Shown: positions 1 to 64,000 of the stretch, in pieces
Layout of the letters: each line of letters opens with the position of its first letter
How positions within the stretch are numbered: the stretch's first letter is position 1
Source of the DNA: Rhodococcoides corynebacterioides
Lineage (GTDB): Bacteria; Actinomycetota; Actinomycetes; Mycobacteriales; Mycobacteriaceae
Assembly: GCF_019834675.1 (NCBI RefSeq)
Contig: NZ_JABUBU010000001.1
Location: forward strand, 62,001-126,000
DNA length: 64,000 nt
Direction: 5' to 3'
Translations under genes and position numbers: made by a program
The notes under the pieces: generated by a model
What the model was told of the DNA's origin: nothing
The model's input: only the letters and a program-made list of their open reading frames with translations
The model's database searches: none

Positions 1-615
1 ACCACTGTCCTCGCCGCCGCGGCGGTCGGCATCACCCTCCTCGCCGGGTGTAGCGACGACGGATCGGACACGTCGATGGAGGGCCACTCGATGGGCTCGT
101 CCACCTCGATGGAATCCTCGTCGGCGCAGTCCGCGGATCCCGCCGCGAACTTCACCGACGCCGACGTCATGTTCGCGTCGATGATGTATCCACATCACGC
201 GCAGGCCGTCGAGATGGCCACCATGGTCGACGGGCGCACGACGAACCCGGAGATCGTCGCCCTGGCAGGGGAGATCGCCGCCGCCCAGAAACCCGAGATG
301 GAGCAGTTGACGTCGTGGTTGGCGCAGTGGGGTCAGCCATCACCGTCGTCGGACGCGAACTCGATGGAAGGTATGGACCACGGATCGGGCAGCGGGATGA
401 TGACCGCACAGGACATGGACTCGCTGATGGCCGCGTCGGGTGCTGACTTCGACCGGCAGTGGCTGACGATGATGATCGCCCACCACCAGGGCGCGGTCAC
501 GATGGCGGAGAAGGAGATCGCTGACGGCTCCAATGCTGACGCGGTCGCGATGGCCCGCACCATCGTCGAGACGCAGAACGCCGAGATCTCGCGTATGCAG
601 CAGCTCCTGGGCTGA
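1..615 (+). CDS. DUF305 lipoprotein, 5' end outside window
   Basis: The reading frame is open from base 1, so the start codon lies upstream of the window. The first visible residues are a hydrophobic signal peptide ending in the lipobox LLAGC, with the Cys about residue 17 of the visible part, so this is an exported lipid-anchored protein. The mature part is rich in Met and His and holds two DUF305 motifs, MMYPHHAQAVEMA and MMIAHHQGAVTMAEKE. DUF305 proteins are commonly found with copper-resistance genes, and Met/His-rich surfaces suit metal binding. It faces the CopB-type ATPase gene convergently across a strong hairpin. A role in periplasmic or cell-wall copper handling is inferred from sequence composition and context. 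Confidence 0.85.
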   Translation, partial: TTVLAAAAVGITLLAGCSDDGSDTSMEGHSMGSSTSMESSSAQSADPAANFTDADVMFASMMYPHHAQAVEMATMVDGRTTNPEIVALAGEIAAAQKPEMEQLTSWLAQWGQPSPSSDANSMEGMDHGSGSGMMTAQDMDSLMAASGADFDRQWLTMMIAHHQGAVTMAEKEIADGSNADAVAMARTIVETQNAEISRMQQLLG

Positions 616-659
616 CCGAGAACCCGGCCGGAACCGCAGTTTCGGGTCCTGTTCGACGA

Positions 660-701
660 ACGACGCAGCCCCGCATCGATGTCGATGCGGGGCTGCGTCG
701 T
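660..701. terminator. Bidirectional hairpin between DUF305 gene and copB
   Basis: A perfect 20-bp inverted repeat (660-679 against 682-701) with a 2-base loop lies between two convergent genes. It can end transcription from both sides. There is no long T tract, which is usual for high-GC actinobacterial terminators. Confidence 0.8.
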
Positions 702-716
702 GTCGGAGGGTGCAGG

Positions 717-2777
717 TCAGTCCTGCGGGGTAGCAGTGCCGGGCCGGAGGTCGAGTCGGCGGAGCAGTTGGGCGTTGGCGGCGACGATGATCGTCGACAG
801 GGACATCAGTATCGCTCCGACGGACATCGGCAGGACGAACCCGATGGGTGCGAGCACACCGGCGGCCAGCGGCACGGAGAGCAGGTTGTATCCGGCGGCC
901 CACCACAGGTTCTGCTTCATCTTCCGGTACGCAGCGCGGGAGAGGTCGACCACCGACAGCACCGAGCGGGGGTCGTCACTGGCGAGGATCACCCCGGCGG
1001 ACGCGATCGCGACATCGGTGCCTGCACCGATGGCGATGCCGACGTCGGCGCGGGCGAGGGCGGGGGCGTCGTTGACACCGTCACCGACCATCGCGACCTT
1101 CCTGCCCTCGTCCTGCAGGTCCGCCACCCGCTGCGCTTTGTCCTCGGGGCGCACCCCGGCGAAGTAGCGGTCGATACCCAGCTCACCGGCGACCGAGGCG
1201 GCGACCGCGTCGGCGTCGCCGGTGATCATGACCACCTGCACCCCACGGGCGTGCAGGTCGGCCACCGCGGCGCGGGACTCGGGACGGATCTCGTCGGCCA
1301 GTTTCAGCGCTCCGATCACGGCGCCGTCGCCGAGGACATGCAAGATGATCGCCCCGTCCTGCCGCCACCGATTCGCCACACCGAGCTCGGACCGGTGCTC
1401 CTGCTCGAGCATCGCCGGACCACCCACCCGCACGGCGGCGCCGTCGACGACCGCGGACACCCCGACCGCGGGGGAGGACCGGAAGTCCTGTGCACGAGAG
1501 ACATCGAGCCGACGGCTCTCGGCGGCGGCGACGATCGCGCGTGCCAACGGATGCTCGGAGTCCGCTTCCGCGGCGGCCGCCAGCGCCAGCACGTCGTCCT
1601 CGGTGCGTCCCGCGACGGCCTCGACGCCGGTGACGGCGGGTTCGCCGCGGGTGAGAGTGCCGGTCTTGTCGAACAGCACGGTGTCGACGGTGCGCATGGA
1701 TTCGAGTGCGAGGCGGTCCTTGATCAGGACGCCGCCGCGTGCGGCGCGTTCGGTCGCGATGGACACCACCAACGGAATCGCCAGGCCCAGCGCGTGGGGG
1801 CAGGCGATGACCAGGACGGTGATCGTGCGCACGACCGCGTCGTCGGGGGAGCCGAGGACGGTCCAGGCGGCAGCGGTGAGAACGGCCGCGCCGAGGGCGA
1901 ACCAGAACAGCCACGCCGCGGCGATGTCCGCGATGCGCTGCGCCCGCGACGTCGAGTTCTGCGCGTCGCTGACCAGTCGGCGGATCCCGGCGAGAGTGGT
2001 GTCCTCCCCGATGGCGGACACCCTCACGCGGATCCCGGAATCGGTGGCGACGGTGCCGGCGACGACGGTGTCCCCGTCGCTACGGCGCACGGTGCGCGAC
2101 TCGCCGGTGATCATCGACTCGTCCATGCTCGCCGCCCCGGAGACGACGACACCGTCGGCCGGTACCCGGCCGCCGGGGCGCACGACCACCACGTCCCCGA
2201 CCTGCAGATACGCCGGATCCACGACCGTCACCTCACCATCGGCGTCGACCCGCTCCGCGGTGTCGGGCAGCAACGCGGCCAGCGAGTCCAGCGCCGACGT
2301 CGTCTGCGCGAGCGATCGCATCTCGATCCAGTGCCCCAGCAGCATGATCACGATCAGCAGTGCCAGCTCCCACCAGAAGTCGAGCTGATGATCGAGCAGA
2401 CCGACGCTCGCACCGAGAGACGAGACGAACGCGACGGTGATCGCCAACGCGATCAACAGCATCATTCCCGGTGTGCGGCTGCGGATCTCGCCGACCGCAC
2501 CGGTGAGAAACGGGGAGCCACCCCACACGAACATGACCGTGCCCAGCACGGGGGACACCCACCCGATCCAGGAGCTGTCCGGCAGTGAGTACCCGAGGAT
2601 CATCGCGAACATGTCCGACGCTGCGATCACCGGAACCGCCAGGACGACCATCACCCAGAACAACCTGCGGAACTGGCCTGCATGATCGCCGTGGCCGCCG
2701 TGGCCGCCGGCCATGTCGTGATGGTCGTGATCGTGCGAACTGTCCGTCCGGACGGTGGCCGGTGATGACTCGATCAT
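717..2777 (-). CDS. copB: CopB-type copper-translocating P-type ATPase (P1B-3)
   Basis: A 686-residue heavy-metal ATPase that would export copper across the membrane at the cost of ATP. The N-terminus is His-rich (about residues 13-32, repeated HDHDHHD and GGHGGHG), as in CopB proteins. The sixth-helix ion motif is CPH (about residue 326) rather than CPC, the P1B-3 signature. The phosphorylated Asp is in DKTGT near residue 370, SEHPLA is the nucleotide-binding HP motif, GDGVND lies near residue 564, and the last helices carry PMSVGAILMSLST. I chose the ATG at 2777 because GAGGAA stands just upstream; an in-frame extension to 2858 lacks this. A CsoR-like operator lies about 120 bp upstream. 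Confidence 0.93.
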   Translation of the reverse strand: MIESSPATVRTDSSHDHDHHDMAGGHGGHGDHAGQFRRLFWVMVVLAVPVIAASDMFAMILGYSLPDSSWIGWVSPVLGTVMFVWGGSPFLTGAVGEIRSRTPGMMLLIALAITVAFVSSLGASVGLLDHQLDFWWELALLIVIMLLGHWIEMRSLAQTTSALDSLAALLPDTAERVDADGEVTVVDPAYLQVGDVVVVRPGGRVPADGVVVSGAASMDESMITGESRTVRRSDGDTVVAGTVATDSGIRVRVSAIGEDTTLAGIRRLVSDAQNSTSRAQRIADIAAAWLFWFALGAAVLTAAAWTVLGSPDDAVVRTITVLVIACPHALGLAIPLVVSIATERAARGGVLIKDRLALESMRTVDTVLFDKTGTLTRGEPAVTGVEAVAGRTEDDVLALAAAAEADSEHPLARAIVAAAESRRLDVSRAQDFRSSPAVGVSAVVDGAAVRVGGPAMLEQEHRSELGVANRWRQDGAIILHVLGDGAVIGALKLADEIRPESRAAVADLHARGVQVVMITGDADAVAASVAGELGIDRYFAGVRPEDKAQRVADLQDEGRKVAMVGDGVNDAPALARADVGIAIGAGTDVAIASAGVILASDDPRSVLSVVDLSRAAYRKMKQNLWWAAGYNLLSVPLAAGVLAPIGFVLPMSVGAILMSLSTIIVAANAQLLRRLDLRPGTATPQD

Positions 2778-2897
2778 GTCAATTCCTCGATTTCGAAGGT
2801 GTTGCTGTGCAATGCCCTGTACCGGTCGGAGATTCGGATGTGCCGTAGTCCATCGCATCGCTGCGGTCGGCTACCCGCTGTGTCCTGCTCCGCATCG

Positions 2898-2914
2898 ATA
2901 CCCCCAGGGGGTAT
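2898..2914. promoter_or_regulatory. CsoR-like copper operator upstream of copB
   Basis: The 17-bp perfect palindrome ATACCCCCAGGGGGTAT matches the TACCCC-GGGGTA type of site bound by CsoR-family copper repressors. It is 121 bp upstream of the copB start. Copper induction of copB is inferred. No csoR gene is present in this window, so the repressor would act in trans or lie elsewhere. Confidence 0.7.
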
Positions 2915-2999
2915 ATAATTCAGACCATACGCCACTCGGTCGGCTGTGGGAAGGTGTGCCGTCTCACTCGGTCTCGGTTCCTGCACGCATCGGATCGTG

Positions 3000-3793
3000 C
3001 AGCTGACGCGATTCCGCACCCTTCTACGGCAGTATCGATGAACACCGGGATCACGATGGTGCCGACGGTTTTGTTCTCGGCCAACCGGATTGCCCGCCCG
3101 ACCGCCTGAACGATGCCGACCTCCGAGCCTCGTGGGTCGATGAAGGCGACACCGTCGAGGGTGGGGACGTCGACGCCCTCGGCGAGACATCTGGCGTTGG
3201 CCAGCACGCCGCGTTCGTCGTCGTCGAGTTGGCGGAGACGCTGAAGCTTCACGTGGCGTTCACCGGACGACATATCACCGGAGGCGAACCCGGCCACAAT
3301 GTTCCGGACGGTCGTTCTTCTGCAGGCATCCAGTCGAGAACGTCGGGCATCTCGGCGGCGAATCTCTGTGCTCGCAGCACCCGCGAATGGAAGCGATGAC
3401 CCGGCGGAGGTCATATTTGCGCATGGCTTTGGCCAGCCCGATCCGGCTGTGGTGTAACCGGTCCGTGGTAGCGATGAGGAGGCGATAGTCGAACCACTTC
3501 CTCGACGACTCGGAGAGGACCTTGTCGACGTCGCGCTTCGTGACGGCGTGATCGGGGCTCTACGCCTTAACCTGAACCGCCCAGGCCTTCCCGACACTGT
3601 CCTCGACCACGAGGTCGATGCCGGCGTCGCTGCCCCACCTGTGCTCCCAGTCGTCCCACAGCCAAACCTCCCGAACCGTGAGTCGGTAGTACGGGTCGTT
3701 CTCGAGGTACCACTTGCAGATGCGCTCGAACTGCCTGCCGCGGATGTGATTGTTTTCGGAGAGGCTGTCGTAAAGGGTAGCGAATGTGCCCAT
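3000..3793 (-). pseudogene. Remnant of Type ISP-like restriction enzyme (Mrr nuclease plus SF2 helicase)
   Basis: The start at 3793 opens with MGTFATLYDSL and continues through RGRQFERICKWYLENDP and GSDAGIDLV to WAVQVKA, the N-terminal Mrr-like nuclease with a GIDLV...QVK catalytic pattern typical of large single-chain Type ISP-like helicase-nuclease proteins. The frame then hits TAG where the family has Tyr (KAY), and the same frame continues with recognisable sequence (VTKRDVDKVLSES, YRLLIATTDRL). After a large internal deletion, helicase C-terminal motifs follow around 3060-3260: LDDDERGVLANARCLAEGVD, VAFIDPRGSEV and IVQAVGRAIR. Intact relatives have well over 1000 residues. Stop codon plus deletion make it non-functional. 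Confidence 0.8.
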
Positions 3794-4310
3794 TCCGAGA
3801 ACTTCAGCTGGCCGTACCGACTGGTTTGTCGCCCTCGCGTAACTACTCGAATGACTCCTCGGGACCGTTAGGGCGCAGATCCTGCGCCACACCACCCAGG
3901 AGTTGCGCGGATCAAACTAGTTGAGAGAGCTGGCGCGAGTACTTCCGACGAGCGTCCTCTGCGGCTCCGGCAGACCTCCGGTCGAGCTTGGCGGGTTGTC
4001 CTCGGAGGTGAGGTCGTTCCCACGCATTGCACTCGGCCGGTGTGGGCCTTCGTTCAGCCGCGTTTGCTAGTGACGCGATCGTGAAGCCGAGTCGCGACTC
4101 ATTGACGCGTGACCGCAACTGTCATGCGGCTGGACCCGCGTCTGCTGCCTTGTCGATCAACGAGATACGATGTTCACCAGGGTAATACGGACTAGTCGAG
4201 TTCGACGTAGGGGATTCTCGGTGTCACGAGAGTGTCACAAGTCTGGACTGACGGAGGTGGACCGGGGCGGACGCTGATGGACGAACACGCAGCTCAGACC
4301 GGGTTTCGTG
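3794..4310. other. Stretch without a recognisable gene
   Basis: I see no credible coding sequence here. The open phases have no ribosome binding site and no family signature. The right part contains scattered TGTCAC motifs (for example near 4222) that recur near 4533, on the other side of the tRNA-like repeat. Confidence 0.5.
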
Positions 4311-4390
4311 AGTCCAGGTGAATTCACCTGATCGGGCCGTCGAAGCCTTGTAAGCGAAAGGTCGTCAGTTCAATCCTGACAGGAGGCTCT
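4311..4390 (+). repeat. Direct repeat copy A, tRNA-Thr-like 3' half (possible att site)
   Basis: This 80-bp block matches 18901-18980 without gaps at 70 of 80 positions. Its right half looks like the 3' half of a tRNA-Thr gene: CTTGTAA resembles an anticodon loop (TGT), GTCAG-TTCAATC-CTGAC is a perfect T arm, and AGGAGGC is a plausible acceptor 3' strand. The matching 5' half and acceptor strand are missing, so it is not a functional tRNA. At its left end is the 16-bp perfect palindrome CAGGTGAATTCACCTG (4315-4330). tRNA 3' ends are the usual integration targets of mobile elements, so this may be one boundary of the catabolic island. Confidence 0.65.
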
Positions 4391-5050
4391 CGATATGCCT
4401 CTGACCAGCACGAATGCTCCGAAAGAGCCTGATCTCACCTCTCGTTTCACGACTTCCCCCGGTACGTCCGTGCAGGTCCGCCACGGTCCAGGTGCGTCCG
4501 GTCACCTGCGAGAACTGCCGAAATGCGGCTCGATGTCACGAGTTGTCACAACTCATTCGTAACTCGTTCGATGGACTCGGGTGGACGTCGGTGGTGGTGG
4601 GTGGACCTCGACACCGAAGAGTCCACGACAGTCTGCGGATGCCCGCGGACTTCCGTGGACGGGAACCACTCGCTTCACGTCCGGTTGCCAAGGGCGTGGA
4701 CGTGTGCGGACGTCAGTGGACGTGCGACGTTCGATTGCCGGAGCCTGGATCAACCGACAGTCACCGGGCCGAGCCATGTGGGTGGTCGTTGCTGTGACCA
4801 TTGGCAATCATTCGCCACGGCATAGCTGATCGGGTGTCTGAAAACCGTTGTGCAACAGCAGAGTTTGTGTCACTGGCGAGAATGGCGACAAACGTGCCTC
4901 GTTGGGCGCCGCAGCTCTACCGCCGGACGAGGTCACCGCACAGACTCTCGGGGACGACCACGTCACCCACTCCATGATCGACCGACTCGCTCGGATGCTC
5001 GGCAGGGCACCGTGGCCGCCGACACGCTCGTCCGGCGACACCAGGACAGC
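4391..5050. other. Non-coding stretch inside the left island boundary
   Basis: No gene is supported. Bases 4463-4502 match 18980-19019 in 34 of 40 positions, so the homology of the flanking direct repeats resumes after a 72-bp stretch (4391-4462) present only in this copy. Bases 4570-4740 are rich in short GTGGACG/CGTCCAC words without a regular period. Confidence 0.5.
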
Positions 5051-5128
5051 GAGGCGGTGAACATCGCCATCGGGATCCTCGCCGCCCGGCACGGCTGCAC
5101 CGTTGCGGTGGCCTCGGCGAGGTCTCGC
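5051..5128 (+). pseudogene. Possible ANTAR-domain fragment
   Basis: One plus-strand phase reads EAVNIAIGILAARHGCTV, which resembles the ANTAR core (IEQAKGILMARHGCS). Nothing before or after it continues the domain with confidence. It is a short degenerate stretch in a region full of gene debris, and the call is tentative. Confidence 0.3.
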
Positions 5129-5243
5129 CGTCGGGAGTCGTTGTGCCGACGAGTTGTTCGACGAAGTCCTTGACCAGGGAGTCCTTCAGACCGAAGACGA
5201 TGTCGTGGCCGAGAAGGTCGTCGCCGCGGCCGAAGATGTGCGT
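5124..5243 (-). pseudogene. Intradiol ring-cleavage dioxygenase C-terminal fragment
   Basis: About 40 codons read THIFGRGDDLLGHDIVFGL followed by KDSLVKDFVEQ and TPDGE. This is the pattern of the C-terminal part of catechol/hydroxyquinol 1,2-dioxygenases (HIF..GD.YL..DVVFGVK.SL). The metal-ligand core is absent. It lies downstream of the P450 gene on the same strand, so the cluster may once have held an intradiol enzyme. A short hydrophobic fragment of an unidentified membrane protein (5265-5405, broken by a frameshift) separates it from the P450 gene. Confidence 0.55.
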
Positions 5244-5411
5244 GTCCTGCGTTCGGGGCTCGGGAGATGACGAGCCAGAGGATAAGCGCCACCTCCGACA
5301 GGATCGTCGCCGCAAGAACGGCGCCATCCGCCCATGGTGTTGGCGAACGACCAGATGGTGCTGGTGGACAATGCGAATGCGCCGGTGGCGAAGGCGCCGA
5401 TGAGCTGGTCC

Positions 5412-6620
5412 CTATCTCAGTGACACGCGCAGCGGCAGGGATTTCCAGGATCGCATCGTGTTGTTGAGATGTCGCTCGGTTTCGCCCGCAAGGCTGATCG
5501 TGGAGATCCTCGCGGCCAAGGCCGTCAGAAGGACTTCGGCTTCCAGTCGGGCGACATGTTGCCCGACGCATCGATGGATTCCCATCCCGAAACCGACATG
5601 TCCTGAAGGATCTCGGGTCAGATCGTAGCTGTCGGGCGAATCCCACCGACGGGGATCGTGGTTCGCTGCACCCAGAGACAGTAAGACTTTGGCTCCGTCC
5701 GGCACATCTGTGCCGTCGATCGACATGTCGCGCGTCGCCGTTCGATGGAAGGTTTGAACAGGAGAATCCCATCTGATTGCTTCATCGAACGCCGTGCGTG
5801 CTCGAGTGGGGTCGTCGCGCAGACGCATCCATTGTTCAGGATGTGATGCGAGGGCGTACAGAACTGCCGCCAGACCACTCGCCGTGGTGTCGAACCCAGC
5901 TGACAGCAGGGACCGTACAAGGATCGGCGCCTGCTGTTCGGTGATGTCCCCGCGGTCGGCAGCGGACCACACCTGCGCGCCGAAACCGTTGTCTGTGAGG
6001 TTCTCGCGTCGGCAGTGAGCCATCGTCCACTCCACGGACCCAGCCTCGTGGACCTTCTGTGCACTGGCTTTCATCAGCGCGCTGTCGAGAGGTCCAACGG
6101 AGTTGAACACGAAGTCGCCCAGCGGCAGGAGATGTTCACGACCTGTATCTGGTATGCCGATCTCGTCGGCAAAAATTTTCAGTGGCAGCGCGTTCGAAAG
6201 AGCATCGATTCCGTCGAATTCCGTGGAGTCCGAGAGTAGTTCGTCCACCAAGCCCTCGGCGGCGATCGACCAGCTTGCTCGAAGTTGCTGGACGGCTGGT
6301 GCTCCGAGAATCTTCGACAGCACCAGGCGAGGCGCATCGTGGCGAGGCGGGTCTGCCTCGAGAAGGGGGCTCGGCGGTCGGATGGGCTTCTCGAAACGGA
6401 AGTTCGCAATGCCGACGCCGGCTGACGATTGGTACGACTGCCAGTCCGTGAGTGCTGCACTCACGTGGTCGAATCGACCCATTGCATAGACACCGTAGCG
6501 CTCGAGATAGACGACCGGGCCGGTCTCTCGCAGATGGCGATGGAATGTGGACGGATCGGCCAGGATCTCGAGGTCGTACGGGTCTGCGTCGCTCACCGGC
6601 GCTCGGGAGGATGTAGACAT
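5412..6620 (-). CDS. Cytochrome P450, CYP199-like (para-substituted benzoate O-demethylase type)
   Basis: A 402-residue soluble bacterial P450. The I-helix is LLSAGFDTTASG, the K-helix ExxR is EAIR, and the heme loop is FGMGIHRCVGQ with Cys351 as thiolate ligand. The overall pattern (VVYLERYGVYAMGR, SSAGVGIANFR, RPPSPLLEADPP, LVRSLLSAG, SPVQTFHRT, NNTMRSWKSLP) is that of CYP199 enzymes that O-demethylate 4-methoxybenzoates. The Arg and Ser of RPPSPLLE and the Arg-Ser of LVRSLL, which hold the substrate carboxylate in CYP199A, are kept. The ATG at 6620 is preferred because AAAGG lies upstream. It follows the reductase gene by 26 bp and is probably co-transcribed. The exact substrate is inferred. 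Confidence 0.88.
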   Translation of the reverse strand: MSTSSRAPVSDADPYDLEILADPSTFHRHLRETGPVVYLERYGVYAMGRFDHVSAALTDWQSYQSSAGVGIANFRFEKPIRPPSPLLEADPPRHDAPRLVLSKILGAPAVQQLRASWSIAAEGLVDELLSDSTEFDGIDALSNALPLKIFADEIGIPDTGREHLLPLGDFVFNSVGPLDSALMKASAQKVHEAGSVEWTMAHCRRENLTDNGFGAQVWSAADRGDITEQQAPILVRSLLSAGFDTTASGLAAVLYALASHPEQWMRLRDDPTRARTAFDEAIRWDSPVQTFHRTATRDMSIDGTDVPDGAKVLLSLGAANHDPRRWDSPDSYDLTRDPSGHVGFGMGIHRCVGQHVARLEAEVLLTALAARISTISLAGETERHLNNTMRSWKSLPLRVSLR

Positions 6621-6646
6621 ACGGTCACGCCCTTTCTGCTGTTGTC

Positions 6647-7618
6647 TCAGAGGTCCAGCACGAGCTTGTCGGAACAGGAGCTGGAGACGCACACGAACAT
6701 CGAAGTCTGCGAACGGTGTTCGTCGTCATCGAGAATCGAGTCTCGGTGGTCGGGACGTCCCGCGAGGACAGTCACCTGGCACGTACCACAGGTTCCTTCG
6801 CGACACGAGGAGAGAACGTTCACCCCGCACGCGCGGACGGCGTCGAGGATGCTGCTACCGGGCCGGACCGTCACGGTTCGGCCTGAACGGGCGAGTTCGA
6901 CGTCGAAGGGCGCATTGCGGACCGGGGCGCTGCGTTCTCTCGGGACGAAGCGCTCGGTGCGGAGCGTACCGAGCGGCCTGCCGGTGCAGAGTGCTTCCAC
7001 CGCATCGAGGAGTCGGCCCGGCCCACATGCGTACAACTTCGTGTCGAAACCGGCTTTCTCCGATATCCACTCGGCCAGAGGGAGCAGGCCACCGCGATCC
7101 TCCGGGACGATCGTGACATCGCCACCCATATGAGAGATGTCGTCCAGGTACGCCATCGCTCGGCGAGTGCGCCCACCGTAGAGCAGTCGCCACTCCGCGC
7201 CGAGTACCTGCGCTTGCCGGATCATCGGCAGAAGTGGCGTGATGCCGATGCCTCCGGCGATGAACGCATATTTCTGTGAGGGCACCATCGGAAAGTTGTT
7301 CCTCGGTCCTCCGATGCCGATATGGTCTCCCACTTTCACGTGGTCGTGGATCAGAGCGGATCCGCCGCGTCCCTCGCTCTCTCGCAGAACTGCCACGCGA
7401 TAGCTGTAAGGGTCCCACCGATCTCCGCACAACGAATACTGACGGGTCATTCCGTTCGGCAATATCAGGTCGATATGCGAGCCAGGCGTCCAGTCCGGCA
7501 GTCGTTGTCCGGAAGCGTGGCGGAGCGTCAGGGCGACGACATTCTCTGCGACCGTATTCTTTTCGCTCACGACATAGGGCGACTGCGCGGTCACGTTGCT
7601 CTGGAGTTTCAGGTCCAT
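6647..7618 (-). CDS. Phthalate-dioxygenase-reductase-type oxidoreductase (FMN, NAD, 2Fe-2S)
   Basis: A 323-residue PDR/VanB-family reductase. A flavin-binding barrel comes first (RQYSLCGD), then an NAD-binding domain (AGGIGITPLLPMI, YACGPGRLLDAVEAL), then a C-terminal plant-type ferredoxin domain with the 2Fe-2S cysteines C272, C277, C280 and C310 (CREGTCGTC and FVC). It passes electrons from NAD(P)H to a terminal oxygenase. No Rieske oxygenase is nearby; the CYP199-like P450 follows 26 bp downstream on the same strand, so it is the likely partner. AGGGGGAT stands upstream of the ATG at 7618. Confidence 0.88.
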   Translation of the reverse strand: MDLKLQSNVTAQSPYVVSEKNTVAENVVALTLRHASGQRLPDWTPGSHIDLILPNGMTRQYSLCGDRWDPYSYRVAVLRESEGRGGSALIHDHVKVGDHIGIGGPRNNFPMVPSQKYAFIAGGIGITPLLPMIRQAQVLGAEWRLLYGGRTRRAMAYLDDISHMGGDVTIVPEDRGGLLPLAEWISEKAGFDTKLYACGPGRLLDAVEALCTGRPLGTLRTERFVPRERSAPVRNAPFDVELARSGRTVTVRPGSSILDAVRACGVNVLSSCREGTCGTCQVTVLAGRPDHRDSILDDDEHRSQTSMFVCVSSSCSDKLVLDL

Positions 7619-7771
7619 GTCGGATCCCCCTGGTGTTCGAAGACATGTGGAGCGATCAAGTCGAAAGACCTGGATCGTGCGATGAGAGACTCGGGAACAG
7701 GCGTCGCCTTTCGTGTGACGTCCGGCCGGCAGCGACGCCGTGCTGCCCGTTTCGGTGGACCGGCACTGCCG

Positions 7772-8497
7772 TCAGGGCGCGAGGACAGACTGTGTCAGGA
7801 ATACAGCGATGTCCTGTCGGATCTGTGCGGCCACCGCAGCGGGGCGCGAGAGGAACGGGTTGTGTCCGGCGTCGAATCTGGTCGTCGTGGTGGTGTGCTC
7901 ACTCATCGACTGTTGAATCGAGGGGGGCAGCGCACGGTCCTGTTCGCAGAGAATGTAACTCGTGGGGACTGACTTCCAGATGGCATCCCGTAGGGGGTGT
8001 GCGGCCGAATCGAGACTCTGGTGGGTCAGGCGCCCGCTGTGTTCTGCAGCCCGCTCCGGGGGGAGGTCGTGGTAGAAGACCTCCTCCGGGTGGAGTGCAT
8101 CCATGTACCCCTCGCTGGGGTGGACATCCCACCAATCCGGAAGCCCGTGCTCCCCGGCGAGGTCTGCCACGGACTGGCCTACGTCCAGCACCCATGCAGC
8201 GATGTAGACCACCCCGATGACGTTGTCCAAGCCGCACAACGCCTGGGTTGTCGGTAGTCCTCCGTACGAGTGGGCGACCACGACCACCGGTTCGGTGATC
8301 GATCGGACCATCGAGCGAATGGCGTCGACGTCGTCGTCGAACGACCCGAGTTTCGCAGGGTCGTGTCCGGAGGAGGGGAGTTCGACAGCGTCGACAGTGT
8401 GGTCGGTCATCTCGGCTCGGAGGTCGTCCCACACCCACGCGCCGTGCCACGCGCCGTGAACGAGAACTACGGTCGGATTCTTCTGATCGTGCGTCAT
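7772..8497 (-). CDS. Alpha/beta hydrolase (EstC-like esterase)
   Basis: A 241-residue single-domain alpha/beta hydrolase. It starts with VVLVHGAWHGAWVW (oxyanion hole), has the nucleophile elbow AHSYGG, a CEQDRALPP segment with a likely catalytic Asp, and the His in DAGHNPFLSRP. These features match small esterases that act on aromatic esters. The ATG at 8497 is preceded by AGGAAA; longer in-frame extensions run into the transporter gene. It sits between the transporter and the reductase/P450 pair on the minus strand, so an ester-hydrolysis step at the entry of the pathway is plausible. Confidence 0.8.
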   Translation of the reverse strand: MTHDQKNPTVVLVHGAWHGAWVWDDLRAEMTDHTVDAVELPSSGHDPAKLGSFDDDVDAIRSMVRSITEPVVVVAHSYGGLPTTQALCGLDNVIGVVYIAAWVLDVGQSVADLAGEHGLPDWWDVHPSEGYMDALHPEEVFYHDLPPERAAEHSGRLTHQSLDSAAHPLRDAIWKSVPTSYILCEQDRALPPSIQQSMSEHTTTTTRFDAGHNPFLSRPAAVAAQIRQDIAVFLTQSVLAP

Positions 8498-8573
8498 GAC
8501 AGTCCGTTTCCTAGGGGCGAGGGGATGGTTGCGGTGCAAGGCTTGCGACATCACGTCGCGACAGCTGCGATGG

Positions 8574-9950
8574 TCAACCGAATGAGTGATCGACGGCCGT
8601 CGCGACTGTTCTGTTCGATGTCGCGGCCGGGCGCGGCGCCCGGACAGCGTCGAGGTCACGGCCGGAGCGCTCGGGCAACGACAGGGCGGCCCATGCACTC
8701 GCTACCGAGATCACCACCAGGAACAACGCTATCGGCCAGGTGTTCGTGCCGCCGCCCGCGGCTGCGAGCAGCGTTGTGGCGATGAGGGGGGAGAATCCGG
8801 AACCGATGGTCTGCGCGAGTTGGTAACTGGTGGATACTGCGGTGTACCGAACCTCGGTCGGGAACAATTCGGTGAGCATCACCGGTGCGACCCCGTTGAC
8901 CGACGTCATCACGAATCCGATATAGAGCGACACGGTGATGACCATCGTCGCGGTGCTACCCGTGTTGACGAGGTGGAAGATGGGGAAGGCCAGGACTGCG
9001 GTTGCAGTGATCCCGGCGATGATGACCGGGCGACGTCCTATCTTGTCGGAGAGCGCGGCATAGACCGGCGTCATGACGATGCTCGACAGGGTGCCCAGGA
9101 GTACTGCGGTCAGAGCAGCGGAGCGTGAGTGCCCGATCGTCGGCGTGTAGGAGAGAAAGAAGATCGCGAAAACGCCCATCCCGCAATAGGGTCCGATCTG
9201 AAACAGGATCGACTTCAGCAGCGTGGCCGGCTCGGAACGGGTCAAGGCCAGGATCGGGGTTCCCTGTGCGGGAGCCTTCGTGGCCGAGCGGTTGTCCTCG
9301 AAGACCGGGCTCTCGGAGATGCGAGCCCTGAAGTACATGCCCAGAGCGAGCAGGCCGAAGCTGCACAAGAAGGGTACCCGCCAGCCCCAGCTGAGCATCT
9401 GATCCTCGGGCAGCGAGGCAACCCACAGCATGGCTCCGGTGGCGAGGACCGATCCGGTTGGGGCTCCCATTGCGGCAGAACTGCTTGCAAGGCCTCGCTT
9501 TTCAGTACTCGCATGCTCGGACACCATCAGGACCGCGCCGCCGTACTCGCCGCCGACCGCGAAGCCCTGCACCAGGCGCAACATGACGAGCAGCAGCGGT
9601 GCCGCCGCGCCTATGCGGTCGTAGGTCGGTAGCAGGCCGATCGCACCACTGGTGATTCCCATCGTGACCATGGTCACCACCATCACGTTCTTTCGGCCGA
9701 AGCGGTCTCCGAAGTGCCCGAAGACAATGGCGCCGACGAACCGGGCCACGTAGCCGGCGGCCAACGTCGCGAGAGCGACGAGAGTGCCGACGACCGGGCT
9801 CAGGTTCGAGAAGAAGACTCGATTGAACACGAGGGCAGCTGCGGTGCCGTAGAGGAGAAAGTCGTAGTACTCGATCGTCGTCCCGAGGTAGCTGGACAGT
9901 GCGACGCGGCGGACGTACGAGGGTGATCGATCTGGTCCGAGGGTGCTCAC
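8574..9950 (-). CDS. MFS transporter, metabolite:H+ symporter (MHS) family
   Basis: A 458-residue 12-helix major facilitator protein. The N-terminal segment SSYLGTTIEYYDFLLYG and FGHFGDRFGRKNVMV are MHS-family hallmarks (KgtP, ProP, ShiA, PcaK relatives), and GFAVGGEYGGA is the conserved fifth-helix motif. MHS members import organic acids with protons. I prefer the GTG at 9950, which has GGAAGG 8 bases upstream, over the far upstream in-frame ATG. It is the first gene of the minus-strand unit of the island, so import of the aromatic acid substrate is the likely role. Confidence 0.88.
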   Translation of the reverse strand: MSTLGPDRSPSYVRRVALSSYLGTTIEYYDFLLYGTAAALVFNRVFFSNLSPVVGTLVALATLAAGYVARFVGAIVFGHFGDRFGRKNVMVVTMVTMGITSGAIGLLPTYDRIGAAAPLLLVMLRLVQGFAVGGEYGGAVLMVSEHASTEKRGLASSSAAMGAPTGSVLATGAMLWVASLPEDQMLSWGWRVPFLCSFGLLALGMYFRARISESPVFEDNRSATKAPAQGTPILALTRSEPATLLKSILFQIGPYCGMGVFAIFFLSYTPTIGHSRSAALTAVLLGTLSSIVMTPVYAALSDKIGRRPVIIAGITATAVLAFPIFHLVNTGSTATMVITVSLYIGFVMTSVNGVAPVMLTELFPTEVRYTAVSTSYQLAQTIGSGFSPLIATTLLAAAGGGTNTWPIALFLVVISVASAWAALSLPERSGRDLDAVRAPRPAATSNRTVATAVDHSFG

Positions 9951-10043
9951 GGGCAGTCCTTCCGAGGATCTGTGTCGGCGTTTGCAGCCACTACTCGATG
10001 CGTGATGTGACTCACACTTGTCGGCCGCGAGCAACGTACATCA

Positions 10044-10066
10044 CATGCAAGATTGAATGCAATAGC
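10044..10066. promoter_or_regulatory. Operator-like half palindrome, site 1
   Basis: The minus strand reads GCTATTGCATTCAA here, the same 14 bases found on the plus strand at site 2 (10108-10121). Site 1 is thus an inverted, imperfect copy of site 2 in the divergent promoter region. A GntR-type repressor encoded at 18199 is the natural candidate to bind it. Confidence 0.55.
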
Positions 10067-10112
10067 GCGTTGATGTGCACCCATCGGCTGGAAAACTGCA
10101 GCTCAAAGCTAT

Positions 10113-10132
10113 TGCATTCAAGATTGAATGCA
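10113..10132. promoter_or_regulatory. Perfect 20-bp palindrome, operator site 2 of the catabolic island
   Basis: TGCATTCAAGATTGAATGCA has 9-bp arms around GA. It lies 64 bp upstream of the first RraA gene, between two divergent operons, where an operator controlling both would sit. FCD-type GntR regulators bind short AT-rich palindromes of this kind; the link to the GntR gene at 18199 is inferred from location. Confidence 0.65.
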
Positions 10133-10196
10133 GAGTATGGTCCACATCACACGGTCGATCGTCGGTGATCGGCGCCCATGAAAGTGAGACACATCG

Positions 10197-10838
10197 ATGG
10201 TTGCGACAGCTGCCGAACGCGCACCAGCCACCGGCGCGATCCCGACCGAACGCTTCTCCGCTGCCACGGCGCACGAGGCGGCCGGCCGGATCGGCGCGCT
10301 TCCGGCCCGGATTCGGCCCGCCTATGACGGTGCGGAGATCTACGGTCCCGCCTACCCGGTGCTGTGTCCGGTGGGGGACAACCTGTGGCTGCACCGCGCT
10401 GTCGCCGAAGCGTCCCCGGGAGACGTGCTGGTGGTTCAGACGACCGCCGGCGCGGAGTACGGCTACTGGGGTGAGATCCTCAGCGAAGCCGCGCGCGCCC
10501 GCGGCTTGGGCGGACTGGTTCTCGATGGAGGTGTCCGAGACGTGGGCGCTCTCGCGCACGTCGGCTTTCCCGTCTTCTCCTCGTCGATCTGCATCAACGG
10601 CACCATCAAGGATCCTGATGCACCGGGCAGGCTGGGTGGCCCGATTCGACTGGGCGCCCACCGAATTGCGCGCGGCGACGTCATCGTCGGTGATGTCGAC
10701 GGTGTCGTGGTCATCCCCCGAGATCAGTGGCCCGAGGTGCAGAAAGCCTCGCGGGAGCGTGAGGAGAAGGAGGCCGCGATCATCGCCCAGATTCGATCCG
10801 GCGCCTCCACCCTCGACCTGTACTCCTTGCCCCGCTGA
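10197..10838 (+). CDS. RraA-family aldolase, 4-carboxy-4-hydroxy-2-oxoadipate (CHA) aldolase-like
   Basis: A 213-residue RraA-like protein with the features of class II CHA/HMG aldolases: GDNLWLHRAVAEASPGDVLVV, the WGEILSEAARARGLGG helix and the metal/substrate motif VLDGGVRD (Asp110, Arg114, Asp115). CHA aldolase cleaves 4-carboxy-4-hydroxy-2-oxoadipate into pyruvate and oxaloacetate, the last step of the gallate and protocatechuate-4,5 pathways. Its neighbours, a class III extradiol dioxygenase and a LigJ-like hydratase, fit that step. It is the first gene of the plus-strand operon, and among the three RraA proteins here it looks closest to the aldolase type. Confidence 0.85.
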   Translation: MVATAAERAPATGAIPTERFSAATAHEAAGRIGALPARIRPAYDGAEIYGPAYPVLCPVGDNLWLHRAVAEASPGDVLVVQTTAGAEYGYWGEILSEAARARGLGGLVLDGGVRDVGALAHVGFPVFSSSICINGTIKDPDAPGRLGGPIRLGAHRIARGDVIVGDVDGVVVIPRDQWPEVQKASREREEKEAAIIAQIRSGASTLDLYSLPR

Positions 10839-10949
10839 CATCTCCTCCCCGCCGGTGGTCGGGTGCACCGACGCCGTGTCTCACTCACGAAAGAGGTTTT
10901 CCATGTACATGTTTCACGCTACAACAGTCAGGAACGAGGTCGATGCACG

Positions 10950-11933
10950 ATGAGTCGAATCGTGGCCGTCGTCGGCACTTCTCACAGCCCGATGCTCGGC
11001 ATGGAGCCAGAGCGCATGTGGAATCTGCGTGCCGAGAACGACGCGGCAGGCGAGTACGACCTGTACGACCGACGGGGAGCTGTTCGCACCTTCGAGGAAC
11101 TCGTCACCGCGGCTGACGGCCGATACGACGACGAACTGTCCCTCGAGACCTGGAACGCGAAGTACGACGCAGCATCGGCCTGTGTGGACCGCCTTCGCAA
11201 GGATCTGATCGCGCTCGAGCCCGACCTGCTCATCGTCATCGGCGATGATCAGGAGGAACTGTTCACGGCCCGCAACCAGCCTGCGATCGCGGTGTATCAC
11301 GGCGAGAAGATCGAGACGCACAAGCCGATCGAGATGGGAAACGCTCTGCTGAGCCAGGTGCAGCGCAACCTCGGCATGGACGGCGAGATATACCCCGCAC
11401 ATCCGACGGCCGCGCTCCACATCATCGAGGAGTTGATCTCCCGCGATTTCGACATTGCGTCGAGCTCGGAAACCGAGACCGAAGGTGGCTTCGGCCACGC
11501 CTTCGCGTGGGTGGTGGGCAAGATGCTGAAGAACGTCACCATTCCGATGGTGCCGGTACTGATCAACACATACTTCCCGCCCAATCAGCCGACCCCCGGC
11601 CGGTGCTACGACCTCGGCCGTGCTCTGGCCGGTGCGGTCGACTCTCTGCCCGGTGACCTTCGAGTCGCGGTCGTCGCCTCGGGCGGGTTGAGCCACTTCG
11701 TGGTCGACGACGAGCTCGACCGTCGCATCCTCGACGCCATGATCGACCACGACGAAGCTACTCTGCGCGCTCTGCCTGTCGAGCAGCTGAACTCCGGTAC
11801 GTCCGAGGTTCGCAACTGGATCGCCGCTGCCGGCGCAGCACAAGATCTCGACCACCGCTGGAGCGAATACATCCCCGCCTGGCGTAGTCCCGCCGGCACC
11901 GGTATCGGTCTCGCGTTCGGGCTCTGGACATGA
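10950..11933 (+). CDS. Class III extradiol ring-cleavage dioxygenase (LigB superfamily, gallate/3-O-methylgallate type)
   Basis: A 327-residue one-domain enzyme of the LigB superfamily. It begins SRIVAVVGTSHSPMLG, with His12 at the position of the first iron ligand, and continues with LLIVIGDDQEE and the C-terminal GGLSHFVVDDELDR. The N-terminal MWNLRAENDAAGEYDLYD resembles 3-O-methylgallate/gallate dioxygenases. These use Fe(II) and O2 to open trihydroxylated or methoxylated benzoates to 4-oxalomesaconate or its methyl ester. The LigJ-like and CHA-aldolase-like genes in the operon supply the next two steps. The ATG at 10950 follows GGAACGAGG; the 3' end overlaps the next start (ATGA). The exact substrate is not readable from sequence. 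Confidence 0.82.
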   Translation: MSRIVAVVGTSHSPMLGMEPERMWNLRAENDAAGEYDLYDRRGAVRTFEELVTAADGRYDDELSLETWNAKYDAASACVDRLRKDLIALEPDLLIVIGDDQEELFTARNQPAIAVYHGEKIETHKPIEMGNALLSQVQRNLGMDGEIYPAHPTAALHIIEELISRDFDIASSSETETEGGFGHAFAWVVGKMLKNVTIPMVPVLINTYFPPNQPTPGRCYDLGRALAGAVDSLPGDLRVAVVASGGLSHFVVDDELDRRILDAMIDHDEATLRALPVEQLNSGTSEVRNWIAAAGAAQDLDHRWSEYIPAWRSPAGTGIGLAFGLWT

Positions 11934-12592
11934 GCGAGTGCGGACGGCTTGCCGCGCTCGACACCTGTGCGGTCTCGGACGCGCTCGACGCGCTTCGACT
12001 ACCGGGTGCGGCACTGGGTCTGCATGCGGTGTCCGGTGAGCGTCGGATCGCGGGACGCGCCGTGACTGTCGATCTCGTCGAAGCAGAGGGTGCCGGCGCC
12101 GCGCCGAGGCATCTGTGCACCGCCGCAGTCGATGCCTCCGGACCAGACACGATCATCGTGGTCGCGCATCACGGACGCTCACACGTCGCGGGTTGGGGCG
12201 GCGTGCTGTCCGCCGGAGCCGTCGCTCGCGGTAGCGAAGGCGTGATCGTCGACGGTGCGGTACGGGACCTCGATGAGGCCCGCCAGTTCGGACTGACCGT
12301 GTACGCGGCGACGTCGGTACCCGTCACCGCACGCACACGCATCGTCGAACGAGCGTGGGATGTGCCGGTCGAGATCGCCGGCGTCCGAGTCGAACCGGGC
12401 GACTACGTACTTGCCGACGGCAGCGGAGTGGTCTTCGTTCCGCGCGATCGTATCGACGAGGTACTCGCCATTGCCGAGAGGATCGCCGCCAAGGAGGCCC
12501 TCATGCTCGCCCGTGTCCGAGAGGGCGAATCGATGGCGACAGTCATGAGCGCCGACTACGAAACCATGCTCGATCGAGAGGCAAGCCGATGA
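11930..12592 (+). CDS. RraA-family protein, second paralogue
   Basis: A 220-residue RraA/HMG-aldolase-like protein. The core WGGVLSAGAVARG and VIVDGAVRDLDE (Arg112, Asp113) keeps the metal-binding and catalytic residues of the aldolase group. It overlaps the dioxygenase stop and the next RraA gene by ATGA on both sides, which implies translational coupling. It is clearly diverged from the first and third RraA genes, so it is not a recent duplicate. It could act on a related branch product such as the methyl ester of an oxo-acid, or as an oxaloacetate decarboxylase; neither can be decided from sequence. Confidence 0.8.
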   Translation: MSECGRLAALDTCAVSDALDALRLPGAALGLHAVSGERRIAGRAVTVDLVEAEGAGAAPRHLCTAAVDASGPDTIIVVAHHGRSHVAGWGGVLSAGAVARGSEGVIVDGAVRDLDEARQFGLTVYAATSVPVTARTRIVERAWDVPVEIAGVRVEPGDYVLADGSGVVFVPRDRIDEVLAIAERIAAKEALMLARVREGESMATVMSADYETMLDREASR

Positions 12593-13251
12593 CCGACCAT
12601 GCGCAGATCACCGAAGACCTGTCCTCGCTCGACACGAGTCACCTCAGCGACGCACTGGACAAACTAGGCCTCGCCGGACAGTGCGCGGGGCTGCTCCCCC
12701 TCGATCGCACGGTTCGTCTCGTCGGTCGGGCCTTCACCGTTCGCTATGTCCCGGTGGGGGACGACGGCGGAACAGTCGGTGACTACATCGACGACCTCGA
12801 CCCCGGCACCGTTGTCGTCCTGGACAACGCGGGGCGCCTCGACACGACAGTGTGGGGGGATCTCCTCACCGCGACCGCATCTCATCGCGGTGTGTCCGGG
12901 ACCGTCATCGACGGAGTGTGCCGTGACTCCGATTGCGCAGTGGAGCTGAACTACCCGGTGTTCAGCCGTTCGCGGTGGATGCGAACCGGCAAGGACCGCG
13001 TACGGGTGGACGGCTACAACGTGCCGGTGTCCGTCGGCGGGGTACGGGTCGAACAAGGGGACTGGCTCGTCGGCGACGCCGACGGGGTCGTCTCCATCCC
13101 GCTCGGCCGGGTCGGCGAGGTCATCGACCTCGCGTCCGGAATTCGCGACACCGAAGACGTCATTCGACGCGCCGTCCGATCAGGACAGTCGCTGACCGAC
13201 GCGCGCCGCGCGCACGGTTACCACACTCTGCAGACCCGACGGAAAGGCTGA
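12589..13251 (+). CDS. RraA-family protein, third paralogue
   Basis: A 220-residue RraA-like protein beginning MTDHAQITEDLSSLDTSHLS. It has LVGRAFTVRYVP, TVWGDLLTATASHRG and TVIDGVCRDSD (Arg112, Asp113), so the active-site Arg-Asp pair is kept. The start overlaps the preceding stop (ATGA), which decides the start among several upstream in-frame codons. It ends 5 bp before the flavin hydroxylase. Being the third RraA copy in one operon, it may be an aldolase or decarboxylase for another intermediate, or a structural partner in a mixed trimer or hexamer; this is inference. Confidence 0.8.
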   Translation: MTDHAQITEDLSSLDTSHLSDALDKLGLAGQCAGLLPLDRTVRLVGRAFTVRYVPVGDDGGTVGDYIDDLDPGTVVVLDNAGRLDTTVWGDLLTATASHRGVSGTVIDGVCRDSDCAVELNYPVFSRSRWMRTGKDRVRVDGYNVPVSVGGVRVEQGDWLVGDADGVVSIPLGRVGEVIDLASGIRDTEDVIRRAVRSGQSLTDARRAHGYHTLQTRRKG

Positions 13252-13256
13252 CCGGC

Positions 13257-15029
13257 ATGGCTCTCGCCGACATCGCCGATGTCGTGATCGTGGGCGGTGG
13301 CCCTGCGGGGTTGACGGCCGCGATCCAACTCGCGCAACTGGGAATCGACGTCACCGTCTACGAGCGACGTGCCACCACGTCGCACCTCCCGCGAGCACAC
13401 CTGCTCAACCAGCGCACGATGGAGATCTTCGACGCGATGGGGGTCGCGGACGACGTGTATGCCCTGTCACCGCCCGAGGACCGATGGCACCGTGTCGGCT
13501 GGTACACCTCGCTCGCCGGCGACCGACCGGGACAAGGCAGGGAAATCGGCCACATCGACGCCTGGGGAGGGGGCGCGGACCGCGAGCGGTATGCAGCAGC
13601 CAGCCCCAATCGATACGCCAACGTTCCGCAGATGCGCCTCGACCCGCTGCTCCGGACACACGCAGACCTGCACTGCGCGGGCAAGATCCACTACGGACAC
13701 GAGGTGCGTGACCTCCGGCAATGCGATGGCCATGTCGAGCTCGACATAGTCGAGATGGCCTCGGGTTCCACGCACACGGTGCGAGCTCGTTACGTCATCG
13801 CCGCCGACGGTGGGCGAGTGTGCTCGACACTGCTCGGCGTGTCTATGGAAGGGCCGACACAGCTTCTGGACATGGTCAGCATGCACGTCACCGCAGACCT
13901 GTCCTCCTGGGCCGTCGACGACCAGGTACTGCTCTACTACTTCGTCGATCCCAGTGGTTCGGGTTCCTTTCGAGGAAGCATCTGCGCCATGGGGCCCGAC
14001 ACGTGGGGGACAGAATCTCGCGAATGGGCATTCCACCAGGCGTTCTCCTGGGGAGACCCCGCAGCCAAGGACACCGACACCCTCGTCGCTCGTGTCCGGG
14101 ACATGCTGGGTATCCCGGATCTGCGCTTCGATGTCCACGCGATCAGCCATTGGGAGTTCGAAGGAGTGACTGCCGCGCAGTACCGTGTCGGCGACGTGTT
14201 CCTGGTGGGCAACGCGGCTCACCGCCATCCGCCGACCGGTGGGCTCGGACTCAATACCGCGGTGCAAGACGTCGACAATCTTGTCTGGAAGTTGTATCAG
14301 GTACTGCGCGGGCACGCCGGCGACGAACTGTTGGACACCTACGACGCAGAGCGCCGCCCGGTCGGCCTGTTCAACGTCCGTCATTCGCTGGAGAACGTCG
14401 GCGGTCATCGACGCGTCGCAGCAGCCCTGGGATTGAGTGCGGGCATCTCGACCGACGAGGGCTGGGCCGCCATCGACGCGTGGCTCGCACCGGGTGCCGA
14501 CGGGGAGCGGCGCCGCGCCGATGTCGCCGATGCGGTGGCCTCCAACGCCGACGATTACGGCCAGCTCAACGTCGAACTGGGCTTTCACTATTCGGAGGGC
14601 GCTGTCGTCCCCGACGGCAGCGCCCCACCGGTCCCGAGCAACCCGTTACGGGACTACATTCCGACCAGCCGGCCAGGCCACCATCTGCCGCACGCACGGA
14701 TCGACCAGAGCGCGTCGGCCGGATCGACTCTCGATCTGATAGATCGCCGGCGGTTCACCCTGCTCGTCGATCCTCGGACCGCACAGATCTGGACCGATGC
14801 CGTCGCCGCACGACACTTGCCCGTCGAGGTCGTCGCCATCGGCGGAGACGGCTCGGACGAACGGCCGGGAAGTTGGACACGACTACGCGAAGTGGATTCC
14901 GGCGGTGCAATTCTCGTTCGTCCCGACCGCCATGTTGCATGGCGGGCGATGACACTGCCGTCCGAACCTGGATCCGACCTCGCTGCTGCGCTGCACACAC
15001 TCACACGCACGGAAGGAGCGCTGGCATGA
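13257..15029 (+). CDS. FAD-dependent aromatic hydroxylase (TfdB-like)
   Basis: A 590-residue class A flavoprotein monooxygenase. The FAD dinucleotide motif is VVIVGGGPAGLTAAIQLA near the N-terminus, and the second FAD motif is GDVFLVGNAAHRHPPTGGLG. HLLNQRTMEIFDAMG and the long C-terminal thioredoxin-like domain match the 2,4-dichlorophenol/phenol hydroxylase group. It would hydroxylate a phenolic ring using NAD(P)H and O2. Upstream in-frame extension is antisense to nothing but overlaps the third RraA gene, so I use the ATG at 13257. Its stop overlaps the ligase start (ATGA). In the island it probably prepares the ring for cleavage. Confidence 0.88.
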   Translation: MALADIADVVIVGGGPAGLTAAIQLAQLGIDVTVYERRATTSHLPRAHLLNQRTMEIFDAMGVADDVYALSPPEDRWHRVGWYTSLAGDRPGQGREIGHIDAWGGGADRERYAAASPNRYANVPQMRLDPLLRTHADLHCAGKIHYGHEVRDLRQCDGHVELDIVEMASGSTHTVRARYVIAADGGRVCSTLLGVSMEGPTQLLDMVSMHVTADLSSWAVDDQVLLYYFVDPSGSGSFRGSICAMGPDTWGTESREWAFHQAFSWGDPAAKDTDTLVARVRDMLGIPDLRFDVHAISHWEFEGVTAAQYRVGDVFLVGNAAHRHPPTGGLGLNTAVQDVDNLVWKLYQVLRGHAGDELLDTYDAERRPVGLFNVRHSLENVGGHRRVAAALGLSAGISTDEGWAAIDAWLAPGADGERRRADVADAVASNADDYGQLNVELGFHYSEGAVVPDGSAPPVPSNPLRDYIPTSRPGHHLPHARIDQSASAGSTLDLIDRRRFTLLVDPRTAQIWTDAVAARHLPVEVVAIGGDGSDERPGSWTRLREVDSGGAILVRPDRHVAWRAMTLPSEPGSDLAAALHTLTRTEGALA

Positions 15030-16633
15030 ACGACTCGGTCCCTGTCATCGATGACGTGATCTCCGCCCGTCGACATTCGGTGGCAGACGTCCTGCACCGC
15101 ACCGCGAGGCGAGTCCCGACCAAGACGGCACTCGTCGGCGGCGATCGCGTCATCGACTACCGCGAACTCGACACCTCGGTCGATGTCGTCGCCGGGGCAC
15201 TCCATGCCCGTGGTGTCCGCCGCGGCGATCGAGTTGCGATTCTCTCGCGCAACAATTGGCAGTTCGTCGTGCTCACCTACGCCACAGCGCGGCTGGGTGT
15301 CATCCTCGTCCCGATCAACTTCATGCTCACCGCAGACGAGATCGCGTTCATCCTCGGCAACAGCGAGATCGCAGTCATGGTCACCGAACCGGCGTTCGTA
15401 CCGGCTGCCGAGCGAGCACTCGCCGTCTACGATCGGCCTCTGGCGGCGAGGGCAGTCATCGGAGCCACCGACGACCACACCGGCTGGGAGCCATTCGAGT
15501 CCTGGCTCGGGGTAGGCGACGCCGCTCCCGATGTGGTTGTCGGAGATGATGATCCGGTACGGATCATGTACACATCGGGTACCGAGTCGCGTCCCAAGGG
15601 CGCACTGCTGTCCAACCGTGCGCTGATTGCGCAATACACCAGCTGCATCATCGACGGCGGAATGGCGAGCGAGGACGTCGATCTGCACACCCTACCGCTG
15701 TATCACTGCGCGCAGCTCGATTGCTTCCTCGGCCCCGACATCTACCTCGGAGCCACCAGCATCATCCTTCCCGCGCCCGACCCCGACAAGATCCTGGCGG
15801 CGATCGAGACCCATGGCGTCACCAAGTTCTTCGCACCACCGACGGTGTGGATCTCGCTGCTGCGATCTCCGAACTTCGATCGAACGGACCTGTCGTCTCT
15901 TCGCAAGGGGTACTACGGCGCATCCGCGATGCCCGCCGAAGTGCTGCGCGAGATTCTCGAGCGCATACCGGACGTGCGGCTGTGGAACTTCTACGGACAG
16001 ACCGAATTGGCCCCGGTCGCCACGATCCTCGGTCCCGATGAACAGGTGAGTCATCCGGGTTCCGCCGGCCGCCCGGTGCTCAACGTCGAGACCGTCGTCG
16101 TGGACGAGAACAACACCGTTCTTCCGGTCGGAGAGATCGGGGAGGTCGCTCACCGCAGTCCACAAGCCACCCTCGGCTACTGGCGTGATCCGGTACGTAC
16201 CTCGGAAGCGTTCCGCGGCGGCTGGTTTCACTCGGGTGATCTGGGCTGCTTCGACACCGACGGCAGGCTGACCATCGTCGACCGCAAGAAGGACATGATC
16301 AAGTCCGGCGGGGAGAACGTCGCCAGTCGCGAGGTCGAGGAAGAGATCTACCGTCATCCGGATGTCGCCGAGGTCGCCGTCTTCGCGATTCCCCATCCGA
16401 AATGGGTGGAGGCCGTCTGCGCGGTTGTCGTGGCCAAACCGGGAACCGACCTCGACGAGGTGGCAGTGCGGTCACACTGCTCGAATCGATTGGCGGGATA
16501 CAAGATCCCCAAACACGTCGTGATCGTCGACACCTTGCCGAAGAACCCGAGCGGAAAAATTCTCAAGCGAGACCTACGCACCGCCTTCGCCGACCTCGCA
16601 ACTACAGCCGACCTCGCAACCACGGAGAGATGA
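15026..16633 (+). CDS. AMP-forming acyl/aryl-CoA synthetase
   Basis: A 535-residue ANL-superfamily ligase. The P-loop-like motif is MYTSGTESRPKG (about residues 178-189), the A5 region is NFYGQTELAP, the A7 motif GWFHSGDLG, A8 VDRKKDMIKSGGENV, and the C-terminal catalytic Lys is in PKNPSGKILKR. It activates a carboxylic acid with ATP and transfers it to CoA. The start at ATG 15026 overlaps the preceding stop. In this operon the substrate may be an aromatic or side-chain acid; CoA activation is not required by the gallate route, so it may feed another branch. Two near-identical short segments (ADLATTADLATTE) end the protein. Confidence 0.88.
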   Translation: MNDSVPVIDDVISARRHSVADVLHRTARRVPTKTALVGGDRVIDYRELDTSVDVVAGALHARGVRRGDRVAILSRNNWQFVVLTYATARLGVILVPINFMLTADEIAFILGNSEIAVMVTEPAFVPAAERALAVYDRPLAARAVIGATDDHTGWEPFESWLGVGDAAPDVVVGDDDPVRIMYTSGTESRPKGALLSNRALIAQYTSCIIDGGMASEDVDLHTLPLYHCAQLDCFLGPDIYLGATSIILPAPDPDKILAAIETHGVTKFFAPPTVWISLLRSPNFDRTDLSSLRKGYYGASAMPAEVLREILERIPDVRLWNFYGQTELAPVATILGPDEQVSHPGSAGRPVLNVETVVVDENNTVLPVGEIGEVAHRSPQATLGYWRDPVRTSEAFRGGWFHSGDLGCFDTDGRLTIVDRKKDMIKSGGENVASREVEEEIYRHPDVAEVAVFAIPHPKWVEAVCAVVVAKPGTDLDEVAVRSHCSNRLAGYKIPKHVVIVDTLPKNPSGKILKRDLRTAFADLATTADLATTER

Positions 16634-16636
16634 CCG

Positions 16637-17026
16637 ATGACACGTCGATCGATCGAGATCCCGGGCCTCCACCACGGCAGAGCCCCCATCCCGCAGGCCT
16701 CGCTGGTGGGTCCGTTACTGACCTCGAGCGGAATCAACGGACTCGACCCCGACAGCGGAGCCGTACCCGAGACCGTGGACGCGCAGGTAGCGCTGATCTT
16801 CTCCAATATCGGCCGCATCCTCGACAAGGCGGGCGGCACCACGGACGACATCGCCAAACTGACGTTCTTCGTGCGAGACCGGGCGGCACGGGCGGTCATC
16901 GATCCGCACTGGGTGGCGATGTTCCCCGACGAGGTCAGCCGCCCGGCACGGCACACCCTCGAGTACCCGCTTGCCGACCCGCTGCTCATCCAGTGCGAAC
17001 TCATCGCGTACGTCGGCGACGCCTGA
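16637..17026 (+). CDS. RidA/YjgF-family protein
   Basis: A 129-residue RidA-family protein. It has the family pattern: LLTSSGINGLDPDSGAVP near the N-terminus, VDAQVALIFSNIGRILDKAGGT, DIAKLTFFVRD and PLLIQCELIAYV at the end. RidA proteins hydrolyse reactive enamine/imine intermediates, and members in aromatic-degradation operons can act on amino- or hydroxymuconate-type intermediates. The canonical Arg is seen in PARHTLEYP. It starts 3 bp after the ligase stop, so it belongs to the same operon. Confidence 0.85.
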   Translation: MTRRSIEIPGLHHGRAPIPQASLVGPLLTSSGINGLDPDSGAVPETVDAQVALIFSNIGRILDKAGGTTDDIAKLTFFVRDRAARAVIDPHWVAMFPDEVSRPARHTLEYPLADPLLIQCELIAYVGDA

Positions 17027-17073
17027 CACCCCGCGTGACCCACACGATCGAACTACCCCCAGACACGAGGAAC

Positions 17074-18075
17074 ATGATGATCATCGACTCACACGCCCAC
17101 ATCGTGGCACCCGACGGTTTGTACGCCTTTCGCGCGAACCTGATGGCCGACGGTGGGTATCACATCGGGCAACCCAAGATCAGTGACGACTCGCTGGCCG
17201 CGTGTTCGCACAGCAACGTCGAGACCATGGACGCCGTCGGCACCGATGTGCAACTGCTGTCCCCGCGCCCGTATCACCAGGGACATTCGATGAAGCCCGC
17301 ACGGCTGGTGGACGCGTGGATCCGCGCGAACAACGACGTCATAGCGCGCACCGTCGAGATGCACCCGACACGGTTCGCCGGTGTGGCCGGTCTGCCCATC
17401 ACACCCGACGAGCCGGTCGAACGTGCGTTCCCGGAGCTGCGCCGTACCGTCGAGGAGCTCGGATTCGTCGGTGTGACCGTGAATCCGGATCCCCACGAAG
17501 GCACCGGCACAGCGCCGGCCCTCGGAGACCCCTACTGGTATCCGCTGTTCGAGCAACTCGTCGAACTGAAGGTTCCGATGCAGGTGCACTCGGCCGGGTG
17601 TTACAACGGCCGTGAGACCTACAGCGAACACTTCATCACCGAGGAATCGATCGCGATTCTGTCGATGATCCGGGGAAAGGTGTTCGAACGCTTTCCGACG
17701 TTGAACGTGATGATCTCGCACGGCGGTGGCTCCGTGCCGTATCAGCTCGGTCGATGGCAGGCCGAACATCTTCATCCCGGACTCGGCGGCGACCCGCATG
17801 CGCCGCGCTTCGAAGACCACCTGAAGCATTTCCATTTCGACACCGTTCTGCACTACTCACCCGCGCTCGAACTGCTGCTCAAGACTGTCGGGTCGGACCG
17901 AGTGCTCTTCGGAACGGAACGTCCGGGTAGCGGCTCGACCGAGAATCCTGAAACGGGGCGCCCATTCGACGATTTGAAGCCGGTCATCGAGGGCTTCGAC
18001 TTTCTCGACGAGACCGACCGCAGAAAAGTGTTCGAAGAGAACGCGCGACGCGTCTTCCCACGGCTGAAGGTCTGA
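17074..18075 (+). CDS. LigJ-like 4-oxalomesaconate hydratase (amidohydrolase-2 family)
   Basis: A 333-residue metal-dependent protein of the ACMSD/amidohydrolase-2 family. The N-terminal metal motif is IIDSHAHIV, followed by QVHSAGCYNGR, VMISHGGGSVPYQLGR and the C-terminal LFGTERPGSG...NPETGRPFDDLKP. This last segment corresponds to the LFGSEM...DPETG..FDD stretch of 4-oxalomesaconate hydratase. The enzyme adds water to 4-oxalomesaconate to give CHA, between the extradiol dioxygenase and the CHA aldolase. ATG at 17074 or 17077 is possible; GAGG at 17067-17070 favours the second slightly. It is the last gene before a double hairpin. Confidence 0.87.
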   Translation: MMIIDSHAHIVAPDGLYAFRANLMADGGYHIGQPKISDDSLAACSHSNVETMDAVGTDVQLLSPRPYHQGHSMKPARLVDAWIRANNDVIARTVEMHPTRFAGVAGLPITPDEPVERAFPELRRTVEELGFVGVTVNPDPHEGTGTAPALGDPYWYPLFEQLVELKVPMQVHSAGCYNGRETYSEHFITEESIAILSMIRGKVFERFPTLNVMISHGGGSVPYQLGRWQAEHLHPGLGGDPHAPRFEDHLKHFHFDTVLHYSPALELLLKTVGSDRVLFGTERPGSGSTENPETGRPFDDLKPVIEGFDFLDETDRRKVFEENARRVFPRLKV

Positions 18076-18106
18076 ACTGCGCGGAGTGGACCTCCTGTCG
18101 GACGAG

Positions 18107-18157
18107 GGGCGTGATCTGCGATTAGGCTGCAGGTCACGCCCGTCCTGTAGGGACGGG
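18107..18157 (+). terminator. Tandem hairpins after the catabolic operon
   Basis: A 13-bp stem (18107-18119 against 18129-18141, one G-T wobble, 9-base loop) overlaps a second hairpin of 7 bp (18139-18145 against 18151-18157). They lie between the LigJ-like gene and the GntR gene and can end the long plus-strand operon. Confidence 0.65.
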
Positions 18158-18198
18158 TTCGGATCGTGGAACGGATGACCTCGGGCGAGGAGGATGGG

Positions 18199-18852
18199 AT
18201 GGCGTTGCGGACACGGCTGGGTACCGCCGGAATCATCGCCCAGCTACGCAAGCTGATCCTCCTCGGAGAGCTTGTCCCCGGGGAGGCGCTGCGCCAGGAA
18301 GAGCTGTCACAACGACTCGGCGTCAGCCGCGTCCCCATCCGCGAGGCATTTCTCGTCCTGGCCAACCAGGGTCTGCTGGTGCACCGCCCGAACCAAGGCT
18401 TCGTCGTGGCGAAGCGAACAGCGTTCGAGCTCAATCAGTTGCACACCCTGCACACTCTCCTCGAGACCGAACTCAACTCGAGCATTCACTGGCCGGACGC
18501 ATCCGCACTCGAGCACCTGCGCAGCCTCAACGCCGAGATGGAAGCGAAGGACGACGACGGCGATGTCATCGGGTTCATCGACCTCAATCACGAGTTCCAT
18601 CGGTCAGTGTGGAGTTTGTCGCCCCACAACCTGGTGATCACCGAGGTCGAACGCATCTGGACTCTGTCGGATGCATATTTCGTCAGCAACTACGGATCCT
18701 CGGAGCGACGGCGGCACGCTGTCGAACAGCATGCGCAGATCATCGACGCCCTCGCCGCCAAGGACATGACGATGTTCCAGAAAGTGTCGGCCGAGCACCG
18801 TGACGACACGCGCGGGGGAGCAAACGACGCCCTGACGCGCGCCCACACCTGA
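18199..18852 (+). CDS. GntR-family regulator with FCD domain
   Basis: A 217-residue regulator. The N-terminal winged helix (LRQEELSQRLGVSRVPIREA) is the GntR pattern, and the all-helical C-terminal half with FIDLNHEFHRSVW is an FCD effector domain. FCD regulators commonly repress catabolic operons and respond to organic acids. GAGGAGG at 18187-18193 decides the ATG at 18199 over the upstream in-frame ATG at 18166. It is the last gene before the right repeat of the island. The palindromes between the divergent operons at 10.0-10.1 kb are its probable targets. Confidence 0.88.
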   Translation: MALRTRLGTAGIIAQLRKLILLGELVPGEALRQEELSQRLGVSRVPIREAFLVLANQGLLVHRPNQGFVVAKRTAFELNQLHTLHTLLETELNSSIHWPDASALEHLRSLNAEMEAKDDDGDVIGFIDLNHEFHRSVWSLSPHNLVITEVERIWTLSDAYFVSNYGSSERRRHAVEQHAQIIDALAAKDMTMFQKVSAEHRDDTRGGANDALTRAHT

Positions 18853-18900
18853 CTGATCCGGCGGAGCCCTGACATGCTGCTCAGGAAGCAGGCCTTCGTT

Positions 18901-18980
18901 AGTCCGGGTAAATCCAGCTGATCGGGTCGTCGAAGCCTTGGAAGCGAGAGGTCTTCGGTTCAATCCTGACAGGAAGCTCT
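18901..18980 (+). repeat. Direct repeat copy B, tRNA-like 3' half (right island boundary)
   Basis: Matches copy A (4311-4390) in 70 of 80 positions, in the same orientation. Here the anticodon-like loop reads CTTGGAA instead of CTTGTAA and the left palindrome is destroyed. The T-arm-like segment ends TTCAATCCTGACAGGAAGC. Homology to copy A continues at 18980-19019, and the truncated alcohol dehydrogenase begins exactly at 19020, so the edge of the repeat is an abrupt junction. Confidence 0.65.
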
Positions 18981-19019
18981 ACGTCCGCGCAGGTCCGGCA
19001 CGGTCCCGGGGCGCCCGGA

Positions 19020-19130
19020 TCAGAGGTCTACGAGCACTGTGATGCGCTTGCCGTCTCGCAACTCTGCGAAGGTGTCGACGAGTGCGTCCAGTGGTGCGTG
19101 GGTGACCCAGCCGTCGAGTGGTGGGGGCCG
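19020..19130 (-). pseudogene. Zinc-type alcohol dehydrogenase C-terminal fragment
   Basis: The minus strand reads GWVTHAPLDALVDTFAELR then DGKRITVLVDL and a TGA stop at 19020-19022. This is the usual C-terminus of medium-chain dehydrogenases (ITHRLPLEEINEAFELM..G). Only about 35 codons remain; the rest is replaced by the FadD fragment on the other strand. The stop codon touches the end of repeat copy B. Confidence 0.55.
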
Positions 19131-19498
19131 ATTCTTCACGAGTCGTACTCGTCGACGGAGGCCAACGGCATCACCCTCATCGGACCCGACGACTGGCTCG
19201 AGCATCCCGGAAGTGTGGGCAGAGCAGGGTTGGGCATCATCCACATCTGCGACGACGCGGGAACGGAACTCGCGGTCGATGAGATCGGCACAATCTACTT
19301 CGAACGTGACTCGATGCCCTTCGCGTACCACAACGACCCCGAGAAGACGCTGAGCGCGCAACATCCGACCGAACCGACATGGTCCACCGTCGGTGACATC
19401 GGCTACGTCGACGACGACCGATACCTCTATCTGACGGATCGGAAAGCGTTCATGATCATCTCGGGTGGGGTCAACATCTACCCGCAGGAAGCGGAGAA
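19107..19498 (+). pseudogene. Acyl-CoA synthetase (FadD-like) fragment interrupted by IS3 element
   Basis: About 130 codons of an ANL-family ligase: VEWWGPILHESYSSTEANG, HPGSVGRAGLG, a GDIGYVDDDRYLYLTDRK segment and ISGGVNIYPQEAEN. The N-terminal two thirds and the C-terminal lobe are missing. The 3' break coincides with the left terminal repeat of the IS element at 19499, and the sequence beyond the element does not continue FadD, so a deletion accompanied or followed the insertion. Confidence 0.75.
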
Positions 19499-19502
19499 TG
19501 AA

Positions 19503-20495
19503 TCACCCTAGGTTCCGTGCCGTCTCCAATCGGGGCTGATCCTCGGTGATGAGGCCAGCGTAGTGGAGCGTCTCGTACTCGATCGGTGGCACGTGCCCGA
19601 TGCTCGAATGCAACCGCCTGTTGTTGTACCAGTCGACCCATCCGGCGGTCGCGAACTCGACATCGGAGGCCGTCCGGTACGGCCCGGAGTGGAAGATCGT
19701 CGTGCGGATGCACTCGCTCTTGTAGAGCCCGTTCGCCGACTCGATGAGGGCGTTGTCGTAGGCGTCCCCGACGGACCCGATGGATGCGGCGATGTCCTCG
19801 AGCGCCAATCTCTCGGTCAGCGTCACCGACGTGTACTGACTGCCTGCATCCGAATGATGTATCAGCTCAGCAGCTTTCACCGGATAGCCTTCCCTCCGGC
19901 GTTGCCGCAACGCCATCCTCAGCGGCACCGTCACCAGCTCCACCGACTTCGAGGTGGAGGCGTGCCAGGCGACGATCCGGCGTGAGAAGACATCGACGAT
20001 GAACACCACGCATACCCACCCAGCCCACGATCTGACGTAGGTGAAATCGGTGACCCAGACGCGGTTGGGTTCGTCCGCCCGGAATTGCCGGTTCAGCAGA
20101 TCCCCGGCACGAATGCCGTCAGCGGCGGGAATCGTCGTCCGGATACCCTTCGACCTGCGCACACCGTTGTGGCGCAGGGTTCTCATGGCACGATCGACCG
20201 CCCCGTGGGACACACCGGGCAGAACGGTGCGGTCGAGGTGGGCTCGCATCTTGACCCGCCCGTACAGGCCTTCCGGCGTCATCCGCCGACGCCCGTCGTC
20301 GGCGGTGCGCCAGACGGCATCGCGCACCGCGTCGACGACCACTGCGTCGGAGACGGTCCGTACCGCGGGCCGACGTGTTCTCCAGGCGCGGTAGGTTCTC
20401 GCGGCGATCGCCACACCCTGCTCCCGCAGGACCCGGCAGATCGACTCGACCGCAAAACCATTCGCGCGCAGCGTATCTATGAATCCGATGATCAT
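19503..20495 (-). CDS. IS3-family transposase OrfB (DDE catalytic subunit)
   Basis: A 330-residue integrase-core protein. The catalytic residues are in VWVTDFTYVRSW (Asp), IHHSDAGSQYTS (Asp) and DNALIESANGLYKSE (Glu), followed by DWYNNRRLHSSIG near the C-terminus. The start ATG overlaps the OrfA stop as ATGA, so it is expressed by coupling or by a frameshift into an OrfAB fusion. It appears intact, so the element may still be active. Confidence 0.9.
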   Translation of the reverse strand: MIIGFIDTLRANGFAVESICRVLREQGVAIAARTYRAWRTRRPAVRTVSDAVVVDAVRDAVWRTADDGRRRMTPEGLYGRVKMRAHLDRTVLPGVSHGAVDRAMRTLRHNGVRRSKGIRTTIPAADGIRAGDLLNRQFRADEPNRVWVTDFTYVRSWAGWVCVVFIVDVFSRRIVAWHASTSKSVELVTVPLRMALRQRRREGYPVKAAELIHHSDAGSQYTSVTLTERLALEDIAASIGSVGDAYDNALIESANGLYKSECIRTTIFHSGPYRTASDVEFATAGWVDWYNNRRLHSSIGHVPPIEYETLHYAGLITEDQPRLETARNLG

Positions 20496-20803
20496 CGGTT
20501 GCGGGGGTCGAGTTCCCCCGCGAAGAAAGTCGTCGCTGCTTTGAGAATCGCGACGTCCTCGCGGAGTTGCCGGTTCTCCGCTTTGAGTTTGCGAATCTCA
20601 GCCGATTCCTCCGACGTCGTCCCCGGGCGAGCGCCGGCGTCGACCTCCGCTTGCACCGCCCACCGGCGCACTGTCTCAACACCGACACCGACCTGCTTCG
20701 CGATCGCCGCCGACGCCGCAGTCAGCGACGGGTACTCCTGGCCGTGGGTCTGCAACAACCTCAAGGCCCGCGAGCGGACCTCCGGATCGATCTTCTTGGG
20801 CAT
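20492..20803 (-). CDS. IS3-family transposase OrfA (HTH subunit)
   Basis: A 103-residue protein with an N-terminal helix-turn-helix (MPKKIDPEVRSRALRLL, VGVGVETVRRW) and a coiled C-terminal part (IRKLKAENRQLREDVAILKA), the usual layout of IS3 OrfA, which binds the terminal repeats. The ATG at 20803 has AGGAAGG 9 bases upstream; two further upstream ATGs lack a spaced site. Confidence 0.88.
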   Translation of the reverse strand: MPKKIDPEVRSRALRLLQTHGQEYPSLTAASAAIAKQVGVGVETVRRWAVQAEVDAGARPGTTSEESAEIRKLKAENRQLREDVAILKAATTFFAGELDPRNR

Positions 20804-20929
20804 GTATTGCATCCTTCCTGACTCAGAAGGAAGCGGCATCAAACCCGGGGTGATTCAAGCTCACCGGAAACTCTCCGCATCAGCAGGTCACGCCAGGGGG
20901 CACGGGACGACAGTGGGCACATCACGATG

Positions 20930-21065
20930 GTGAGCGCCACCTCCAGCTGCTGTCGGCGCTCGGTCCACGTCGAGGGTCCGGTAGACGATGCGGTCGATCA
21001 TCGCCGAGGCGATGGTGGCTTCGCCGAACACGTCTCCCCAGCGGGCGAACGGCGAGTCGATCCTC
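20930..21065 (-). pseudogene. IstB (IS21 helper ATPase) C-terminal fragment
   Basis: The minus strand reads SPFARWGDVFGEATIASAM then IDRIVYRTLDV, matching the C-terminal region of IS21-family IstB (NLPFGRWGEVF....AAMIDRLVH). No Walker motifs are left. It marks an older IS21-type insertion beside the IS3 element. Confidence 0.6.
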
Positions 21066-21099
21066 CAGCGGCACCCTCATCGGCAGCACGCAGGGTCCA

Positions 21100-21190
21100 G
21101 GACGGCGCGAAGTGCGTGGTGGCCTCCGAACGCCGGGGCATGAACGTCTACTACTCGGCGCGCCCCGAGGCGCTCGACCCTATGCGGACA
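21100..21190 (+). pseudogene. ArsR-family regulator C-terminal fragment
   Basis: A plus-strand phase reads VASERRGMNVYYSARPEALDP, the winged-helix beta-hairpin and tail typical of ArsR/SmtB repressors (SERRG.WVYYRARPEAL). The metal site and recognition helix are missing. It directly precedes arsI, so it is probably the truncated former regulator of that gene. Confidence 0.55.
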
Positions 21191-21225
21191 CCTATTCGAC
21201 ATATGTCGCAACCCTGGAGGTTCGG

Positions 21226-21681
21226 ATGTCCCGTGCTCAGCTCGCCCTCGACGTCGACGACATCGACACCGCGATCACGTTCTACAGCAAGCTCTTCGGC
21301 GTGGCGCCGGCGAAGGTCAAGCCCGGCTACGCCAACTTCGCCATCACCGAACCGCCCTTGAAGCTGGTGCTGATCGAGAACCCCGGCCAGGGCGGCACCA
21401 TCAACCATCTCGGCGTCGACGTCGACTCGTCGGGCCGGGTGCACGAGGAGATTGCCCGCCTGACCGGCGAGGGGTTGTTCACCGACGAGGAGATCGGCAC
21501 CACCTGCTGTTTCGCCACCCAGGACAAGGTGTGGGTGACGGGACCCGGTGGGGAGCGCTGGGAGATCTACACCGTTCTCGCGGACTCCGACACCTTCGGT
21601 TCGCAGCCGATCCCGGCGCCCGCACCCAGCGTTCGCGCCGATGCGGCCCCCGCAGGGGCGACGAACACCACCTGCTGTTGA
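21226..21681 (+). CDS. arsI: ArsI/CadI-family C-As lyase (glyoxalase fold)
   Basis: A 151-residue vicinal-oxygen-chelate protein. It starts MSRAQLALDVDDIDTAITFY and has the highly conserved AKVKPGYANFAITEPPLKLV, GGTINHLGVDV and GTTCCFATQDKVWVTGPGG segments. The adjacent Cys pair in GTTCCF is the thiol pair of ArsI that binds trivalent organoarsenicals before oxygen-dependent C-As cleavage; mycobacterial CadI is a close relative induced by cadmium. GGAGG stands 5 bases before the ATG. A second CC ends the protein. It is convergent with the arsO-led ars genes. Confidence 0.88.
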   Translation: MSRAQLALDVDDIDTAITFYSKLFGVAPAKVKPGYANFAITEPPLKLVLIENPGQGGTINHLGVDVDSSGRVHEEIARLTGEGLFTDEEIGTTCCFATQDKVWVTGPGGERWEIYTVLADSDTFGSQPIPAPAPSVRADAAPAGATNTTCC

Positions 21682-21731
21682 CACCGGTCGGCGTCCGCGC
21701 GGTGCATCGCGCACCCGACACTGGTTACCGC

Positions 21732-22784
21732 TCAGGTCAGGGTCGAGGTGAGGTGCTCCACCGCATATCGTGCGGTGCGGCCGACGCCGATGAGTGTCGC
21801 GGATGCGGGGCCGGTCCAGTCGCCGTAGCCGAGGAAGACCATGGTGGGTTCGCCGGCGGCGTGCAGCCCGTCCATCGCGATGCCGCCGTCAGCGGTGGGC
21901 AGGTGCAACGGACGGAGATGTCGTAGCGCCGGCCGGAATCCGGTGCACCACACCACCGCATCGATCCGTTCGACGCCGCCGTCGTCGGTGACGACACCGT
22001 CGGTCGTGAGTGCGGCGAACATCGTGCGCGCCCGCAGGGCGCCGCGATCACGGGCGTCCCGCACCGACGGCACCATGACGACATCGCCCAGCCCGGCCAC
22101 ACCGCCGGTGTCGTCACCGGCGGCGAGTGCGCGGGCGCGCCGGGTGGCGACGTCGAACAGCACACGACCGTCGACGTCGTCGGGCAGGAACCGCGGCGGC
22201 CGGGTGGTGAACCACAGTGTGTCGGCGAAGGTGGAGATCTCGGCGAGAATCTGCGCGGCGGAGTTGCCGCCCCCGACGACGGCGACCCGGCGCCCGGTGA
22301 CGGTGCCGGGCCCGTCGTACTGCGCGGTGTGAATCTGACGGCCCCGGAACGATCGCATGCCGGGGTAGGTGGGCCAGAACGGCCGGGACCAGGTGCCGGT
22401 CGCGTTGATCACCGCCTCGGCCGACCAGGATCCCGCTGTGGTGTCGATCCGGTACCCGGAACCGTTGCGGCGCACCGCGGTCACGGAGACCGGTCGTCGC
22501 ACCGGCAGCTCGTAGCGTTGTTCGTACGCGCTCAGGTAACCCACGACGTGCGATCCGGGTGGGAACTCCTGTGACGACGGGGACATCGGCCACCCGGGCA
22601 ACCGGGAGTGCGCGGCGGGGGAGAACAGATGCAACGACGGCCAGTGGTCCCGCCAGGACCCACCAGCGGCCGGTTGGTCGTCGAGAATCATGTACTCGAG
22701 GCCTGCTCGGCGTAAGTAGTACCCGGCGGCGAGGCCTGCCTGACCGCCGCCGATGACCACCACCCGGGTTCGGGCGGTGGTCAT
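21732..22784 (-). CDS. arsO: ArsO-like flavin monooxygenase
   Basis: A 350-residue flavoprotein of the class B monooxygenase/TrkA-like group. The FAD motif is VVVIGGGQAGLAAGYYLRRAG, the NADPH motif VAVVGGGNSAAQI, and a WCTGFRP segment follows. Proteins of this kind sit in actinobacterial ars operons as ArsO, whose exact reaction is not settled. It is the last gene of the arsR-acr3-arsC-arsO minus-strand run, 37 bp after arsC. Confidence 0.82.
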   Translation of the reverse strand: MTTARTRVVVIGGGQAGLAAGYYLRRAGLEYMILDDQPAAGGSWRDHWPSLHLFSPAAHSRLPGWPMSPSSQEFPPGSHVVGYLSAYEQRYELPVRRPVSVTAVRRNGSGYRIDTTAGSWSAEAVINATGTWSRPFWPTYPGMRSFRGRQIHTAQYDGPGTVTGRRVAVVGGGNSAAQILAEISTFADTLWFTTRPPRFLPDDVDGRVLFDVATRRARALAAGDDTGGVAGLGDVVMVPSVRDARDRGALRARTMFAALTTDGVVTDDGGVERIDAVVWCTGFRPALRHLRPLHLPTADGGIAMDGLHAAGEPTMVFLGYGDWTGPASATLIGVGRTARYAVEHLTSTLT

Positions 22785-22821
22785 CGGGTTCGTGCCGTCG
22801 GTGTGCGGTGCGGTGATGGCG

Positions 22822-23232
22822 TCAGTCCCGCAGGCGAGCAGCGAGTTCGTCGACGCGGGCGGCGATGTCGTCGCGCACCAGGCGCATCCGCTCGATGCCC
22901 TCGATCCCTCGCGTCGAGGGCTCGTCGGTGTGCCAGGTCAGGTAGGTCGGTCCCTCGACCGGGTCGAGGGTTGCCTCGCTGCCGAGGGTGATCACGTAGT
23001 CCATCCGCGACAACAGGTCCGGATCGATCGGCTTGGGGTGCTCGCCGGTCAGGTCGACACCGATCTCGAGCAGCGTCTCGGCGGACAGGGCATTGACCGC
23101 GTTTCCGGGGGCGGTGCCGGCGGAGTGCACCTCGACGTCGTTGCCGGCGGCCTTGCGCATCAGCCCGGCGGCCATCTGCGATTTGCCGCCGTTCTTCACG
23201 CAGACGAACAGCACACTGGGTGTGTCGGACAT
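22822..23232 (-). CDS. arsC: Arsenate reductase, LMW-phosphatase type
   Basis: A 136-residue protein of the low-molecular-weight phosphatase fold. It opens with VLFVCVKNGGKSQMAAGLMR, the CX5-R-like catalytic loop in the actinobacterial variant (Cys-Val-Lys-Asn-Gly-Gly-Lys-Ser), with HSAGTAPG and DYVITLG downstream. It reduces arsenate to arsenite for export by Acr3, probably with mycothiol/mycoredoxin as in related actinobacteria. The ATG at 23232 is preferred over the GTG at 23244, which is too close to the GAAAGG site. Confidence 0.85.
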   Translation of the reverse strand: MSDTPSVLFVCVKNGGKSQMAAGLMRKAAGNDVEVHSAGTAPGNAVNALSAETLLEIGVDLTGEHPKPIDPDLLSRMDYVITLGSEATLDPVEGPTYLTWHTDEPSTRGIEGIERMRLVRDDIAARVDELAARLRD

Positions 23233-23296
23233 GGGGGACTGCACCTTTCGGGTGTTCAGCGGCGGAAGTGCGTCAGGTGTGCGCAGTGCTCGGACA

Positions 23297-24400
23297 TCAC
23301 GATTCCTTGCTCTGGGATACCGGCGCGGTCCGCGAGGAGGTGAAACGCCTGCGGAGAGCGAGAGAGACGTACACCAGGCCCACCAGGACAGGTACTTCGA
23401 TCAACGGTCCGACGACGCCGGCGAGGGCCTGGCCGGACGTGGCGCCGTACGTGGCGATCGCGACGGCAATGGCGAGCTCGAAGTTGTTGCCCGCTGCGGT
23501 GAACGCCAGGGTGGTGGTTCGCTCGTAGCCCAGGCCCATCGCTGCGCCGAGTGCGTATCCGCCGCCCCACATCACCGCGAAGTACACCAGCAGCGGCAGT
23601 GCGATACGGACGACGTCGAGGGGCTGGGAGGTGATGCGGTCGCCCTGCAGGGCGAAGAGAACGACGATGGTGAACAGCAGCCCGTAGAGTGCCCACGGCC
23701 CGATCTTCGGGATGAACGAGGTCTCGTACCAGTCGCGGCCCTTGGCGCGTTCCCCGAAGTGGCGCGAAGCGAATCCGGCGATCAACGGGATGCCCAGGAA
23801 GATCAGGACGGACTTCGCGATCTGCCACGGCGATGCCTCGATGGTGGTCTGGTCGAGGCCGAGCCAGCCGGGGAGAACCGAGAGGTAGAACCAGCCGAGG
23901 ACGGCGAACATGACCACCTGGAAGACCGAGTTGATCGCCACGAGGACGGCTGCGGCTTCGCGGTCGCCGCAGGCGAGGTCGTTCCAGATGATGACCATCG
24001 CGATGCACCGGGCGAGCCCGACGATGATGAGGCCGGTGCGGTACTCGGGCAGGTCGGGAAGGAACAGCCAGGCTAGGGCGAACATCAACGCCGGTCCCAA
24101 GATCCAGTTCAGGGCAAGGGAACCGAGCAGGAGCTTCTTGTCGCCGGTGACGGTGTCGAGCCGGTCGTAGCGGACCTTGGCCAGCACCGGGTACATCATG
24201 ATCAGCAGGCCGATCGCGATGGGGAGCGAGACGCCGTCGACGGAGATGGACGACAGCGCGTCGTTCATCCCCGGAACCAAGCGACCGAGCAGCAGTCCGA
24301 AGACCATCGCGACGCCGATCCAGATCGGCAGGAAACGATCGAGCGTGGACAGCTTGCCGACGACGGCGGGGTGGTCGGCGGTGTTCGCCGTGGTGCTCAC
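23297..24400 (-). CDS. acr3: ACR3-family arsenite efflux permease
   Basis: A 367-residue protein with ten predicted membrane helices. The ACR3 hallmark LARCIAMVIIWNDLACGD contains the conserved Cys needed for arsenite transport, and FTAAGNNFELAIAVAI is the second conserved helix motif. It exports arsenite using the proton gradient. The GTG start at 24400 overlaps the arsR stop (GTGA), so translation is coupled. Confidence 0.93.
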   Translation of the reverse strand: MSTTANTADHPAVVGKLSTLDRFLPIWIGVAMVFGLLLGRLVPGMNDALSSISVDGVSLPIAIGLLIMMYPVLAKVRYDRLDTVTGDKKLLLGSLALNWILGPALMFALAWLFLPDLPEYRTGLIIVGLARCIAMVIIWNDLACGDREAAAVLVAINSVFQVVMFAVLGWFYLSVLPGWLGLDQTTIEASPWQIAKSVLIFLGIPLIAGFASRHFGERAKGRDWYETSFIPKIGPWALYGLLFTIVVLFALQGDRITSQPLDVVRIALPLLVYFAVMWGGGYALGAAMGLGYERTTTLAFTAAGNNFELAIAVAIATYGATSGQALAGVVGPLIEVPVLVGLVYVSLALRRRFTSSRTAPVSQSKES

Positions 24401-24798
24401 GCCGTCACCAGCCCGGTGTCGGAGACGTCCACGTCGTCAGCGGTGGGATCTGTAGCGGCGAGCACCGCCGACAACTGTTGCAGCGCAGCGGGAACGACCC
24501 AGTAGTAGACCCAGGTGCCGCGGCGCTCGCAGTCCAACAGTCCGGCCTCGCGGAGCACCTTGAGATGGTGGGAGATGGTCGGCTGAGACAGGTCGAACGA
24601 GCCGGAGATGTCGCAGACGCAGGCCTCGCCGTTCTCGTGGCTGGCCACCAGGCTCAGCAGGCGCAGACGGGCCGGGTCGCCCAGTGCCTTGAACATCCGC
24701 GCGAGATCCTCGGCCCAGTCGGTGGTCAGAGGTTCGCGGGTCAGCGGTGAACAGCATCCGCCGCTGGTCGCTGCGACGGCCACGGTTTGATTCGACAC
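24397..24798 (-). CDS. arsR: ArsR-family arsenic-responsive repressor
   Basis: A 133-residue winged-helix repressor. DWAEDLARMFKALGDPARLR leads to ACVCDISGSFDLSQPTISHH, with the Cys-Val-Cys arsenic site at the start of the recognition region, and RRGTWVYY forms the wing. An N-terminal CC (GGCCSP) may be an extra ligand. The GTG at 24798 is the likely start, since upstream sequence holds the operator; a long upstream open phase is not coding. Confidence 0.9.
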   Translation of the reverse strand: MSNQTVAVAATSGGCCSPLTREPLTTDWAEDLARMFKALGDPARLRLLSLVASHENGEACVCDISGSFDLSQPTISHHLKVLREAGLLDCERRGTWVYYWVVPAALQQLSAVLAATDPTADDVDVSDTGLVTA

Positions 24799-24807
24799 CC
24801 GTCTATA

Positions 24808-24833
24808 TTGACGGTTGTTGAATCGACGGTCAA
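24808..24833. promoter_or_regulatory. ArsR operator-like inverted repeat
   Basis: TTGACGGTTG, TTGAAT, then CGACGGTCAA: the outer arms match in 8 of 10 positions when inverted. It lies 10 bp upstream of the arsR start, where an autoregulatory ArsR operator is expected. Confidence 0.6.
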
Positions 24834-24996
24834 GTGCATCGACGCTCTCGGGCCCGAAGCCACTCGACCCGAGGGTCTTTCGTTGCCTCCGTCGGTGTCC
24901 CTCGTCGCTGACGAGGCCGCACTGCTGCGCGCGACGATGACGTCGTGAGCATCGTCGATCGCGACGATCCCTGCGGAGCGACAGGAGCGAAGCCCC

Positions 24997-25098
24997 ATGG
25001 CATCGAGACGCATCGTGGTCGCCACTGCCAGCCGTCACGGCGCCACCGCCGAAATCGGTGAGCGCATCGCCCGCGTCCTCGTCGACGAGACCAGCTCG
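24997..25098 (+). pseudogene. Flavodoxin-like N-terminal fragment
   Basis: AGGAG precedes the ATG, and the first 33 codons read MASRRIVVATASRHGATAEI then GERIARVLVDET, the FMN-loop start of HemG/flavodoxin-type proteins. At about 25098 the sequence switches abruptly into the truncated XRE/membrane-protein cassette on the other strand. The rest of the gene is absent. Confidence 0.65.
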
Positions 25099-25118
25099 GG
25101 TAGGCGGTTCCGCACCCC
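25099..25118 (-). pseudogene. Truncated XRE-type regulator (first codons only)
   Basis: After the membrane-protein stop, the minus strand reads GTG then RNRLPEL, the same start as the intact regulator at 30569-30775, and then breaks into the flavodoxin fragment. Only seven codons remain, so copy 1 of the cassette has lost its regulator. Confidence 0.6.
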
Positions 25119-25121
25119 GCG

Positions 25122-25610
25122 TCAGCCTCGCCGCCGCAGGACGAGGTACCGCAGCCCGAACGAGCCCATGGCCACGACGAGCACCGACGCGAGCGCCACG
25201 GAGGCGGGCATGTCGAATCCGGTCAGTGACACCACGGTCGCCGCCGTTCCGGCGACGAGCAAGACGTCGGTGAACGCTCCGCTCGCCGCGCGGTCGTGCC
25301 AGACGCTCTCGATCGACCGATCGGGATCTCGCGGAGCGCCGGAGATCGTGTTCCTGTCGACCGCCACCACCCAGGCCAGGCCGGCTGCGGCCCAGCCGAA
25401 GGCGAACGCCATGGCGAGCTGTCCGACGCCGGCGGGAGTGCCGATGGAACCGGTGTCCACGACGACGACCGCGACGACCACTGCGACGACGACACCGATG
25501 GGAACCGCCAGCCACAGGGCGGACAGGTGATGGGAGCCGACCGTCGTTCGGCCCCAGCGACTTCGCGATGCGTCAGCTGTCGATGCGGTGGCGATTCCCG
25601 GATCGTCCAC
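25122..25610 (-). CDS. Small four-helix membrane protein, copy 1
   Basis: A 162-residue membrane protein with about four hydrophobic helices and a conserved hydrophilic middle loop (PRDPDRSIESVWHDRAASGA). It resembles DUF2178-type proteins that occur with small XRE regulators; its function is unknown. GAAGGG stands 7 bases before the GTG start. It is a close paralogue of the protein at 30782-31273 (same length within one residue, most positions identical). Its partner regulator is truncated. A palindromic operator lies upstream at 25666-25683. Confidence 0.75.
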   Translation of the reverse strand: MDDPGIATASTADASRSRWGRTTVGSHHLSALWLAVPIGVVVAVVVAVVVVDTGSIGTPAGVGQLAMAFAFGWAAAGLAWVVAVDRNTISGAPRDPDRSIESVWHDRAASGAFTDVLLVAGTAATVVSLTGFDMPASVALASVLVVAMGSFGLRYLVLRRRG

Positions 25611-25665
25611 GGCGGTTCCCTTCGCTCGGTGTCACGTGTGCTCGACGCGTGCCGACAGGGTCGCA

Positions 25666-25683
25666 TGTCAAGCGTGCTTGACA
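25666..25683. promoter_or_regulatory. Palindromic operator of cassette copy 1
   Basis: TGTCAAGCGTGCTTGACA is an 18-bp perfect palindrome with 8-bp arms. The identical sequence lies at 31329-31346 upstream of cassette copy 2. A second, degenerate site (TGTCACGTGTGCTCGACG) lies at 25629-25646. Confidence 0.65.
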
Positions 25684-25702
25684 CAAGGGGACGGCGTCGA
25701 GC

Positions 25703-26263
25703 TCACCGGCCCATCGTGTGGAACTCGGCGTTGGGCACGACCCCGGTCAGATGTGCGAGACGGTTCGACGCGGCGAAGAACGCCGTGATCGCACCCACGT
25801 CCCAGATCTCCTCGTTCGAGAGACCGGCTGCGCGAGCGGCGTCGACGTCGTTGTCGGAGAAGCGTTCCGGTGTCCTGGTCAGAGCGAGCGCCACATCGAC
25901 GATGGCGCGCTCCCGATCGGTCAATCGCGCCTGCTCCGGATTGGTGGCGACCCGGTCGGCGATATGAGGATCCTTCGTCCGTACCCGGAGGATGGCGCCG
26001 TGGGCGACCACGCAGTACACGCATCGGTTGGCCCCGGAGGAGGCCACCACGACCAGTTCTCGCTCGGCCTTGGTGAGCGGCCCGGGCTGATCCATCAGAA
26101 GATCGTGATAGTCGAAGAATGCTCGCATCTCGTTCGGTCGGTGGCCGAGCGCGCGAAAGATGTTGGGCACGAACCCCGATTTCTCGACGATCGGGTCGAT
26201 CCGCTCCCGGAGGTCCGCGGGAAGTTCGCCGATCTCGGTCAGGGGGAAACGGCTCTCGTTCAT
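25703..26263 (-). CDS. AhpD-like peroxidase-related protein (carboxymuconolactone decarboxylase family)
   Basis: A 186-residue all-helical protein with the AhpD core: ELVVVASSGANRCVYCVVAHGA, where the CxxC pair and following His form the peroxidase/thiol-relay site. IVEKSGFVPNIFRAL and the C-terminal NRLAHLTGVVPN belong to the peroxidase-related (uncharacterised) subfamily. GGAGG stands 4 bases before the ATG at 26263. It may be co-transcribed with the MFS gene upstream, 58 bp away. Confidence 0.85.
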   Translation of the reverse strand: MNESRFPLTEIGELPADLRERIDPIVEKSGFVPNIFRALGHRPNEMRAFFDYHDLLMDQPGPLTKAERELVVVASSGANRCVYCVVAHGAILRVRTKDPHIADRVATNPEQARLTDRERAIVDVALALTRTPERFSDNDVDAARAAGLSNEEIWDVGAITAFFAASNRLAHLTGVVPNAEFHTMGR

Positions 26264-26321
26264 GGGACCTCCGGTGGTGCGACGTTGGGGCACTGTGTCC
26301 GTGAACGGTAGAACAGCCGTC

Positions 26322-27884
26322 TCAGCGCTCGCCGGCATCGTCGCGTTGGCCGGCGGGGATTGCCCGCATGATCAGCCACGCGGCGCCGCCGGCCACGACC
26401 ATCAGGCATGCCGCGACGGCAGACGTGAGGACCACCCCGCCGGTGAAGGCGTTCGCTGCCGAGTCGAGCAGTCCGTCGGCCAGGGCGGTCGGCAGTCGGT
26501 CCGCCACGGTGCGGGCGCCACCGAGAGTCTCACTCGCCGCGGACGTGTCCAGCCCGGCGCTGTCGGGCGTGATGACGTCGGCGCGGTACTTCGCCAACAG
26601 GATCGCGCCGAGTACCGATGTGCCGGTGACGGCGCCGATCTCGTAGGCCGTCTCCGAGATCGCGGCCGCTGCACCGGCCTTCTCCGGAGGAGCCGTCGAC
26701 AGGATCATGTCGTTGGAAATGGTCTCGGCCACTCCGATACCTCCACCGAGGACAGCGAACGCGATCACGAAGGGCCACACCGCTGTCGGCTCGGCGAACA
26801 CCGCGATCGTTCCGTACCCGAGCGCCGCCAGGGTCATTCCTGCGGAGATGATCACCGCCGGCCGCAGTACCCGCGCCAGGAGCACCGCCAAGAGACCGGC
26901 GGCGATCATCGCCAGGATGCCCGGCACCAGGCGAAGCCCTGCCTGCATGGGGCCCAGCCCGACGACGAGCTGGAGGTGTTGCGAAACGAAGTACAGGAAT
27001 CCGACGAGCGCGAAGATCGAGAGCAGGTTGACCACCACGGCGCCGGCGAACGCGGGCACGGTGAACAGGCGGACGTCGAACATGGGGTCGGGCCGTCGGA
27101 GCTGACGGCGGACGAACAGCCACACGGCCAGCGCGCCGATCACTGCGGGCACGGCGGTTCCCGACCAACTTCCGCCGTTCGCCGAGTCCTTGATCGCGTA
27201 CACGATCGGGGTCAGCGCGAGCAGGGACAGGGCGATGCTGACCGCGTCGACACGTGCGGGGTGCGGATCCTTGGATTCGGGCACCAGAGCGGGTGCGAGC
27301 AGCAACAGGGGAACGAGAAGGGGGACCGCGAACAGGAACACCGAGCCCCACCAGAAGTGCTCCAGCAGAAACCCGCCGACGACCGGTCCCATGGCGGCTC
27401 CCGCACCGATGGAGGCGGACCAGATCGCGATGGCCAGGCGGCGCTCGGATCGATCGGTGAACAGATTGCGCAGCAGAGACAGGGTCGCGGGCATCAAGGT
27501 GGCACCGAACAGGCCGAGGCCGACGCGTGCTGCGATCAGCATCTCGGCGGACTGGGAGTAGGCCGCGACGACGGATACGGCGGCGAAGCCGGTCGCGCCG
27601 ACGAGAAGCAGTCGTCGCCGTCCGATGCGATCGCCCAGGCTCCCCATCGCGACGAGGAGCCCTGCCAGAACCAGCGGGTAGGCATCGATGATCCAGAGTT
27701 GTTGCGTCCCAGTAGGTTGCAGCGATTCTGCAATCGACGGCAGGGCAAAGGACAGCACCGTGTTGTCGATGGCGATGATCAGCACGGGAAGCATCAGGAC
27801 GGCGAGTGCGGACCATTCGCGCGGTCCGGCTGTTCTGCCCCGGGTTTGCCGGGTCTCGGTCGGGGGATGGGTGAGTTCTGACAT
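26322..27884 (-). CDS. DHA2-family (EmrB/QacA-type) MFS drug-efflux protein
   Basis: A 520-residue 14-helix MFS protein. The first helix carries VLIIAIDNTVLSFALPSI (motif D1), followed by LWIIDAYPLVLAGLLVAMGS, LGDRIGRRRLLLVG (motif A) and GPVVGGFLLEHFWWGS (motif C). Proteins of this type export quaternary ammonium compounds, dyes and antibiotics. GAGGA precedes the ATG. The divergent TetR gene at 27977 and the inverted repeat between them suggest repression by that TetR protein. Confidence 0.9.
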   Translation of the reverse strand: MSELTHPPTETRQTRGRTAGPREWSALAVLMLPVLIIAIDNTVLSFALPSIAESLQPTGTQQLWIIDAYPLVLAGLLVAMGSLGDRIGRRRLLLVGATGFAAVSVVAAYSQSAEMLIAARVGLGLFGATLMPATLSLLRNLFTDRSERRLAIAIWSASIGAGAAMGPVVGGFLLEHFWWGSVFLFAVPLLVPLLLLAPALVPESKDPHPARVDAVSIALSLLALTPIVYAIKDSANGGSWSGTAVPAVIGALAVWLFVRRQLRRPDPMFDVRLFTVPAFAGAVVVNLLSIFALVGFLYFVSQHLQLVVGLGPMQAGLRLVPGILAMIAAGLLAVLLARVLRPAVIISAGMTLAALGYGTIAVFAEPTAVWPFVIAFAVLGGGIGVAETISNDMILSTAPPEKAGAAAAISETAYEIGAVTGTSVLGAILLAKYRADVITPDSAGLDTSAASETLGGARTVADRLPTALADGLLDSAANAFTGGVVLTSAVAACLMVVAGGAAWLIMRAIPAGQRDDAGER

Positions 27885-27911
27885 GTGCCGTCCTCGGTGA
27901 GTGGGTGTGAT

Positions 27912-27943
27912 CGTTACTGTACCGACTGGATGGCGCAGTAACG
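27912..27943. promoter_or_regulatory. Inverted repeat in the MFS/TetR divergent promoter
   Basis: CGTTACTG and CAGTAACG form 8-bp perfect inverted arms 16 bases apart between the divergent MFS and TetR starts. It is the likely TetR operator. Confidence 0.55.
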
Positions 27944-27976
27944 AGGCCGACTCGATCCGACCCGTACCATCGCCCC

Positions 27977-28516
27977 GTGCCCCCTCCTCCCGTCGCGCGC
28001 GAGAAGTCGCTGAACGCCTTCGTCAAACTCGTCCTCGAACAAGGTGAGAAGGCTGCGACCCTCGACGCGGTCGCGGCGGCGGCCGGCATCTCGAAGGGCG
28101 GCCTGATGTACCACTTTCCCAACAAGGAAGCCCTGGTGGACGGACTGATGGGGGTGGTCGAGGAACTGGCGGCCGAGGACGTCCGACGGATGCGAGCGCA
28201 CCCAGAGGGCGCTGCGGTCTATCACCTCCGCACCTCGACGTTCCACGACACTCCCGTCGACCGCGCCGTGGTGGCCACCATGCGCCTCAGTCAAGGGTCG
28301 AATGCGGTCGCGCAGCAGACCCTCGCGCGGATCCGGCAATCCTGGCTCGACGTGTTGAACGAGCAGATCGCCGATCCTGCCGTGGCGGAGGCCGTCCTTC
28401 TCATGGGGGACGGCCTCTACTTCGCCGCGGCCTCGACCGGACCGTACGGCCGGCCCCCCGACAACATCGACGCGCTCGTCGAGGTCGCGCAGAGGCTCGT
28501 CGACGCTCGATTCTGA
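27977..28516 (+). CDS. TetR-family repressor
   Basis: A 179-residue regulator. The N-terminal HTH reads ATLDAVAAAAGISKGGLMYH then FPNKEALVDGL, the KGGLMYHFPNK variant of the TetR motif. The C-terminal part is a TetR_C-type ligand domain. It starts with GTG at 27977 and is divergent from the DHA2 efflux gene, which it probably controls. Confidence 0.85.
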   Translation: MPPPPVAREKSLNAFVKLVLEQGEKAATLDAVAAAAGISKGGLMYHFPNKEALVDGLMGVVEELAAEDVRRMRAHPEGAAVYHLRTSTFHDTPVDRAVVATMRLSQGSNAVAQQTLARIRQSWLDVLNEQIADPAVAEAVLLMGDGLYFAAASTGPYGRPPDNIDALVEVAQRLVDARF

Positions 28517-28577
28517 CGTGTGGACAGTGGACGGTCAGCTTTCGACCGAGGAGCCGACAGTCCACGACACAGGGCAG

Positions 28578-29477
28578 TCAGGAGCGGCAGCTGTCGAAGA
28601 CGTAGGCCTCGTCGTCGGGCTTCACGAGGTCGTGATCGCGCAGGATCACCGAGAGCGCAGGGTCCGTGTTCGCGCACGCCCTGTCGAAGGAGTCACGACC
28701 CAGCTCGTCGGTGTACTCGATGTCCAGGACGACGTCGTAGTGCTCGGTGTAGTCGGCGCATTCCTCGAACTCGATGCAGGACTCGGTGATCGCGAAGTCG
28801 TATCCCGCGCTGCGGAGCTCGCCCGCCCGGTCGGCCGTGTTCTTCTGGGCGATGGCCAGGCCGGCCCGGTGAGCGGTGTCGGCGAACAGCCGTGCCAGGG
28901 CCAGGTTGTCGTCGGCGCTCAGCATGTCGTTCGAGCGGGTGTAGGAGTCGAGGTTGTCGATCTCCACCGCCTCGTAGCCGTCGCTCCCGCATCGCTCGAT
29001 CCACGGTGCGACGACGGCCGCGAGGGCGGAACGCTTGGCGTCGGTGGAGGTGTCATAGATGTACTCGTCCGGCCACCCGGGGTCCACCAGCGGCTCGCCG
29101 TCGACGCGCAGCACCAGATCGGGATTGGCGGCGGCGAAGGACGCGGACTCCGCGGGTTGGGTTTGGAAGCCGTTGACGTAGCAGATGTCGTACCCGGCGT
29201 CCGCGGGTCGATCGGTGCGGTCGCGGGCGACCACCGTCACGCCGGGCGGCGGGGGATACCCGCCGCCGAGCTGGTAGTCGAACGCGGAGCCGGGGAGCGG
29301 CAGCGTGACACCGCCGTGGCCGACGACAGAACTGCCGGTGGTGTCGGCGGTGACGGTGTCGTCGCCCTGTCCGGCGTCCGCGTCGTCGTCGAGGGAACAC
29401 CCCGACACGGAGACGAGCACGTAGGCGGCGACGAGCAGGACAGCACGGGAGAAGGGCCGGAGCACAGCGCCTCGCAT
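28578..29477 (-). CDS. GH114 endo-alpha-1,4-polygalactosaminidase-like lipoprotein
   Basis: A 299-residue secreted lipoprotein: signal peptide with lipobox VSVSGC near residue 27, then an acidic linker, then a TIM-barrel domain with FDYQLGGGYPPPPGV, YDICYVNGFQTQP, YEAVEIDNLDSY and FAITESCIEF. These are the GH114 (Spherulin 4-like) signatures; the EIDNLD acidic residues and the later Glu are the likely catalytic pair. Such enzymes cleave galactosaminoglycan-type exopolysaccharides. The ATG at 29477 opens a clean signal peptide; a much longer upstream frame is not coding. Confidence 0.82.
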   Translation of the reverse strand: MRGAVLRPFSRAVLLVAAYVLVSVSGCSLDDDADAGQGDDTVTADTTGSSVVGHGGVTLPLPGSAFDYQLGGGYPPPPGVTVVARDRTDRPADAGYDICYVNGFQTQPAESASFAAANPDLVLRVDGEPLVDPGWPDEYIYDTSTDAKRSALAAVVAPWIERCGSDGYEAVEIDNLDSYTRSNDMLSADDNLALARLFADTAHRAGLAIAQKNTADRAGELRSAGYDFAITESCIEFEECADYTEHYDVVLDIEYTDELGRDSFDRACANTDPALSVILRDHDLVKPDDEAYVFDSCRS

Positions 29478-29597
29478 TTCGGTTCGGATGCCCCGCCTCG
29501 AGCTGCTCTCTGGCGACCGGTGCAGACGTGCGGTCTGCTGGACCCTCCGATGACGGTAGGAGCTTAGCTTCCGACCGCTGCGGCGTCTCGGGATCCC

Positions 29598-29890
29598 GTG
29601 GTGACCGGCGAGGGGTGTCCGTTGGAATTCGGGCGGGACGAGGTGCCTGCCCGCCGCAGAGCGGCGGCGGACGCTGTGTCGAGGACACGGTCGGGGACGA
29701 AGTTCCCCTCCGCGATCGTCGTTGCTGCACAACGCATGTGCGACGAGTTCCTCGTCCTCGTGGTCGACGCCCTCGCCGAGCGGAACGCGCAGCGCTACGC
29801 GGCGGTGCTGCTGACCGGCGCCCACGGTGCAGGCGGTCTGGAGTCGATTTGTCAATCGTTCGATCCTGATACCTCTACCTACGCTCGACG
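29598..29890 (+). pseudogene. Possible TetR C-terminal remnant
   Basis: One open plus-strand phase contains SAIVVAAQRMCDEFL and YAAVLLTGAHGAGGLES, which look like the ligand-binding tail of a TetR_C protein. There is no HTH, and the frame runs on into sequence that is antisense to the MBL fragment. The call is weak; the rest of 29478-29890 shows nothing I can support. Confidence 0.3.
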
Positions 29891-30108
29891 TCAGGCGAAC
29901 ACGAGCCGATCCGCGAGCCCGGCCTCGCGGAAACGCGCCACGAGGTCGTCGGCGCCTTCCGTGAAGTGGCTCCACCCCTCGTAGTGCGTCGGGACGATCG
30001 TGGCGTTCGGCGTCAGCGCCGCTGCCCGGGCGGCGAGTGCGCTGTCGAGCGTGAGCAGGTTTCTGTCCGCCACGGGGGCGATGCGGGCACCGCCGGCGAA
30101 GAGGGCCG
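29891..30108 (-). pseudogene. MBL-fold hydrolase C-terminal fragment
   Basis: About 72 codons read ALFAGGARIAPVADRNLLTL, then IVPTHYEGWSHFTEG and AGLADRLVFA. This is the C-terminal end of metallo-beta-lactamase-fold hydrolases (P.HYEGW.HF.E). The HxHxDH metal site is missing. The break is at about 30108, exactly where an HxlR fragment begins on the other strand. Confidence 0.75.
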
Positions 30109-30381
30109 TGGGCCACGTTGATCGTGCGCGAGCTGCTGTCGGGGCCGCGCCGATTCACCGAGCTGCGGGACGGGCTTCCGGGAATCAGCGCGCACACCCT
30201 GACCGCCCGCCTGCGGTTGTTCGAAGAGCGGGGCATCGTCACCAGGACGGTGTTCCCCGAGATTCCTCCGCGCGTGGTGTACGCCCTGACCGATCGCGGC
30301 GCATCGCTCGAGCCGGTCCTCGCCGCGATGAACGAGTGGGGACGATCGACGGACGCGTCCGCGTTCGTGCCGTCTCGATAG
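30109..30381 (+). pseudogene. HxlR-family regulator lacking its N-terminus
   Basis: The frame reads WATLIVRELLSGPRRFTELR, then GISAHTLTARLRLFEERGIV and YALTDRGASLEPVL, the winged helix of HxlR regulators, which normally begins about 20-25 residues earlier with the Cys-containing CPVARALE..GGKW. No start codon with a ribosome site remains. It is truncated at the same point as the divergent MBL fragment. Confidence 0.75.
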
Positions 30382-30568
30382 GTGGCGCCGCGGAGTCGAT
30401 CCGGCTGATCCACCCGACGTGGATCCACCGTGTCCCGCACAGAAGTCCCCGCGTCACGTCGGGGGCACGCGCGGTCCGAGCCGATCGCCCGAATCCGTTG
30501 CGGTGCAGGAGTGGTCCGCAGGAAGCAACCTTCGGCGGGAACGACAGCGGCCGGGTGGCGGAGCGCAC

Positions 30569-30775
30569 TCACTCCTGCGTGGAGTCGGCGTCGTCGAAGA
30601 TGGCCTCGATGGGGCACTCGAAGACGCGAGCCAGACGGAACGCCAGGGGAAGAGAGGGGTCGAAGCGCCCGCGCTCGATGGAGATGACGGTCTGACGCGA
30701 GACGCCGAGTACGTCGGCCAACTGCTGCTGCGACCAGGTGCGCTCTCGCCGTAGTTCGGGCAGGCGGTTCCGCAC
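30569..30775 (-). CDS. Small XRE-family regulator, cassette copy 2
   Basis: A 68-residue single-domain HTH protein: RERTWSQQQLADVLGVSRQT then VISIERGRFDPSLPLAFRLA. This is the YgzD/YozG-like stand-alone XRE type usually paired with a small membrane protein. It starts with GTG 6 bases after the membrane-protein stop, so the two are co-transcribed. The upstream palindromes are probably its operators. The equivalent gene in copy 1 is truncated. Confidence 0.85.
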   Translation of the reverse strand: MRNRLPELRRERTWSQQQLADVLGVSRQTVISIERGRFDPSLPLAFRLARVFECPIEAIFDDADSTQE

Positions 30776-30781
30776 TCCGCG

Positions 30782-31273
30782 TCAGCCTCGCCGCTGCAGA
30801 ACGACGTACCGCAGGCCGAACGAGCCCATGGCCAGGGCCACCACCGACGCGAGTGCCACGGCGGTGGGCATCTCGAATCCGGTCAGCGCCACCACCGTCG
30901 TCGCCGTACCGGTCACGAGCAGGACGTCCCCGAACGCACCGCTCGCCGCGCGGTCGTGCCAGACGCTCTCGATCGAGCGCTCGGGATCACGCGGAGCGCC
31001 GTCGAGCGTGTTCCGGTCGACCGTCAGTACCCAGGCCAGGGCGGCCGCGGCCCCACCGAAGGCGAATGCCATCGCGAGCCCTCCGACGACCGCAGGAGTG
31101 CCGGCGGTGCCGGTGGCCACGACGACAGTCGCGACGACCACCGCCACGACGACGCCGATCGGAATCGCGACCAGCAGAGCGGACACGTTCTTCGTGCCGA
31201 CAGTCGTTCGGCCCCAACGGCTTCGCGAGACGTCAGCGGTGGACGTCGAGTCGGTTCCCGGATCGTTGTCCAC
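30782..31273 (-). CDS. Small four-helix membrane protein, copy 2
   Basis: A 163-residue membrane protein with four hydrophobic segments and the loop PRDPERSIESVWHDRAASGA. It is a close paralogue of the protein at 25122-25610. GAAGGG precedes the GTG at 31273. The following XRE regulator gene and the two upstream palindromes make an autoregulated cassette. The function of DUF2178-like partners of XRE proteins is unknown. Confidence 0.78.
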   Translation of the reverse strand: MDNDPGTDSTSTADVSRSRWGRTTVGTKNVSALLVAIPIGVVVAVVVATVVVATGTAGTPAVVGGLAMAFAFGGAAAALAWVLTVDRNTLDGAPRDPERSIESVWHDRAASGAFGDVLLVTGTATTVVALTGFEMPTAVALASVVALAMGSFGLRYVVLQRRG

Positions 31274-31292
31274 GGTGGCGCCCTTCGCTCGG

Positions 31293-31310
31293 TGTCAAGT
31301 GTGCTTGACG
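31293..31310. promoter_or_regulatory. Cassette copy 2 operator, proximal site
   Basis: TGTCAAGTGTGCTTGACG keeps the TCAAG/CTTGA arms of the perfect site 36 bp away. It lies 20 bp upstream of the membrane-protein start. Confidence 0.55.
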
Positions 31311-31328
31311 CTCGCCGACAGTGTTGCA

Positions 31329-31346
31329 TGTCAAGCGTGCTTGACA
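31329..31346. promoter_or_regulatory. Cassette copy 2 operator, distal perfect palindrome
   Basis: TGTCAAGCGTGCTTGACA, identical to the site of copy 1 at 25666-25683. The 36-bp offset from the proximal site places both on nearly the same face of the helix. Confidence 0.65.
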
Positions 31347-31368
31347 CAAGGTCGTTCGGCGACCGGAA

Positions 31369-32013
31369 TCATCCAGAACGCGGGGTCGATCCGTCGGCCG
31401 TGACCGCATCGACCACGGCGATGGCGTCGGTCGCACCCAGGCCGGCGATGACCAGGGCCACGACGGCGACATCGCGCGCCGGGTCGGCCGAGTTCCCGGC
31501 ATCCGCGTCGGCGAGCAGGCCGAGTGTCGCCCCGTCGGTCAGCGTCACGATGGTGCTGGGCGGCAGGTAGGCCGGGAAGAGCCCCGACCGTTGCCCTGCT
31601 TCGACCAGGTCGATCGACAACTCGCGGCCGGGGGCCAACAGTTCCAGCACGCGATCGTCGCCCAGTTCCTGCCGCCCGATGCCGAGCAGTGCCCGGTAGC
31701 GGCCCGCGACGGGCCAGGTAATCATGGCGAGAGCTGCGACCGCGCGATCCGGTTCCGCGGGCAGGGCCGCACGCGCCGGGATGATCGCGGTCAGGTCGGC
31801 GGCGGCCGATTCCGCGATGCCCACGATCAGATCGCGCCGAGTCGGGAAGTGGCCGTAGATGGTTCGCCGCGCTATTCCTCCTGCGGCCGCGATGTCCGCG
31901 ATGCTCGCGTCGGGCTGTCTCCCCAGGACGTCGATGGCCGCGTCGATCACGATCTGCCGTTTCGACGTGGTTCCGCGCCTACCGGCGCCCGCCGTGGAGT
32001 TGTCCGTCACCAC
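31369..32013 (-). CDS. TetR-family repressor
   Basis: A 214-residue regulator with the HTH IADIAAAGGIARRTIYGHF then PTRRDLIVGIAES. The C-terminal part is a typical helical ligand domain. Two GTG codons (32013, 32010) are possible starts. It is divergent from a DHA2 efflux gene, with two perfect 9-bp-arm palindromes between them, so it is the likely repressor of that gene and of itself. Confidence 0.87.
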   Translation of the reverse strand: MVTDNSTAGAGRRGTTSKRQIVIDAAIDVLGRQPDASIADIAAAGGIARRTIYGHFPTRRDLIVGIAESAAADLTAIIPARAALPAEPDRAVAALAMITWPVAGRYRALLGIGRQELGDDRVLELLAPGRELSIDLVEAGQRSGLFPAYLPPSTIVTLTDGATLGLLADADAGNSADPARDVAVVALVIAGLGATDAIAVVDAVTADGSTPRSG

Positions 32014-32025
32014 CCGATCATCCCT

Positions 32026-32047
32026 ACTTGCACACTGTTGTGCAAGT
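32026..32047. promoter_or_regulatory. TetR operator 1
   Basis: Arms ACTTGCACA and TGTGCAAGT are perfect inverted repeats around CTGT. The spacing to operator 2 is 27 bp centre to centre. Confidence 0.75.
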
Positions 32048-32052
32048 AGCTA

Positions 32053-32074
32053 ACTTGCACATTGTTGTGCAAGT
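32053..32074. promoter_or_regulatory. TetR operator 2
   Basis: The same 9-bp arms, ACTTGCACA and TGTGCAAGT, around TTGT. It lies 20 bp upstream of the efflux gene start, so binding would block its promoter. Confidence 0.75.
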
Positions 32075-32094
32075 CGATGCGGAGGGAGTGCGGG

Positions 32095-33705
32095 ATGTCC
32101 ACGAACACGGAAGTCGCGACGGAGGACCGGGCGGCCGATCCACGCCGGTGGTGGGCCCTCGGGGTGCTGTGCGTGAGTTTGTTGGTGGTGGTCATGGCCA
32201 ACACGTCGTTGATCGTCGCCCTGCCGTCGATGACGCGCGATCTCGGGCTGGACAGCAGCGGCATGCAGTGGGTGGTGGACGCGTACACCGTGCCCTGCGC
32301 TGCGTTGATGCTGCTCTGCGGAGCCGTCGGCGATCGGATCGGCCGTCGGCACGCCCTGGTCGGCGGGTTGGCACTGTTCGGAGCCGGGGCGATCGTCGGC
32401 GCCGTCGCCGACACCACCGCGGGTGTCATCGTGGCTCGCCTGGTCATGGGTGTCGGCGCCGCCGTCATCATGCCGGCGACCCTCGCTCTGCTGGTGGCGA
32501 TCTTTCCCCGGCACGAACGCGCGCGGGCGATCTCGCTCTGGGCGGCAACGTCCGGACTGGCCATCGCGGTGGGCCCGTTGCTGTCCGGCGCGCTGCTCGA
32601 GGTCACCGAGTGGGGGAGCACCTTCCTGGTGAACGTGCCGATCGTGGTGGTCGCCGTCGTCGCCGCCTTCTGGCTGCTGCCCGTCAGCCGGTCCACCGCC
32701 CGGTCCCCGATCGACTGGGTCGGCGGTGCACTGTCCGTGATCACCGTCGGCTCGCTCGTCTACGCCGTCATCGACGGATTCCACTCCGGCTGGGCGGGAT
32801 TGCCGACCGTTCTGTCGATCGTGGCGGCGGCCGCGGCGATCGCGTTCGTCGTCTGGGAACGCCGGCACCCGGCACCGCTGCTGAACATCCGTCGCATCAC
32901 CGACAGAACCGTCGGTGGCGCGACGCTGGCCGTGCTCATGCTGTTCCTCGCGGCGTTCGGTGTCATTTACTTCGTCGCCCAGCATTTCCAGTCGGTCTTC
33001 GGGTACGGCGCGCTCGAGACCGGGCTCCGACTGCTTCCGCTGGCGTTCGCGGTCATGATCGGCTCGGTCGTCAGCAGCCCACTGACGACGCGCGTCGGGC
33101 TCCGCGTCGTGATTCCGGCCGGCATGGCACTGGCCGCGGTCGGCGCCTTCGTGCTCACGGCCGTGGACGCACAGTCGGAGTACGGGCATTTCCTGATCGC
33201 CCTGGTGGCGATGGGCCTCGGAATGGGCCTGGCGGAACCGCCGGCGACGGACGCCATCATGGGCGGCTTCGACGAATCCGACCTCGGCGCAGCGGGTGGA
33301 GTGACCGACACGTCGATCGAACTGGGCGGGTCACTCGGCATCGCCGTCATCGGGTCCGTGCTCGCGACGGAATACCGGAACGGGATGTCCGACACGGTCA
33401 CCGCGGTCTCCGGCGGGGCCGCGGGACAGCCACCCGAGGTCGCGGACGCTCTCAGCGGTGCCGCGTCCGCAGCGTCCGAATCGGTGGGCGCCGGATCCGC
33501 CGTCGCGACCGAACTGTCGACGGCGTCCCCCACCCTGGCCGACGAGCTGCGGACGGCCGTCGTCGACTCGTTCGCCGCGGCGGTGGGCACCGCGAGCGCT
33601 GTGGCGGGCTCCGTTCTGATCGCCGGGTGTGTCGTTGTCGCACTGACGCTTCCGGCCCGTCGGCGGCCATCGACCTCGGCCGTCGCGGGCGCCCCGGTTC
33701 GGTAG
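32095..33705 (+). CDS. DHA2-family MFS efflux protein
   Basis: A 536-residue 14-helix MFS transporter. SLLVVVMANTSLIVALPSM and MQWVVDAYTVPCAALMLLCG are the first helices, GDRIGRRHALVGG is motif A, and GPLLSGALLEVTEWGS is motif C. A long periplasmic loop lies before the last helix (ADALSGAASAASESVGAGSA), typical of this group. GGAGGGAG stands before the ATG at 32095. Regulation by the divergent TetR gene is strongly suggested by the twin operators. Confidence 0.9.
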   Translation: MSTNTEVATEDRAADPRRWWALGVLCVSLLVVVMANTSLIVALPSMTRDLGLDSSGMQWVVDAYTVPCAALMLLCGAVGDRIGRRHALVGGLALFGAGAIVGAVADTTAGVIVARLVMGVGAAVIMPATLALLVAIFPRHERARAISLWAATSGLAIAVGPLLSGALLEVTEWGSTFLVNVPIVVVAVVAAFWLLPVSRSTARSPIDWVGGALSVITVGSLVYAVIDGFHSGWAGLPTVLSIVAAAAAIAFVVWERRHPAPLLNIRRITDRTVGGATLAVLMLFLAAFGVIYFVAQHFQSVFGYGALETGLRLLPLAFAVMIGSVVSSPLTTRVGLRVVIPAGMALAAVGAFVLTAVDAQSEYGHFLIALVAMGLGMGLAEPPATDAIMGGFDESDLGAAGGVTDTSIELGGSLGIAVIGSVLATEYRNGMSDTVTAVSGGAAGQPPEVADALSGAASAASESVGAGSAVATELSTASPTLADELRTAVVDSFAAAVGTASAVAGSVLIAGCVVVALTLPARRRPSTSAVAGAPVR

Positions 33706-33722
33706 TCGACCCGGCCTCGTGG

Positions 33723-33792
33723 GTTCCCGCGGGCGGTTCCTGCTCGTGCTGACGGTGCACCGTCCGCCGGTGCACGAGCGGTCCGCGGGAAC
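33723..33792. repeat. Interrupted inverted repeat after the efflux gene
   Basis: GTTCCCGCGG (33723-33732) pairs with CCGCGGGAAC (33783-33792), and CTCGTGC/GCACGAG pair inside. Related words recur near 35833 and near 37434. It may act as a terminator of the efflux gene. Confidence 0.4.
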
Positions 33793-33865
33793 GGCACACG
33801 GTCAGGAAAAGACGTACGGTATGCCGGACGATTACCTCCACGGCGCGAAGATCGCCGGGATCCGT

Positions 33866-34216
33866 CTACTCGGGGCGAACCGTGAGCACCGGCACGGGGG
33901 AGAGCATCAGCAGTCGCTGACTCGTGCTGCCCAGCAATGCTTTTCCGACTCGGCTGCGCTTCCGGATGCCGATCGCCAGGCGGGTGACCTCGGGGTGCTC
34001 GTCGAGCTCGTCGAGCACCGCCGCGACCGGGTCCCTGTCCTCGCGGCCCACGCGGTGGACGACGCGAACCGCGTCGCCGTACTCGGACGCGTCCAGTCCC
34101 GTCAGCCCGAGGTTCATCGCCAGGACCGAGGTGTTCAGCATCTCGGCTTCCCCGACGGCGGCACGCAGAGCCGCGCGCCCCTCCTCGTTGTCGGTGACGG
34201 CCACCAAAACGGTCAT
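33866..34216 (-). CDS. Universal stress protein (UspA family)
   Basis: A 116-residue single UspA domain: MTVLVAVTDNEEGRAALRAA at the start, LNTSVLAMNLG, and the C-terminal IRKRSRVGKALLGSTSQRLL then PVPVLTVRPE. The G-x2-G-x9-GS(ST) ATP-binding pattern is partly kept (VGKALLGSTSQ). It follows the sugar porter gene by 76 bp on the same strand. The role is stress or metabolic sensing; the ligand is not known. Confidence 0.87.
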   Translation of the reverse strand: MTVLVAVTDNEEGRAALRAAVGEAEMLNTSVLAMNLGLTGLDASEYGDAVRVVHRVGREDRDPVAAVLDELDEHPEVTRLAIGIRKRSRVGKALLGSTSQRLLMLSPVPVLTVRPE

Positions 34217-34292
34217 CGGTACATCCTTTCGTCCTGGGTCGCAGCAGCGGGGTGACGTCGCGGGGTCGCGCTGGGGCGGCCCGGTCGCACGA

Positions 34293-35708
34293 TCACGAGT
34301 ACTCCCGGCGGAAGCGCTCCTCGAGCTCCTCGAGCGTGCGGCCGCGGGTTTCCGGCACCTGGGTGACGATGAAGAGCAGGGCCACCAGGCCGAGGGCCAC
34401 GAAGACGAAGAACGTGGGGGCGATGCCGACGGCGTTCACCACGGGCGGGAACGCCAGGGCCACGGCGGCATTGGCGAACCACAGCATGAAGACGCAGATG
34501 CCGATGGCGAAGCTGCGGATCTCGAGGGGGAAGATCTCGGCCAGCATGAGCCAGACCAGGGGGCCGATGGTGCCCTGCATGCAGAACACGAACAGCACCA
34601 CGAACACCAGGATGAAGTAGGCCTTGGCCGTGCCGTCCGGGAGGAGCAACGCCGACAGGCCGACCAGCAGGTGGAAGAAGGTGGTCAGGGAGAAGCCGGC
34701 GATCAGCATGGTGCGGCGGTCGACCTTGTTCATGATGATCAGACCCACGGTGATGCCGAGCACGCTGAACAGGCCGTTGAGCGTGTTGGCGATGATCGCG
34801 GAGTTGCTGTCGAAGCCCGCGTCGGCGAGAAGCTGGGTGCCGTAGTACATCACCGAGTTGATGCCCGTGAACTGCTGGAACACACCGAGGCCCACGCCGA
34901 TGAAGATCAGCCGTCGGATCCAGCGCACCGACAGGTCCGTGGTGCCACCGGTCTGCGAGACCTTCTCCTCCTCGGCGAGCGCGTACACCTCGGCCATCTC
35001 GGCCTCGGCCCGCTCTGGTGAGCGGACCTGACGCAGCACCTCGAGAGCCTCGGCGTCCCGCCCCTGCGACACCAGCCACCGCGGACTCTCGGGCATCCGC
35101 AGCATGCCGACGACGAGCGCGATCGCGGGCAGCACGGCCACGAGCAGCATGAACCGCCACACCGACTGGTGCTCGCCCCACACGTTGAAGATGATCGCGT
35201 TGATCACGAAGGCGGCGAACTGGCCGCTGACGATCATGACCTCGTTGCGGGTGACCAGGGATCCACGCTTCTCGAACGGCGAGACCTCGGCGAGGTAGAC
35301 CGGCACCGTGGCCGACGCCCCGCCGACGGCGAGACCGAGGACGAAGCGGAACACCGCCAGGATCTCCCAGTTCGGGGCGAGGACGCAGCCCAGCGTGCCG
35401 ACGACGAAGATCCCGGCCAGCAGGAGAATGTTGTGTCGGCGCCCGAATCGGTCCGACAGACGGCCGCCGATCAGGGCGCCGATCGCGGCACCGAGGATCA
35501 GGATGCTGACGACGAACCCTTCCGTGAACGCCGTCAGCGAGAGGTCGTCCTTCAGCGGTTCGAGAGCACCGTTGATGACGCCGGTGTCGTAGCCGAACAG
35601 CAGGCCGCCGAACGTGGCGACGACCGCGATGACGCCCAGTCGGCGTGAGTGCGGTCCGGCGGTGTTCGGCGGTAGAGAACCGGTGGGCGTGCTGCCTCGA
35701 GTGGTCAT
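34293..35708 (-). CDS. Sugar porter family MFS transporter
   Basis: A 471-residue 12-helix sugar:H+ symporter. GGLLFGYDTGVINGALEPLK near the N-terminus, SDRFGRRHNILL, the PESPRWL motif after helix 6, QQFTGINSVMYY in helix 7, and PETRGRTLEELEE at the C-terminus are all family signatures of XylE/IolT-type carriers. A polyol or hexose substrate is likely but cannot be named. Confidence 0.92.
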   Translation of the reverse strand: MTTRGSTPTGSLPPNTAGPHSRRLGVIAVVATFGGLLFGYDTGVINGALEPLKDDLSLTAFTEGFVVSILILGAAIGALIGGRLSDRFGRRHNILLLAGIFVVGTLGCVLAPNWEILAVFRFVLGLAVGGASATVPVYLAEVSPFEKRGSLVTRNEVMIVSGQFAAFVINAIIFNVWGEHQSVWRFMLLVAVLPAIALVVGMLRMPESPRWLVSQGRDAEALEVLRQVRSPERAEAEMAEVYALAEEEKVSQTGGTTDLSVRWIRRLIFIGVGLGVFQQFTGINSVMYYGTQLLADAGFDSNSAIIANTLNGLFSVLGITVGLIIMNKVDRRTMLIAGFSLTTFFHLLVGLSALLLPDGTAKAYFILVFVVLFVFCMQGTIGPLVWLMLAEIFPLEIRSFAIGICVFMLWFANAAVALAFPPVVNAVGIAPTFFVFVALGLVALLFIVTQVPETRGRTLEELEERFRREYS

Positions 35709-35878
35709 GGCGTCCTCGCTCGGTTATATGTCCTTTTGTCCGAACATATTACGTTGCGACGGGCGTCACACGGAGGTGAATCCGGAACGGTCGCACAGCC
35801 ACGACCCCTCGAATCCCTTGTGCCGCGTACCCGTTCCCGCGGACAGCCTGTGCTCGTGCGGAAGGCGAACGGTAGTTG

Positions 35879-36877
35879 TCAACCTGTCTGAGACAGTCTG
35901 TGGTGGTTGATGCCGGTGAGTCCGGGTAGGTCCGGCGGCTGGGGCGGGCGCCGGAACCGTTCGGGGTGTTGGGCGTGGTAGCGGGTCAAATACTGTTGCC
36001 GGTCCTGTCGGACCAGGTGCGCGGTGCCGTGGTGGGTGTCGGCGGGGGTATGTCGGCCGAGGCCGCTGTGACGGTGTTCGGTGGCGTAGCGGCGCAGGAA
36101 TTCTGCTGTCCAGGTGCGGGCGTGGTCGATGCTGTCGAACCGGGTGGGGCAGTCGAGGTCGTACTTGATCGTCTTGAACAGCGATTCGGAGAACGGATTG
36201 TCGTCGCTGACCCGTGGGCGGGAGAACGAGGTGAGCACACCATGTTCGGTGAGGGCGTCGATCAGGGTGTGTGAGCGCATGACGGCGCCGTTGTCGCCGT
36301 GCAGCACCGTCGGGGCGCCGTGGGTGGTGATGGCGTGGGCGAACATGGCCGTGGCCAGGTGTCGATCCTCGGTGTGCTCGATCCGCCACGCCACCGGGTA
36401 GCGGGAGAACACGTCGATGGCGAGGTAGAGCTTGTATCGGTCCTGCGGTCGGGGTCCGCGCAGTTCGGTGATGTCCCACGACCACAGGTCACCGACCGCG
36501 TGGGCGGCGACCACCGGGGTGCGGCGGGTCGCCGCGGCGCCGACTCCGCGGCGTCGGCGGCGGTCACCGACGCAGTGCGCGGCGGCGGCGACACGGTAGA
36601 AGGTGCGCTGTGAGCACGCCACCCTCCCTTCGTCGAATGCCCGCCAATACGTTTGCACCACAGACAGATCGGTGTAGTCGTCGTCGGTGACGACGTCGAG
36701 GATCCGGCGGCGTTCGTCGGCGGTCAGTGCTGCCGGTTGGGTCCGCTCACGGTGCGGGATCGGCGTCGGGACCCGGCGGTAGTGGGCGTAGCGGCGGGTG
36801 AGTCGGTAGTAGGTGGAGCGGGCGATCCCGACCAACGCGCACGCCGCCACCACCGACACCGACGAGGTCGTGGTCAC
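35879..36877 (-). CDS. IS3-family transposase OrfB
   Basis: A DDE integrase-core protein of about 332 residues from the GTG at 36877. Catalytic motifs are LWSWDITELRGP (Asp), VLHGDNGAVMRS (Asp) and VSDDNPFSESLFKTIKY (Glu). CALVGIARSTYYR is the N-terminal HTH_21-like part. The frame is open upstream through the OrfA overlap (ARTHQAVLTAAVEEV), so production as an OrfAB fusion by frameshifting is likely. The stop codon is provided by DNA just outside the inverted repeat. Confidence 0.87.
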   Translation of the reverse strand: MTTTSSVSVVAACALVGIARSTYYRLTRRYAHYRRVPTPIPHRERTQPAALTADERRRILDVVTDDDYTDLSVVQTYWRAFDEGRVACSQRTFYRVAAAAHCVGDRRRRRGVGAAATRRTPVVAAHAVGDLWSWDITELRGPRPQDRYKLYLAIDVFSRYPVAWRIEHTEDRHLATAMFAHAITTHGAPTVLHGDNGAVMRSHTLIDALTEHGVLTSFSRPRVSDDNPFSESLFKTIKYDLDCPTRFDSIDHARTWTAEFLRRYATEHRHSGLGRHTPADTHHGTAHLVRQDRQQYLTRYHAQHPERFRRPPQPPDLPGLTGINHHRLSQTG

Positions 36878-37389
36878 CTCCTCGACGGCGGCGGTCAGGA
36901 CAGCTTGGTGCGTTCGAGCCACTTGGCGTACTCGGTGGCGCTCATCAGCGCCGGCGGGATCTGCTCGTCGGTGTCGGTCGAGCTCTCGGTGATCCCTTCC
37001 AAGAGCTCGTATGCTTTTCCCAGAATCGCCTGTACCGCTTCGCCCTGCGCCACCTTCTTCTTCAGGGCCTCGTTCTCCTTGCGCAGCCGGGCCAGTTCGG
37101 CGCGTTCGGTGTTGGTCACCTCGAACCTCGACTTTCGTGCGGCGGTCACCATCGATGCGGTGAATTCTCCACGCTCTCGTGAGACGAGCCACCGATCGAC
37201 CGTCTGCCGCGCAAGGTTGTGTTCGCGCATCAGCCGAGCCTTCGCACCTCGCTGCACAGCGGCGTCCCACTCGCGTAGGAACTCGACCTTGAACGCGAAC
37301 GAGAACTTTCGAACTCCGGTCGCCGTACGTCCGACCTGTACATCGGTCACTAGGATGCTCCGATCCTCACGCTGTCGCCGAATGTCTCA
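35889..37389 (-). mobile_element. Second IS3-family insertion sequence
   Basis: The two transposase genes are flanked by imperfect inverted ends: TGAGACAGTCTGTGGTGG at 35889 and, inverted, TGAGACATTCGGCGACAG from 37389. No target duplication is visible. The ends are approximate, because the OrfB frame runs 10 bases beyond the proposed left end. Confidence 0.7.
36895..37350 (-). CDS. IS3-family transposase OrfA
   Basis: A 151-residue protein with an HTH (FKVEFLREWDAAVQ, RLMREHNLARQTVDRW) and a leucine-zipper-like segment (ELARLRKENEALKKKVAQ). It is longer than usual OrfA proteins. It starts with GTG at 37350 and ends inside the OrfB reading frame. Confidence 0.85.
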   Translation of the reverse strand: MTDVQVGRTATGVRKFSFAFKVEFLREWDAAVQRGAKARLMREHNLARQTVDRWLVSRERGEFTASMVTAARKSRFEVTNTERAELARLRKENEALKKKVAQGEAVQAILGKAYELLEGITESSTDTDEQIPPALMSATEYAKWLERTKLS

Positions 37390-37774
37390 CGACCATCCTG
37401 GCAACGAACGCGAACCGCCCGCAACGGCAGGAGCGGTCCGCGGAAACGGCTCACGGTCGGCGGCGTCGCCGCGGTGTGCTCGCCTCACCGAGGAGGGCAG
37501 GCGTGGGGTGCCGGATCCGCTCGACGGCCTCGACTGCCGCGGCGATGCAGTCGGCGCGCTCGCTCGGGTCGGTCCCGTCCGCGTCACCGAGTGCGTCGAC
37601 CACGTTCTCGACGCGGTGCGCCTCTACGTCATGAGCAGTCCCCTGGTTATCCGCGCGGCGGGGCGCATCGGCACGGCGACGACGTCACCGGAGAGACCCG
37701 TCGGCGGTTCGTCGGGATGCAGCACAAACGAGGGGTCCGGTTCGACAGCGATGGATGCGGGGCATCCACCGGTC
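37390..37774. other. Stretch without a supported gene
   Basis: A minus-strand phase ending at TGA 37451-37453 reads VVDALGDADGTDPSERADC and AAAVEAVERIRHP, which looks like protein, but it has no start with a ribosome site and is closed upstream by a stop. It may be the tail of a gene cut by the IS element. Nothing else is recognisable. Confidence 0.4.
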
Positions 37775-38056
37775 ATGGCAGACAACGGTCGCACCCTCAC
37801 CCTCCACCTCGGTCACGACGAGCTCGTGATCCGCCGCAAGTGGGAGACCGCCAGCATCGTCAACGACGTCCTGGTCGCGCTGTGGTTCGTGATCGGCAGC
37901 GTCCTGTTCTTCTGGGAATCGACCACTACGACGGCCACGTGGTTCTTTCTGGTGGGCAGCCTGCAGTTCCTCGCCAGACCCGTGATCCGCCTGACTCGGC
38001 GTATTCATCTGCAGCGCATCGGCTCCGACGACGGAGGGACATCGGCCGACTTCTGA
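37775..38056 (+). CDS. YrhK-domain membrane protein, copy 1
   Basis: A 93-residue protein with two membrane helices: HDELVIRRKWETASIVNDVL leads into VALWFVIGSVLFFWES and then FFLVGSLQFLARPVIRL. This is the YrhK domain of unknown function. It differs from the copy at 40777-41058 at only seven residues, so the two come from a recent local duplication. Confidence 0.82.
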   Translation: MADNGRTLTLHLGHDELVIRRKWETASIVNDVLVALWFVIGSVLFFWESTTTTATWFFLVGSLQFLARPVIRLTRRIHLQRIGSDDGGTSADF

Positions 38057-38120
38057 TCGGGTGGCCGAGCAGCGCGGAGAACCGGCCTGCCTGTCCGCAG
38101 CGGAAACGCGAACAGCACGT

Positions 38121-38708
38121 TCAGCCGGGTTCGACCGCGGGCGGCAGGGGGCGACTGCTCCGATCCGAGTCGTCGGGCTCGACGACGTCGAAGGGAACGT
38201 CGACGGTGACCTCACCGGCTCGTTCGAACCGGAACGTCACTGCGACAGAGGTTCCGGGCTGCAACTCGCCGTCCGCCAACTCCACCGCCACGGTGAAGGG
38301 CCGGTCCGCACCGCTGCCGTCGCCGCCCACGTTCTCCACCGGCTGCCCGGCGGCGATCGAGGTGCCCGGTTCGACGACGAGTTGCTCGGCGGTGGCGTCC
38401 AGGGTCACCGACGACGCCGCAGGAGAGGTGATCGAGACCAGGGTGTCGGATTCCGCCGGGTCGGTGTTGATCGCGGTGAAGTTCAACGTCGCACTGCCGT
38501 ACGCCGACGACGGATCTTCGGGTGTCGCGCCCGTCGGTTCGGCGTCGATGCTCGTGTCGCGGATCTCCACCGCCCCGATGGACGGACCGTCGGTGTCGGC
38601 CTCGCGCGCGGTGTCGGCGGAGCACGAGGTCAGCGCGACGGCCGCGGACACGGCGGCGGCCGCGAGCAGGACGGGCCGGTGGAGACGGGGACGGCGCGGT
38701 GGCGGCAT
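38121..38708 (-). CDS. LpqE-like lipoprotein
   Basis: A 195-residue lipoprotein: signal peptide with lipobox VALTSC near residue 29, then a beta-rich domain (IGAVEIRDTSI, ATLNFTAINTDPAESDTLVS, TSPAAS, GTSVAVTFRFERAGEVTVDV). This fits the mycobacterial LpqE/PCuAC-like family. Its role is unknown; relatives are surface-exposed lipoproteins, some linked to metal handling. Confidence 0.72.
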   Translation of the reverse strand: MPPPRRPRLHRPVLLAAAAVSAAVALTSCSADTAREADTDGPSIGAVEIRDTSIDAEPTGATPEDPSSAYGSATLNFTAINTDPAESDTLVSITSPAASSVTLDATAEQLVVEPGTSIAAGQPVENVGGDGSGADRPFTVAVELADGELQPGTSVAVTFRFERAGEVTVDVPFDVVEPDDSDRSSRPLPPAVEPG

Positions 38709-38894
38709 GGATCTGTTGTACCCCCGTCGGTGTCGACCGAAGCGCTCGGTCCTCGGGTCAGGACGTGCGGGAACGTCGTCTCGAGCGGGGACGCGGTGGC
38801 CGGCTCCGTGAGGGATACGTCAAGAAGTGCCGCGGTGCGTCAGGGGCACGTGAAGGCCACCCGGCTGCGATGGGACCAGCGCTAGACACGATGC

Positions 38895-39560
38895 ATGACA
38901 ACGAGTTTCGTCGCCGTTCCTACGGTCGCTGCGCACGGTGATCCGGTACACCGGATGCGCCGCGTCATCCCCGCTGTCGGTTGCGCCGTGTCCGCCCACG
39001 CGCTCGTCGACTGTGACGTACTGCTCTGGGTCCAGCGCAGCGCCATCACTGTTCTCGTGCTCGACGACACCGGTCTCGACCTGGTGCAGTCGGTGAGCGT
39101 GCGTCCGAATCAGGTCGTGTTCCGCACGGGCGACTGCCCGGACTCGATCCGCCGAGCGGTGCATCACGGAATCACGCGGTTCATCGTGGGCAGGCAGGAG
39201 CACGTCGATCACCTGGTCGAGTACGCGCGGAGAACGACCTTCGTCTATCTCGCGCCGGGTCTCCCCACCGTGGTGCCCGCTCGCAGGATCGTTGTGGTCG
39301 GCCTCCACGGTGACATCGACGCGTGCGGGACACCCACCGAGTGGGCCGACGCTGCCGAGTACGCGCTCTGCCGGACCGCGCAGGCGAGGACCCTGGGCAC
39401 TCCCGCTCACAGGATCGTGCTGAGCCGGTCCGCCGGCACCGTGGTTCCGCTCTCGGTCGAGCGGCTCGACTCGATCGTCCGCGCGGTGGACGAGGCTCTT
39501 CGCCAGGGCTGCGCTCGATGGCGACTGGCGCGCCCCGCGGTGACGATCGCCGCTCTGTAG
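38895..39560 (+). CDS. Hypothetical protein, faint resemblance to PLP decarboxylase barrel
   Basis: A 221-residue protein of unknown function. The middle part (VRPNQVVFRTGDCPDSIRRA, HHGITRFIVGRQEHVDHLVE) follows the order of the fold-type III decarboxylase barrel (P..I..A...G...F.VDS..EL), but the PLP-binding Lys motif is not found. It may be a degenerate or repurposed domain. It stands alone between LpqE-like and SDR genes. The ATG at 38895 lies close to the likely promoter; codon usage looks coding throughout. Confidence 0.5.
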   Translation: MTTSFVAVPTVAAHGDPVHRMRRVIPAVGCAVSAHALVDCDVLLWVQRSAITVLVLDDTGLDLVQSVSVRPNQVVFRTGDCPDSIRRAVHHGITRFIVGRQEHVDHLVEYARRTTFVYLAPGLPTVVPARRIVVVGLHGDIDACGTPTEWADAAEYALCRTAQARTLGTPAHRIVLSRSAGTVVPLSVERLDSIVRAVDEALRQGCARWRLARPAVTIAAL

Positions 39561-39695
39561 CCCTGCGGCTCGACGGGCCGGCGTCGCCCGGACGGTTCGC
39601 GAAAGGATTGAGAACAGCGACGACGAGGCATTCGGTGGTCACCGCCGGGTCCGTCCTCGGCGAGATCACGAACGACAGGGAGGCGCGCCGAGCGC

Positions 39696-40478
39696 ATGAG
39701 CACCACCAACGAGTACGCAGTGCAGGACAAGGTCATCGTCGTCACCGGCGCCGGATCGGGGATCGGACGAGCCATCGCGCGTGCCTTCCTCGCCAACGGC
39801 GCGATCGTCGTCGTCACCGGCCGCCGTCGCGAGCCTCTCGAGGAGACCGTCACGGACGCCCGCAACGGGCATGCGCTCGTCGTCGCGGGAGACGTCTCGC
39901 GTCGCGACGACGTCGAGACGCTGGTGGCGACGGTCCTCGAAGCGTTCGGGCGAATCGACGTCGTCGTCTCCAACGCAGGAGTTCACGACGGCGGTGGCGA
40001 CATCACCGACCTCACCGACGAGGACTGGGCCCTCCTGCGCGGGGTCAACATCGACGGCTTTCTCCACCTCGCTCGGGCGACGCTGCCCGAGTTGGTGCGG
40101 TCGGGTGGGAATCTCGTCGCGGTCTCGTCGGTATCGGGCATCGCCGGGGACTGGGGACAGGCTGCCTACAACGCGTCCAAGCATGCGATGACGGGGTTCG
40201 TACGTTCTCTCGCACTCGATTACGGCGGTCGCGGTGTGCGCGTCAACGCGGTACTGCCCGCGTTCACGCTGACCGAGATGACCGCGGGGATGGCGACGGA
40301 CGAGGAGTCCCTGGCGCCGTTCGTCGACCGAATCGCCCTGGGCCGGCCCGGGGAGCCCGACGACATCGCTCCCGCCGTGCTCTTCCTGGCCTCCGACGAC
40401 GCGCGGTACATCACGGGTGCGCTGCTGGCCGTCGACGGTGGCACCAGTGCCTCGACGGGTCAGCCCCACACGGAGTGA
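39696..40478 (+). CDS. Short-chain dehydrogenase/reductase
   Basis: A 260-residue classical SDR. VIVVTGAGSGIGRAIARAFL is the NAD(P) motif, VVSNAGVHD the NAG motif, and the catalytic Ser-Tyr-Lys are in VSSVSG and AAYNASKHA. VRVNAVLPAFTLTEM and a C-terminal ITGALLAVDGG complete the family pattern. An Arg pair (TGRRRE) after the second strand favours NADP. The substrate is not apparent. Confidence 0.9.
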   Translation: MSTTNEYAVQDKVIVVTGAGSGIGRAIARAFLANGAIVVVTGRRREPLEETVTDARNGHALVVAGDVSRRDDVETLVATVLEAFGRIDVVVSNAGVHDGGGDITDLTDEDWALLRGVNIDGFLHLARATLPELVRSGGNLVAVSSVSGIAGDWGQAAYNASKHAMTGFVRSLALDYGGRGVRVNAVLPAFTLTEMTAGMATDEESLAPFVDRIALGRPGEPDDIAPAVLFLASDDARYITGALLAVDGGTSASTGQPHTE

Positions 40479-40509
40479 ACGGAACCCGCTACGCGGAGTG
40501 AGCTTCCCG

Positions 40510-40629
40510 CTACTGAAACGGGTTCAGGGTGCGGCCGAGGACGTATCCGATGCGTCCGGAAATGGGACGCATGGCTGCTGCCGAGACCTTGTTGGCGACG
40601 CCCGTGATGCAGACCGGCTTGCCGGCGCG
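40510..40629 (-). pseudogene. SDR C-terminal fragment
   Basis: The last 39 codons, RAGKPVCITGVANKVSAAAM then RPISGRIGYVLG and RTLNPFQ, differ at four positions from the C-terminus of the intact SDR at 42536-43333. The rest of the gene is absent. It is part of the same duplication that produced the two YrhK genes. Confidence 0.8.
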
Positions 40630-40636
40630 TCCCGTG

Positions 40637-40711
40637 CGGCTCGAGAAACGAGACGAGATCGTCGTGGCCGCGCGAAAGTCGTTCGTCGAGGCCGGCTTCG
40701 GGGGAACGTGA
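40637..40711 (+). pseudogene. TetR N-terminal fragment
   Basis: The plus strand reads RLEKRDEIVVAARKSFVEAG then FGGT and a stop, which is the first helix of a TetR HTH (R..I..AAR..F...GF..T). The frame ends before the recognition helix. It directly abuts the SDR fragment on the other strand. Confidence 0.6.
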
Positions 40712-40776
40712 ACGAGCAAGAGCCGGAGCGTGGTGATGTCCGTTCGATTCGTGCGCCCACGGGGCACCCATCGGGC

Positions 40777-41058
40777 ATGACGGACGACGGGCGCACCCTC
40801 ACCCTCCACCTCGGACACGACGAATTGGTGATCCGCCGCAAGTGGGAGACCGCGAGCATCGTCAACGACGTCCTGGTCGCGCTGTGGTTCGTGATCGGCA
40901 GCGTGCTGTTCTTCTGGGAGTCGACCACCACGGCGGCCACGTGGTTCTTTCTGGTGGGCAGCCTGCAGTTTCTCGCCCGGCCCGTGATCCGTCTGAGTCG
41001 GCGTATTCATCTTCAGCGGATCGGCTCTTTCGACGGTGGTTCCTCGGGGGACTTCTGA
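40777..41058 (+). CDS. YrhK-domain membrane protein, copy 2
   Basis: A 93-residue two-helix protein, 86 of 93 residues identical to copy 1 at 37775-38056, including both helices. The conservation of an intact frame in both copies suggests that both are still used. Function unknown. Confidence 0.82.
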   Translation: MTDDGRTLTLHLGHDELVIRRKWETASIVNDVLVALWFVIGSVLFFWESTTTAATWFFLVGSLQFLARPVIRLSRRIHLQRIGSFDGGSSGDF

Positions 41059-41134
41059 TCGCGCGATGAGTTTCGGTCCGTCGACGTGTCTGCCCAGTGA
41101 AGGGTTCTCGAGCACGACGACGAACAGGAGCCGC

Positions 41135-41749
41135 ATGTCCGACGAGCACGACACCGACCACGTCTCGGCGCTGACCGCGACGCAGAGGCAGGCGACCGTC
41201 GCGGTACTGGACGGGCTGTCGCCGTCCGACTGGGATCGACCGACCCCGTGCGAGGGGTGGACCGTGGCCCATCTGACGGCGCACATGTCGATGTCCTTTC
41301 GGGTGGGTATCACCAAGCTGGTGCTTACGATGGTCCGTGAACGGGGAAACTTCGATCGTGCGGCGGACCGCCTCGCTCGCGACGATGTCGCGCGGATGGC
41401 TCACGTCGAACTCGTTGCGGCTCTACGACACAACGTGACCACTGCCTGGAGTCCACCGGGCGGCGACCTCGTCGATGCGTTGTGCCACGACGTCGTTCAC
41501 GGGCTCGACCTGACAGAAGGACTCGAAAGGCCCACGACCGCCACCGAGGAGCAGCTCGACCTCGTCCTGCGCACGATGAGGACAAAGAATCGGATGGAGT
41601 ACTTCGGCGCGGACCTCGCTGGACATGCACTCCAGGCGTCCGACCTCGACTTCCGAATCGGCCACGGTGACACCCTGGTCCTGCCGGCAACGGCGATCGT
41701 CCTGATCCTCACAGGCCGGGAGAGCGTGCACGACCACCTCGTGGGATGA
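41135..41749 (+). CDS. Maleylpyruvate-isomerase/DinB-like (TIGR03083-type) protein
   Basis: A 204-residue four-helix-bundle protein. ALTATQRQATVAVLDGLSPS, DWDRPTPCEGWTVAHLTAHM and DALCHDVVHGLDLTEGL give the three metal-binding His positions (AHLTAHM, CHDVVHG) of the mycothiol-dependent maleylpyruvate isomerase family. Members act as mycothiol transferases or isomerases. CAGGAG stands 4 bases before the ATG at 41135. Confidence 0.8.
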   Translation: MSDEHDTDHVSALTATQRQATVAVLDGLSPSDWDRPTPCEGWTVAHLTAHMSMSFRVGITKLVLTMVRERGNFDRAADRLARDDVARMAHVELVAALRHNVTTAWSPPGGDLVDALCHDVVHGLDLTEGLERPTTATEEQLDLVLRTMRTKNRMEYFGADLAGHALQASDLDFRIGHGDTLVLPATAIVLILTGRESVHDHLVG

Positions 41750-41821
41750 CCGAGGTGTCGACCTTCCACCGGGCCCGGGCCTACAGTGCTCGGCAACTCG
41801 ACCACCGAAAGAGGCCGTCTC

Positions 41822-42469
41822 ATGTCGCGCACTCGGATTCACAATCTGTCCATCTCGCTCGACGGCTTCGCCGCGGGGGAGGGGCAGAGCGAAGAGACGC
41901 CGATGGGCCACGCGGGTCAGCGTCTGCACCGATGGATGTTCGCCACGGACTTCGGCACCCGGATGATGGGCGGTGACGGCGGCAGTACGGGCGTCGACGA
42001 CGCAGTGGCGCACCGGCACGAACTCGGTATCGGGTCGGAGATCATGGGCGCGAACAAGTTCGGTCCACCCGGATGGCAGGACGATCCGGACTGGACAGGG
42101 TGGTGGGGCGACAACCCGCCCTTCCACACCCCGGTGTTCGTCCTGACCCATCGGCCCCGTGCGCCGATCGAGATGGCGGGTGGGACCGTCTTCCATTTTC
42201 TCGATGTTCCTCCCGCCGAGGCGCTGGTGGTCGCTCGCGACGCGGCCGGTGGCCTCGACGTCCGGATCGGGGGCGGCGCGACGACCGCGGGGTACTTCAT
42301 CGCTGCCGGCCTCGTCGACCACCTTCACCTCGTGCAGGTCCCGATCGTTCTGGGGAGAGGCGTTCGTCTGTGGGACGGTCTGGAAGGAATGGAGTCGGGG
42401 TACGACGTCGAGGTCGTGTCCACCCCGAGTGGCGTTACCCACCTCACCTTCACCCGCCGCGCCGAGTGA
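41822..42469 (+). CDS. Dihydrofolate reductase-like (RibD C-terminal) protein
   Basis: A 215-residue protein with the RibD_C/DHFR fold: MSRTRIHNLSISLDGFAAGE at the start, GSEIMGANKFGPPG, TPVFVLTHRPRAPIEMAGGT, and DVRIGGGATTAGYFIAAGLV then VPIVLGRGVRLWDGL. Stand-alone members are mostly uncharacterised NADPH-binding reductases. AAAGAGG precedes the ATG at 41822. Confidence 0.85.
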   Translation: MSRTRIHNLSISLDGFAAGEGQSEETPMGHAGQRLHRWMFATDFGTRMMGGDGGSTGVDDAVAHRHELGIGSEIMGANKFGPPGWQDDPDWTGWWGDNPPFHTPVFVLTHRPRAPIEMAGGTVFHFLDVPPAEALVVARDAAGGLDVRIGGGATTAGYFIAAGLVDHLHLVQVPIVLGRGVRLWDGLEGMESGYDVEVVSTPSGVTHLTFTRRAE

Positions 42470-42535
42470 GGCCGGGCGAACCGACCACGCACGGGCGACA
42501 CGGCAGACGCGCCGAGAGCGTGAGCGAAACTCCTG

Positions 42536-43333
42536 CTACTTGAACGGATTGAGGGTGCGGCCGAGAAAGTAGCCGATGCGTCCGGGAATGGGACGCATGG
42601 CTGCCGCCGAGACCTTGTTGACGACGCCCGTGATGCAGACCGGCTTGCCGGCGCGCACGGCGTCCCAGCCCTCGCGGACGACGTCTTCCGGCTGCTGCCA
42701 CAGGAATCCGGGCAGACGGTCGGCGACGTCGCGGGTGTCCATCACGTCGTGGAACTCGCTGCGCGTGAAGCCGGGGCACAACGCGGTGACGTGAATGCCG
42801 TGCGGTTTGAGCTCCATGTCGAGCGACTGGGACATGTTCAGCACGTAGGACTTGATGCCGGTGTAGAGCAGTCCGGCCCCGGGAGGGGAGACCGCGGCCA
42901 CGGACGACAGGTTGACGATGCGTCCCCACCGACGAGCCTTCATGCCGGGAAGCACGCGATGGGTCAACTCCGTCACCGCGGTGACCATCAGCTGGAGTTC
43001 GGCGGCGAGCGTGTCCCACTCGGTGTCGGAGATCATGGTCTTCGACGACAGCCCAGCATTGTTGACGAGGACGTCGACGGCCATACCCAGCTCGTCGACG
43101 CGATCCACGATCGCGGCGGGAGCAGAGCGGTCGGTCAGGTCGGCCGTCACCGTCTCGGCGCGCACCCCGTGATCACGGCGGAGTTCGGTGGCCAGCGTCT
43201 CGAGTCGGTCGGATCGCCGCGCCACCAGGATCAGGTCGTGACCGTCGGCGGCGAGATGCCGGGCGAAGGCGGCGCCGATCCCGGCGGAGGCGCCGGTGAC
43301 GAGGGCGGAACGGCGGGGCTGGGGTGTGGTCAT
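42536..43333 (-). CDS. Short-chain dehydrogenase/reductase
   Basis: A 265-residue SDR. SALVTGASAGIGAAFARHLA is the NADP motif, VDVLVNNAGLSS the NAG motif, LSSVAAVSPPGAGLLYTGIK carries Ser and the Tyr-x3-Lys triad, and the C-terminal KVSAAAMRPIPGRIGYFLG tail resembles DltE/YqjQ-like proteins. It overlaps the stop of the upstream alpha/beta hydrolase (ATGA), so the two form one unit. A copy of its tail lies at 40510-40629. Confidence 0.9.
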   Translation of the reverse strand: MTTPQPRRSALVTGASAGIGAAFARHLAADGHDLILVARRSDRLETLATELRRDHGVRAETVTADLTDRSAPAAIVDRVDELGMAVDVLVNNAGLSSKTMISDTEWDTLAAELQLMVTAVTELTHRVLPGMKARRWGRIVNLSSVAAVSPPGAGLLYTGIKSYVLNMSQSLDMELKPHGIHVTALCPGFTRSEFHDVMDTRDVADRLPGFLWQQPEDVVREGWDAVRAGKPVCITGVVNKVSAAAMRPIPGRIGYFLGRTLNPFK

Positions 43334-44243
43334 CGTGCGTCTCCTGTGTGGCGGTCGAGGAAGTGGATCTGGTCTGTGACGATGGTGTCGAAGAACGGAT
43401 CGAGACAGGGCTCGAAGTGGCCGCACTCGTAGGTGCGCACCTCACCCTTCGGTATGCGGCGGGCGACGGCCCTGGCCGTGTCGATCGGCGTGACGTCGTC
43501 GTGGGCCGCGAGTTGGGCGAGAACGGGCACGTCGATGGCGGTGGCGTGGCGTCCGGGGGAGTAGAACGGCACACGAACTGCGACGCGGGCGGCGACGTCG
43601 TTCTCGGCGAGCAGTTCCTCGCGCATGTCTCCCATGCGTTCGACCAGTTCGTAGGCGCCGGCGAGGTCATCATGGCGTTGTCACCCGGTCGTCCCACGGC
43701 GGCGAGGCGGTACGGCGACCGGCCCGTCCAGGCACGAATCTGGTCGTACACCCCGGCGGCGATCAGCCGTGCGACCGCTCTCGGGTTCCGAGCGAACGCC
43801 GACGCGGGTCCGCTCACGTGTGGGACCTGCACGATGGCGGCGGCGAGGCGCCGATCCCGGGCGGCCAACCGGAGGACGTGTCCGCCGCCGAAGGAGGACC
43901 CCCAGGCCACGACCCGCGTGGTGTCGACGCCGTCGATGCTGCGGGCGAACTCGATCGCGGCCTCCCAGTCCGCCTGTTGCTTGCCGATGTCGAGGATGCG
44001 TCGAGGTAGTCCTGCGCTGGCGCCCCAATGGCGGTAGTCGAAGACGAGTGCTGCGTAGCCGGCTTCGGCGAATCGCGCGGCGTACGCGTCGAGACGAAGT
44101 TCTCGGAACGCGGCGAATCCATGTGCGAGCACGACGATCGGTGGGTTCACGACGTCACTCGGCCGGTAGAGCCACGCTGCGCATTGGGTGCCGCCGGACT
44201 CGAACGCGACATCGGAGCGCACGTACTCGAACTGACGCGTCAT
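43330..44243 (-). pseudogene. Alpha/beta hydrolase with one-base frameshift
   Basis: From the ATG at 44243 (GGAGG upstream) the frame encodes a DUF-type alpha/beta hydrolase: PIVVLAHGFAAFRELRLDAY, FDYRHWGASAGLPRR, and the nucleophile elbow VAWGSSFGGGH. Near 43665-43680 the coding phase shifts by one base; the C-terminal part then continues as GAYELVERMGDMREELLAEN, VPVLAQLAAHDDVTP with a likely Asp, and the catalytic-type YECGHFEPCLD. A single missing base in the CCTCGCCGG run would restore an intact protein of about 304 residues. It is either a fresh pseudogene or a base-calling error. Confidence 0.8.
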
Positions 44244-44366
44244 GGCCGGAACCTCCACCTCGGTACCCCCTCGCCGAATCTGTCCTTCGCGATCGGCACG
44301 TGCAGCGCGCCGAGTGACGACCTCTTGACATCGACCACATTTGTGATCACGCTTACAGCACCAAAT

Positions 44367-44381
44367 GATAGCAACTATCAC
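44367..44381. promoter_or_regulatory. Palindrome upstream of the dehydrogenase-aldolase operon
   Basis: TGATAGCAACTATCA, 6-bp arms with a 3-base centre, 16 bp before the start of the fusion gene. The half TGATAGTT recurs at 48407-48414 before the IclR gene, which suggests a common regulator. Confidence 0.55.
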
Positions 44382-44397
44382 ACTGTGAGAGGCAAGC

Positions 44398-45759
44398 ATG
44401 AAGGTAGCGATTCTGGGGCTCGGTGAAGCGGGCACCCTCTACGCCGCGGGGTTCCTGGCGGCCGGCTGGACCGTGACCGGGTTCGACCCGGCGGACATCT
44501 CCACCCCGTCGGGCGTGGAGCGGTTCGACGACGTGGCCGACGCCGTCCACGGAGCCGAACTGGTCCTCAGCCTGACCAGCTCGTCCGTGTCCGAACGCGC
44601 GGCCGCGGCGGCGGCGCCGCACCTGCGGTCCGGCGCGACCTACGCCGACATGAACTCGGCCAGTGCAGCGGTGAAGACCGCCGTCGCCCGAGCGGTGGAC
44701 ACCGCGGGGGGCGTGCTGTTCGCCGACGTCGCGGTCGTCGGGTCCGTTCCCGCGAACGGTGCACGGACCGCCCTGGTCATCAGCGGCTCCGGCTCCACCG
44801 CCGCCGCGGCGCACTTCGAATCCCTCGGTGCGCCCGTCGACGACATCGGCGGCGCTCCCGGCGACGCCTCGCGTCGCAAGCTGCTGCGCAGCAGCTTCAT
44901 GAAGGGACTCGGCGCACTCATCGTCGAATCCACCGAGGCCGGCGTGGCGGCCGGTGCCGAGCAGTGGATCCGCACCCAGATCGCCTCGGAACTGAGCGGC
45001 GGGTTCGAGTCGCTCGACCGCCTCCGCGACGGGACTCGCAAGCACGCGGGCCGCCGCGCGATCGAGGCCGCCGCGTCGGTGGCGCTGCTCGACGAGATCG
45101 GCGTTCGTCCGGTGCTCGCCGCGGCCGCCACCGAGTTGCACGCCGCGCTGGCGGATGCGAACGGACGCGACACCGACGGGCTCGCCGCGGCGTACGCCGG
45201 ACTTCCGGTCGCCAACATCGGCGACGCCCGCGATCGCATGGGGATGCTCGATTCGGGCATCCGATCGATGTGGAAGGGCGCCCGAGTCGTCGGCCGAGCC
45301 CGTACCGTGTGGACCCGCGGCGGAGACAACAAGGCACTGCAGGCGGCCGTTGCCAAGGTGCTGCCGGGGGAGGTCATCGTGATCAACGGTCAAGGTCACC
45401 TCGACCGCGCACTTATGGGTGAGCTCCTCGCCGAGCGAGCGCGTAACCGCGGCTGCGTCGGCATGGTCATCGACGGCGCCGCCCGCGACATCGACGTCCT
45501 CGAGGAGATCGGGTTCGGTGTCTGGGCTCGTGCGGCCAGTCCCGCCGGGCCCTACAAGAACGGACCCGGTTACAACGACATCCCGGTCGCGGTCGGTGGC
45601 GTCGTCTGCAACCCCGGCGATCTCGTCGTCGCCGACGACGACGGCGTCATCGTCGTCCCGGCGGCCGAGGTCTTCACCAGTCTCGACGGCGGACGAGCGG
45701 TCGAGGCCGACGAGGCGCGCCGCCGCGCCGCCATCGTCGCCGAGCGGACGGCGTCGTGA
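44398..45759 (+). CDS. Fusion protein: NAD-binding 6PGDH-like (DUF1932) dehydrogenase and RraA-type aldolase
   Basis: A 453-residue protein with two complete domains. Residues 1-250 form a beta-hydroxyacid-dehydrogenase-like part: Rossmann motif MKVAILGLGEAGTLYAAGFL, ADMNSASAAVK, and the DUF1932-type KLLRSSFMKGLGALIVESTE. Residues 265-453 are an RraA/HMG-aldolase domain: VANIGDARDRMG, LMGELLAERARNRGCVGMVI then DGAARD (Arg363, Asp364), and VVADDDGVIVVPAAEV. A single chain could oxidise a hydroxy acid and cleave the resulting oxo acid, or the reverse. The frame runs without break across the join, so the fusion is real in this sequence. Its stop overlaps the TRAP permease start. Confidence 0.88.
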   Translation: MKVAILGLGEAGTLYAAGFLAAGWTVTGFDPADISTPSGVERFDDVADAVHGAELVLSLTSSSVSERAAAAAAPHLRSGATYADMNSASAAVKTAVARAVDTAGGVLFADVAVVGSVPANGARTALVISGSGSTAAAAHFESLGAPVDDIGGAPGDASRRKLLRSSFMKGLGALIVESTEAGVAAGAEQWIRTQIASELSGGFESLDRLRDGTRKHAGRRAIEAAASVALLDEIGVRPVLAAAATELHAALADANGRDTDGLAAAYAGLPVANIGDARDRMGMLDSGIRSMWKGARVVGRARTVWTRGGDNKALQAAVAKVLPGEVIVINGQGHLDRALMGELLAERARNRGCVGMVIDGAARDIDVLEEIGFGVWARAASPAGPYKNGPGYNDIPVAVGGVVCNPGDLVVADDDGVIVVPAAEVFTSLDGGRAVEADEARRRAAIVAERTAS

Positions 45760-47096
45760 TCGCCATCTGGGCGTTGGTGGCCTTCATCGTCGCCATCGTC
45801 TTCTGGAACGCGGTTCTCAAGCGCAACATCGGTGAGTCGATGATCGTCGGCTTCCTGGTCGTCGGTGCTTTCGCAGGTCGGCAGGCGCCCGAATACATGT
45901 GGCACGGATTCCTCGACTCCATGCAGGAGGAGGTGACGTTCGCCGGGCTCGCATTCATCTTCATGAGCTTCGTTCTGGCCAAGACGCCCGTCCTCGACCG
46001 GCTGATCGACATCCTGAACAGCCTCCTCGGACGGCTGCGAGGCGGGCCGATCTACACCTCCACCGTGGCCGGCGGCATGTTCGGTGCCATCGCCCACGTC
46101 GGTGCCTCGGTCACCGCCGCCGTCGGATCCGTGACGGTGCCCTGGATGAAGCGCTCGGGTGTCAGCGGAGAGCTGTCGGCCACCGTCGTCGCCGGATGCG
46201 CGGGCATGGGCGTCACCTTCCCGTTCAGCGCGACCATGTTCATCCTCGTGGGGTCCACCACTGTCACCGGACTGATGGAGCCGGACGAGATCATCCTGCC
46301 GCTCGCGCTGGCCGGCCTCTGGTGCCTGGGTTACCGCCTGCTGCTCAACTACTACCTGGTGCGCAAGAACGGCCTGCAGCCCATCGCACCGGAGGACCGC
46401 ATTCCCGCCAAGCGCAGCCTACGCGCCGGCTGGACGTCTCTCCTTCTCTTCGTCCCGATCATCGTCCCGCTGCTCCTGACCCGTGGACCCATCGCCGTCC
46501 CGATCGCCGAGTACACCGATCTGGTGATGTCGAGCGCGATCAGCCTCATCACCTGGATCCCGGTGTTGATGATCCTGCTGGTGTTCTTCCTCGGCCGTCG
46601 GCATCTGCCGCGGACCGGTCGCGGATGGTGGAAGATTCTCGGCGAGACCGCTCCCCAGTTCGGCGTCATCGGCGTCACCATCGTCGCCGCCTTCTCCGCC
46701 TCGAACGTCCTCGGTGACATCGGGTTGCCCGAGCAGCTCACCACGGTCCTCGAAAGCCTCAGTGCCCCGGCCTGGTTGATGGCCATCCTCGTCGGCGTCA
46801 TCATCGTCGTCATCGCCATCCCTCTCACAGCGTCGGCCACCATGGCAGCAGTCGGCGGAGTGGCCGTGGCCGCGCTGGTCGGCGTCGGAATCCCCGCCCC
46901 GGTCGCGGCGGCAGCCGTGCTCGTCTTCGCTTCCACCGAGGGTGCCTCCCCGCCGTCGGGAGCCCCGATCTACGTCGCCGCGGGCATCGCCCGCGTCGAT
47001 CCGGGCAAGATGTTCGCCCCGCTGCTCAAGTACTACTGCGTCCCCATCCTGGGCGTCGGAGTGCTCATCGCACTCGGCCTGCTCCCCGTCAGCTGA
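45756..47096 (+). CDS. TRAP-type large permease (DctM-like)
   Basis: A 446-residue integral membrane protein of the DctM/GntP-like superfamily with about 11-12 helices. MFGAIAHVGASVTAAVGSVT and FASTEGASPPSGAPIYVAAG are family-type re-entrant loop segments. The GTG start overlaps the upstream stop (GTGA). TRAP systems normally have a DctQ subunit and a periplasmic DctP; only an 88-residue two-helix protein follows here and no binding protein is present. It would import the organic acid handled by the fusion enzyme. Confidence 0.78.
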   Translation: MIAIWALVAFIVAIVFWNAVLKRNIGESMIVGFLVVGAFAGRQAPEYMWHGFLDSMQEEVTFAGLAFIFMSFVLAKTPVLDRLIDILNSLLGRLRGGPIYTSTVAGGMFGAIAHVGASVTAAVGSVTVPWMKRSGVSGELSATVVAGCAGMGVTFPFSATMFILVGSTTVTGLMEPDEIILPLALAGLWCLGYRLLLNYYLVRKNGLQPIAPEDRIPAKRSLRAGWTSLLLFVPIIVPLLLTRGPIAVPIAEYTDLVMSSAISLITWIPVLMILLVFFLGRRHLPRTGRGWWKILGETAPQFGVIGVTIVAAFSASNVLGDIGLPEQLTTVLESLSAPAWLMAILVGVIIVVIAIPLTASATMAAVGGVAVAALVGVGIPAPVAAAAVLVFASTEGASPPSGAPIYVAAGIARVDPGKMFAPLLKYYCVPILGVGVLIALGLLPVS

Positions 47097-47128
47097 TCCC
47101 ACGCCATCCCATCGAAAGAGCACTCGTC

Positions 47129-47395
47129 ATGGCCGAGAAAGTCATCTCCACCGTTTTCCGTATCAGCGTCGCCCTGTTCCTGCTCGGCGGTCTGGTCATC
47201 GTGATCCTGCAGGGCGTCGGACTCGTTCTGGGTGACGGGGACTTCGTCACCGGGAGCGAGGAGGCGCTCGCGCCCTGGGCCTACGGTTCCGCCGGCGTGG
47301 CCGGGCTGCTCGCCTTCGCGTTGTCCTACTTCCACCATGCGGACGCCGAGACGCCGGCCGACGCGGACACAGTCGTCACCCCGGAACACGCATGA
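47129..47395 (+). CDS. Small two-helix membrane protein, possible permease partner
   Basis: An 88-residue protein with two hydrophobic segments (TVFRISVALFLLGGLVIVIL and AYGSAGVAGLLAFALSYF) and an acidic tail. It lies between the permease and the cyclase gene and overlaps the latter by ATGA, so it is a conserved-looking operon member. It is far smaller than a usual four-helix DctQ. A small-subunit role is inferred only from position. Confidence 0.65.
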   Translation: MAEKVISTVFRISVALFLLGGLVIVILQGVGLVLGDGDFVTGSEEALAPWAYGSAGVAGLLAFALSYFHHADAETPADADTVVTPEHA

Positions 47396-48387
47396 CGACG
47401 ACCGCGTCGGGCATTCATCCCGGCTCGAATTACCGAGATCTGGCGTCGCGACACGACGGCGCCCCTCCCGGGTCGAGCTGGGGGGTGTTCTCCGAGCCGG
47501 ATCGGGGGACGGCGAACTTCGCCGGTCCCCAGCAGGTGCGCGAGGCGGCCGGGCTGGTGCGACGCGGAGTCGTGTTCGGTCTCGACCATGCCCTGGGCGC
47601 GTTCGATCCGCCGATGTCGCGGTCGAGGTCCGCCCCGCGCCACACCATCGTCTCCGCCCACGCTCAGTCACGAGACGACCTGCTCGACGGCTTCTTCCTG
47701 CAGGCGAGCAGCCATCTCGACGGTCTGCGTCATCGTCGCGTGTCGGGCTACGGCTTCTACGACGGCGTCCCCGACGACGCCGTCGTCGAGGGTGAACCGC
47801 GACTCGGCATCCAGGCCTGGGCGGAGCATCCGATCGTGGGCCGCGGCGTGGTGTTGGACCTCGAGGGTCTGTTCGAGGCGGACGGGGCCCCGCTGCACCA
47901 CCTCGACGGTCCGGCCCTGGACGCCGCGGCGCTCGACCGTGCTGCCGCACGCCAGGGTGTCACCGTCGAGGAGGGTGACATCGTGCTCGTGCACACCGGG
48001 TGGGCACGGTGGTTTCTCGACGCGTCGGCGGCGGATCGGACCGCGGTTCGCGAGGGCCGGCGCTCGACCGGGTTCGCTCAACACCACGATCTTCTGTCGT
48101 GGGTGTGGGACCACAGGATCGCGGTGTTCGGAACCGATACGTTCGCCGTCGAGGTGCTCCCCGTGGCGCCGACGTCGCCGTTCCGCGACACCGCACCCGA
48201 GGACGCCGGCATGATGCACCAGGAGCTGATCGCCAAACTCGGTGTGCCGCTCGGAGAGCTGTGGAACCTCACCGCGCTCGTGGAGGACAGTCGCACCCAC
48301 GGGCAATGGGATGCGATGGTGACGATCAAGCCGCTGGCGATAGTGGGCGGGGTCGGTTCGCCCTGCAACGCGACCGCGGTGCGCTGA
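47392..48387 (+). CDS. Cyclase-family (PF04199-type) hydrolase
   Basis: A 331-residue protein of the putative-cyclase/kynurenine-formamidase/isatin-hydrolase superfamily. The metal site appears as SSHLDGLRH (family HxGTHxDxxxH), with VVLDLEGLF, EEGDIVLVHTGWARWFLD and GVPLGELWNLTALVEDSRTH downstream. Members hydrolyse amides or lactone-like bonds, often in catabolic operons. It is the last gene of the run that starts at 44398. Confidence 0.8.
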   Translation: MTTTASGIHPGSNYRDLASRHDGAPPGSSWGVFSEPDRGTANFAGPQQVREAAGLVRRGVVFGLDHALGAFDPPMSRSRSAPRHTIVSAHAQSRDDLLDGFFLQASSHLDGLRHRRVSGYGFYDGVPDDAVVEGEPRLGIQAWAEHPIVGRGVVLDLEGLFEADGAPLHHLDGPALDAAALDRAAARQGVTVEEGDIVLVHTGWARWFLDASAADRTAVREGRRSTGFAQHHDLLSWVWDHRIAVFGTDTFAVEVLPVAPTSPFRDTAPEDAGMMHQELIAKLGVPLGELWNLTALVEDSRTHGQWDAMVTIKPLAIVGGVGSPCNATAVR

Positions 48388-48406
48388 GACTCCGGTTCTC
48401 GCACGG

Positions 48407-48414
48407 TGATAGTT
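48407..48414. promoter_or_regulatory. Operator half site before the IclR gene
   Basis: TGATAGTT matches the half site of the palindrome at 44367-44381. It lies 36 bp upstream of the IclR start and suggests autoregulation. Confidence 0.35.
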
Positions 48415-48449
48415 TTTCTCGATCAGCGTGCGAGACCACAGGAGTGGCG

Positions 48450-49214
48450 ATGTCGGCACCGGCGAGCAACATGCGGTCCCTCGACCGCGCTTTCGACGTC
48501 CTGACCGTGTTGCAGTCCACCAAGCACCCCCTCCGCCTGGCCGAGGTCGCGCGGTCGTCGGAGTTGCACATCGCCACCGCGCAACGAATCCTCGGTGTGC
48601 TGGTCCACCGCGGATACGCCGCACGCACGGCGGACGGCTACACAGCGGGCCCGGCGGCTCTGGCCGTCGCGCACGCGTTCATGGTCACCAATCCGTTGTC
48701 GGTCCTCGCACAGCCGATCATGCAGCAGCTTGCGTCGAGCACCGGCTTCACGGCATCGCTCTACGTCCGGGTGGAGCATTCCCGCGTTCTCATCGCTCGG
48801 GTCGAGAGCGAGAACCCGCTGAGTTACGTACTGCCCGTGGGGGAGAGGCTACCGTTGCATCTCGGCGGGGCGGGGAAGATGTTCCTCGCCGGTCTGCCTC
48901 CGGAGGAGGTCGACAGCGTGCTGGCGGACGTTGCCGGTGCCACGGTGGCCGGCGGTGGCGCCCTCGACGTCGACCTGCTGCGCCGACAGCTCGAGGTCAT
49001 CGCCCGCGACGACTACGCGGTGTCGGTCGGAGAGCGTCTGGTCGGCATCGCGTCGGTGACAGCTCCCGTCCGCGCTCGCGGTAGCGACGTCGTGGCGGTG
49101 CTGGGTGTCACCGGATCCTCCGACCGGCTGAACGGAGACGCCGTCTCGTCGGTGGTCGCCGAAGTCCGCCGCGCCGCCACCACTCTCGGCGACCGGATAC
49201 CCCCCGCCGGGTGA
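48450..49214 (+). CDS. IclR-family regulator
   Basis: A 254-residue IclR protein. The N-terminal winged helix reads SLDRAFDVLTVLQSTKHPLR and LHIATAQRILGVLVHRGYAA; the C-terminal GAF-like effector domain has PVGERLPLHLGGAGKMFLAG and DDYAVSVGERLVGIASVTAP. IclR proteins control catabolic operons in response to small acids. AGGAG stands 5 bases before the ATG at 48450. It lies just after the dehydrogenase-aldolase/TRAP operon and is its likely regulator. Confidence 0.9.
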   Translation: MSAPASNMRSLDRAFDVLTVLQSTKHPLRLAEVARSSELHIATAQRILGVLVHRGYAARTADGYTAGPAALAVAHAFMVTNPLSVLAQPIMQQLASSTGFTASLYVRVEHSRVLIARVESENPLSYVLPVGERLPLHLGGAGKMFLAGLPPEEVDSVLADVAGATVAGGGALDVDLLRRQLEVIARDDYAVSVGERLVGIASVTAPVRARGSDVVAVLGVTGSSDRLNGDAVSSVVAEVRRAATTLGDRIPPAG

Positions 49215-49240
49215 CAGTGTCTGGCGAGGATTCCTCGATG

Positions 49241-50002
49241 TCAGGACGTCGGCGCGGCGTCGGGCCGATCGATTTCGGGTGCGGACGCACTGACGGAGTC
49301 GACGAACTCCGCCGCCACGGTGCGGAGCTTGCGATTGGTTCGCTGGGATTCGGCGGACAGTGCGGCGAACGCGGCGTCGGCGTCGATGTTGCGGAGGGCC
49401 ATCAGGATTCCCTTGGCCTGTTCGATGGGTGCGCGGTGGTTCATCGCGTCGCGCAGACCGGCCACCGTCTCTTCGAGCGATCGTCGATGGCGGTTCCGCT
49501 TCAGCGCGTCGCCCACCGCGTTCGCCACCAGTTCGAGCGCGTGTCCTTCCCGCCCTTCGAGCAACTCCCGGGTTCGGGAGAACAGGGTCAAGGAGCCGAT
49601 GGATGCGCCGTCGGCATGGATGGGTGCGCACAGCATCGACTGAACGCCGAGCGCCTGCGCGGACGCACCGAAGTCCGGCCAGCGCTCGTCCGTGCCGGTG
49701 CAGTCCGCGACCACGACGCGCCCGGTGCGGGCGGCGTGCAGACACGGCCCGTCACCGAGGGCGAACTGCTCCTCGTTGATCGGGGCGATGGTGGGATCCG
49801 AGGAGGCGCCGGTGAACGTGAAGCCGGCGAAGGCGATGGCGATACCGCAGTAGTCCGCGCGGTCGACGCACGACCGAAGCTCGTGGGTGAGGCGGTCGAG
49901 GAGTTCGGCGACGTGGTCGTCCTCCCCGCCCAGTTGCGCGACCTCGCGCACGACGGCGGCGATTCGCAGGTCGATCGACGCCAGTTCGTCGTGCGCAGTC
50001 AT
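49241..50002 (-). CDS. GAF and ANTAR domain transcription antiterminator
   Basis: A 253-residue protein. A GAF sensor domain (about residues 30-175; DYCGIAIAFAGFTFTGASSD, LGDGPCLHAARTGRVVVADC, VQSMLCAPIHADGASIGSLT) is followed by an ANTAR RNA-binding domain (residues 180-235; RAPIEQAKGILMALRNIDAD, AFAALSAESQRTNRKLRTVA). ANTAR proteins bind paired hairpins in leader RNA to prevent termination. The target genes are not known. Confidence 0.9.
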   Translation of the reverse strand: MTAHDELASIDLRIAAVVREVAQLGGEDDHVAELLDRLTHELRSCVDRADYCGIAIAFAGFTFTGASSDPTIAPINEEQFALGDGPCLHAARTGRVVVADCTGTDERWPDFGASAQALGVQSMLCAPIHADGASIGSLTLFSRTRELLEGREGHALELVANAVGDALKRNRHRRSLEETVAGLRDAMNHRAPIEQAKGILMALRNIDADAAFAALSAESQRTNRKLRTVAAEFVDSVSASAPEIDRPDAAPTS

Positions 50003-50019
50003 GGTGACATTCCACCATG

Positions 50020-50049
50020 CTCCTCGGGCGTGGTGTCACGCCCGAGGAG
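50020..50049. terminator. Strong hairpin between amidase and ANTAR genes
   Basis: CTCCTCGGGCGTG pairs perfectly with CACGCCCGAGGAG around a 4-base loop (GTGT), 10 bp after the amidase stop. It also lies just upstream of the ANTAR gene start, so it can end the amidase transcript. Confidence 0.7.
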
Positions 50050-50059
50050 ACCGGGACGA

Positions 50060-51487
50060 TCAGTCGATCGCGGAGTAGCTGTCGATCCAGGGGCGAGCCT
50101 TCTCGACAGCCCGTCCGACCCGAAGGACGGTGGTCTCGGCCCGGTGGCGTCCGGCGATCTGGAAGCCGACCGGCTTTCCGTCGGACGTCATTCCGGCAGG
50201 AACGGTCAGCGCCGGCGCTCCGAGCATGTTGTACGGGTACGTGAGCAGCCAATCGAGAATCTGCTCGCGTACGGTGCGACCGGCCAACCAGTCCGGAGCG
50301 AACTGTGTCAACGGGAAGGCAGCGCTGGTGAGTGTCGGGGAGACGAGCACATCGAACTTGGTCAGGAACTGCGTCCAGGTGTTCCACATCGCGCCGCGTT
50401 CCGCTTCGGCTCGCCCGACGTCCACGGCGGTCGTGCGCTCTGCCTCCGCCATGATGTCGATCAGATTGTCGTCGACACGACCGTGCATCGTGCGCCAATC
50501 GAACAGGTCGTACGCGGTGGCGAAGCCGGGTACCCACGTCGAATGCCACATGGCCTGCGACGGCGGCTGCCAGTCCGGTGTTGCCTCCACGACCTCGGCG
50601 CCGGCATCGGACAAAGCAGCGAGCACGAGCTCGCACTGACGGAGGACCTCCGCATCGACGTGTTGACCGGTTCCCAGGTCGCGGGACCACGCGATCCTCA
50701 TGCCCGTGACGTCATGGTCGGCCGCCTGTAGGTACGGGGCCGACGCTTTCGGTAACGACAGCGGGTCCGATTCGTCGGGTCCGGCGAGCACGTCGAGCAT
50801 GAGGGCGTTGTCGTCGATCGTGCGGGTGATGGGGCCGTGGAAGAGCCAGGTGTTGTACCGCCCCGGGAACAGGGTTTGCGGGATGACGCCCGTGGTCGGC
50901 TTGAAGCCGACCGTGCCACAGAGGGACGACGGAATTCGGACCGAGCCCGCACCGTCACTGCCCTCGGCCAGAGGCGCCACTCCGGCGGCCACCGAGGCCG
51001 ACGCGCCACCGCTCGATCCGCCGGCAGTGTGACCGTGCGCGAATGGGTTATGTGTCGGGCCGAACAGGTTGTTGTCGCAGCCGCCGTAGTACCCCATCTC
51101 GGGTGTGTTGGTCTTGCCGAGGAAGAGGCCGCCGGCTTCACGCATTCGTCGCGCGACCGCGGCATCGTGCGTTCCCAGTCGGTCCGCGAAGGGCTGAAAA
51201 CCCATCGTGAAGGGCAGTCCTTCCATCTCGGTCAGATCCTTGATCGTGTACGGGACACCGTGCAGCGGGCCTCGGAACGTCTGCGCCGCGGCTTCGTCGT
51301 CCAGAACCCTTGCGTCGGAGAGGATCTGTTCGCGGTCGACGTGGATCAGCGCGTTCAGGTTCGCGTTGACGGCATCGATGCGTGCCAGGGCCGCGTCGGC
51401 GACGTCGATCACGCGAAGTCGGCCTCGACGTATTCCCTTGGCGATCTCCGTCGCCGACATCCGCCGATAGTCGTCCATGGTCGTCAT
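50060..51487 (-). CDS. Amidase-signature enzyme
   Basis: A 475-residue amidase. The catalytic triad is Lys83 (PYTIKDL), the cis-Ser in GGSSGG (158-159) and the nucleophile Ser182 (SDGAGSVRIPSS). GVPYTIKDLTEMEGLPFTMG and GKTNTPEMGYYG are further family motifs. It hydrolyses a carboxamide to acid and ammonia; the substrate is not readable. It lies directly after a SnoaL-like gene (3 bp gap) on the same strand. Confidence 0.92.
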   Translation of the reverse strand: MTTMDDYRRMSATEIAKGIRRGRLRVIDVADAALARIDAVNANLNALIHVDREQILSDARVLDDEAAAQTFRGPLHGVPYTIKDLTEMEGLPFTMGFQPFADRLGTHDAAVARRMREAGGLFLGKTNTPEMGYYGGCDNNLFGPTHNPFAHGHTAGGSSGGASASVAAGVAPLAEGSDGAGSVRIPSSLCGTVGFKPTTGVIPQTLFPGRYNTWLFHGPITRTIDDNALMLDVLAGPDESDPLSLPKASAPYLQAADHDVTGMRIAWSRDLGTGQHVDAEVLRQCELVLAALSDAGAEVVEATPDWQPPSQAMWHSTWVPGFATAYDLFDWRTMHGRVDDNLIDIMAEAERTTAVDVGRAEAERGAMWNTWTQFLTKFDVLVSPTLTSAAFPLTQFAPDWLAGRTVREQILDWLLTYPYNMLGAPALTVPAGMTSDGKPVGFQIAGRHRAETTVLRVGRAVEKARPWIDSYSAID

Positions 51488-51490
51488 GCC

Positions 51491-51883
51491 CTACTCCTGC
51501 CCGTTGGGTTCTGCGTTCCAGATGTCGGTTTCGTACCGCCAGCCGTCCGAGGTGCGAACCCAGAAGACGACGTACTTGAGGCCACTGGTCGTGGTGGACC
51601 CGGCCGAGTCCTGCACGGTCAGGTCGCCACGGCCGATCTCCCGAGCGACCTCGCCGGTGATGTCGAGGTCGGTGGTCTCGAGGTTCAGGCTCGTTCCGCC
51701 GGCGTCGATAACGCTCTGCCAGAACCCCGCGATGGCCTCGCGTCCCCGCACGGGTGATGTTCCCGGAGGAAGGAGGTGCGCGTCGTCGGAGTAGACCGCG
51801 GCGACGGCGCTTCCGTCGCCGCGAGCGAATGCCTCCATGAACTCGCGGTTGAGCTTCCCGATGTCCTCGTGATGGACGACCAT
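51491..51883 (-). CDS. SnoaL/DUF4440-like small protein
   Basis: A 130-residue NTF2-fold protein: IGKLNREFMEAFARGDGSAV, YSDDAHLLPPGTSPVRGREA, IAGFWQSVI and the closing WRYETDIWNAEPN. It belongs to the SgcJ/EcaC-DUF4440 group of uncertain function. It is co-directional with the amidase. Confidence 0.8.
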   Translation of the reverse strand: MVVHHEDIGKLNREFMEAFARGDGSAVAAVYSDDAHLLPPGTSPVRGREAIAGFWQSVIDAGGTSLNLETTDLDITGEVAREIGRGDLTVQDSAGSTTTSGLKYVVFWVRTSDGWRYETDIWNAEPNGQE

Positions 51884-52050
51884 CGCGCACCGCCTCTCTG
51901 TTCGTGCTGCTCAGACGGTTGTGACGCTACGAGTGGCGACCGAGACGGCGATATACGTCATGCTGCGTATCTTTGGGTTCCGTCACCCCGACGCGGTCCG
52001 GACCGGGCGTACTCTCGCTGCCGGACGCCACGGACGACGGGAGGCCGCTC

Positions 52051-53025
52051 ATGGACTTCGACACCACGATGTGTGAGGTTTCGAGGGTCGCCGCGGAGAG
52101 CGTGTCGATCGATCCCGAGAACGATCTGCACCAGATCCTCGATCTGATGACGGACTGGGTCCCGTTCGTCGCCTGCAGCGTGGCGTCCTACGATCCCGTC
52201 GCGCGTCGCCACACCACGGTCGCCAGTCGCGGCTACCCGGACGCGGTCCTCGAGCACTTGGACGGGTGGTTCGTCACGCGCGACGAGGCCTTTTCCTTCA
52301 TGGCGCGAATCGATCCGACACCGCGCCGGTGGCGCGACTTCCCCTTCGACTACCGAGGGTCGTTCTCGATCCGAGAGGTGTTCGCGCCACACGGCTACCG
52401 GGACGGAACGACGATGCTCCTGCATACCCGAGACGGCCGGTACACGGGGTGCCTGCACGTGAACATCGACAGTGTCGACGCCTTCACCGCGGACGATGCC
52501 GAACATCTGCACCGGCTGCAGGGCATCATCGGCGCTTTGGTGGATCGTCGACGCGCCGTGGCCGTCCTCGCGTCGACGATGAGTCCTACCACCGGCGGTG
52601 CGGCCCTCGTGCGGTCCGACGGATCCGTCACTGCCGTGAGCGGCACCGAGCCGAGCCGTGCACTGACGCCGGGGTCGGGCCTCGTCTCGGTCCTGCTGCG
52701 AGGCGGGCTTCGCGGCTTCGACCGCTCTGTCCGGTGGCGAGACGACGACGGATGCTGGCACACAGTGAGTACTCGACCCGTTGCCGAGGGGCTCCTCGTT
52801 CGTGAAGCCCCCGAACCACTCCCGTTCTTGCTGACGTCCGCCGAACTCCATGTTCTGGACGGGGTTTCACGCGGATTGAGCAACGGTGAGATCGCGTCGT
52901 CTATCGGGTGCTCGGCGCGCGCGGTCGGCAAGCATCTCGAGCACGTCTTTCCGAAGATCGGGGTCAGATCCAGGGCGCATGCGGCGGTGCTCGCGGCGTC
53001 GGAAGGACTGACGGTGGTGAGGTGA
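52051..53025 (+). CDS. LuxR-type regulator with GAF-like sensor domain
   Basis: A 324-residue regulator with a GAF-like N-terminal sensor (residues 20-170) and a C-terminal LuxR HTH: FLLTSAELHVLDGVSRGLSN then GEIASSIGCSARAVGKHLEH. The sensor is of the kind seen in actinobacterial helix-turn-helix LuxR proteins without a receiver domain. GGGAGG lies 6 bases before the ATG at 52051. It is divergent from the SnoaL-like/amidase pair and may control it. Confidence 0.87.
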   Translation: MDFDTTMCEVSRVAAESVSIDPENDLHQILDLMTDWVPFVACSVASYDPVARRHTTVASRGYPDAVLEHLDGWFVTRDEAFSFMARIDPTPRRWRDFPFDYRGSFSIREVFAPHGYRDGTTMLLHTRDGRYTGCLHVNIDSVDAFTADDAEHLHRLQGIIGALVDRRRAVAVLASTMSPTTGGAALVRSDGSVTAVSGTEPSRALTPGSGLVSVLLRGGLRGFDRSVRWRDDDGCWHTVSTRPVAEGLLVREAPEPLPFLLTSAELHVLDGVSRGLSNGEIASSIGCSARAVGKHLEHVFPKIGVRSRAHAAVLAASEGLTVVR

Positions 53026-53057
53026 ACGGCTCCCGCTCCGACTCCGGCGCGACGACG

Positions 53058-54035
53058 TCACCGAGTGCGTCGGGCGACCTCGCGTCGGGCGAAGTCGGCG
53101 TAGCTGGTGGGGGTGCGGCCGAGCAGTGACGGCAGGTGGGACAGGTCTCCGACGGGCAGGCCGTGGGAGTCGTAGTAGGTCATCATCTGCACGTAGTTGT
53201 CCCGCGCCTGCGGCGACCAGGTCTTGATCCCGCGGGCGTTCTGCGCTTCCTTAGCACCCTTGATCAGGTGCGAAACCCGGCGCGGTGACAGCGTCGTGAT
53301 CGCGCGCGCCGCTCCGCCGACGACGGCGCCCGCTGCGGACAGGGGGTTGAGCAGCACGGTCGGGGGCAGCCGGATCGCCGTCACCGGGTAGCCGAGTGCG
53401 TCCGCGAAGGCGGCGGCCATCGCGTTCCGGTCGATGGTCTCCGTCGACAGGTCGTAGGTCTTCCCGATGTGCTCGTCCGGCGCGAGGAAGACCGCGGCGG
53501 CGGCCTCGGCGACGTCCTCCACGTCGACGACTCCCATGGGGCTGGTCGTCGACACGGGGTAGGGCATCAATCCACCGCGGATGAACTCCCAGAATTCGAG
53601 GTAGTTCTGCATGTAGTGCGACGGACGCAGGATCGTCGTCGGGACGGGCTGGTCGGCCAGCAGCTTCTCGACGTTCTCCTTCTGGGTGTGGTGCGGCAGC
53701 TCGGTGATCTCCGGATGGATCACGGAGTGGAAGACCAAGTGGGACAAACCATGTCGCGTACCCAGCTCGATGATGCGCTCGGCGATGGGGACTTCGTCGA
53801 TGATCTGCGTCGGCGCCGCGTGGTACATGCTGTCGGCGCCCGTCACCGCCTCGGTGAGGACGGCGTCCTGACGCATGTCGCCCACTCGGATCTCGGTGGC
53901 GCCGTCGCTCCGGGCAATCGATGCCTGGGCCTGGTTCTTGACCAGAGCGCGCACAGTGGCGCCCTGTGCGGCCAGCGCACGGACGAGGGGGCGGCCGACG
54001 CCGCCGGCGGCGCTGGTGACGAGAACGGTCGACAT
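53058..54035 (-). CDS. NmrA-like NAD(P)-binding protein
   Basis: A 325-residue atypical SDR. The nucleotide motif is VLVTSAAGGVGRPLVRALAA, followed by TEIRVGDMRQDAVLTEAVTG, HLVFHSVIHPE and TTILRPSHYMQNYLEFWEFI. There is no active-site Tyr-x3-Lys, so it fits the NmrA/TMR group, which either sense redox state or act as reductases. GAAGGAG precedes the ATG at 54035. Confidence 0.85.
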   Translation of the reverse strand: MSTVLVTSAAGGVGRPLVRALAAQGATVRALVKNQAQASIARSDGATEIRVGDMRQDAVLTEAVTGADSMYHAAPTQIIDEVPIAERIIELGTRHGLSHLVFHSVIHPEITELPHHTQKENVEKLLADQPVPTTILRPSHYMQNYLEFWEFIRGGLMPYPVSTTSPMGVVDVEDVAEAAAAVFLAPDEHIGKTYDLSTETIDRNAMAAAFADALGYPVTAIRLPPTVLLNPLSAAGAVVGGAARAITTLSPRRVSHLIKGAKEAQNARGIKTWSPQARDNYVQMMTYYDSHGLPVGDLSHLPSLLGRTPTSYADFARREVARRTR

Positions 54036-54081
54036 AGCGGGTACTCCTTCGCGAGCAGGGAAGTTCGAGAGATGCGGTGGG

Positions 54082-54861
54082 TCAGGTGAATCGGCGCATC
54101 GACCGGGCGAGCGACGGCAGCAGCAGTCGATTGGGGACGATGCGTGCACCCACGGACGCGAGAGTGTTACCGCGCCCGGAGACGACGTAGAGCGGGGGAC
54201 GCCGTCGATCGAGGGCCGACAGTGCCGTCCGGGCCACCTGATCCGCCGTCTGCATCGAGCCGACTATCGCGGCGTTCTCGCCGATGACGTCGAAGAACTC
54301 TGTCTTCGTCGGCCCGGGTGCCAGGGCCATCACCCGAACGCCGTGGGGGCGGGCCTCGCACCAGAGAGCCTGCGTGAAGCTCAGCACGAATGCCTTCGCC
54401 GCGGCGTACACCGCGAGCGAGGGCACCGGCTGGAACGCCGTGGTGCTGGAGACGTTGAGAACGGTGCCGGACCTACGCGCGATCATGCCGGGGAGAAAGG
54501 CGTGACACACGTCAACCAGCGCGGCCATGTCGACGGCGATGACGCGGTCGAGGTCCGCGGCGTCGGCGTCGACGAAGGCCCCCTGTGTGGCGATGCCGGC
54601 GTTGTTCACCACCAGATCGACGTCCCCCTCGATGCGGGAGCGCAGGGTGTGGCCGGGGCGTTCGGTGGACAGATCGTGCGCTATCACCTCGCAGCGGATG
54701 CCGTGCGCCGCCACGAGTTCCGCCGCCAGCTCCGTCAGGCGGTCCTCGCGCCGTGCGACCAGGACGAGGTCGGACCCGCGCTCGGCGAGCGTGCGCGCCA
54801 GCGCCAGTCCGATGCCCGCACTGGCTCCGGTGATCAGAGATCGCCTCGGCGTGAAAACCAT
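54082..54861 (-). CDS. Short-chain dehydrogenase/reductase
   Basis: A 259-residue SDR: RRSLITGASAGIGLALARTL, VDLVVNNAGIATQG, NVSSTTAFQPVPSLAVYAAA with the Tyr-x3-Lys in YAAAKAF, and PHGVRVMALAPGPTKTEF. It belongs to the DltE/YqjQ-like group, as does the SDR at 42536. GGAGG stands 7 bases before the ATG. It is divergent from a double-HTH TetR gene and 46 bp upstream of the NmrA-like gene on the same strand. Confidence 0.9.
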   Translation of the reverse strand: MVFTPRRSLITGASAGIGLALARTLAERGSDLVLVARREDRLTELAAELVAAHGIRCEVIAHDLSTERPGHTLRSRIEGDVDLVVNNAGIATQGAFVDADAADLDRVIAVDMAALVDVCHAFLPGMIARRSGTVLNVSSTTAFQPVPSLAVYAAAKAFVLSFTQALWCEARPHGVRVMALAPGPTKTEFFDVIGENAAIVGSMQTADQVARTALSALDRRRPPLYVVSGRGNTLASVGARIVPNRLLLPSLARSMRRFT

Positions 54862-54907
54862 GACAGTGCCTCCAGGAGTGGCGTGGGGGACCGGGACCAC
54901 TTCATCA

Positions 54908-54920
54908 TGCAAAATTTGCA
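54908..54920. promoter_or_regulatory. Palindrome between SDR and TetR genes
   Basis: TGCAAAATTTGCA is a 13-bp perfect palindrome in the divergent promoter region, 47 bp from the SDR start and 66 bp from the TetR start. It is a likely operator for the TetR protein. Confidence 0.5.
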
Positions 54921-54985
54921 GTCGTTACGCAATGCCTCGCATATATCGGTAGCGGGATTCGTGACCGGCTCGTAGGTTGTCGGGC

Positions 54986-55735
54986 GTGGCTCGACAGTCG
55001 CGGTTCACGGCCGCCCAACGACATTCGGCGGTTCTGCGTGCGTTCGAGGGCTCCGAGGACGTCGAGTCGGTGGCCGAGGAGCTCGGAGTGCACTCGGCAA
55101 CGCTGTATCGCTGGGCCAAGGAGTCGCACCGGGACGCGGGCGAATCCACGCGCCTGCGGCTGATTCGCACGGCGCAGGACATGCTGCGCGATCGCACGTA
55201 CACGTCGGTCACCGTCGAGGCCGTCGCGGCCCACAGCGGCGTGGCGCCGCGCACCGCGTTCCACACCTTCGCCGGCAAGGCGGATCTGTTCCAGGCTGCC
55301 GTCGACGACGCGGCCACCCAGCTGATCGCCGCCATCGCCGCCGCCTCCACCGAGGCGACCTGGCCGGCCGAGCCGGTCGGCCAACTCGGCATGTTCCTCA
55401 CCATTGCGGCCCGCTCGATCTACGAGACGTCGGCCGCCCACGTGCTGTTCCGGGACGTCGGAATTCCGCGGCAGGGTGGGCCCGCCGAGGACTGGCATTC
55501 CGCGTTCGTCGACGCCGTGGCCGCGTTGATCTCGGCGGGCATCGCCGGTGGTGAGATCGCGGCCGACGTCGACGTCCGGGCCACCGCCCGCGTGATCACC
55601 GGGGCCATGCGCGGCATTCATGCCGCAGTCTTCGACGGTGCCGATCCCGCGGTCGCCGTCGGATCGGTGGGGCGGCTGGTGGCGATGGTTCCCTCGGCGG
55701 CGGGGGGCGGCCATGAGAGTGCAAATGTGACATAG
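54986..55735 (+). CDS. TetR-family regulator with an extra N-terminal HTH
   Basis: About 249 residues. The first 45 residues form a transposase/Trp-repressor-like HTH (SRFTAAQRHSAVLRAFEG, VAEELGVHSATLYRWAKES); a TetR HTH follows (VTVEAVAAHSGVAPRTAFHT, FAGKADLFQAAV) and then a TetR_C-like ligand domain. Two DNA-binding motifs in tandem are unusual for TetR proteins. GTG at 54986 is the likely start, with TTG at 54977 an alternative. It is divergent from the SDR gene. Confidence 0.78.
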   Translation: MARQSRFTAAQRHSAVLRAFEGSEDVESVAEELGVHSATLYRWAKESHRDAGESTRLRLIRTAQDMLRDRTYTSVTVEAVAAHSGVAPRTAFHTFAGKADLFQAAVDDAATQLIAAIAAASTEATWPAEPVGQLGMFLTIAARSIYETSAAHVLFRDVGIPRQGGPAEDWHSAFVDAVAALISAGIAGGEIAADVDVRATARVITGAMRGIHAAVFDGADPAVAVGSVGRLVAMVPSAAGGGHESANVT

Positions 55736-55763
55736 TCCGCGAAAGACCCCTAATGTTCTAGAT

Positions 55764-56648
55764 GTGTCACCAACCCTGAGCCGCCGCGGCGCTCTCCGCG
55801 CCGGCGGCTTCGCGTCCCTCCTCGCGGCTGCCATGGCGGCCGGAGGCGGCGCCGCCGTTGCCGAGCCGCTCGGTGGCTATCCCGATCTGCCCCCGTGGGC
55901 CGACGCCGTTCTGGATCGGCTGCTGGCGGAATCCACGGACGCGATGCGCGGCGTCGTGGTGATGATGATGCCCGCGGGTGACCCGTACTCGGTGCAGCAG
56001 GGCGTCACGGCGACGGGCCCCGGGCCGTTGGACCAGCGGTCGCCCGAGGCCTTCGGCGCACTGATCGACCGCTTCGTCCCCCATGCGGACCAATTGCTGC
56101 GTCCCGTCGCGGTCGCGTTGATGGCCACGGCTGCCGACGTGGGTGATCCCGCGGCGCGCGCCGCCGGCGGCCTTCCCGACCCCGCCGTCACCGCCGCCGT
56201 CGACCGCGCCCTCGGCTACCGCTTCACCGACAGCACGTTCCCCGCGTCGTTGCTCGCCGCCATTCTGCTCGACGTCACGGCGGTGTTGCTGGATCCGCGC
56301 ACCGTGGCCGGGCCGTTCGCGTCGGCGTTCGCCAACGCGCGGTACGAGACCAAGTGCCGGGTGTTCGAAGCGCTCGAATCGCCTCTGCCGGAGCTGATCT
56401 CGATTGTCGACGAGGCGCTGCCGCAACCGTTGACGGGCAGCGCGTCCGGCGTCCTCCGCTTCTTCGGCGGGATCCTGCTGGACGGGTCCGCCTTCACTGC
56501 CTGGAGCGAACACGATCTGTGGGATCGCCGCACTCGCGTGCTCTCCGCTCGCCCGGTGGCGTGGGACATCGCCGATTATCGGCCGAACGGGCCGGTGGAC
56601 GGACACTCGGAGTTCCTCGGGTTTCACCGGGGCATCGACAGCTTCTGA
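55764..56648 (+). CDS. Tat-exported protein of unknown function, partner of GMC oxidoreductase
   Basis: A 294-residue protein starting with a twin-arginine signal (LSRRGALRAGGFASLLAAAM, cleavage near AVAEP). The mature part is helical with no catalytic motif that I recognise; it may correspond to the DUF5987/gluconate-dehydrogenase-subunit-3-like partners that occur next to GMC oxidoreductases. It ends 39 bp before a GMC gene on the same strand. Export of the pair as a complex through Tat (hitchhiking) is plausible, because the GMC protein has no signal of its own. Confidence 0.65.
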   Translation: MSPTLSRRGALRAGGFASLLAAAMAAGGGAAVAEPLGGYPDLPPWADAVLDRLLAESTDAMRGVVVMMMPAGDPYSVQQGVTATGPGPLDQRSPEAFGALIDRFVPHADQLLRPVAVALMATAADVGDPAARAAGGLPDPAVTAAVDRALGYRFTDSTFPASLLAAILLDVTAVLLDPRTVAGPFASAFANARYETKCRVFEALESPLPELISIVDEALPQPLTGSASGVLRFFGGILLDGSAFTAWSEHDLWDRRTRVLSARPVAWDIADYRPNGPVDGHSEFLGFHRGIDSF

Positions 56649-56687
56649 CCGCGATCGCGGTCGATTCGACGAGGGGAAGTACGCGCT

Positions 56688-58463
56688 GTGCGTGACGTGA
56701 TCGTGGTGGGTGCCGGAGGGGGCGGTCCGGTGGTGGCCGCGGAACTGGCGGGTCGTGGCCTGGACGTTCTGTTGTTGGAAGGCGGTCCGCGACACGCGAA
56801 TCCGGAGTCGGAATGGTCGCACCTGGAGTTCGACGCCAACGATCCGACGTCGGGTTACCTCCGCTTCGGTCCGGAGAACCGAGACAAGCCGGGGTGGTAT
56901 CGAGAGTGGTCGCAGAACAGTTTCGTGTGGGAACTGTCCGGTGTCGGCGGCACCACACAGCACTACTTCGGTAACTGTCCTCGGCCCTACCCGGGGGTTT
57001 TCGCCGGGTACCAGGGGGCGGACGCGGCTCTGTACGACACGGCGTACCGATTCCCCCTCACGTACGCCGAGTTGGTCCCGTACCTCGAGTGGGTGGAGGC
57101 GACGCTCCCGGTCAAGCCGGCACCGATGGGACGTAAGGAACAGGTGTTCTTCCAGGGGTGTGAAGGACTGGGTCTCCCACTCCAGACATCGAGAGACACC
57201 ACCGGTTTCGCCTACCGGCCGCAACCGAACGCCATTCTTCACCCCGGTGGCAACGCCGGCCGCACCGACGACAGCTCTCTGCTCGTCTACCCCGATGCCA
57301 CGGGGTGCACCTTCTGCGGACACTGCTTCCAGGGCTGCTACCTCCCACTGCGCGCACCGCGCAACCAACTCGCGCGCCGGTCCACCGACAACAGTTACGT
57401 CCCGCTCGGGCTCGCCGCGGACGCCGTGCATCCGGGCGGCCGAGCCATGGAACTGCGGGCCGACTCGTTCGTCACGCAGATCCACCACGAGACGTCCGGC
57501 GGGCGCACCCGCGCGACCGGAGTGACGTTCCGCGACAACGAAACCGGGGAGAGCTTCCGCGAGGACGCGACCGTGGTCGTCCTCGCCGCGGGAGCCGCCG
57601 AGTCGCCCCGTCTCTGGTTCAACAGTGCCCTCCCGAACCCCAACGGATGGGTGGGCCGCGGCCACACCGACCACTGGTTCGATTGGGTGGTCGGCCTGTT
57701 CGACGACGACACCGGCAATTCCCGCGGCGGCAATTCCTGCGCCCGAGTGGAATACCCGGGATACGGCGGCCTCGAGAACGCCGGACTGACACCGGGCATC
57801 CAGGCGTTCACCATGAACCTGTCCGAGAGCGGCATCCGCGGGCAGTACACGAACGGTCGCGGCAGGACGGGCGCCTGGGACGGCCCCGCCGGGCGCCTCG
57901 CCGGCGCCGAACTGCGGGAGTTCATGTCGCACGGCATCGACCGCATGCTCAACGTTCTGTGTATCACCGACGATCACGTCGATCCGGAGCAGCGCATCGT
58001 GCCGTCCTTGCTCCCGGCGGACGAGAACGGCGCCGTCGCCAAGTACGACCTGCAGTCCCGTGGACGATTGCCGGCCACCGAACGGAACCGCGAGTTCGTC
58101 GCCACGCGGGCAGCCGAACTCCTGCGCGCCGCCGGCGCCCGGTCGATCTACCGCGTCGACTGGGCACCGCTGCAATTGCACGTCCATTCCTCGATGCGCA
58201 TGGGCGAGTCCGAGACGAACTCCGTCACCCGACCCACCGGTGAAGCGCGGTTCGTCGACCGACTCTTCCTGGCCGACAATTCGATGCTCGCCAACTCGCT
58301 CGGCGGACCCAATCCCACTCTCACCACCCAGGCGTTCGCGACTCGGACGGCGGAAACGATCCTCGCCACGTACTTCGGTGGCGAGGGCTGGGTGCACACG
58401 GAAGCTCCCGTGGTGACGACGGACCCGCGCATCACGGAGCGCATGGTCTCGCTGGGGCTGTGA
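56688..58463 (+). CDS. GMC-family oxidoreductase with ferredoxin-like Cys cluster
   Basis: A 591-residue flavoprotein. The FAD motif is VIVVGAGGGGPVVAAELAGR; VWELSGVGGTTQHYFG is the second FAD contact; the C-terminal His is in LQLHVHSSMRMG and the Asn in NSLGGPNPTLTTQAF. Residues 207-217 read CTFCGHCFQGC (C207, C210, C213, C217), a Cx2Cx2Cx3C pattern that could bind an iron-sulfur cluster. GMC enzymes oxidise alcohols or sterol-type substrates. It starts with GTG at 56688, 39 bp after the Tat-signal protein gene. Confidence 0.85.
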   Translation: MRDVIVVGAGGGGPVVAAELAGRGLDVLLLEGGPRHANPESEWSHLEFDANDPTSGYLRFGPENRDKPGWYREWSQNSFVWELSGVGGTTQHYFGNCPRPYPGVFAGYQGADAALYDTAYRFPLTYAELVPYLEWVEATLPVKPAPMGRKEQVFFQGCEGLGLPLQTSRDTTGFAYRPQPNAILHPGGNAGRTDDSSLLVYPDATGCTFCGHCFQGCYLPLRAPRNQLARRSTDNSYVPLGLAADAVHPGGRAMELRADSFVTQIHHETSGGRTRATGVTFRDNETGESFREDATVVVLAAGAAESPRLWFNSALPNPNGWVGRGHTDHWFDWVVGLFDDDTGNSRGGNSCARVEYPGYGGLENAGLTPGIQAFTMNLSESGIRGQYTNGRGRTGAWDGPAGRLAGAELREFMSHGIDRMLNVLCITDDHVDPEQRIVPSLLPADENGAVAKYDLQSRGRLPATERNREFVATRAAELLRAAGARSIYRVDWAPLQLHVHSSMRMGESETNSVTRPTGEARFVDRLFLADNSMLANSLGGPNPTLTTQAFATRTAETILATYFGGEGWVHTEAPVVTTDPRITERMVSLGL

Positions 58464-58477
58464 CGTCCTAGGGCCCG

Positions 58478-59602
58478 TCAGCCGGTCGCGTTCGCGTCGT
58501 CTCCGCGTCGTCCTCGGTGACCGCGTGCGTGGTCGTCCGCCCCGCGCGCCTTCCGGCTCTTCGAATCGTAGAGACGCTTGTCCGCCGCACGCAGGGCCGC
58601 GGTCATGGCCTCGGTGACCGCGGCCGGTGAGCGGTCGGGCAGCGGGACGTCGGCCGCTCCCGCGCTCATCGTGTAGCCGGCGACCATGGACACCCGCGTC
58701 AGGGACGCGGCCAGCTCGTCCGCCGCGCCCGGCCCGTCGGTGACCCGCGTACAGGCGAACTCGTCCCCGCCGAGCCGCGCGACCACCCACCGGCCGGCGG
58801 TCACGACGGTGAGATGACGGGCGAGGTCGGTCAGGACGGTGTCGCCGACGTGGTGTCCCCACCTGTCGTTGACCGACTTGAAGTCGTCGACGTCGACCAC
58901 GACGGTCTCGAGGAGAGGGGTGTCGGTCTTGGCGAGGTGCGCGCGGCGGAGCAGTGCGTCCTCCAGTCCGCGGCGATTGAGCAGTCCCGTCAGGGGATCG
59001 AGGAACGACTGCCTGGCCTGGGCGCGGAGCTCGCCGAGATGCACCAGCAGCACGAATGGCGTCAGGAACACCAGCAGCATCGTCAGGGTGTGGGCTGCGA
59101 TCACCCACAGACTGGCGGCCTGCCAGATCACGGCGTTGACGGCGACGACCGCCAGCACCGCCGTGCTGTAGAGCATGTGCGCCAAACAGACTCGAAGTGG
59201 TGTCGCGATGACCGCGAGGGTGGTCAGCACGGCGAAGAGTGCGGTGCCCCCGATGGCGGTGAGCCGCTCCTCCTTGAGCAGCATGCAGACGGTGACGGAC
59301 ACGTCGGCCCACGCGACGAACGCGACGACGGCGCGACCGCGGAATCGGTGGGTGACGCAGATCCACAGCGCCGCGGGAAGACTCGTCAGGGAGACCACAG
59401 CCGTCACCACGGCGCCCCACCCGCTGTACTCCTCGGACGGTGCGGACAGCAGGCCGATCACACCGATGACGAGGGTGCCGAGGCCCACCGCCACCCGAGT
59501 CAGGGTGTTCGGCCCCGACCGATCCGGTGACTCATCGGGTTCACTCAGCCCGTCGAGCACGATGCGGAGACGGTCGACCCACGTAGTCGAGTTGGTAGCC
59601 AC
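58478..59602 (-). CDS. Membrane-bound diguanylate cyclase (GGDEF)
   Basis: A 374-residue protein. About six membrane helices (residues 35-200) are followed by a GGDEF domain: DPLTGLLNRRGLEDALLRRA, VVVDVDDFKSVNDRWGHHVG and VARLGGDEFACTRV, with the active-site GGDEF intact near residue 278. It makes cyclic di-GMP from two GTP. No RxxD inhibitory site is clear. GTG at 59602 is the likely start; the longer upstream frame is arginine-rich and not convincing. Confidence 0.88.
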   Translation of the reverse strand: MATNSTTWVDRLRIVLDGLSEPDESPDRSGPNTLTRVAVGLGTLVIGVIGLLSAPSEEYSGWGAVVTAVVSLTSLPAALWICVTHRFRGRAVVAFVAWADVSVTVCMLLKEERLTAIGGTALFAVLTTLAVIATPLRVCLAHMLYSTAVLAVVAVNAVIWQAASLWVIAAHTLTMLLVFLTPFVLLVHLGELRAQARQSFLDPLTGLLNRRGLEDALLRRAHLAKTDTPLLETVVVDVDDFKSVNDRWGHHVGDTVLTDLARHLTVVTAGRWVVARLGGDEFACTRVTDGPGAADELAASLTRVSMVAGYTMSAGAADVPLPDRSPAAVTEAMTAALRAADKRLYDSKSRKARGADDHARGHRGRRGDDANATG

Positions 59603-59700
59603 GGGGCCCCCCGCACAGCCGGATGAGTGGTCGCCCTCACGGTAACAAAGCAGGGAAATCGACCGGTTCGATTCGCGGGAACCGCCCCGTTTCGTCCGTG

Positions 59701-60843
59701 TCACTCGGCGTCGGCCGCGCGTCGTCGCAACCACCCCACGGCCTTCTTCGCCCCGAACGCGACGACGGTGCGTCGGCCGTCCTCGTGGTCCCACTCGAGC
59801 ACCGCGGAGGCGTCCTCGAGGGACCCGGCGATCCGCGTCGGCTCACCGACGAGAGGCAGCGGACCGACGATCTTGACGGGCGCACCGAGAATGTCCGTCC
59901 AGAAGTAGTCGTCATGGGGTGCGCACCGGGGCTCGAGCCCCAGCGCGCCGGCCGCCGCCACCTTCGCCTGGGCCACCGCGTGCGACCAGAACGGATTCCG
60001 TCCGCGGGTCCCGTCCGCGCCGCGGCGGTGGGTCACGTCGCCCGCTGCGAAGACGTCGGGGACGGACGTGGCACAGCGCTCGTCGACCGCGATACCGCGC
60101 GGGTCGGCGAGGGCGGTGCCGGACAACCACTCGCAATTCGGTACTTCCCCGACGCAGGACACGACCACGTCGGCCCGGATGTCCACGCCGTCGACGGTGA
60201 TGCCCTCGATCGGGTCACCGGACGGCACCGCCGGGGACGTGGCCCGAACGACGTCGACGGACGCCGCGCGCAGGCGTGCCGCGACAGCCTCCGACAGGAA
60301 CGGGCCGAGCATGCGCATCAGCGGCGGCTCGGTGTCCACGACCGTGACGGGAAGGCCGCGTCGGTGCGCGGCGCCGGCAACTTCGAGCCCGAGAAAGCCC
60401 GCCCCGATCACGGCCACCGACGACGCGGCCGACAACCGCTCGCGCAGGGCGGTCGCGTCCCGCATCGTGCGGACGACGAACTCGCCCTCCCGCTCGGGTG
60501 CGAGTCGACGGGCCCGAGCGCCGGTGGCGAGGACGAGCGCGTCGTAGTGGACGCTGTGCCCGCCCTCGGTGTGGACGATGCGCCGTTCGCTGTCCAGTCC
60601 CACCGCGGCGGACCGGGTCACGTCCACCTCGAGATCGGCCAGTGACCACCCCTCCGGGTCACCGGCCGCGTCGACGAGGGCCTTCTTCGACAGCGGGGGA
60701 CGGGGATAGCACCCGTCGGGATCCGCCGCGATCAGCGCGACGGGTCCGGTGTGACCGAGTGCGCGCAGTTCCCGCAGTGCGGTCACTCCGGCGACCGAGT
60801 CCCCGACGACGACCACACGGCGGTTCCCGTCAGGCACGTTCAC
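59701..60843 (-). CDS. Ferredoxin reductase (FAD, NAD(P)H)
   Basis: A 380-residue rubredoxin/putidaredoxin-reductase-type flavoprotein: RVVVVGDSVAGVTALRELRA for FAD, CYPRPPLSKKAL, LVLATGARARRL, SVAVIGAGFLGLEVAGAAHR for NAD(P), and PDVFAAGDVTH near the C-terminal FAD site. It moves electrons from NAD(P)H to the 3Fe-4S ferredoxin encoded just upstream. Its GTG start overlaps the ferredoxin gene by 14 bases, so translation is coupled. Confidence 0.9.
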   Translation of the reverse strand: MNVPDGNRRVVVVGDSVAGVTALRELRALGHTGPVALIAADPDGCYPRPPLSKKALVDAAGDPEGWSLADLEVDVTRSAAVGLDSERRIVHTEGGHSVHYDALVLATGARARRLAPEREGEFVVRTMRDATALRERLSAASSVAVIGAGFLGLEVAGAAHRRGLPVTVVDTEPPLMRMLGPFLSEAVAARLRAASVDVVRATSPAVPSGDPIEGITVDGVDIRADVVVSCVGEVPNCEWLSGTALADPRGIAVDERCATSVPDVFAAGDVTHRRGADGTRGRNPFWSHAVAQAKVAAAGALGLEPRCAPHDDYFWTDILGAPVKIVGPLPLVGEPTRIAGSLEDASAVLEWDHEDGRRTVVAFGAKKAVGWLRRRAADAE

Positions 60844-61021
60844 GGAGCGCGGCCACCGGACAGGCGGCGATGGCGGATCGTGCCGCGGCAGCCCGATCCT
60901 CGGGGATGTCGTCCATCTTCACGTGCAGATCGCCGTCGTCGTCCAGACGGAAGATCTCCGGCGCCTGGTCCTCGCACAGGCCGTGGCCCTCGCAGCGGTC
61001 GAAGTCGACGTCGATTTTCAT
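60830..61021 (-). CDS. P450-type ferredoxin (3Fe-4S)
   Basis: A 63-residue ferredoxin. MKIDVDFDRCEGHGLCEDQA carries the first cysteines as C-x5-C with His in between, and AIAACPVAALRE gives the last Cys-Pro. The one-Cys-short pattern is that of actinobacterial 3Fe-4S ferredoxins that feed cytochromes P450. It overlaps the P450 gene by ATGA upstream and the reductase gene downstream. Confidence 0.92.
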   Translation of the reverse strand: MKIDVDFDRCEGHGLCEDQAPEIFRLDDDGDLHVKMDDIPEDRAAAARSAIAACPVAALRERA

Positions 61022-62220
61022 GGTGTGTCTCCTTTCGCTGCCACCAGGGTGAGCGGCAGGCGTTCGAATCGATGGATGACGTTGTTCACGGCCCGGCGCG
61101 GCTCGCCCGCCGGGACGATGCGAGCGACCTTCGTCGCCAGAACCCGAAGCAATGCCTGCGTCTCCAGCCGTGCCAGGCCTTGCCCGGCACACCCGTGTGC
61201 GCCGGACCCGAAACCGAGCTGACGCGCGGCGTCCCGGGTGATGTCGAAGTCGTCGGGGCGATCCCACTCGCGCGGATCGCGATTCGCGGAGGCGTACACC
61301 ACCAGGACCCGGGCGCCGCCGGGTACCGGCACACCGTCGATGGCGGTGTCGTGCGCGGTCAGCCGGGAGAACGCGCGAATCGGAGACTCGTACCGGACGA
61401 CCTCGTTGACCGCGTTGGGCATCAGATCCGGATTCTCACGAAGAGCGTCCCACTGGTCGGGGTGTCGCGAGAACAGATGCAGCGCACCGGAGATCGCGCC
61501 GATCGTGGTGTCCAACGACGGAGCGAGGTAGTCGATCATCAACGAGGGAGCGAGCGACGGGTCGATGATGCCGTCGTCGGCTGCCTCGAGGACGTCGGAT
61601 CCCATGCTGCCGGGGATGACGTCCCGGTCGCGCACCACCCGTCGGGAGAAGGCCATCATCTGCGCCGCGCTGCGAACGGCACGGATCGACTGCCGGTTGA
61701 TCGGGCCCAACGAGTCGAACGTCGCACCGGCCCACCGCAACAGATCGTCACGCACATCGGTCGGCCAGCCGACCAGGTCGGGGACGATGGACAGGGGAAG
61801 GGCACTCGCGAGATCCTCGACGCCGTCGACGGTCCCGGCCGCGAGCGCGGTGTCGACGACTCGTTCGGCCTGCGATTCCACGGCGGTGCGCATGGTGCGC
61901 ACGGCTTTCGGGGTCAGGCGGTGCGCGAGAACCGAACGCTTGTGCGTGTGGTCCTCGCCGTCGCTGCCGAGGGTGGTGCCGCGACCGAGCCTGTTGGCCA
62001 CCGGGTTCAGCGCCACCCCGTCACCCGAGAGGAAGGTCTCGTCGTCCTGCAACACGGATTTGCAGTCCTGGTACCGGGACACCGCGAGGACGCGTTGCCG
62101 ACGCAGCCGGACGACGGGGCCCAACTCGCGCAGTGCCGCGTAGTGCGGGTAGGGGTGGAGGATCGCCGACCGGGAGTAGATGTCCCGGGCGTACTCGGGA
62201 AGGGTCGAATCAGGGCGCAT
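61018..62220 (-). CDS. Cytochrome P450 with cognate ferredoxin and reductase
   Basis: A 400-residue bacterial P450. Heme loop FGSGAHGCAGQGLARLE with Cys344, K-helix ExxR in NEVVRYESPIRAFSR, I-helix DYLAPSLDTTIGA, where the usual Gly before the acidic/Thr pair is replaced by Ser-Leu. TLGSDGEDHTHKRSVLAHRL is the C-helix region. The next two genes encode its ferredoxin and reductase, a full class I electron chain. Its start overlaps the MhpA-like gene end by 11 bases. The substrate is probably an aromatic or cyclic acid, inferred from neighbours. Confidence 0.92.
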   Translation of the reverse strand: MRPDSTLPEYARDIYSRSAILHPYPHYAALRELGPVVRLRRQRVLAVSRYQDCKSVLQDDETFLSGDGVALNPVANRLGRGTTLGSDGEDHTHKRSVLAHRLTPKAVRTMRTAVESQAERVVDTALAAGTVDGVEDLASALPLSIVPDLVGWPTDVRDDLLRWAGATFDSLGPINRQSIRAVRSAAQMMAFSRRVVRDRDVIPGSMGSDVLEAADDGIIDPSLAPSLMIDYLAPSLDTTIGAISGALHLFSRHPDQWDALRENPDLMPNAVNEVVRYESPIRAFSRLTAHDTAIDGVPVPGGARVLVVYASANRDPREWDRPDDFDITRDAARQLGFGSGAHGCAGQGLARLETQALLRVLATKVARIVPAGEPRRAVNNVIHRFERLPLTLVAAKGDTP

Positions 62221-63778
62221 CGGAGTTTCTCGGGTCGGCGGTGGGAGTCGTGGGGACTCGGGTGAACAGTGCTGCGGGGGACGTACCGGCGGCCATGACC
62301 GTGCGGTCCGGCCGCACCAGAGCGGCGTTCACCCGGCCACGGGCGAGCCAGCGTCCGAGTGGGGACGCGGGGGGAACCACCACGACCACGCATCCTCGAC
62401 GGGCGAGATCACGGCTCTGCTGAGCGGTCGGTGTCGCGGTCGTGACGATCGAGAACCGGTGCGCCGTCACCGAATCGACGCGCGTCCCGTCGTCGAGAAC
62501 GGCATTGGGGACCAGCGTGCCGACGAGTGCGGTGCGGGTCAGGCGCGACCGCACGAGCCCGGTCCGCACGAACGGCGACGAGGACAGCGCCGGCGTCGTG
62601 CTGTCGGTCACCAGAGACGCCAGACCCGGCACCGTGTTCAGGATCGGGAGGACGCCGCGGCGTACCGCCATGGTGCGCTCGCCGCCGCCGACCATCAACC
62701 GGCCGACCAGGACGGCCAGTCCGATCATCGAGCGTGCGTGCGGCTCCCGCTCCTGCTGATAGGTCTCCCACGCCGAGTCGGGAAGGAGGCCGCGGCGCAC
62801 GCCCGCCACCTTCCACGCCAGGTTGCTCGCGTCGCGCAGACCCGCGCCCAGGCCCTGTCCGATGAACGGCGGCGTCAGATGTGCCGCGTCGCCGAGCAGA
62901 AACACCCGCCGGTCCCGCCACCGATCCACGACCTGTGCGCGAAACGTGTACTCGGCCGTCCGAATCAACGTGAGGTCGTCCACCGACACGTCCGCCAGCC
63001 AGGGCCGCAACAGAGGCGCCAACGACGCGAGGTCGGCGTAGTCGTCGGGCGACTCGCCGCCGATCAGTTCGAACTCCCACCGGTGCCGGGTCGCGCCGAT
63101 GCGCATGTAGGTGGCGGCGCGATGCGGATCGCACAGCTGATGCACGCCCTCCCAGTGCGCGAGTGGGGCCTCGGTCTCGACGTCGATCACCAACCAACGC
63201 TGCGACGGGCCGAGATCGGTCATTCTCGACCCGATGGCCGTACGCACGATGCTGTTGGCGCCGTCGCACCCGAGGACGACGTCGGCCGTGATCGACTCGC
63301 GTCGCCCGGTCTCGACGTCCGTCACGACGACGACGACGTGATCTCCCTCGTGGACGACGTCCTCGACCTCGACCCCGCCGCGGAAGGTGACGTTCTCGGC
63401 CTTGGCCAGTCGTCGTCGCAGAATGTGCTCGAGATCGGGCTGATCGAACATGTTGGCCGGCGGGAAACCGTGCGGCCGGTCGTCCGGGTCGCGATCGAAC
63501 TGAGCCAGCGTGCGCAGCGCGGAATCGACCAGCCGCAGCCCCTTTCCGGGCCGAGAGGCGGCCAGGAAGTCGTCCGCCGCGTCGACGCCGTCGAGGATGC
63601 GGCACACCTCGTCGTCGAGATGCACCGCGCGCGGCTGCGGAAACACGTCGTCCCATCGATCCAGGACGAGGGTCTCGACGCCGAACCGGTCCAACAGCAG
63701 TGCGGCGACCGTGCCGGAGGGGCCGGCGCCGACCACGACCACCGGTGGCCGCTCGTGTTCCGTCACCGGGGGTGCCAC
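62210..63778 (-). CDS. FAD-dependent hydroxylase, MhpA-like
   Basis: A 522-residue class A flavin monooxygenase. VVVVGAGPSGTVAALLLDRF is the FAD motif, VVLGCDGANSIVR the DG motif and RVFLLGDAAHLTPPFIGQGL the GD motif. LVLDRWDDVFPQPRAVHLDD resembles 3-(3-hydroxyphenyl)propionate hydroxylase (MhpA). It hydroxylates a phenolic ring before extradiol cleavage. GTG at 63778 lies 1 base downstream of the FAH gene stop region on the same strand. Confidence 0.88.
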   Translation of the reverse strand: MAPPVTEHERPPVVVVGAGPSGTVAALLLDRFGVETLVLDRWDDVFPQPRAVHLDDEVCRILDGVDAADDFLAASRPGKGLRLVDSALRTLAQFDRDPDDRPHGFPPANMFDQPDLEHILRRRLAKAENVTFRGGVEVEDVVHEGDHVVVVVTDVETGRRESITADVVLGCDGANSIVRTAIGSRMTDLGPSQRWLVIDVETEAPLAHWEGVHQLCDPHRAATYMRIGATRHRWEFELIGGESPDDYADLASLAPLLRPWLADVSVDDLTLIRTAEYTFRAQVVDRWRDRRVFLLGDAAHLTPPFIGQGLGAGLRDASNLAWKVAGVRRGLLPDSAWETYQQEREPHARSMIGLAVLVGRLMVGGGERTMAVRRGVLPILNTVPGLASLVTDSTTPALSSSPFVRTGLVRSRLTRTALVGTLVPNAVLDDGTRVDSVTAHRFSIVTTATPTAQQSRDLARRGCVVVVVPPASPLGRWLARGRVNAALVRPDRTVMAAGTSPAALFTRVPTTPTADPRNSDAP

Positions 63779-64000
63779 CTACGCCTCCCGTACCCGGGTG
63801 CGCTGGACACCGAGGTCGAGGGCACCGTCGTCGGTGCCCACCGTCAGCTCCAGAACGTCGCCGTCCTTCAGGTACTTGGGGTTACGCCCTTGCTTGCCGA
63901 AGAAGATCTTCCACTTCAGTGCCGGCGGCAGGAACGCGCCCGCGATCTCGATCGGCTTGGGCGGAGCCGTCAGCGCCGTGCCGCCGGGGGTGCCGGTGAG
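63779..64000 (-). CDS. Fumarylacetoacetate-hydrolase-family protein, C-terminal part
   Basis: Seventy-three codons are inside the window; the 5' part lies beyond the right edge. The visible end reads LTGTPGGTALTAPPKPIEIA and KYLKDGDVLELTVGTDDGAL, the C-terminal core of FAH-family hydratases/hydrolases (TGTP.G....L..GD). Members act late in meta-cleavage pathways, on acylpyruvates or 2-oxopent-4-enoates. It is the first visible gene of the minus-strand operon that includes the MhpA-like hydroxylase. Confidence 0.82.
   Translation of the reverse strand, partial: LTGTPGGTALTAPPKPIEIAGAFLPPALKWKIFFGKQGRNPKYLKDGDVLELTVGTDDGALDLGVQRTRVREA

Follow-up and report, generated by a model that had tools for sequence, protein, structure and literature searches.

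In this analysis, we ask whether a dehydrogenase and an RraA-type lyase that share a single reading frame in Rhodococcoides corynebacterioides form one genuine protein and, if so, which reactions such a protein might join and on what substrate. The frame lies at 44398–45759 on the plus strand of the window, the 64,000-nucleotide stretch of contig NZ_JABUBU010000001.1 analysed here, and stays open for 453 codons from ATG to stop. Pfam places NAD_binding_2 (PF03446) at residues 2–135 (30.5 bits, cut-off 21), DUF1932 (PF09130) at residues 184–249 (25.7 bits, marginally above the cut-off of 25) and an RraA-like domain at residues 272–419 (144.1 bits against a cut-off of 24.5), with a GxGEAG dinucleotide motif at residues 7–12. 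On this basis, and from conservation and a structure match to 3qsg, the dehydrogenase domain is assigned to residues 1–249 (44398–45144, plus strand). A short junction follows at residues 250–271 (45145–45210), delimited by predicted confidence, conservation and dN/dS, and the RraA-fold domain occupies residues 272–453 (45211–45756), as judged by Pfam, alignment, conservation and a structure match to 3noj. Read from its sequence, the fused protein is a beta-hydroxyacid-dehydrogenase-like domain followed directly by an RraA-fold pyruvate aldolase/decarboxylase domain that is itself complete.

The opposite (minus) strand of 44398–45759 is likewise open from end to end in this G+C-rich DNA, so an open frame alone is little proof of a gene; we regard the fused frame as genuine because other genomes match it at full length in one frame. 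Its prevalence across genomes is low: counting the source genome each time, full-length single-frame fusions were found in three of 61 near relatives by whole-genome search, all three within the 37 genomes of the genus, in 12 of 397 sampled genomes of the order and in 10 of 394 genomes of the class. The full-length one-frame matches from the near-relative and order searches range from 83% down to 48% identity. A scan of named genomes retained the best 80 loci, and its counts are not prevalences; 50 of these loci (L071–L120) carry an uninterrupted frame, in every case with the dehydrogenase preceding RraA. Among the loci listed, the fused ones cover 21 named genera plus one Propionibacteriales genome, the genera including Rhodococcus, Mycolicibacterium, Pseudonocardia, Brevibacterium, Saccharopolyspora, Prauserella and Nocardiopsis. 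An earlier note, made from the letters of the window, had read one uninterrupted frame fusing the two domains, suggested looking for the same domain order in other genomes and named homologues that are always split as grounds for giving up the idea; the 453-residue frame with its Pfam domains and the 50 fused loci bear out that reading.

In comparisons with two relatives, dN/dS stays below 0.3 in each half and across the junction, which shows that all three parts are under purifying selection. Against the 83% relative, the ratio is 0.12 overall (dehydrogenase 0.16, junction 0.26, RraA 0.07), and against L079 (71% identity) it is 0.25 overall (0.27, 0.18 and 0.20, respectively); L071 and L074 were excluded, their alignments being out of register. 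That a sequencing error merged two genes has a negligible chance of being right, as conservation across genomes and dN/dS rule out an artefact or a chance frame: in one relative, G115, the copy of this protein is indeed broken, by a frame change located between its two domains, but the fused frame is open in at least 50 named loci. The origin of the fusion was traced in trees in which this broken copy was scored as fused. The dehydrogenase tree contains one state change, the fork joining the fused rows having a support of only 96/57, and the free RraA tree places four Brevibacterium second copies (L112, L113, L115 and L116) beside split genes and contains two changes. An independent second fusion in Brevibacterium was considered and set aside: the RraA tree in which the fused rows and G115 are held together is 7.66 log units better and is not rejected (p-AU 0.693). 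A single old fusion event thus appears the simplest reading of the trees.

Residues G7, G9, G12, D30, K161, R363 and D364 are invariant across all 51 fused proteins; position 342 is E in 49 and D in two, and position 387 is K in 47 and R in four. On the basis of the family motif, we take K161 to be the likely catalytic lysine of the dehydrogenase, and D30, which closes the second strand, suggests a preference for NAD rather than NADP. In the second half, an alignment that is ungapped here equates N311, R363, D364 and K387 with Asn-71, Arg-123, Asp-124 and Lys-147 of the Pseudomonas putida HMG/CHA aldolase (4-carboxy-4-hydroxy-2-oxoadipate aldolase/oxaloacetate decarboxylase, 3noj), and E342 with its Asp at 102. 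According to PMC5065237, Arg-123 stabilises the pyruvate enolate, Asp-124 binds the metal, and the N71A and K147A substitutions each lower kcat more than 1000-fold. The kept residues are consistent with a working pyruvate-lyase site. The PDB also contains RraA regulators with identical residues at the positions of N311, R363, D364 and K387, and these four therefore do not distinguish an aldolase from a decarboxylase or from other RraA functions.

An AlphaFold model of the fusion (mean pLDDT 93.3) matches both folds with confidence, the first half superposing on 3qsg (Z 29.2, rmsd 3.8 over 260 residues, 29% identity) and the second on 3noj (Z 28.8, rmsd 1.3 over 191 residues, 35% identity). The relative placement of the domains is not confidently predicted (pTM 0.62), residues 251–260 of the linker averaging 66. 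For the RraA half, the HMG/CHA aldolase is nearest by sequence among solved structures and nearest by structure among RraA-fold chains. The residues shared with RraA regulators, together with the binding and modulation of the RNA degradosome by E. coli RraA described in PMC5065237, would suit a RraA half that serves as a scaffold or regulator (RNase E-type control), leaving the dehydrogenase alone catalytic. We consider this very improbable, given that the best RraA-fold match is an aldolase, that its positions R363 and D364 are kept throughout the fused proteins, and that the RraA regulator equivalogs are missed (NF006875, 97.8 against 136 bits; TIGR02998, 60.6 against 241.25 bits), model scores on which a role as RNase E regulator is judged unlikely. 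The HMG/CHA equivalog cut-offs are missed too (NF006731, 141.4 against 179 bits; TIGR02798, 138.5 against 304.5 bits); all curated RraA-family cut-offs being missed, the aldolase ones included, counts against the catabolic reading that we prefer below.

Downstream of the fused gene, on the same strand, lie a stand-alone DctM-type permease (45756–47096), a small two-helix membrane protein of 88 amino acids (47129–47395), a cyclase-family (PF04199) hydrolase recognised by Pfam and by its solved relative 5ibz (47392–48387), and an IclR-type regulator recognised by Pfam (48450–49214). The GTG start of DctM overlaps the fusion stop by four bases, and the end of the small membrane frame overlaps the hydrolase ATG by four. 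Of the 50 fused loci, 48 have DctM, 49 an IclR gene and 21 a cyclase no more than 6 kb from the fusion; two of the 50 carry less than 1.5 kb of downstream sequence. The type strain of Rhodococcus opacus, ATCC 51881 (L074), is among the carriers of the operon. The cyclase-type hydrolase that the earlier note counted into the operon is thus present here but accessory: loci without it retain the regulator, the fusion, DctM and the small protein. With no cyclase within 6 kb in 29 of the 50, the imported acid may be the direct substrate of the fusion.

The best NCBIfam matches of the regulator are to PcaR/PcaU/PobR and BhcR, both under cut-off (132.9 bits against 350 for BhcR). Upstream of the fused gene, the perfect palindrome TGATAGCAACTATCA at 44366–44380 is a candidate IclR operator. 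TTGAC occurs in 49 of 52 upstream regions, 46 of these at −64 to −100, and the TGATA-TATCA palindrome in 14 of the 52, comprising the 10 nearest Rhodococcus and Mycolicibacterium regions (the window included) and four from Brevibacterium; it is absent upstream in Rhodococcus L082 and L110. Within the window, this perfect copy is the sole match; at two mismatches, 0.45 matches are expected and 38 of 100 shuffles matched, so the evidence for it lies in conservation and not in the count.

Further features of the window are recorded in their own right. The divergent neighbour of the fused gene (43330–44240, minus strand) looks like one alpha/beta-hydrolase gene spread over two frames, either a broken gene or a sequencing error, and its short piece at 43330–43635 has no Pfam match. 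A minus-strand frame at 40510–40818 looks like a duplication remnant of the short-chain dehydrogenase at 42536–43333, whose C-terminal end it resembles, and the frames at 37508–38056 and 40777–41058 share a near-identical hydrophobic C-terminal stretch, a second sign of regional duplication. At 5412–18075, an aromatic-degradation-like cluster (P450, 2Fe-2S reductase, MFS transporter, FAD hydroxylase, AMP-binding ligase and amidohydrolase) has a LigB-type dioxygenase with three separate RraA paralogues around it, an arrangement that looks unusual.

The permease of the fused operon scores 143.8 bits against a cut-off of 23.8 for DctM (PF06808) and misses the narrower TIGR00786 (55.2 against 268.45 bits). 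It is the only DctM of its genome. The TRAP-like importer of the earlier note therefore holds as far as a DctM homologue, but DctP and DctQ each number zero in the genome. A TAXI-type binding protein (PF16868) is encoded at a distance, at C1:389750, and C23 gives another, weak match, so a remote binding partner is possible. In a set of 14 genomes that carry the fused operon, the present one among them, DctP is absent in seven, and a DctQ match is absent in five, two more having sub-cut-off matches alone; in the other seven genomes, DctP and DctQ adjoin high-scoring DctMs elsewhere, the DctM of the fused operon scoring 144–177 bits. For the TTT family, PMC5812351 discusses rare cases in which TctA lacks a binding protein and treats them as unexplained. 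The importer would then be a divergent DctM, a stand-alone TRAP-type permease, perhaps with the small membrane protein as partner.

This small protein was sought by length and hydrophobicity behind plus-strand DctM genes and was found in 41 of the 44 fused loci examined, four loci with a minus-strand DctM being left out. The exceptions are L105, whose candidate is a DctM fragment, L076, which ends too early, and L106, which has none; in L114, the frame sits behind a second DctM. It also follows DctM in L067 and in L065, L129, L135 and L136, operons in which dehydrogenase and RraA are split. An alignment of 46 rows (40 of the 41, the window copy and these five) holds a single invariant residue, Q28, and 20–60% identity to the window copy. 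The 46 members gave scattered weak matches alone (best E 0.005 in Pfam and 0.0038 in NCBIfam), and the window copy matched zero PHROGs families. A PDB profile match to 8qkd (E 4.6e-8), covering 44 positions of chain sc-CC-5-24, was given no weight. These searches thus give the two-helix membrane protein no convincing family in either Pfam or NCBIfam.

From these features, we see an even chance that the fusion is a bifunctional catabolic enzyme by which an imported hydroxy-(poly)carboxylate is oxidised to a 2-oxo acid that the RraA half then cleaves. DctM, perhaps with the small membrane protein, would import a stable hydroxy-di- or tricarboxylate, whose hydroxyl the N-terminal domain would oxidise, using NAD+ and yielding a labile 2-oxo acid. 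The RraA domain, presumably a divalent-metal lyase, would cleave this product via a pyruvate-type enolate, by retro-aldol cleavage (slightly favoured) or by oxaloacetate-like decarboxylation, so that pyruvate is released together with either an oxo acid or CO2. In loci that have it, the cyclase-family hydrolase would open a precursor such as a lactone or a related compound, and IclR would control the operon through the palindrome. We infer the order of steps, the substrate, the role of the cyclase, the operator and the NAD preference. A 2-oxo acid that RraA can cleave would be labile, which favours oxidation as the first step. The earlier note had proposed a similar coupling of hydroxy-acid oxidation to cleavage or decarboxylation; its two-domain protein, the kept key residues of both families and the carboxylate-type transporter stand, and its picture of the operon changes at the accessory cyclase and at the importer.

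Channelling of the labile acid between the two sites, as suggested in the earlier note, is possible; the AlphaFold model, with its low-confidence linker, offers no interface that can be trusted. The halves might instead share one pathway and act independently, with the fusion fixing their ratio alone and nothing being channelled, a view that fits the 51 of 63 order genomes that have a match yet no intact fusion, as well as the low confidence of the domain placement. We hold it to be fairly improbable: a fusion kept in 21 named genera, and compatible with one origin, suggests some benefit, of a kind left unspecified.

Unfused relatives bear on both the substrate and the order of steps. Among the 30 non-fused loci of the best 80, both genes fall within the fetched stretch in 25, and the dehydrogenase occurs without RraA in five. 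RraA precedes the dehydrogenase on one strand in 12 of the 25, the order is reversed in eight, and the genes lie on opposite strands in five; the seven end-to-end pairs (L122, L127, L129, L135, L136, L138 and L149) all run RraA then dehydrogenase. This order is also found in Thermus oshimai, P. syringae, Priestia, Shinella, Azospirillum and Rhizobium daejeonense, and the reverse in Nitratireductor and Rhizobium sp. Pop5. Because adjacent split pairs mostly show the order opposite to that of the fusion, the fusion probably did not arise by mere loss of a stop codon between usual neighbours.

The transporters beside split pairs offer hints of the substrate. In seven of seven actinobacterial split pairs (L065, L066, L122, L127, L129, L135 and L136), picked because their genes touch, TctB, TctA, TctC, RraA and the dehydrogenase stand in succession, headed by an IclR gene except in L136, where the contig begins there. 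Pfam confirms three Tct families in L135 and two in L065, the Tct genes elsewhere being assigned by likeness, and the clusters of L065, L129, L135 and L136 continue into DctM and a cyclase. Of nine plasmid regions examined, one carries no annotation; in the other eight, the pair accompanies TctABC in three; other transporters (MFS, ABC, citrate symporter and SLC13/TRAP permease) lie near it in the remaining five, a point against the preferred reading. The R. daejeonense cluster (L157 6201–12735) combines PIG-L, an RraA member named as CHA aldolase, a DUF1932 dehydrogenase, TctABC and 4-oxalomesaconate tautomerase, which hints at a C7 tricarboxylate. On balance, these neighbourhoods suggest a di- or tricarboxylate substrate.

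The same loci lend weight to cleavage as the first step, in which the RraA half would act on an imported or internal 4-hydroxy-2-oxo acid and the dehydrogenase would reduce or oxidise the released carbonyl product. BphI-BphJ and DmpFG are the model for such cleavage-first pairing of aldolase and dehydrogenase, and the fold family of the dehydrogenase includes glyoxylate and tartronate-semialdehyde reductases. Furthermore, directly adjacent split pairs mostly place RraA first, and the regulator matches the BhcR model, below its cut-off. Nocardiopsis sp. MG754419 (L101 37–3205) adds an IclR-RraA-DctM set without a dehydrogenase match to its fused operon, which also weakens the case that oxidation necessarily comes first. 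We regard this sequence of steps as unlikely, though the strongest of the alternatives, since, in the minimal operons, the nutrient that is taken up would have to be a labile 2-oxo acid. Loci with one half alone (the L101 set and the five dehydrogenase-only loci among the 30) likewise count against the preferred reading.

Oxidation followed by cleavage remains that reading. More tentatively, and with distinctly less than an even chance, these operons may represent an undescribed actinobacterial hydroxy-carboxylate module, in which a covalent dehydrogenase-pyruvate lyase passes a labile 2-oxo acid from one of its sites to the other and DctM with the two-helix protein forms an importer without a solute-binding protein. 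In the fusion, two poorly understood families, the DUF1932 dehydrogenases and the RraA-fold lyases, are tied to a single reaction sequence, so that one protein allows both functions to be probed. Unfused versions adjoin in proteobacteria, Thermus and Priestia too, and a substrate found here would help annotate genes labelled ‘NAD(P)-dependent oxidoreductase’ and ‘RraA family protein’. Moreover, the stand-alone DctM and its small partner offer a test of a TRAP-type permease working without a binding protein.

Among known systems, the HMG/CHA aldolase shares with the fusion its C-terminal fold and the positions Asn-71, Arg-123, Asp-124 and Lys-147. The Arg-123/Asp-124 pair and an acidic residue at 102, by which that aldolase is recognised, are present in the fusion, as residues that are not exclusive to the family. 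The fusion differs in its dehydrogenase in front and in Glu rather than Asp at 102, and, unlike the aldolase, has no ring-cleavage gene among the four other genes of its operon. The DUF1932 dehydrogenases 3qsg, 4ezb and 1i36, the nearest solved relatives of the N-terminal half, share its domains and fold, whereas these solved chains span 258–299 residues, have no RraA part and bear titles that assign no function. In the open-licence PMC literature, we found no description of a dehydrogenase-RraA fusion and no biochemistry of a DUF1932-type dehydrogenase, the latter a point against the preferred reading.

With TRAP DctPQM, the operon shares a DctM homologue, which weakly matches the solved isethionate DctMQ, but the genome here lacks DctP and DctQ, and a small two-helix protein sits in the operon. 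BphI-BphJ and DmpFG likewise pair a pyruvate aldolase with an NAD-linked dehydrogenase, as complexes of other folds on separate chains. Catalogued fusion models, namely PRK07028 (hexulose-6-phosphate synthase/ribonuclease regulator) and PRK12764 (fumarylacetoacetate hydrolase family protein), share the RraA-like C-terminal side (profile positions 226–412 of 430 and 269–447 of 501), with scores far under cut-off (107 against 593 and 79.8 against 444 bits). Their N-terminal partner is, by name, another enzyme, whereas here it is NAD_binding_2/DUF1932. Fusions of RraA to other enzymes are thus already known, and the architecture described here is a further combination among those catalogued.
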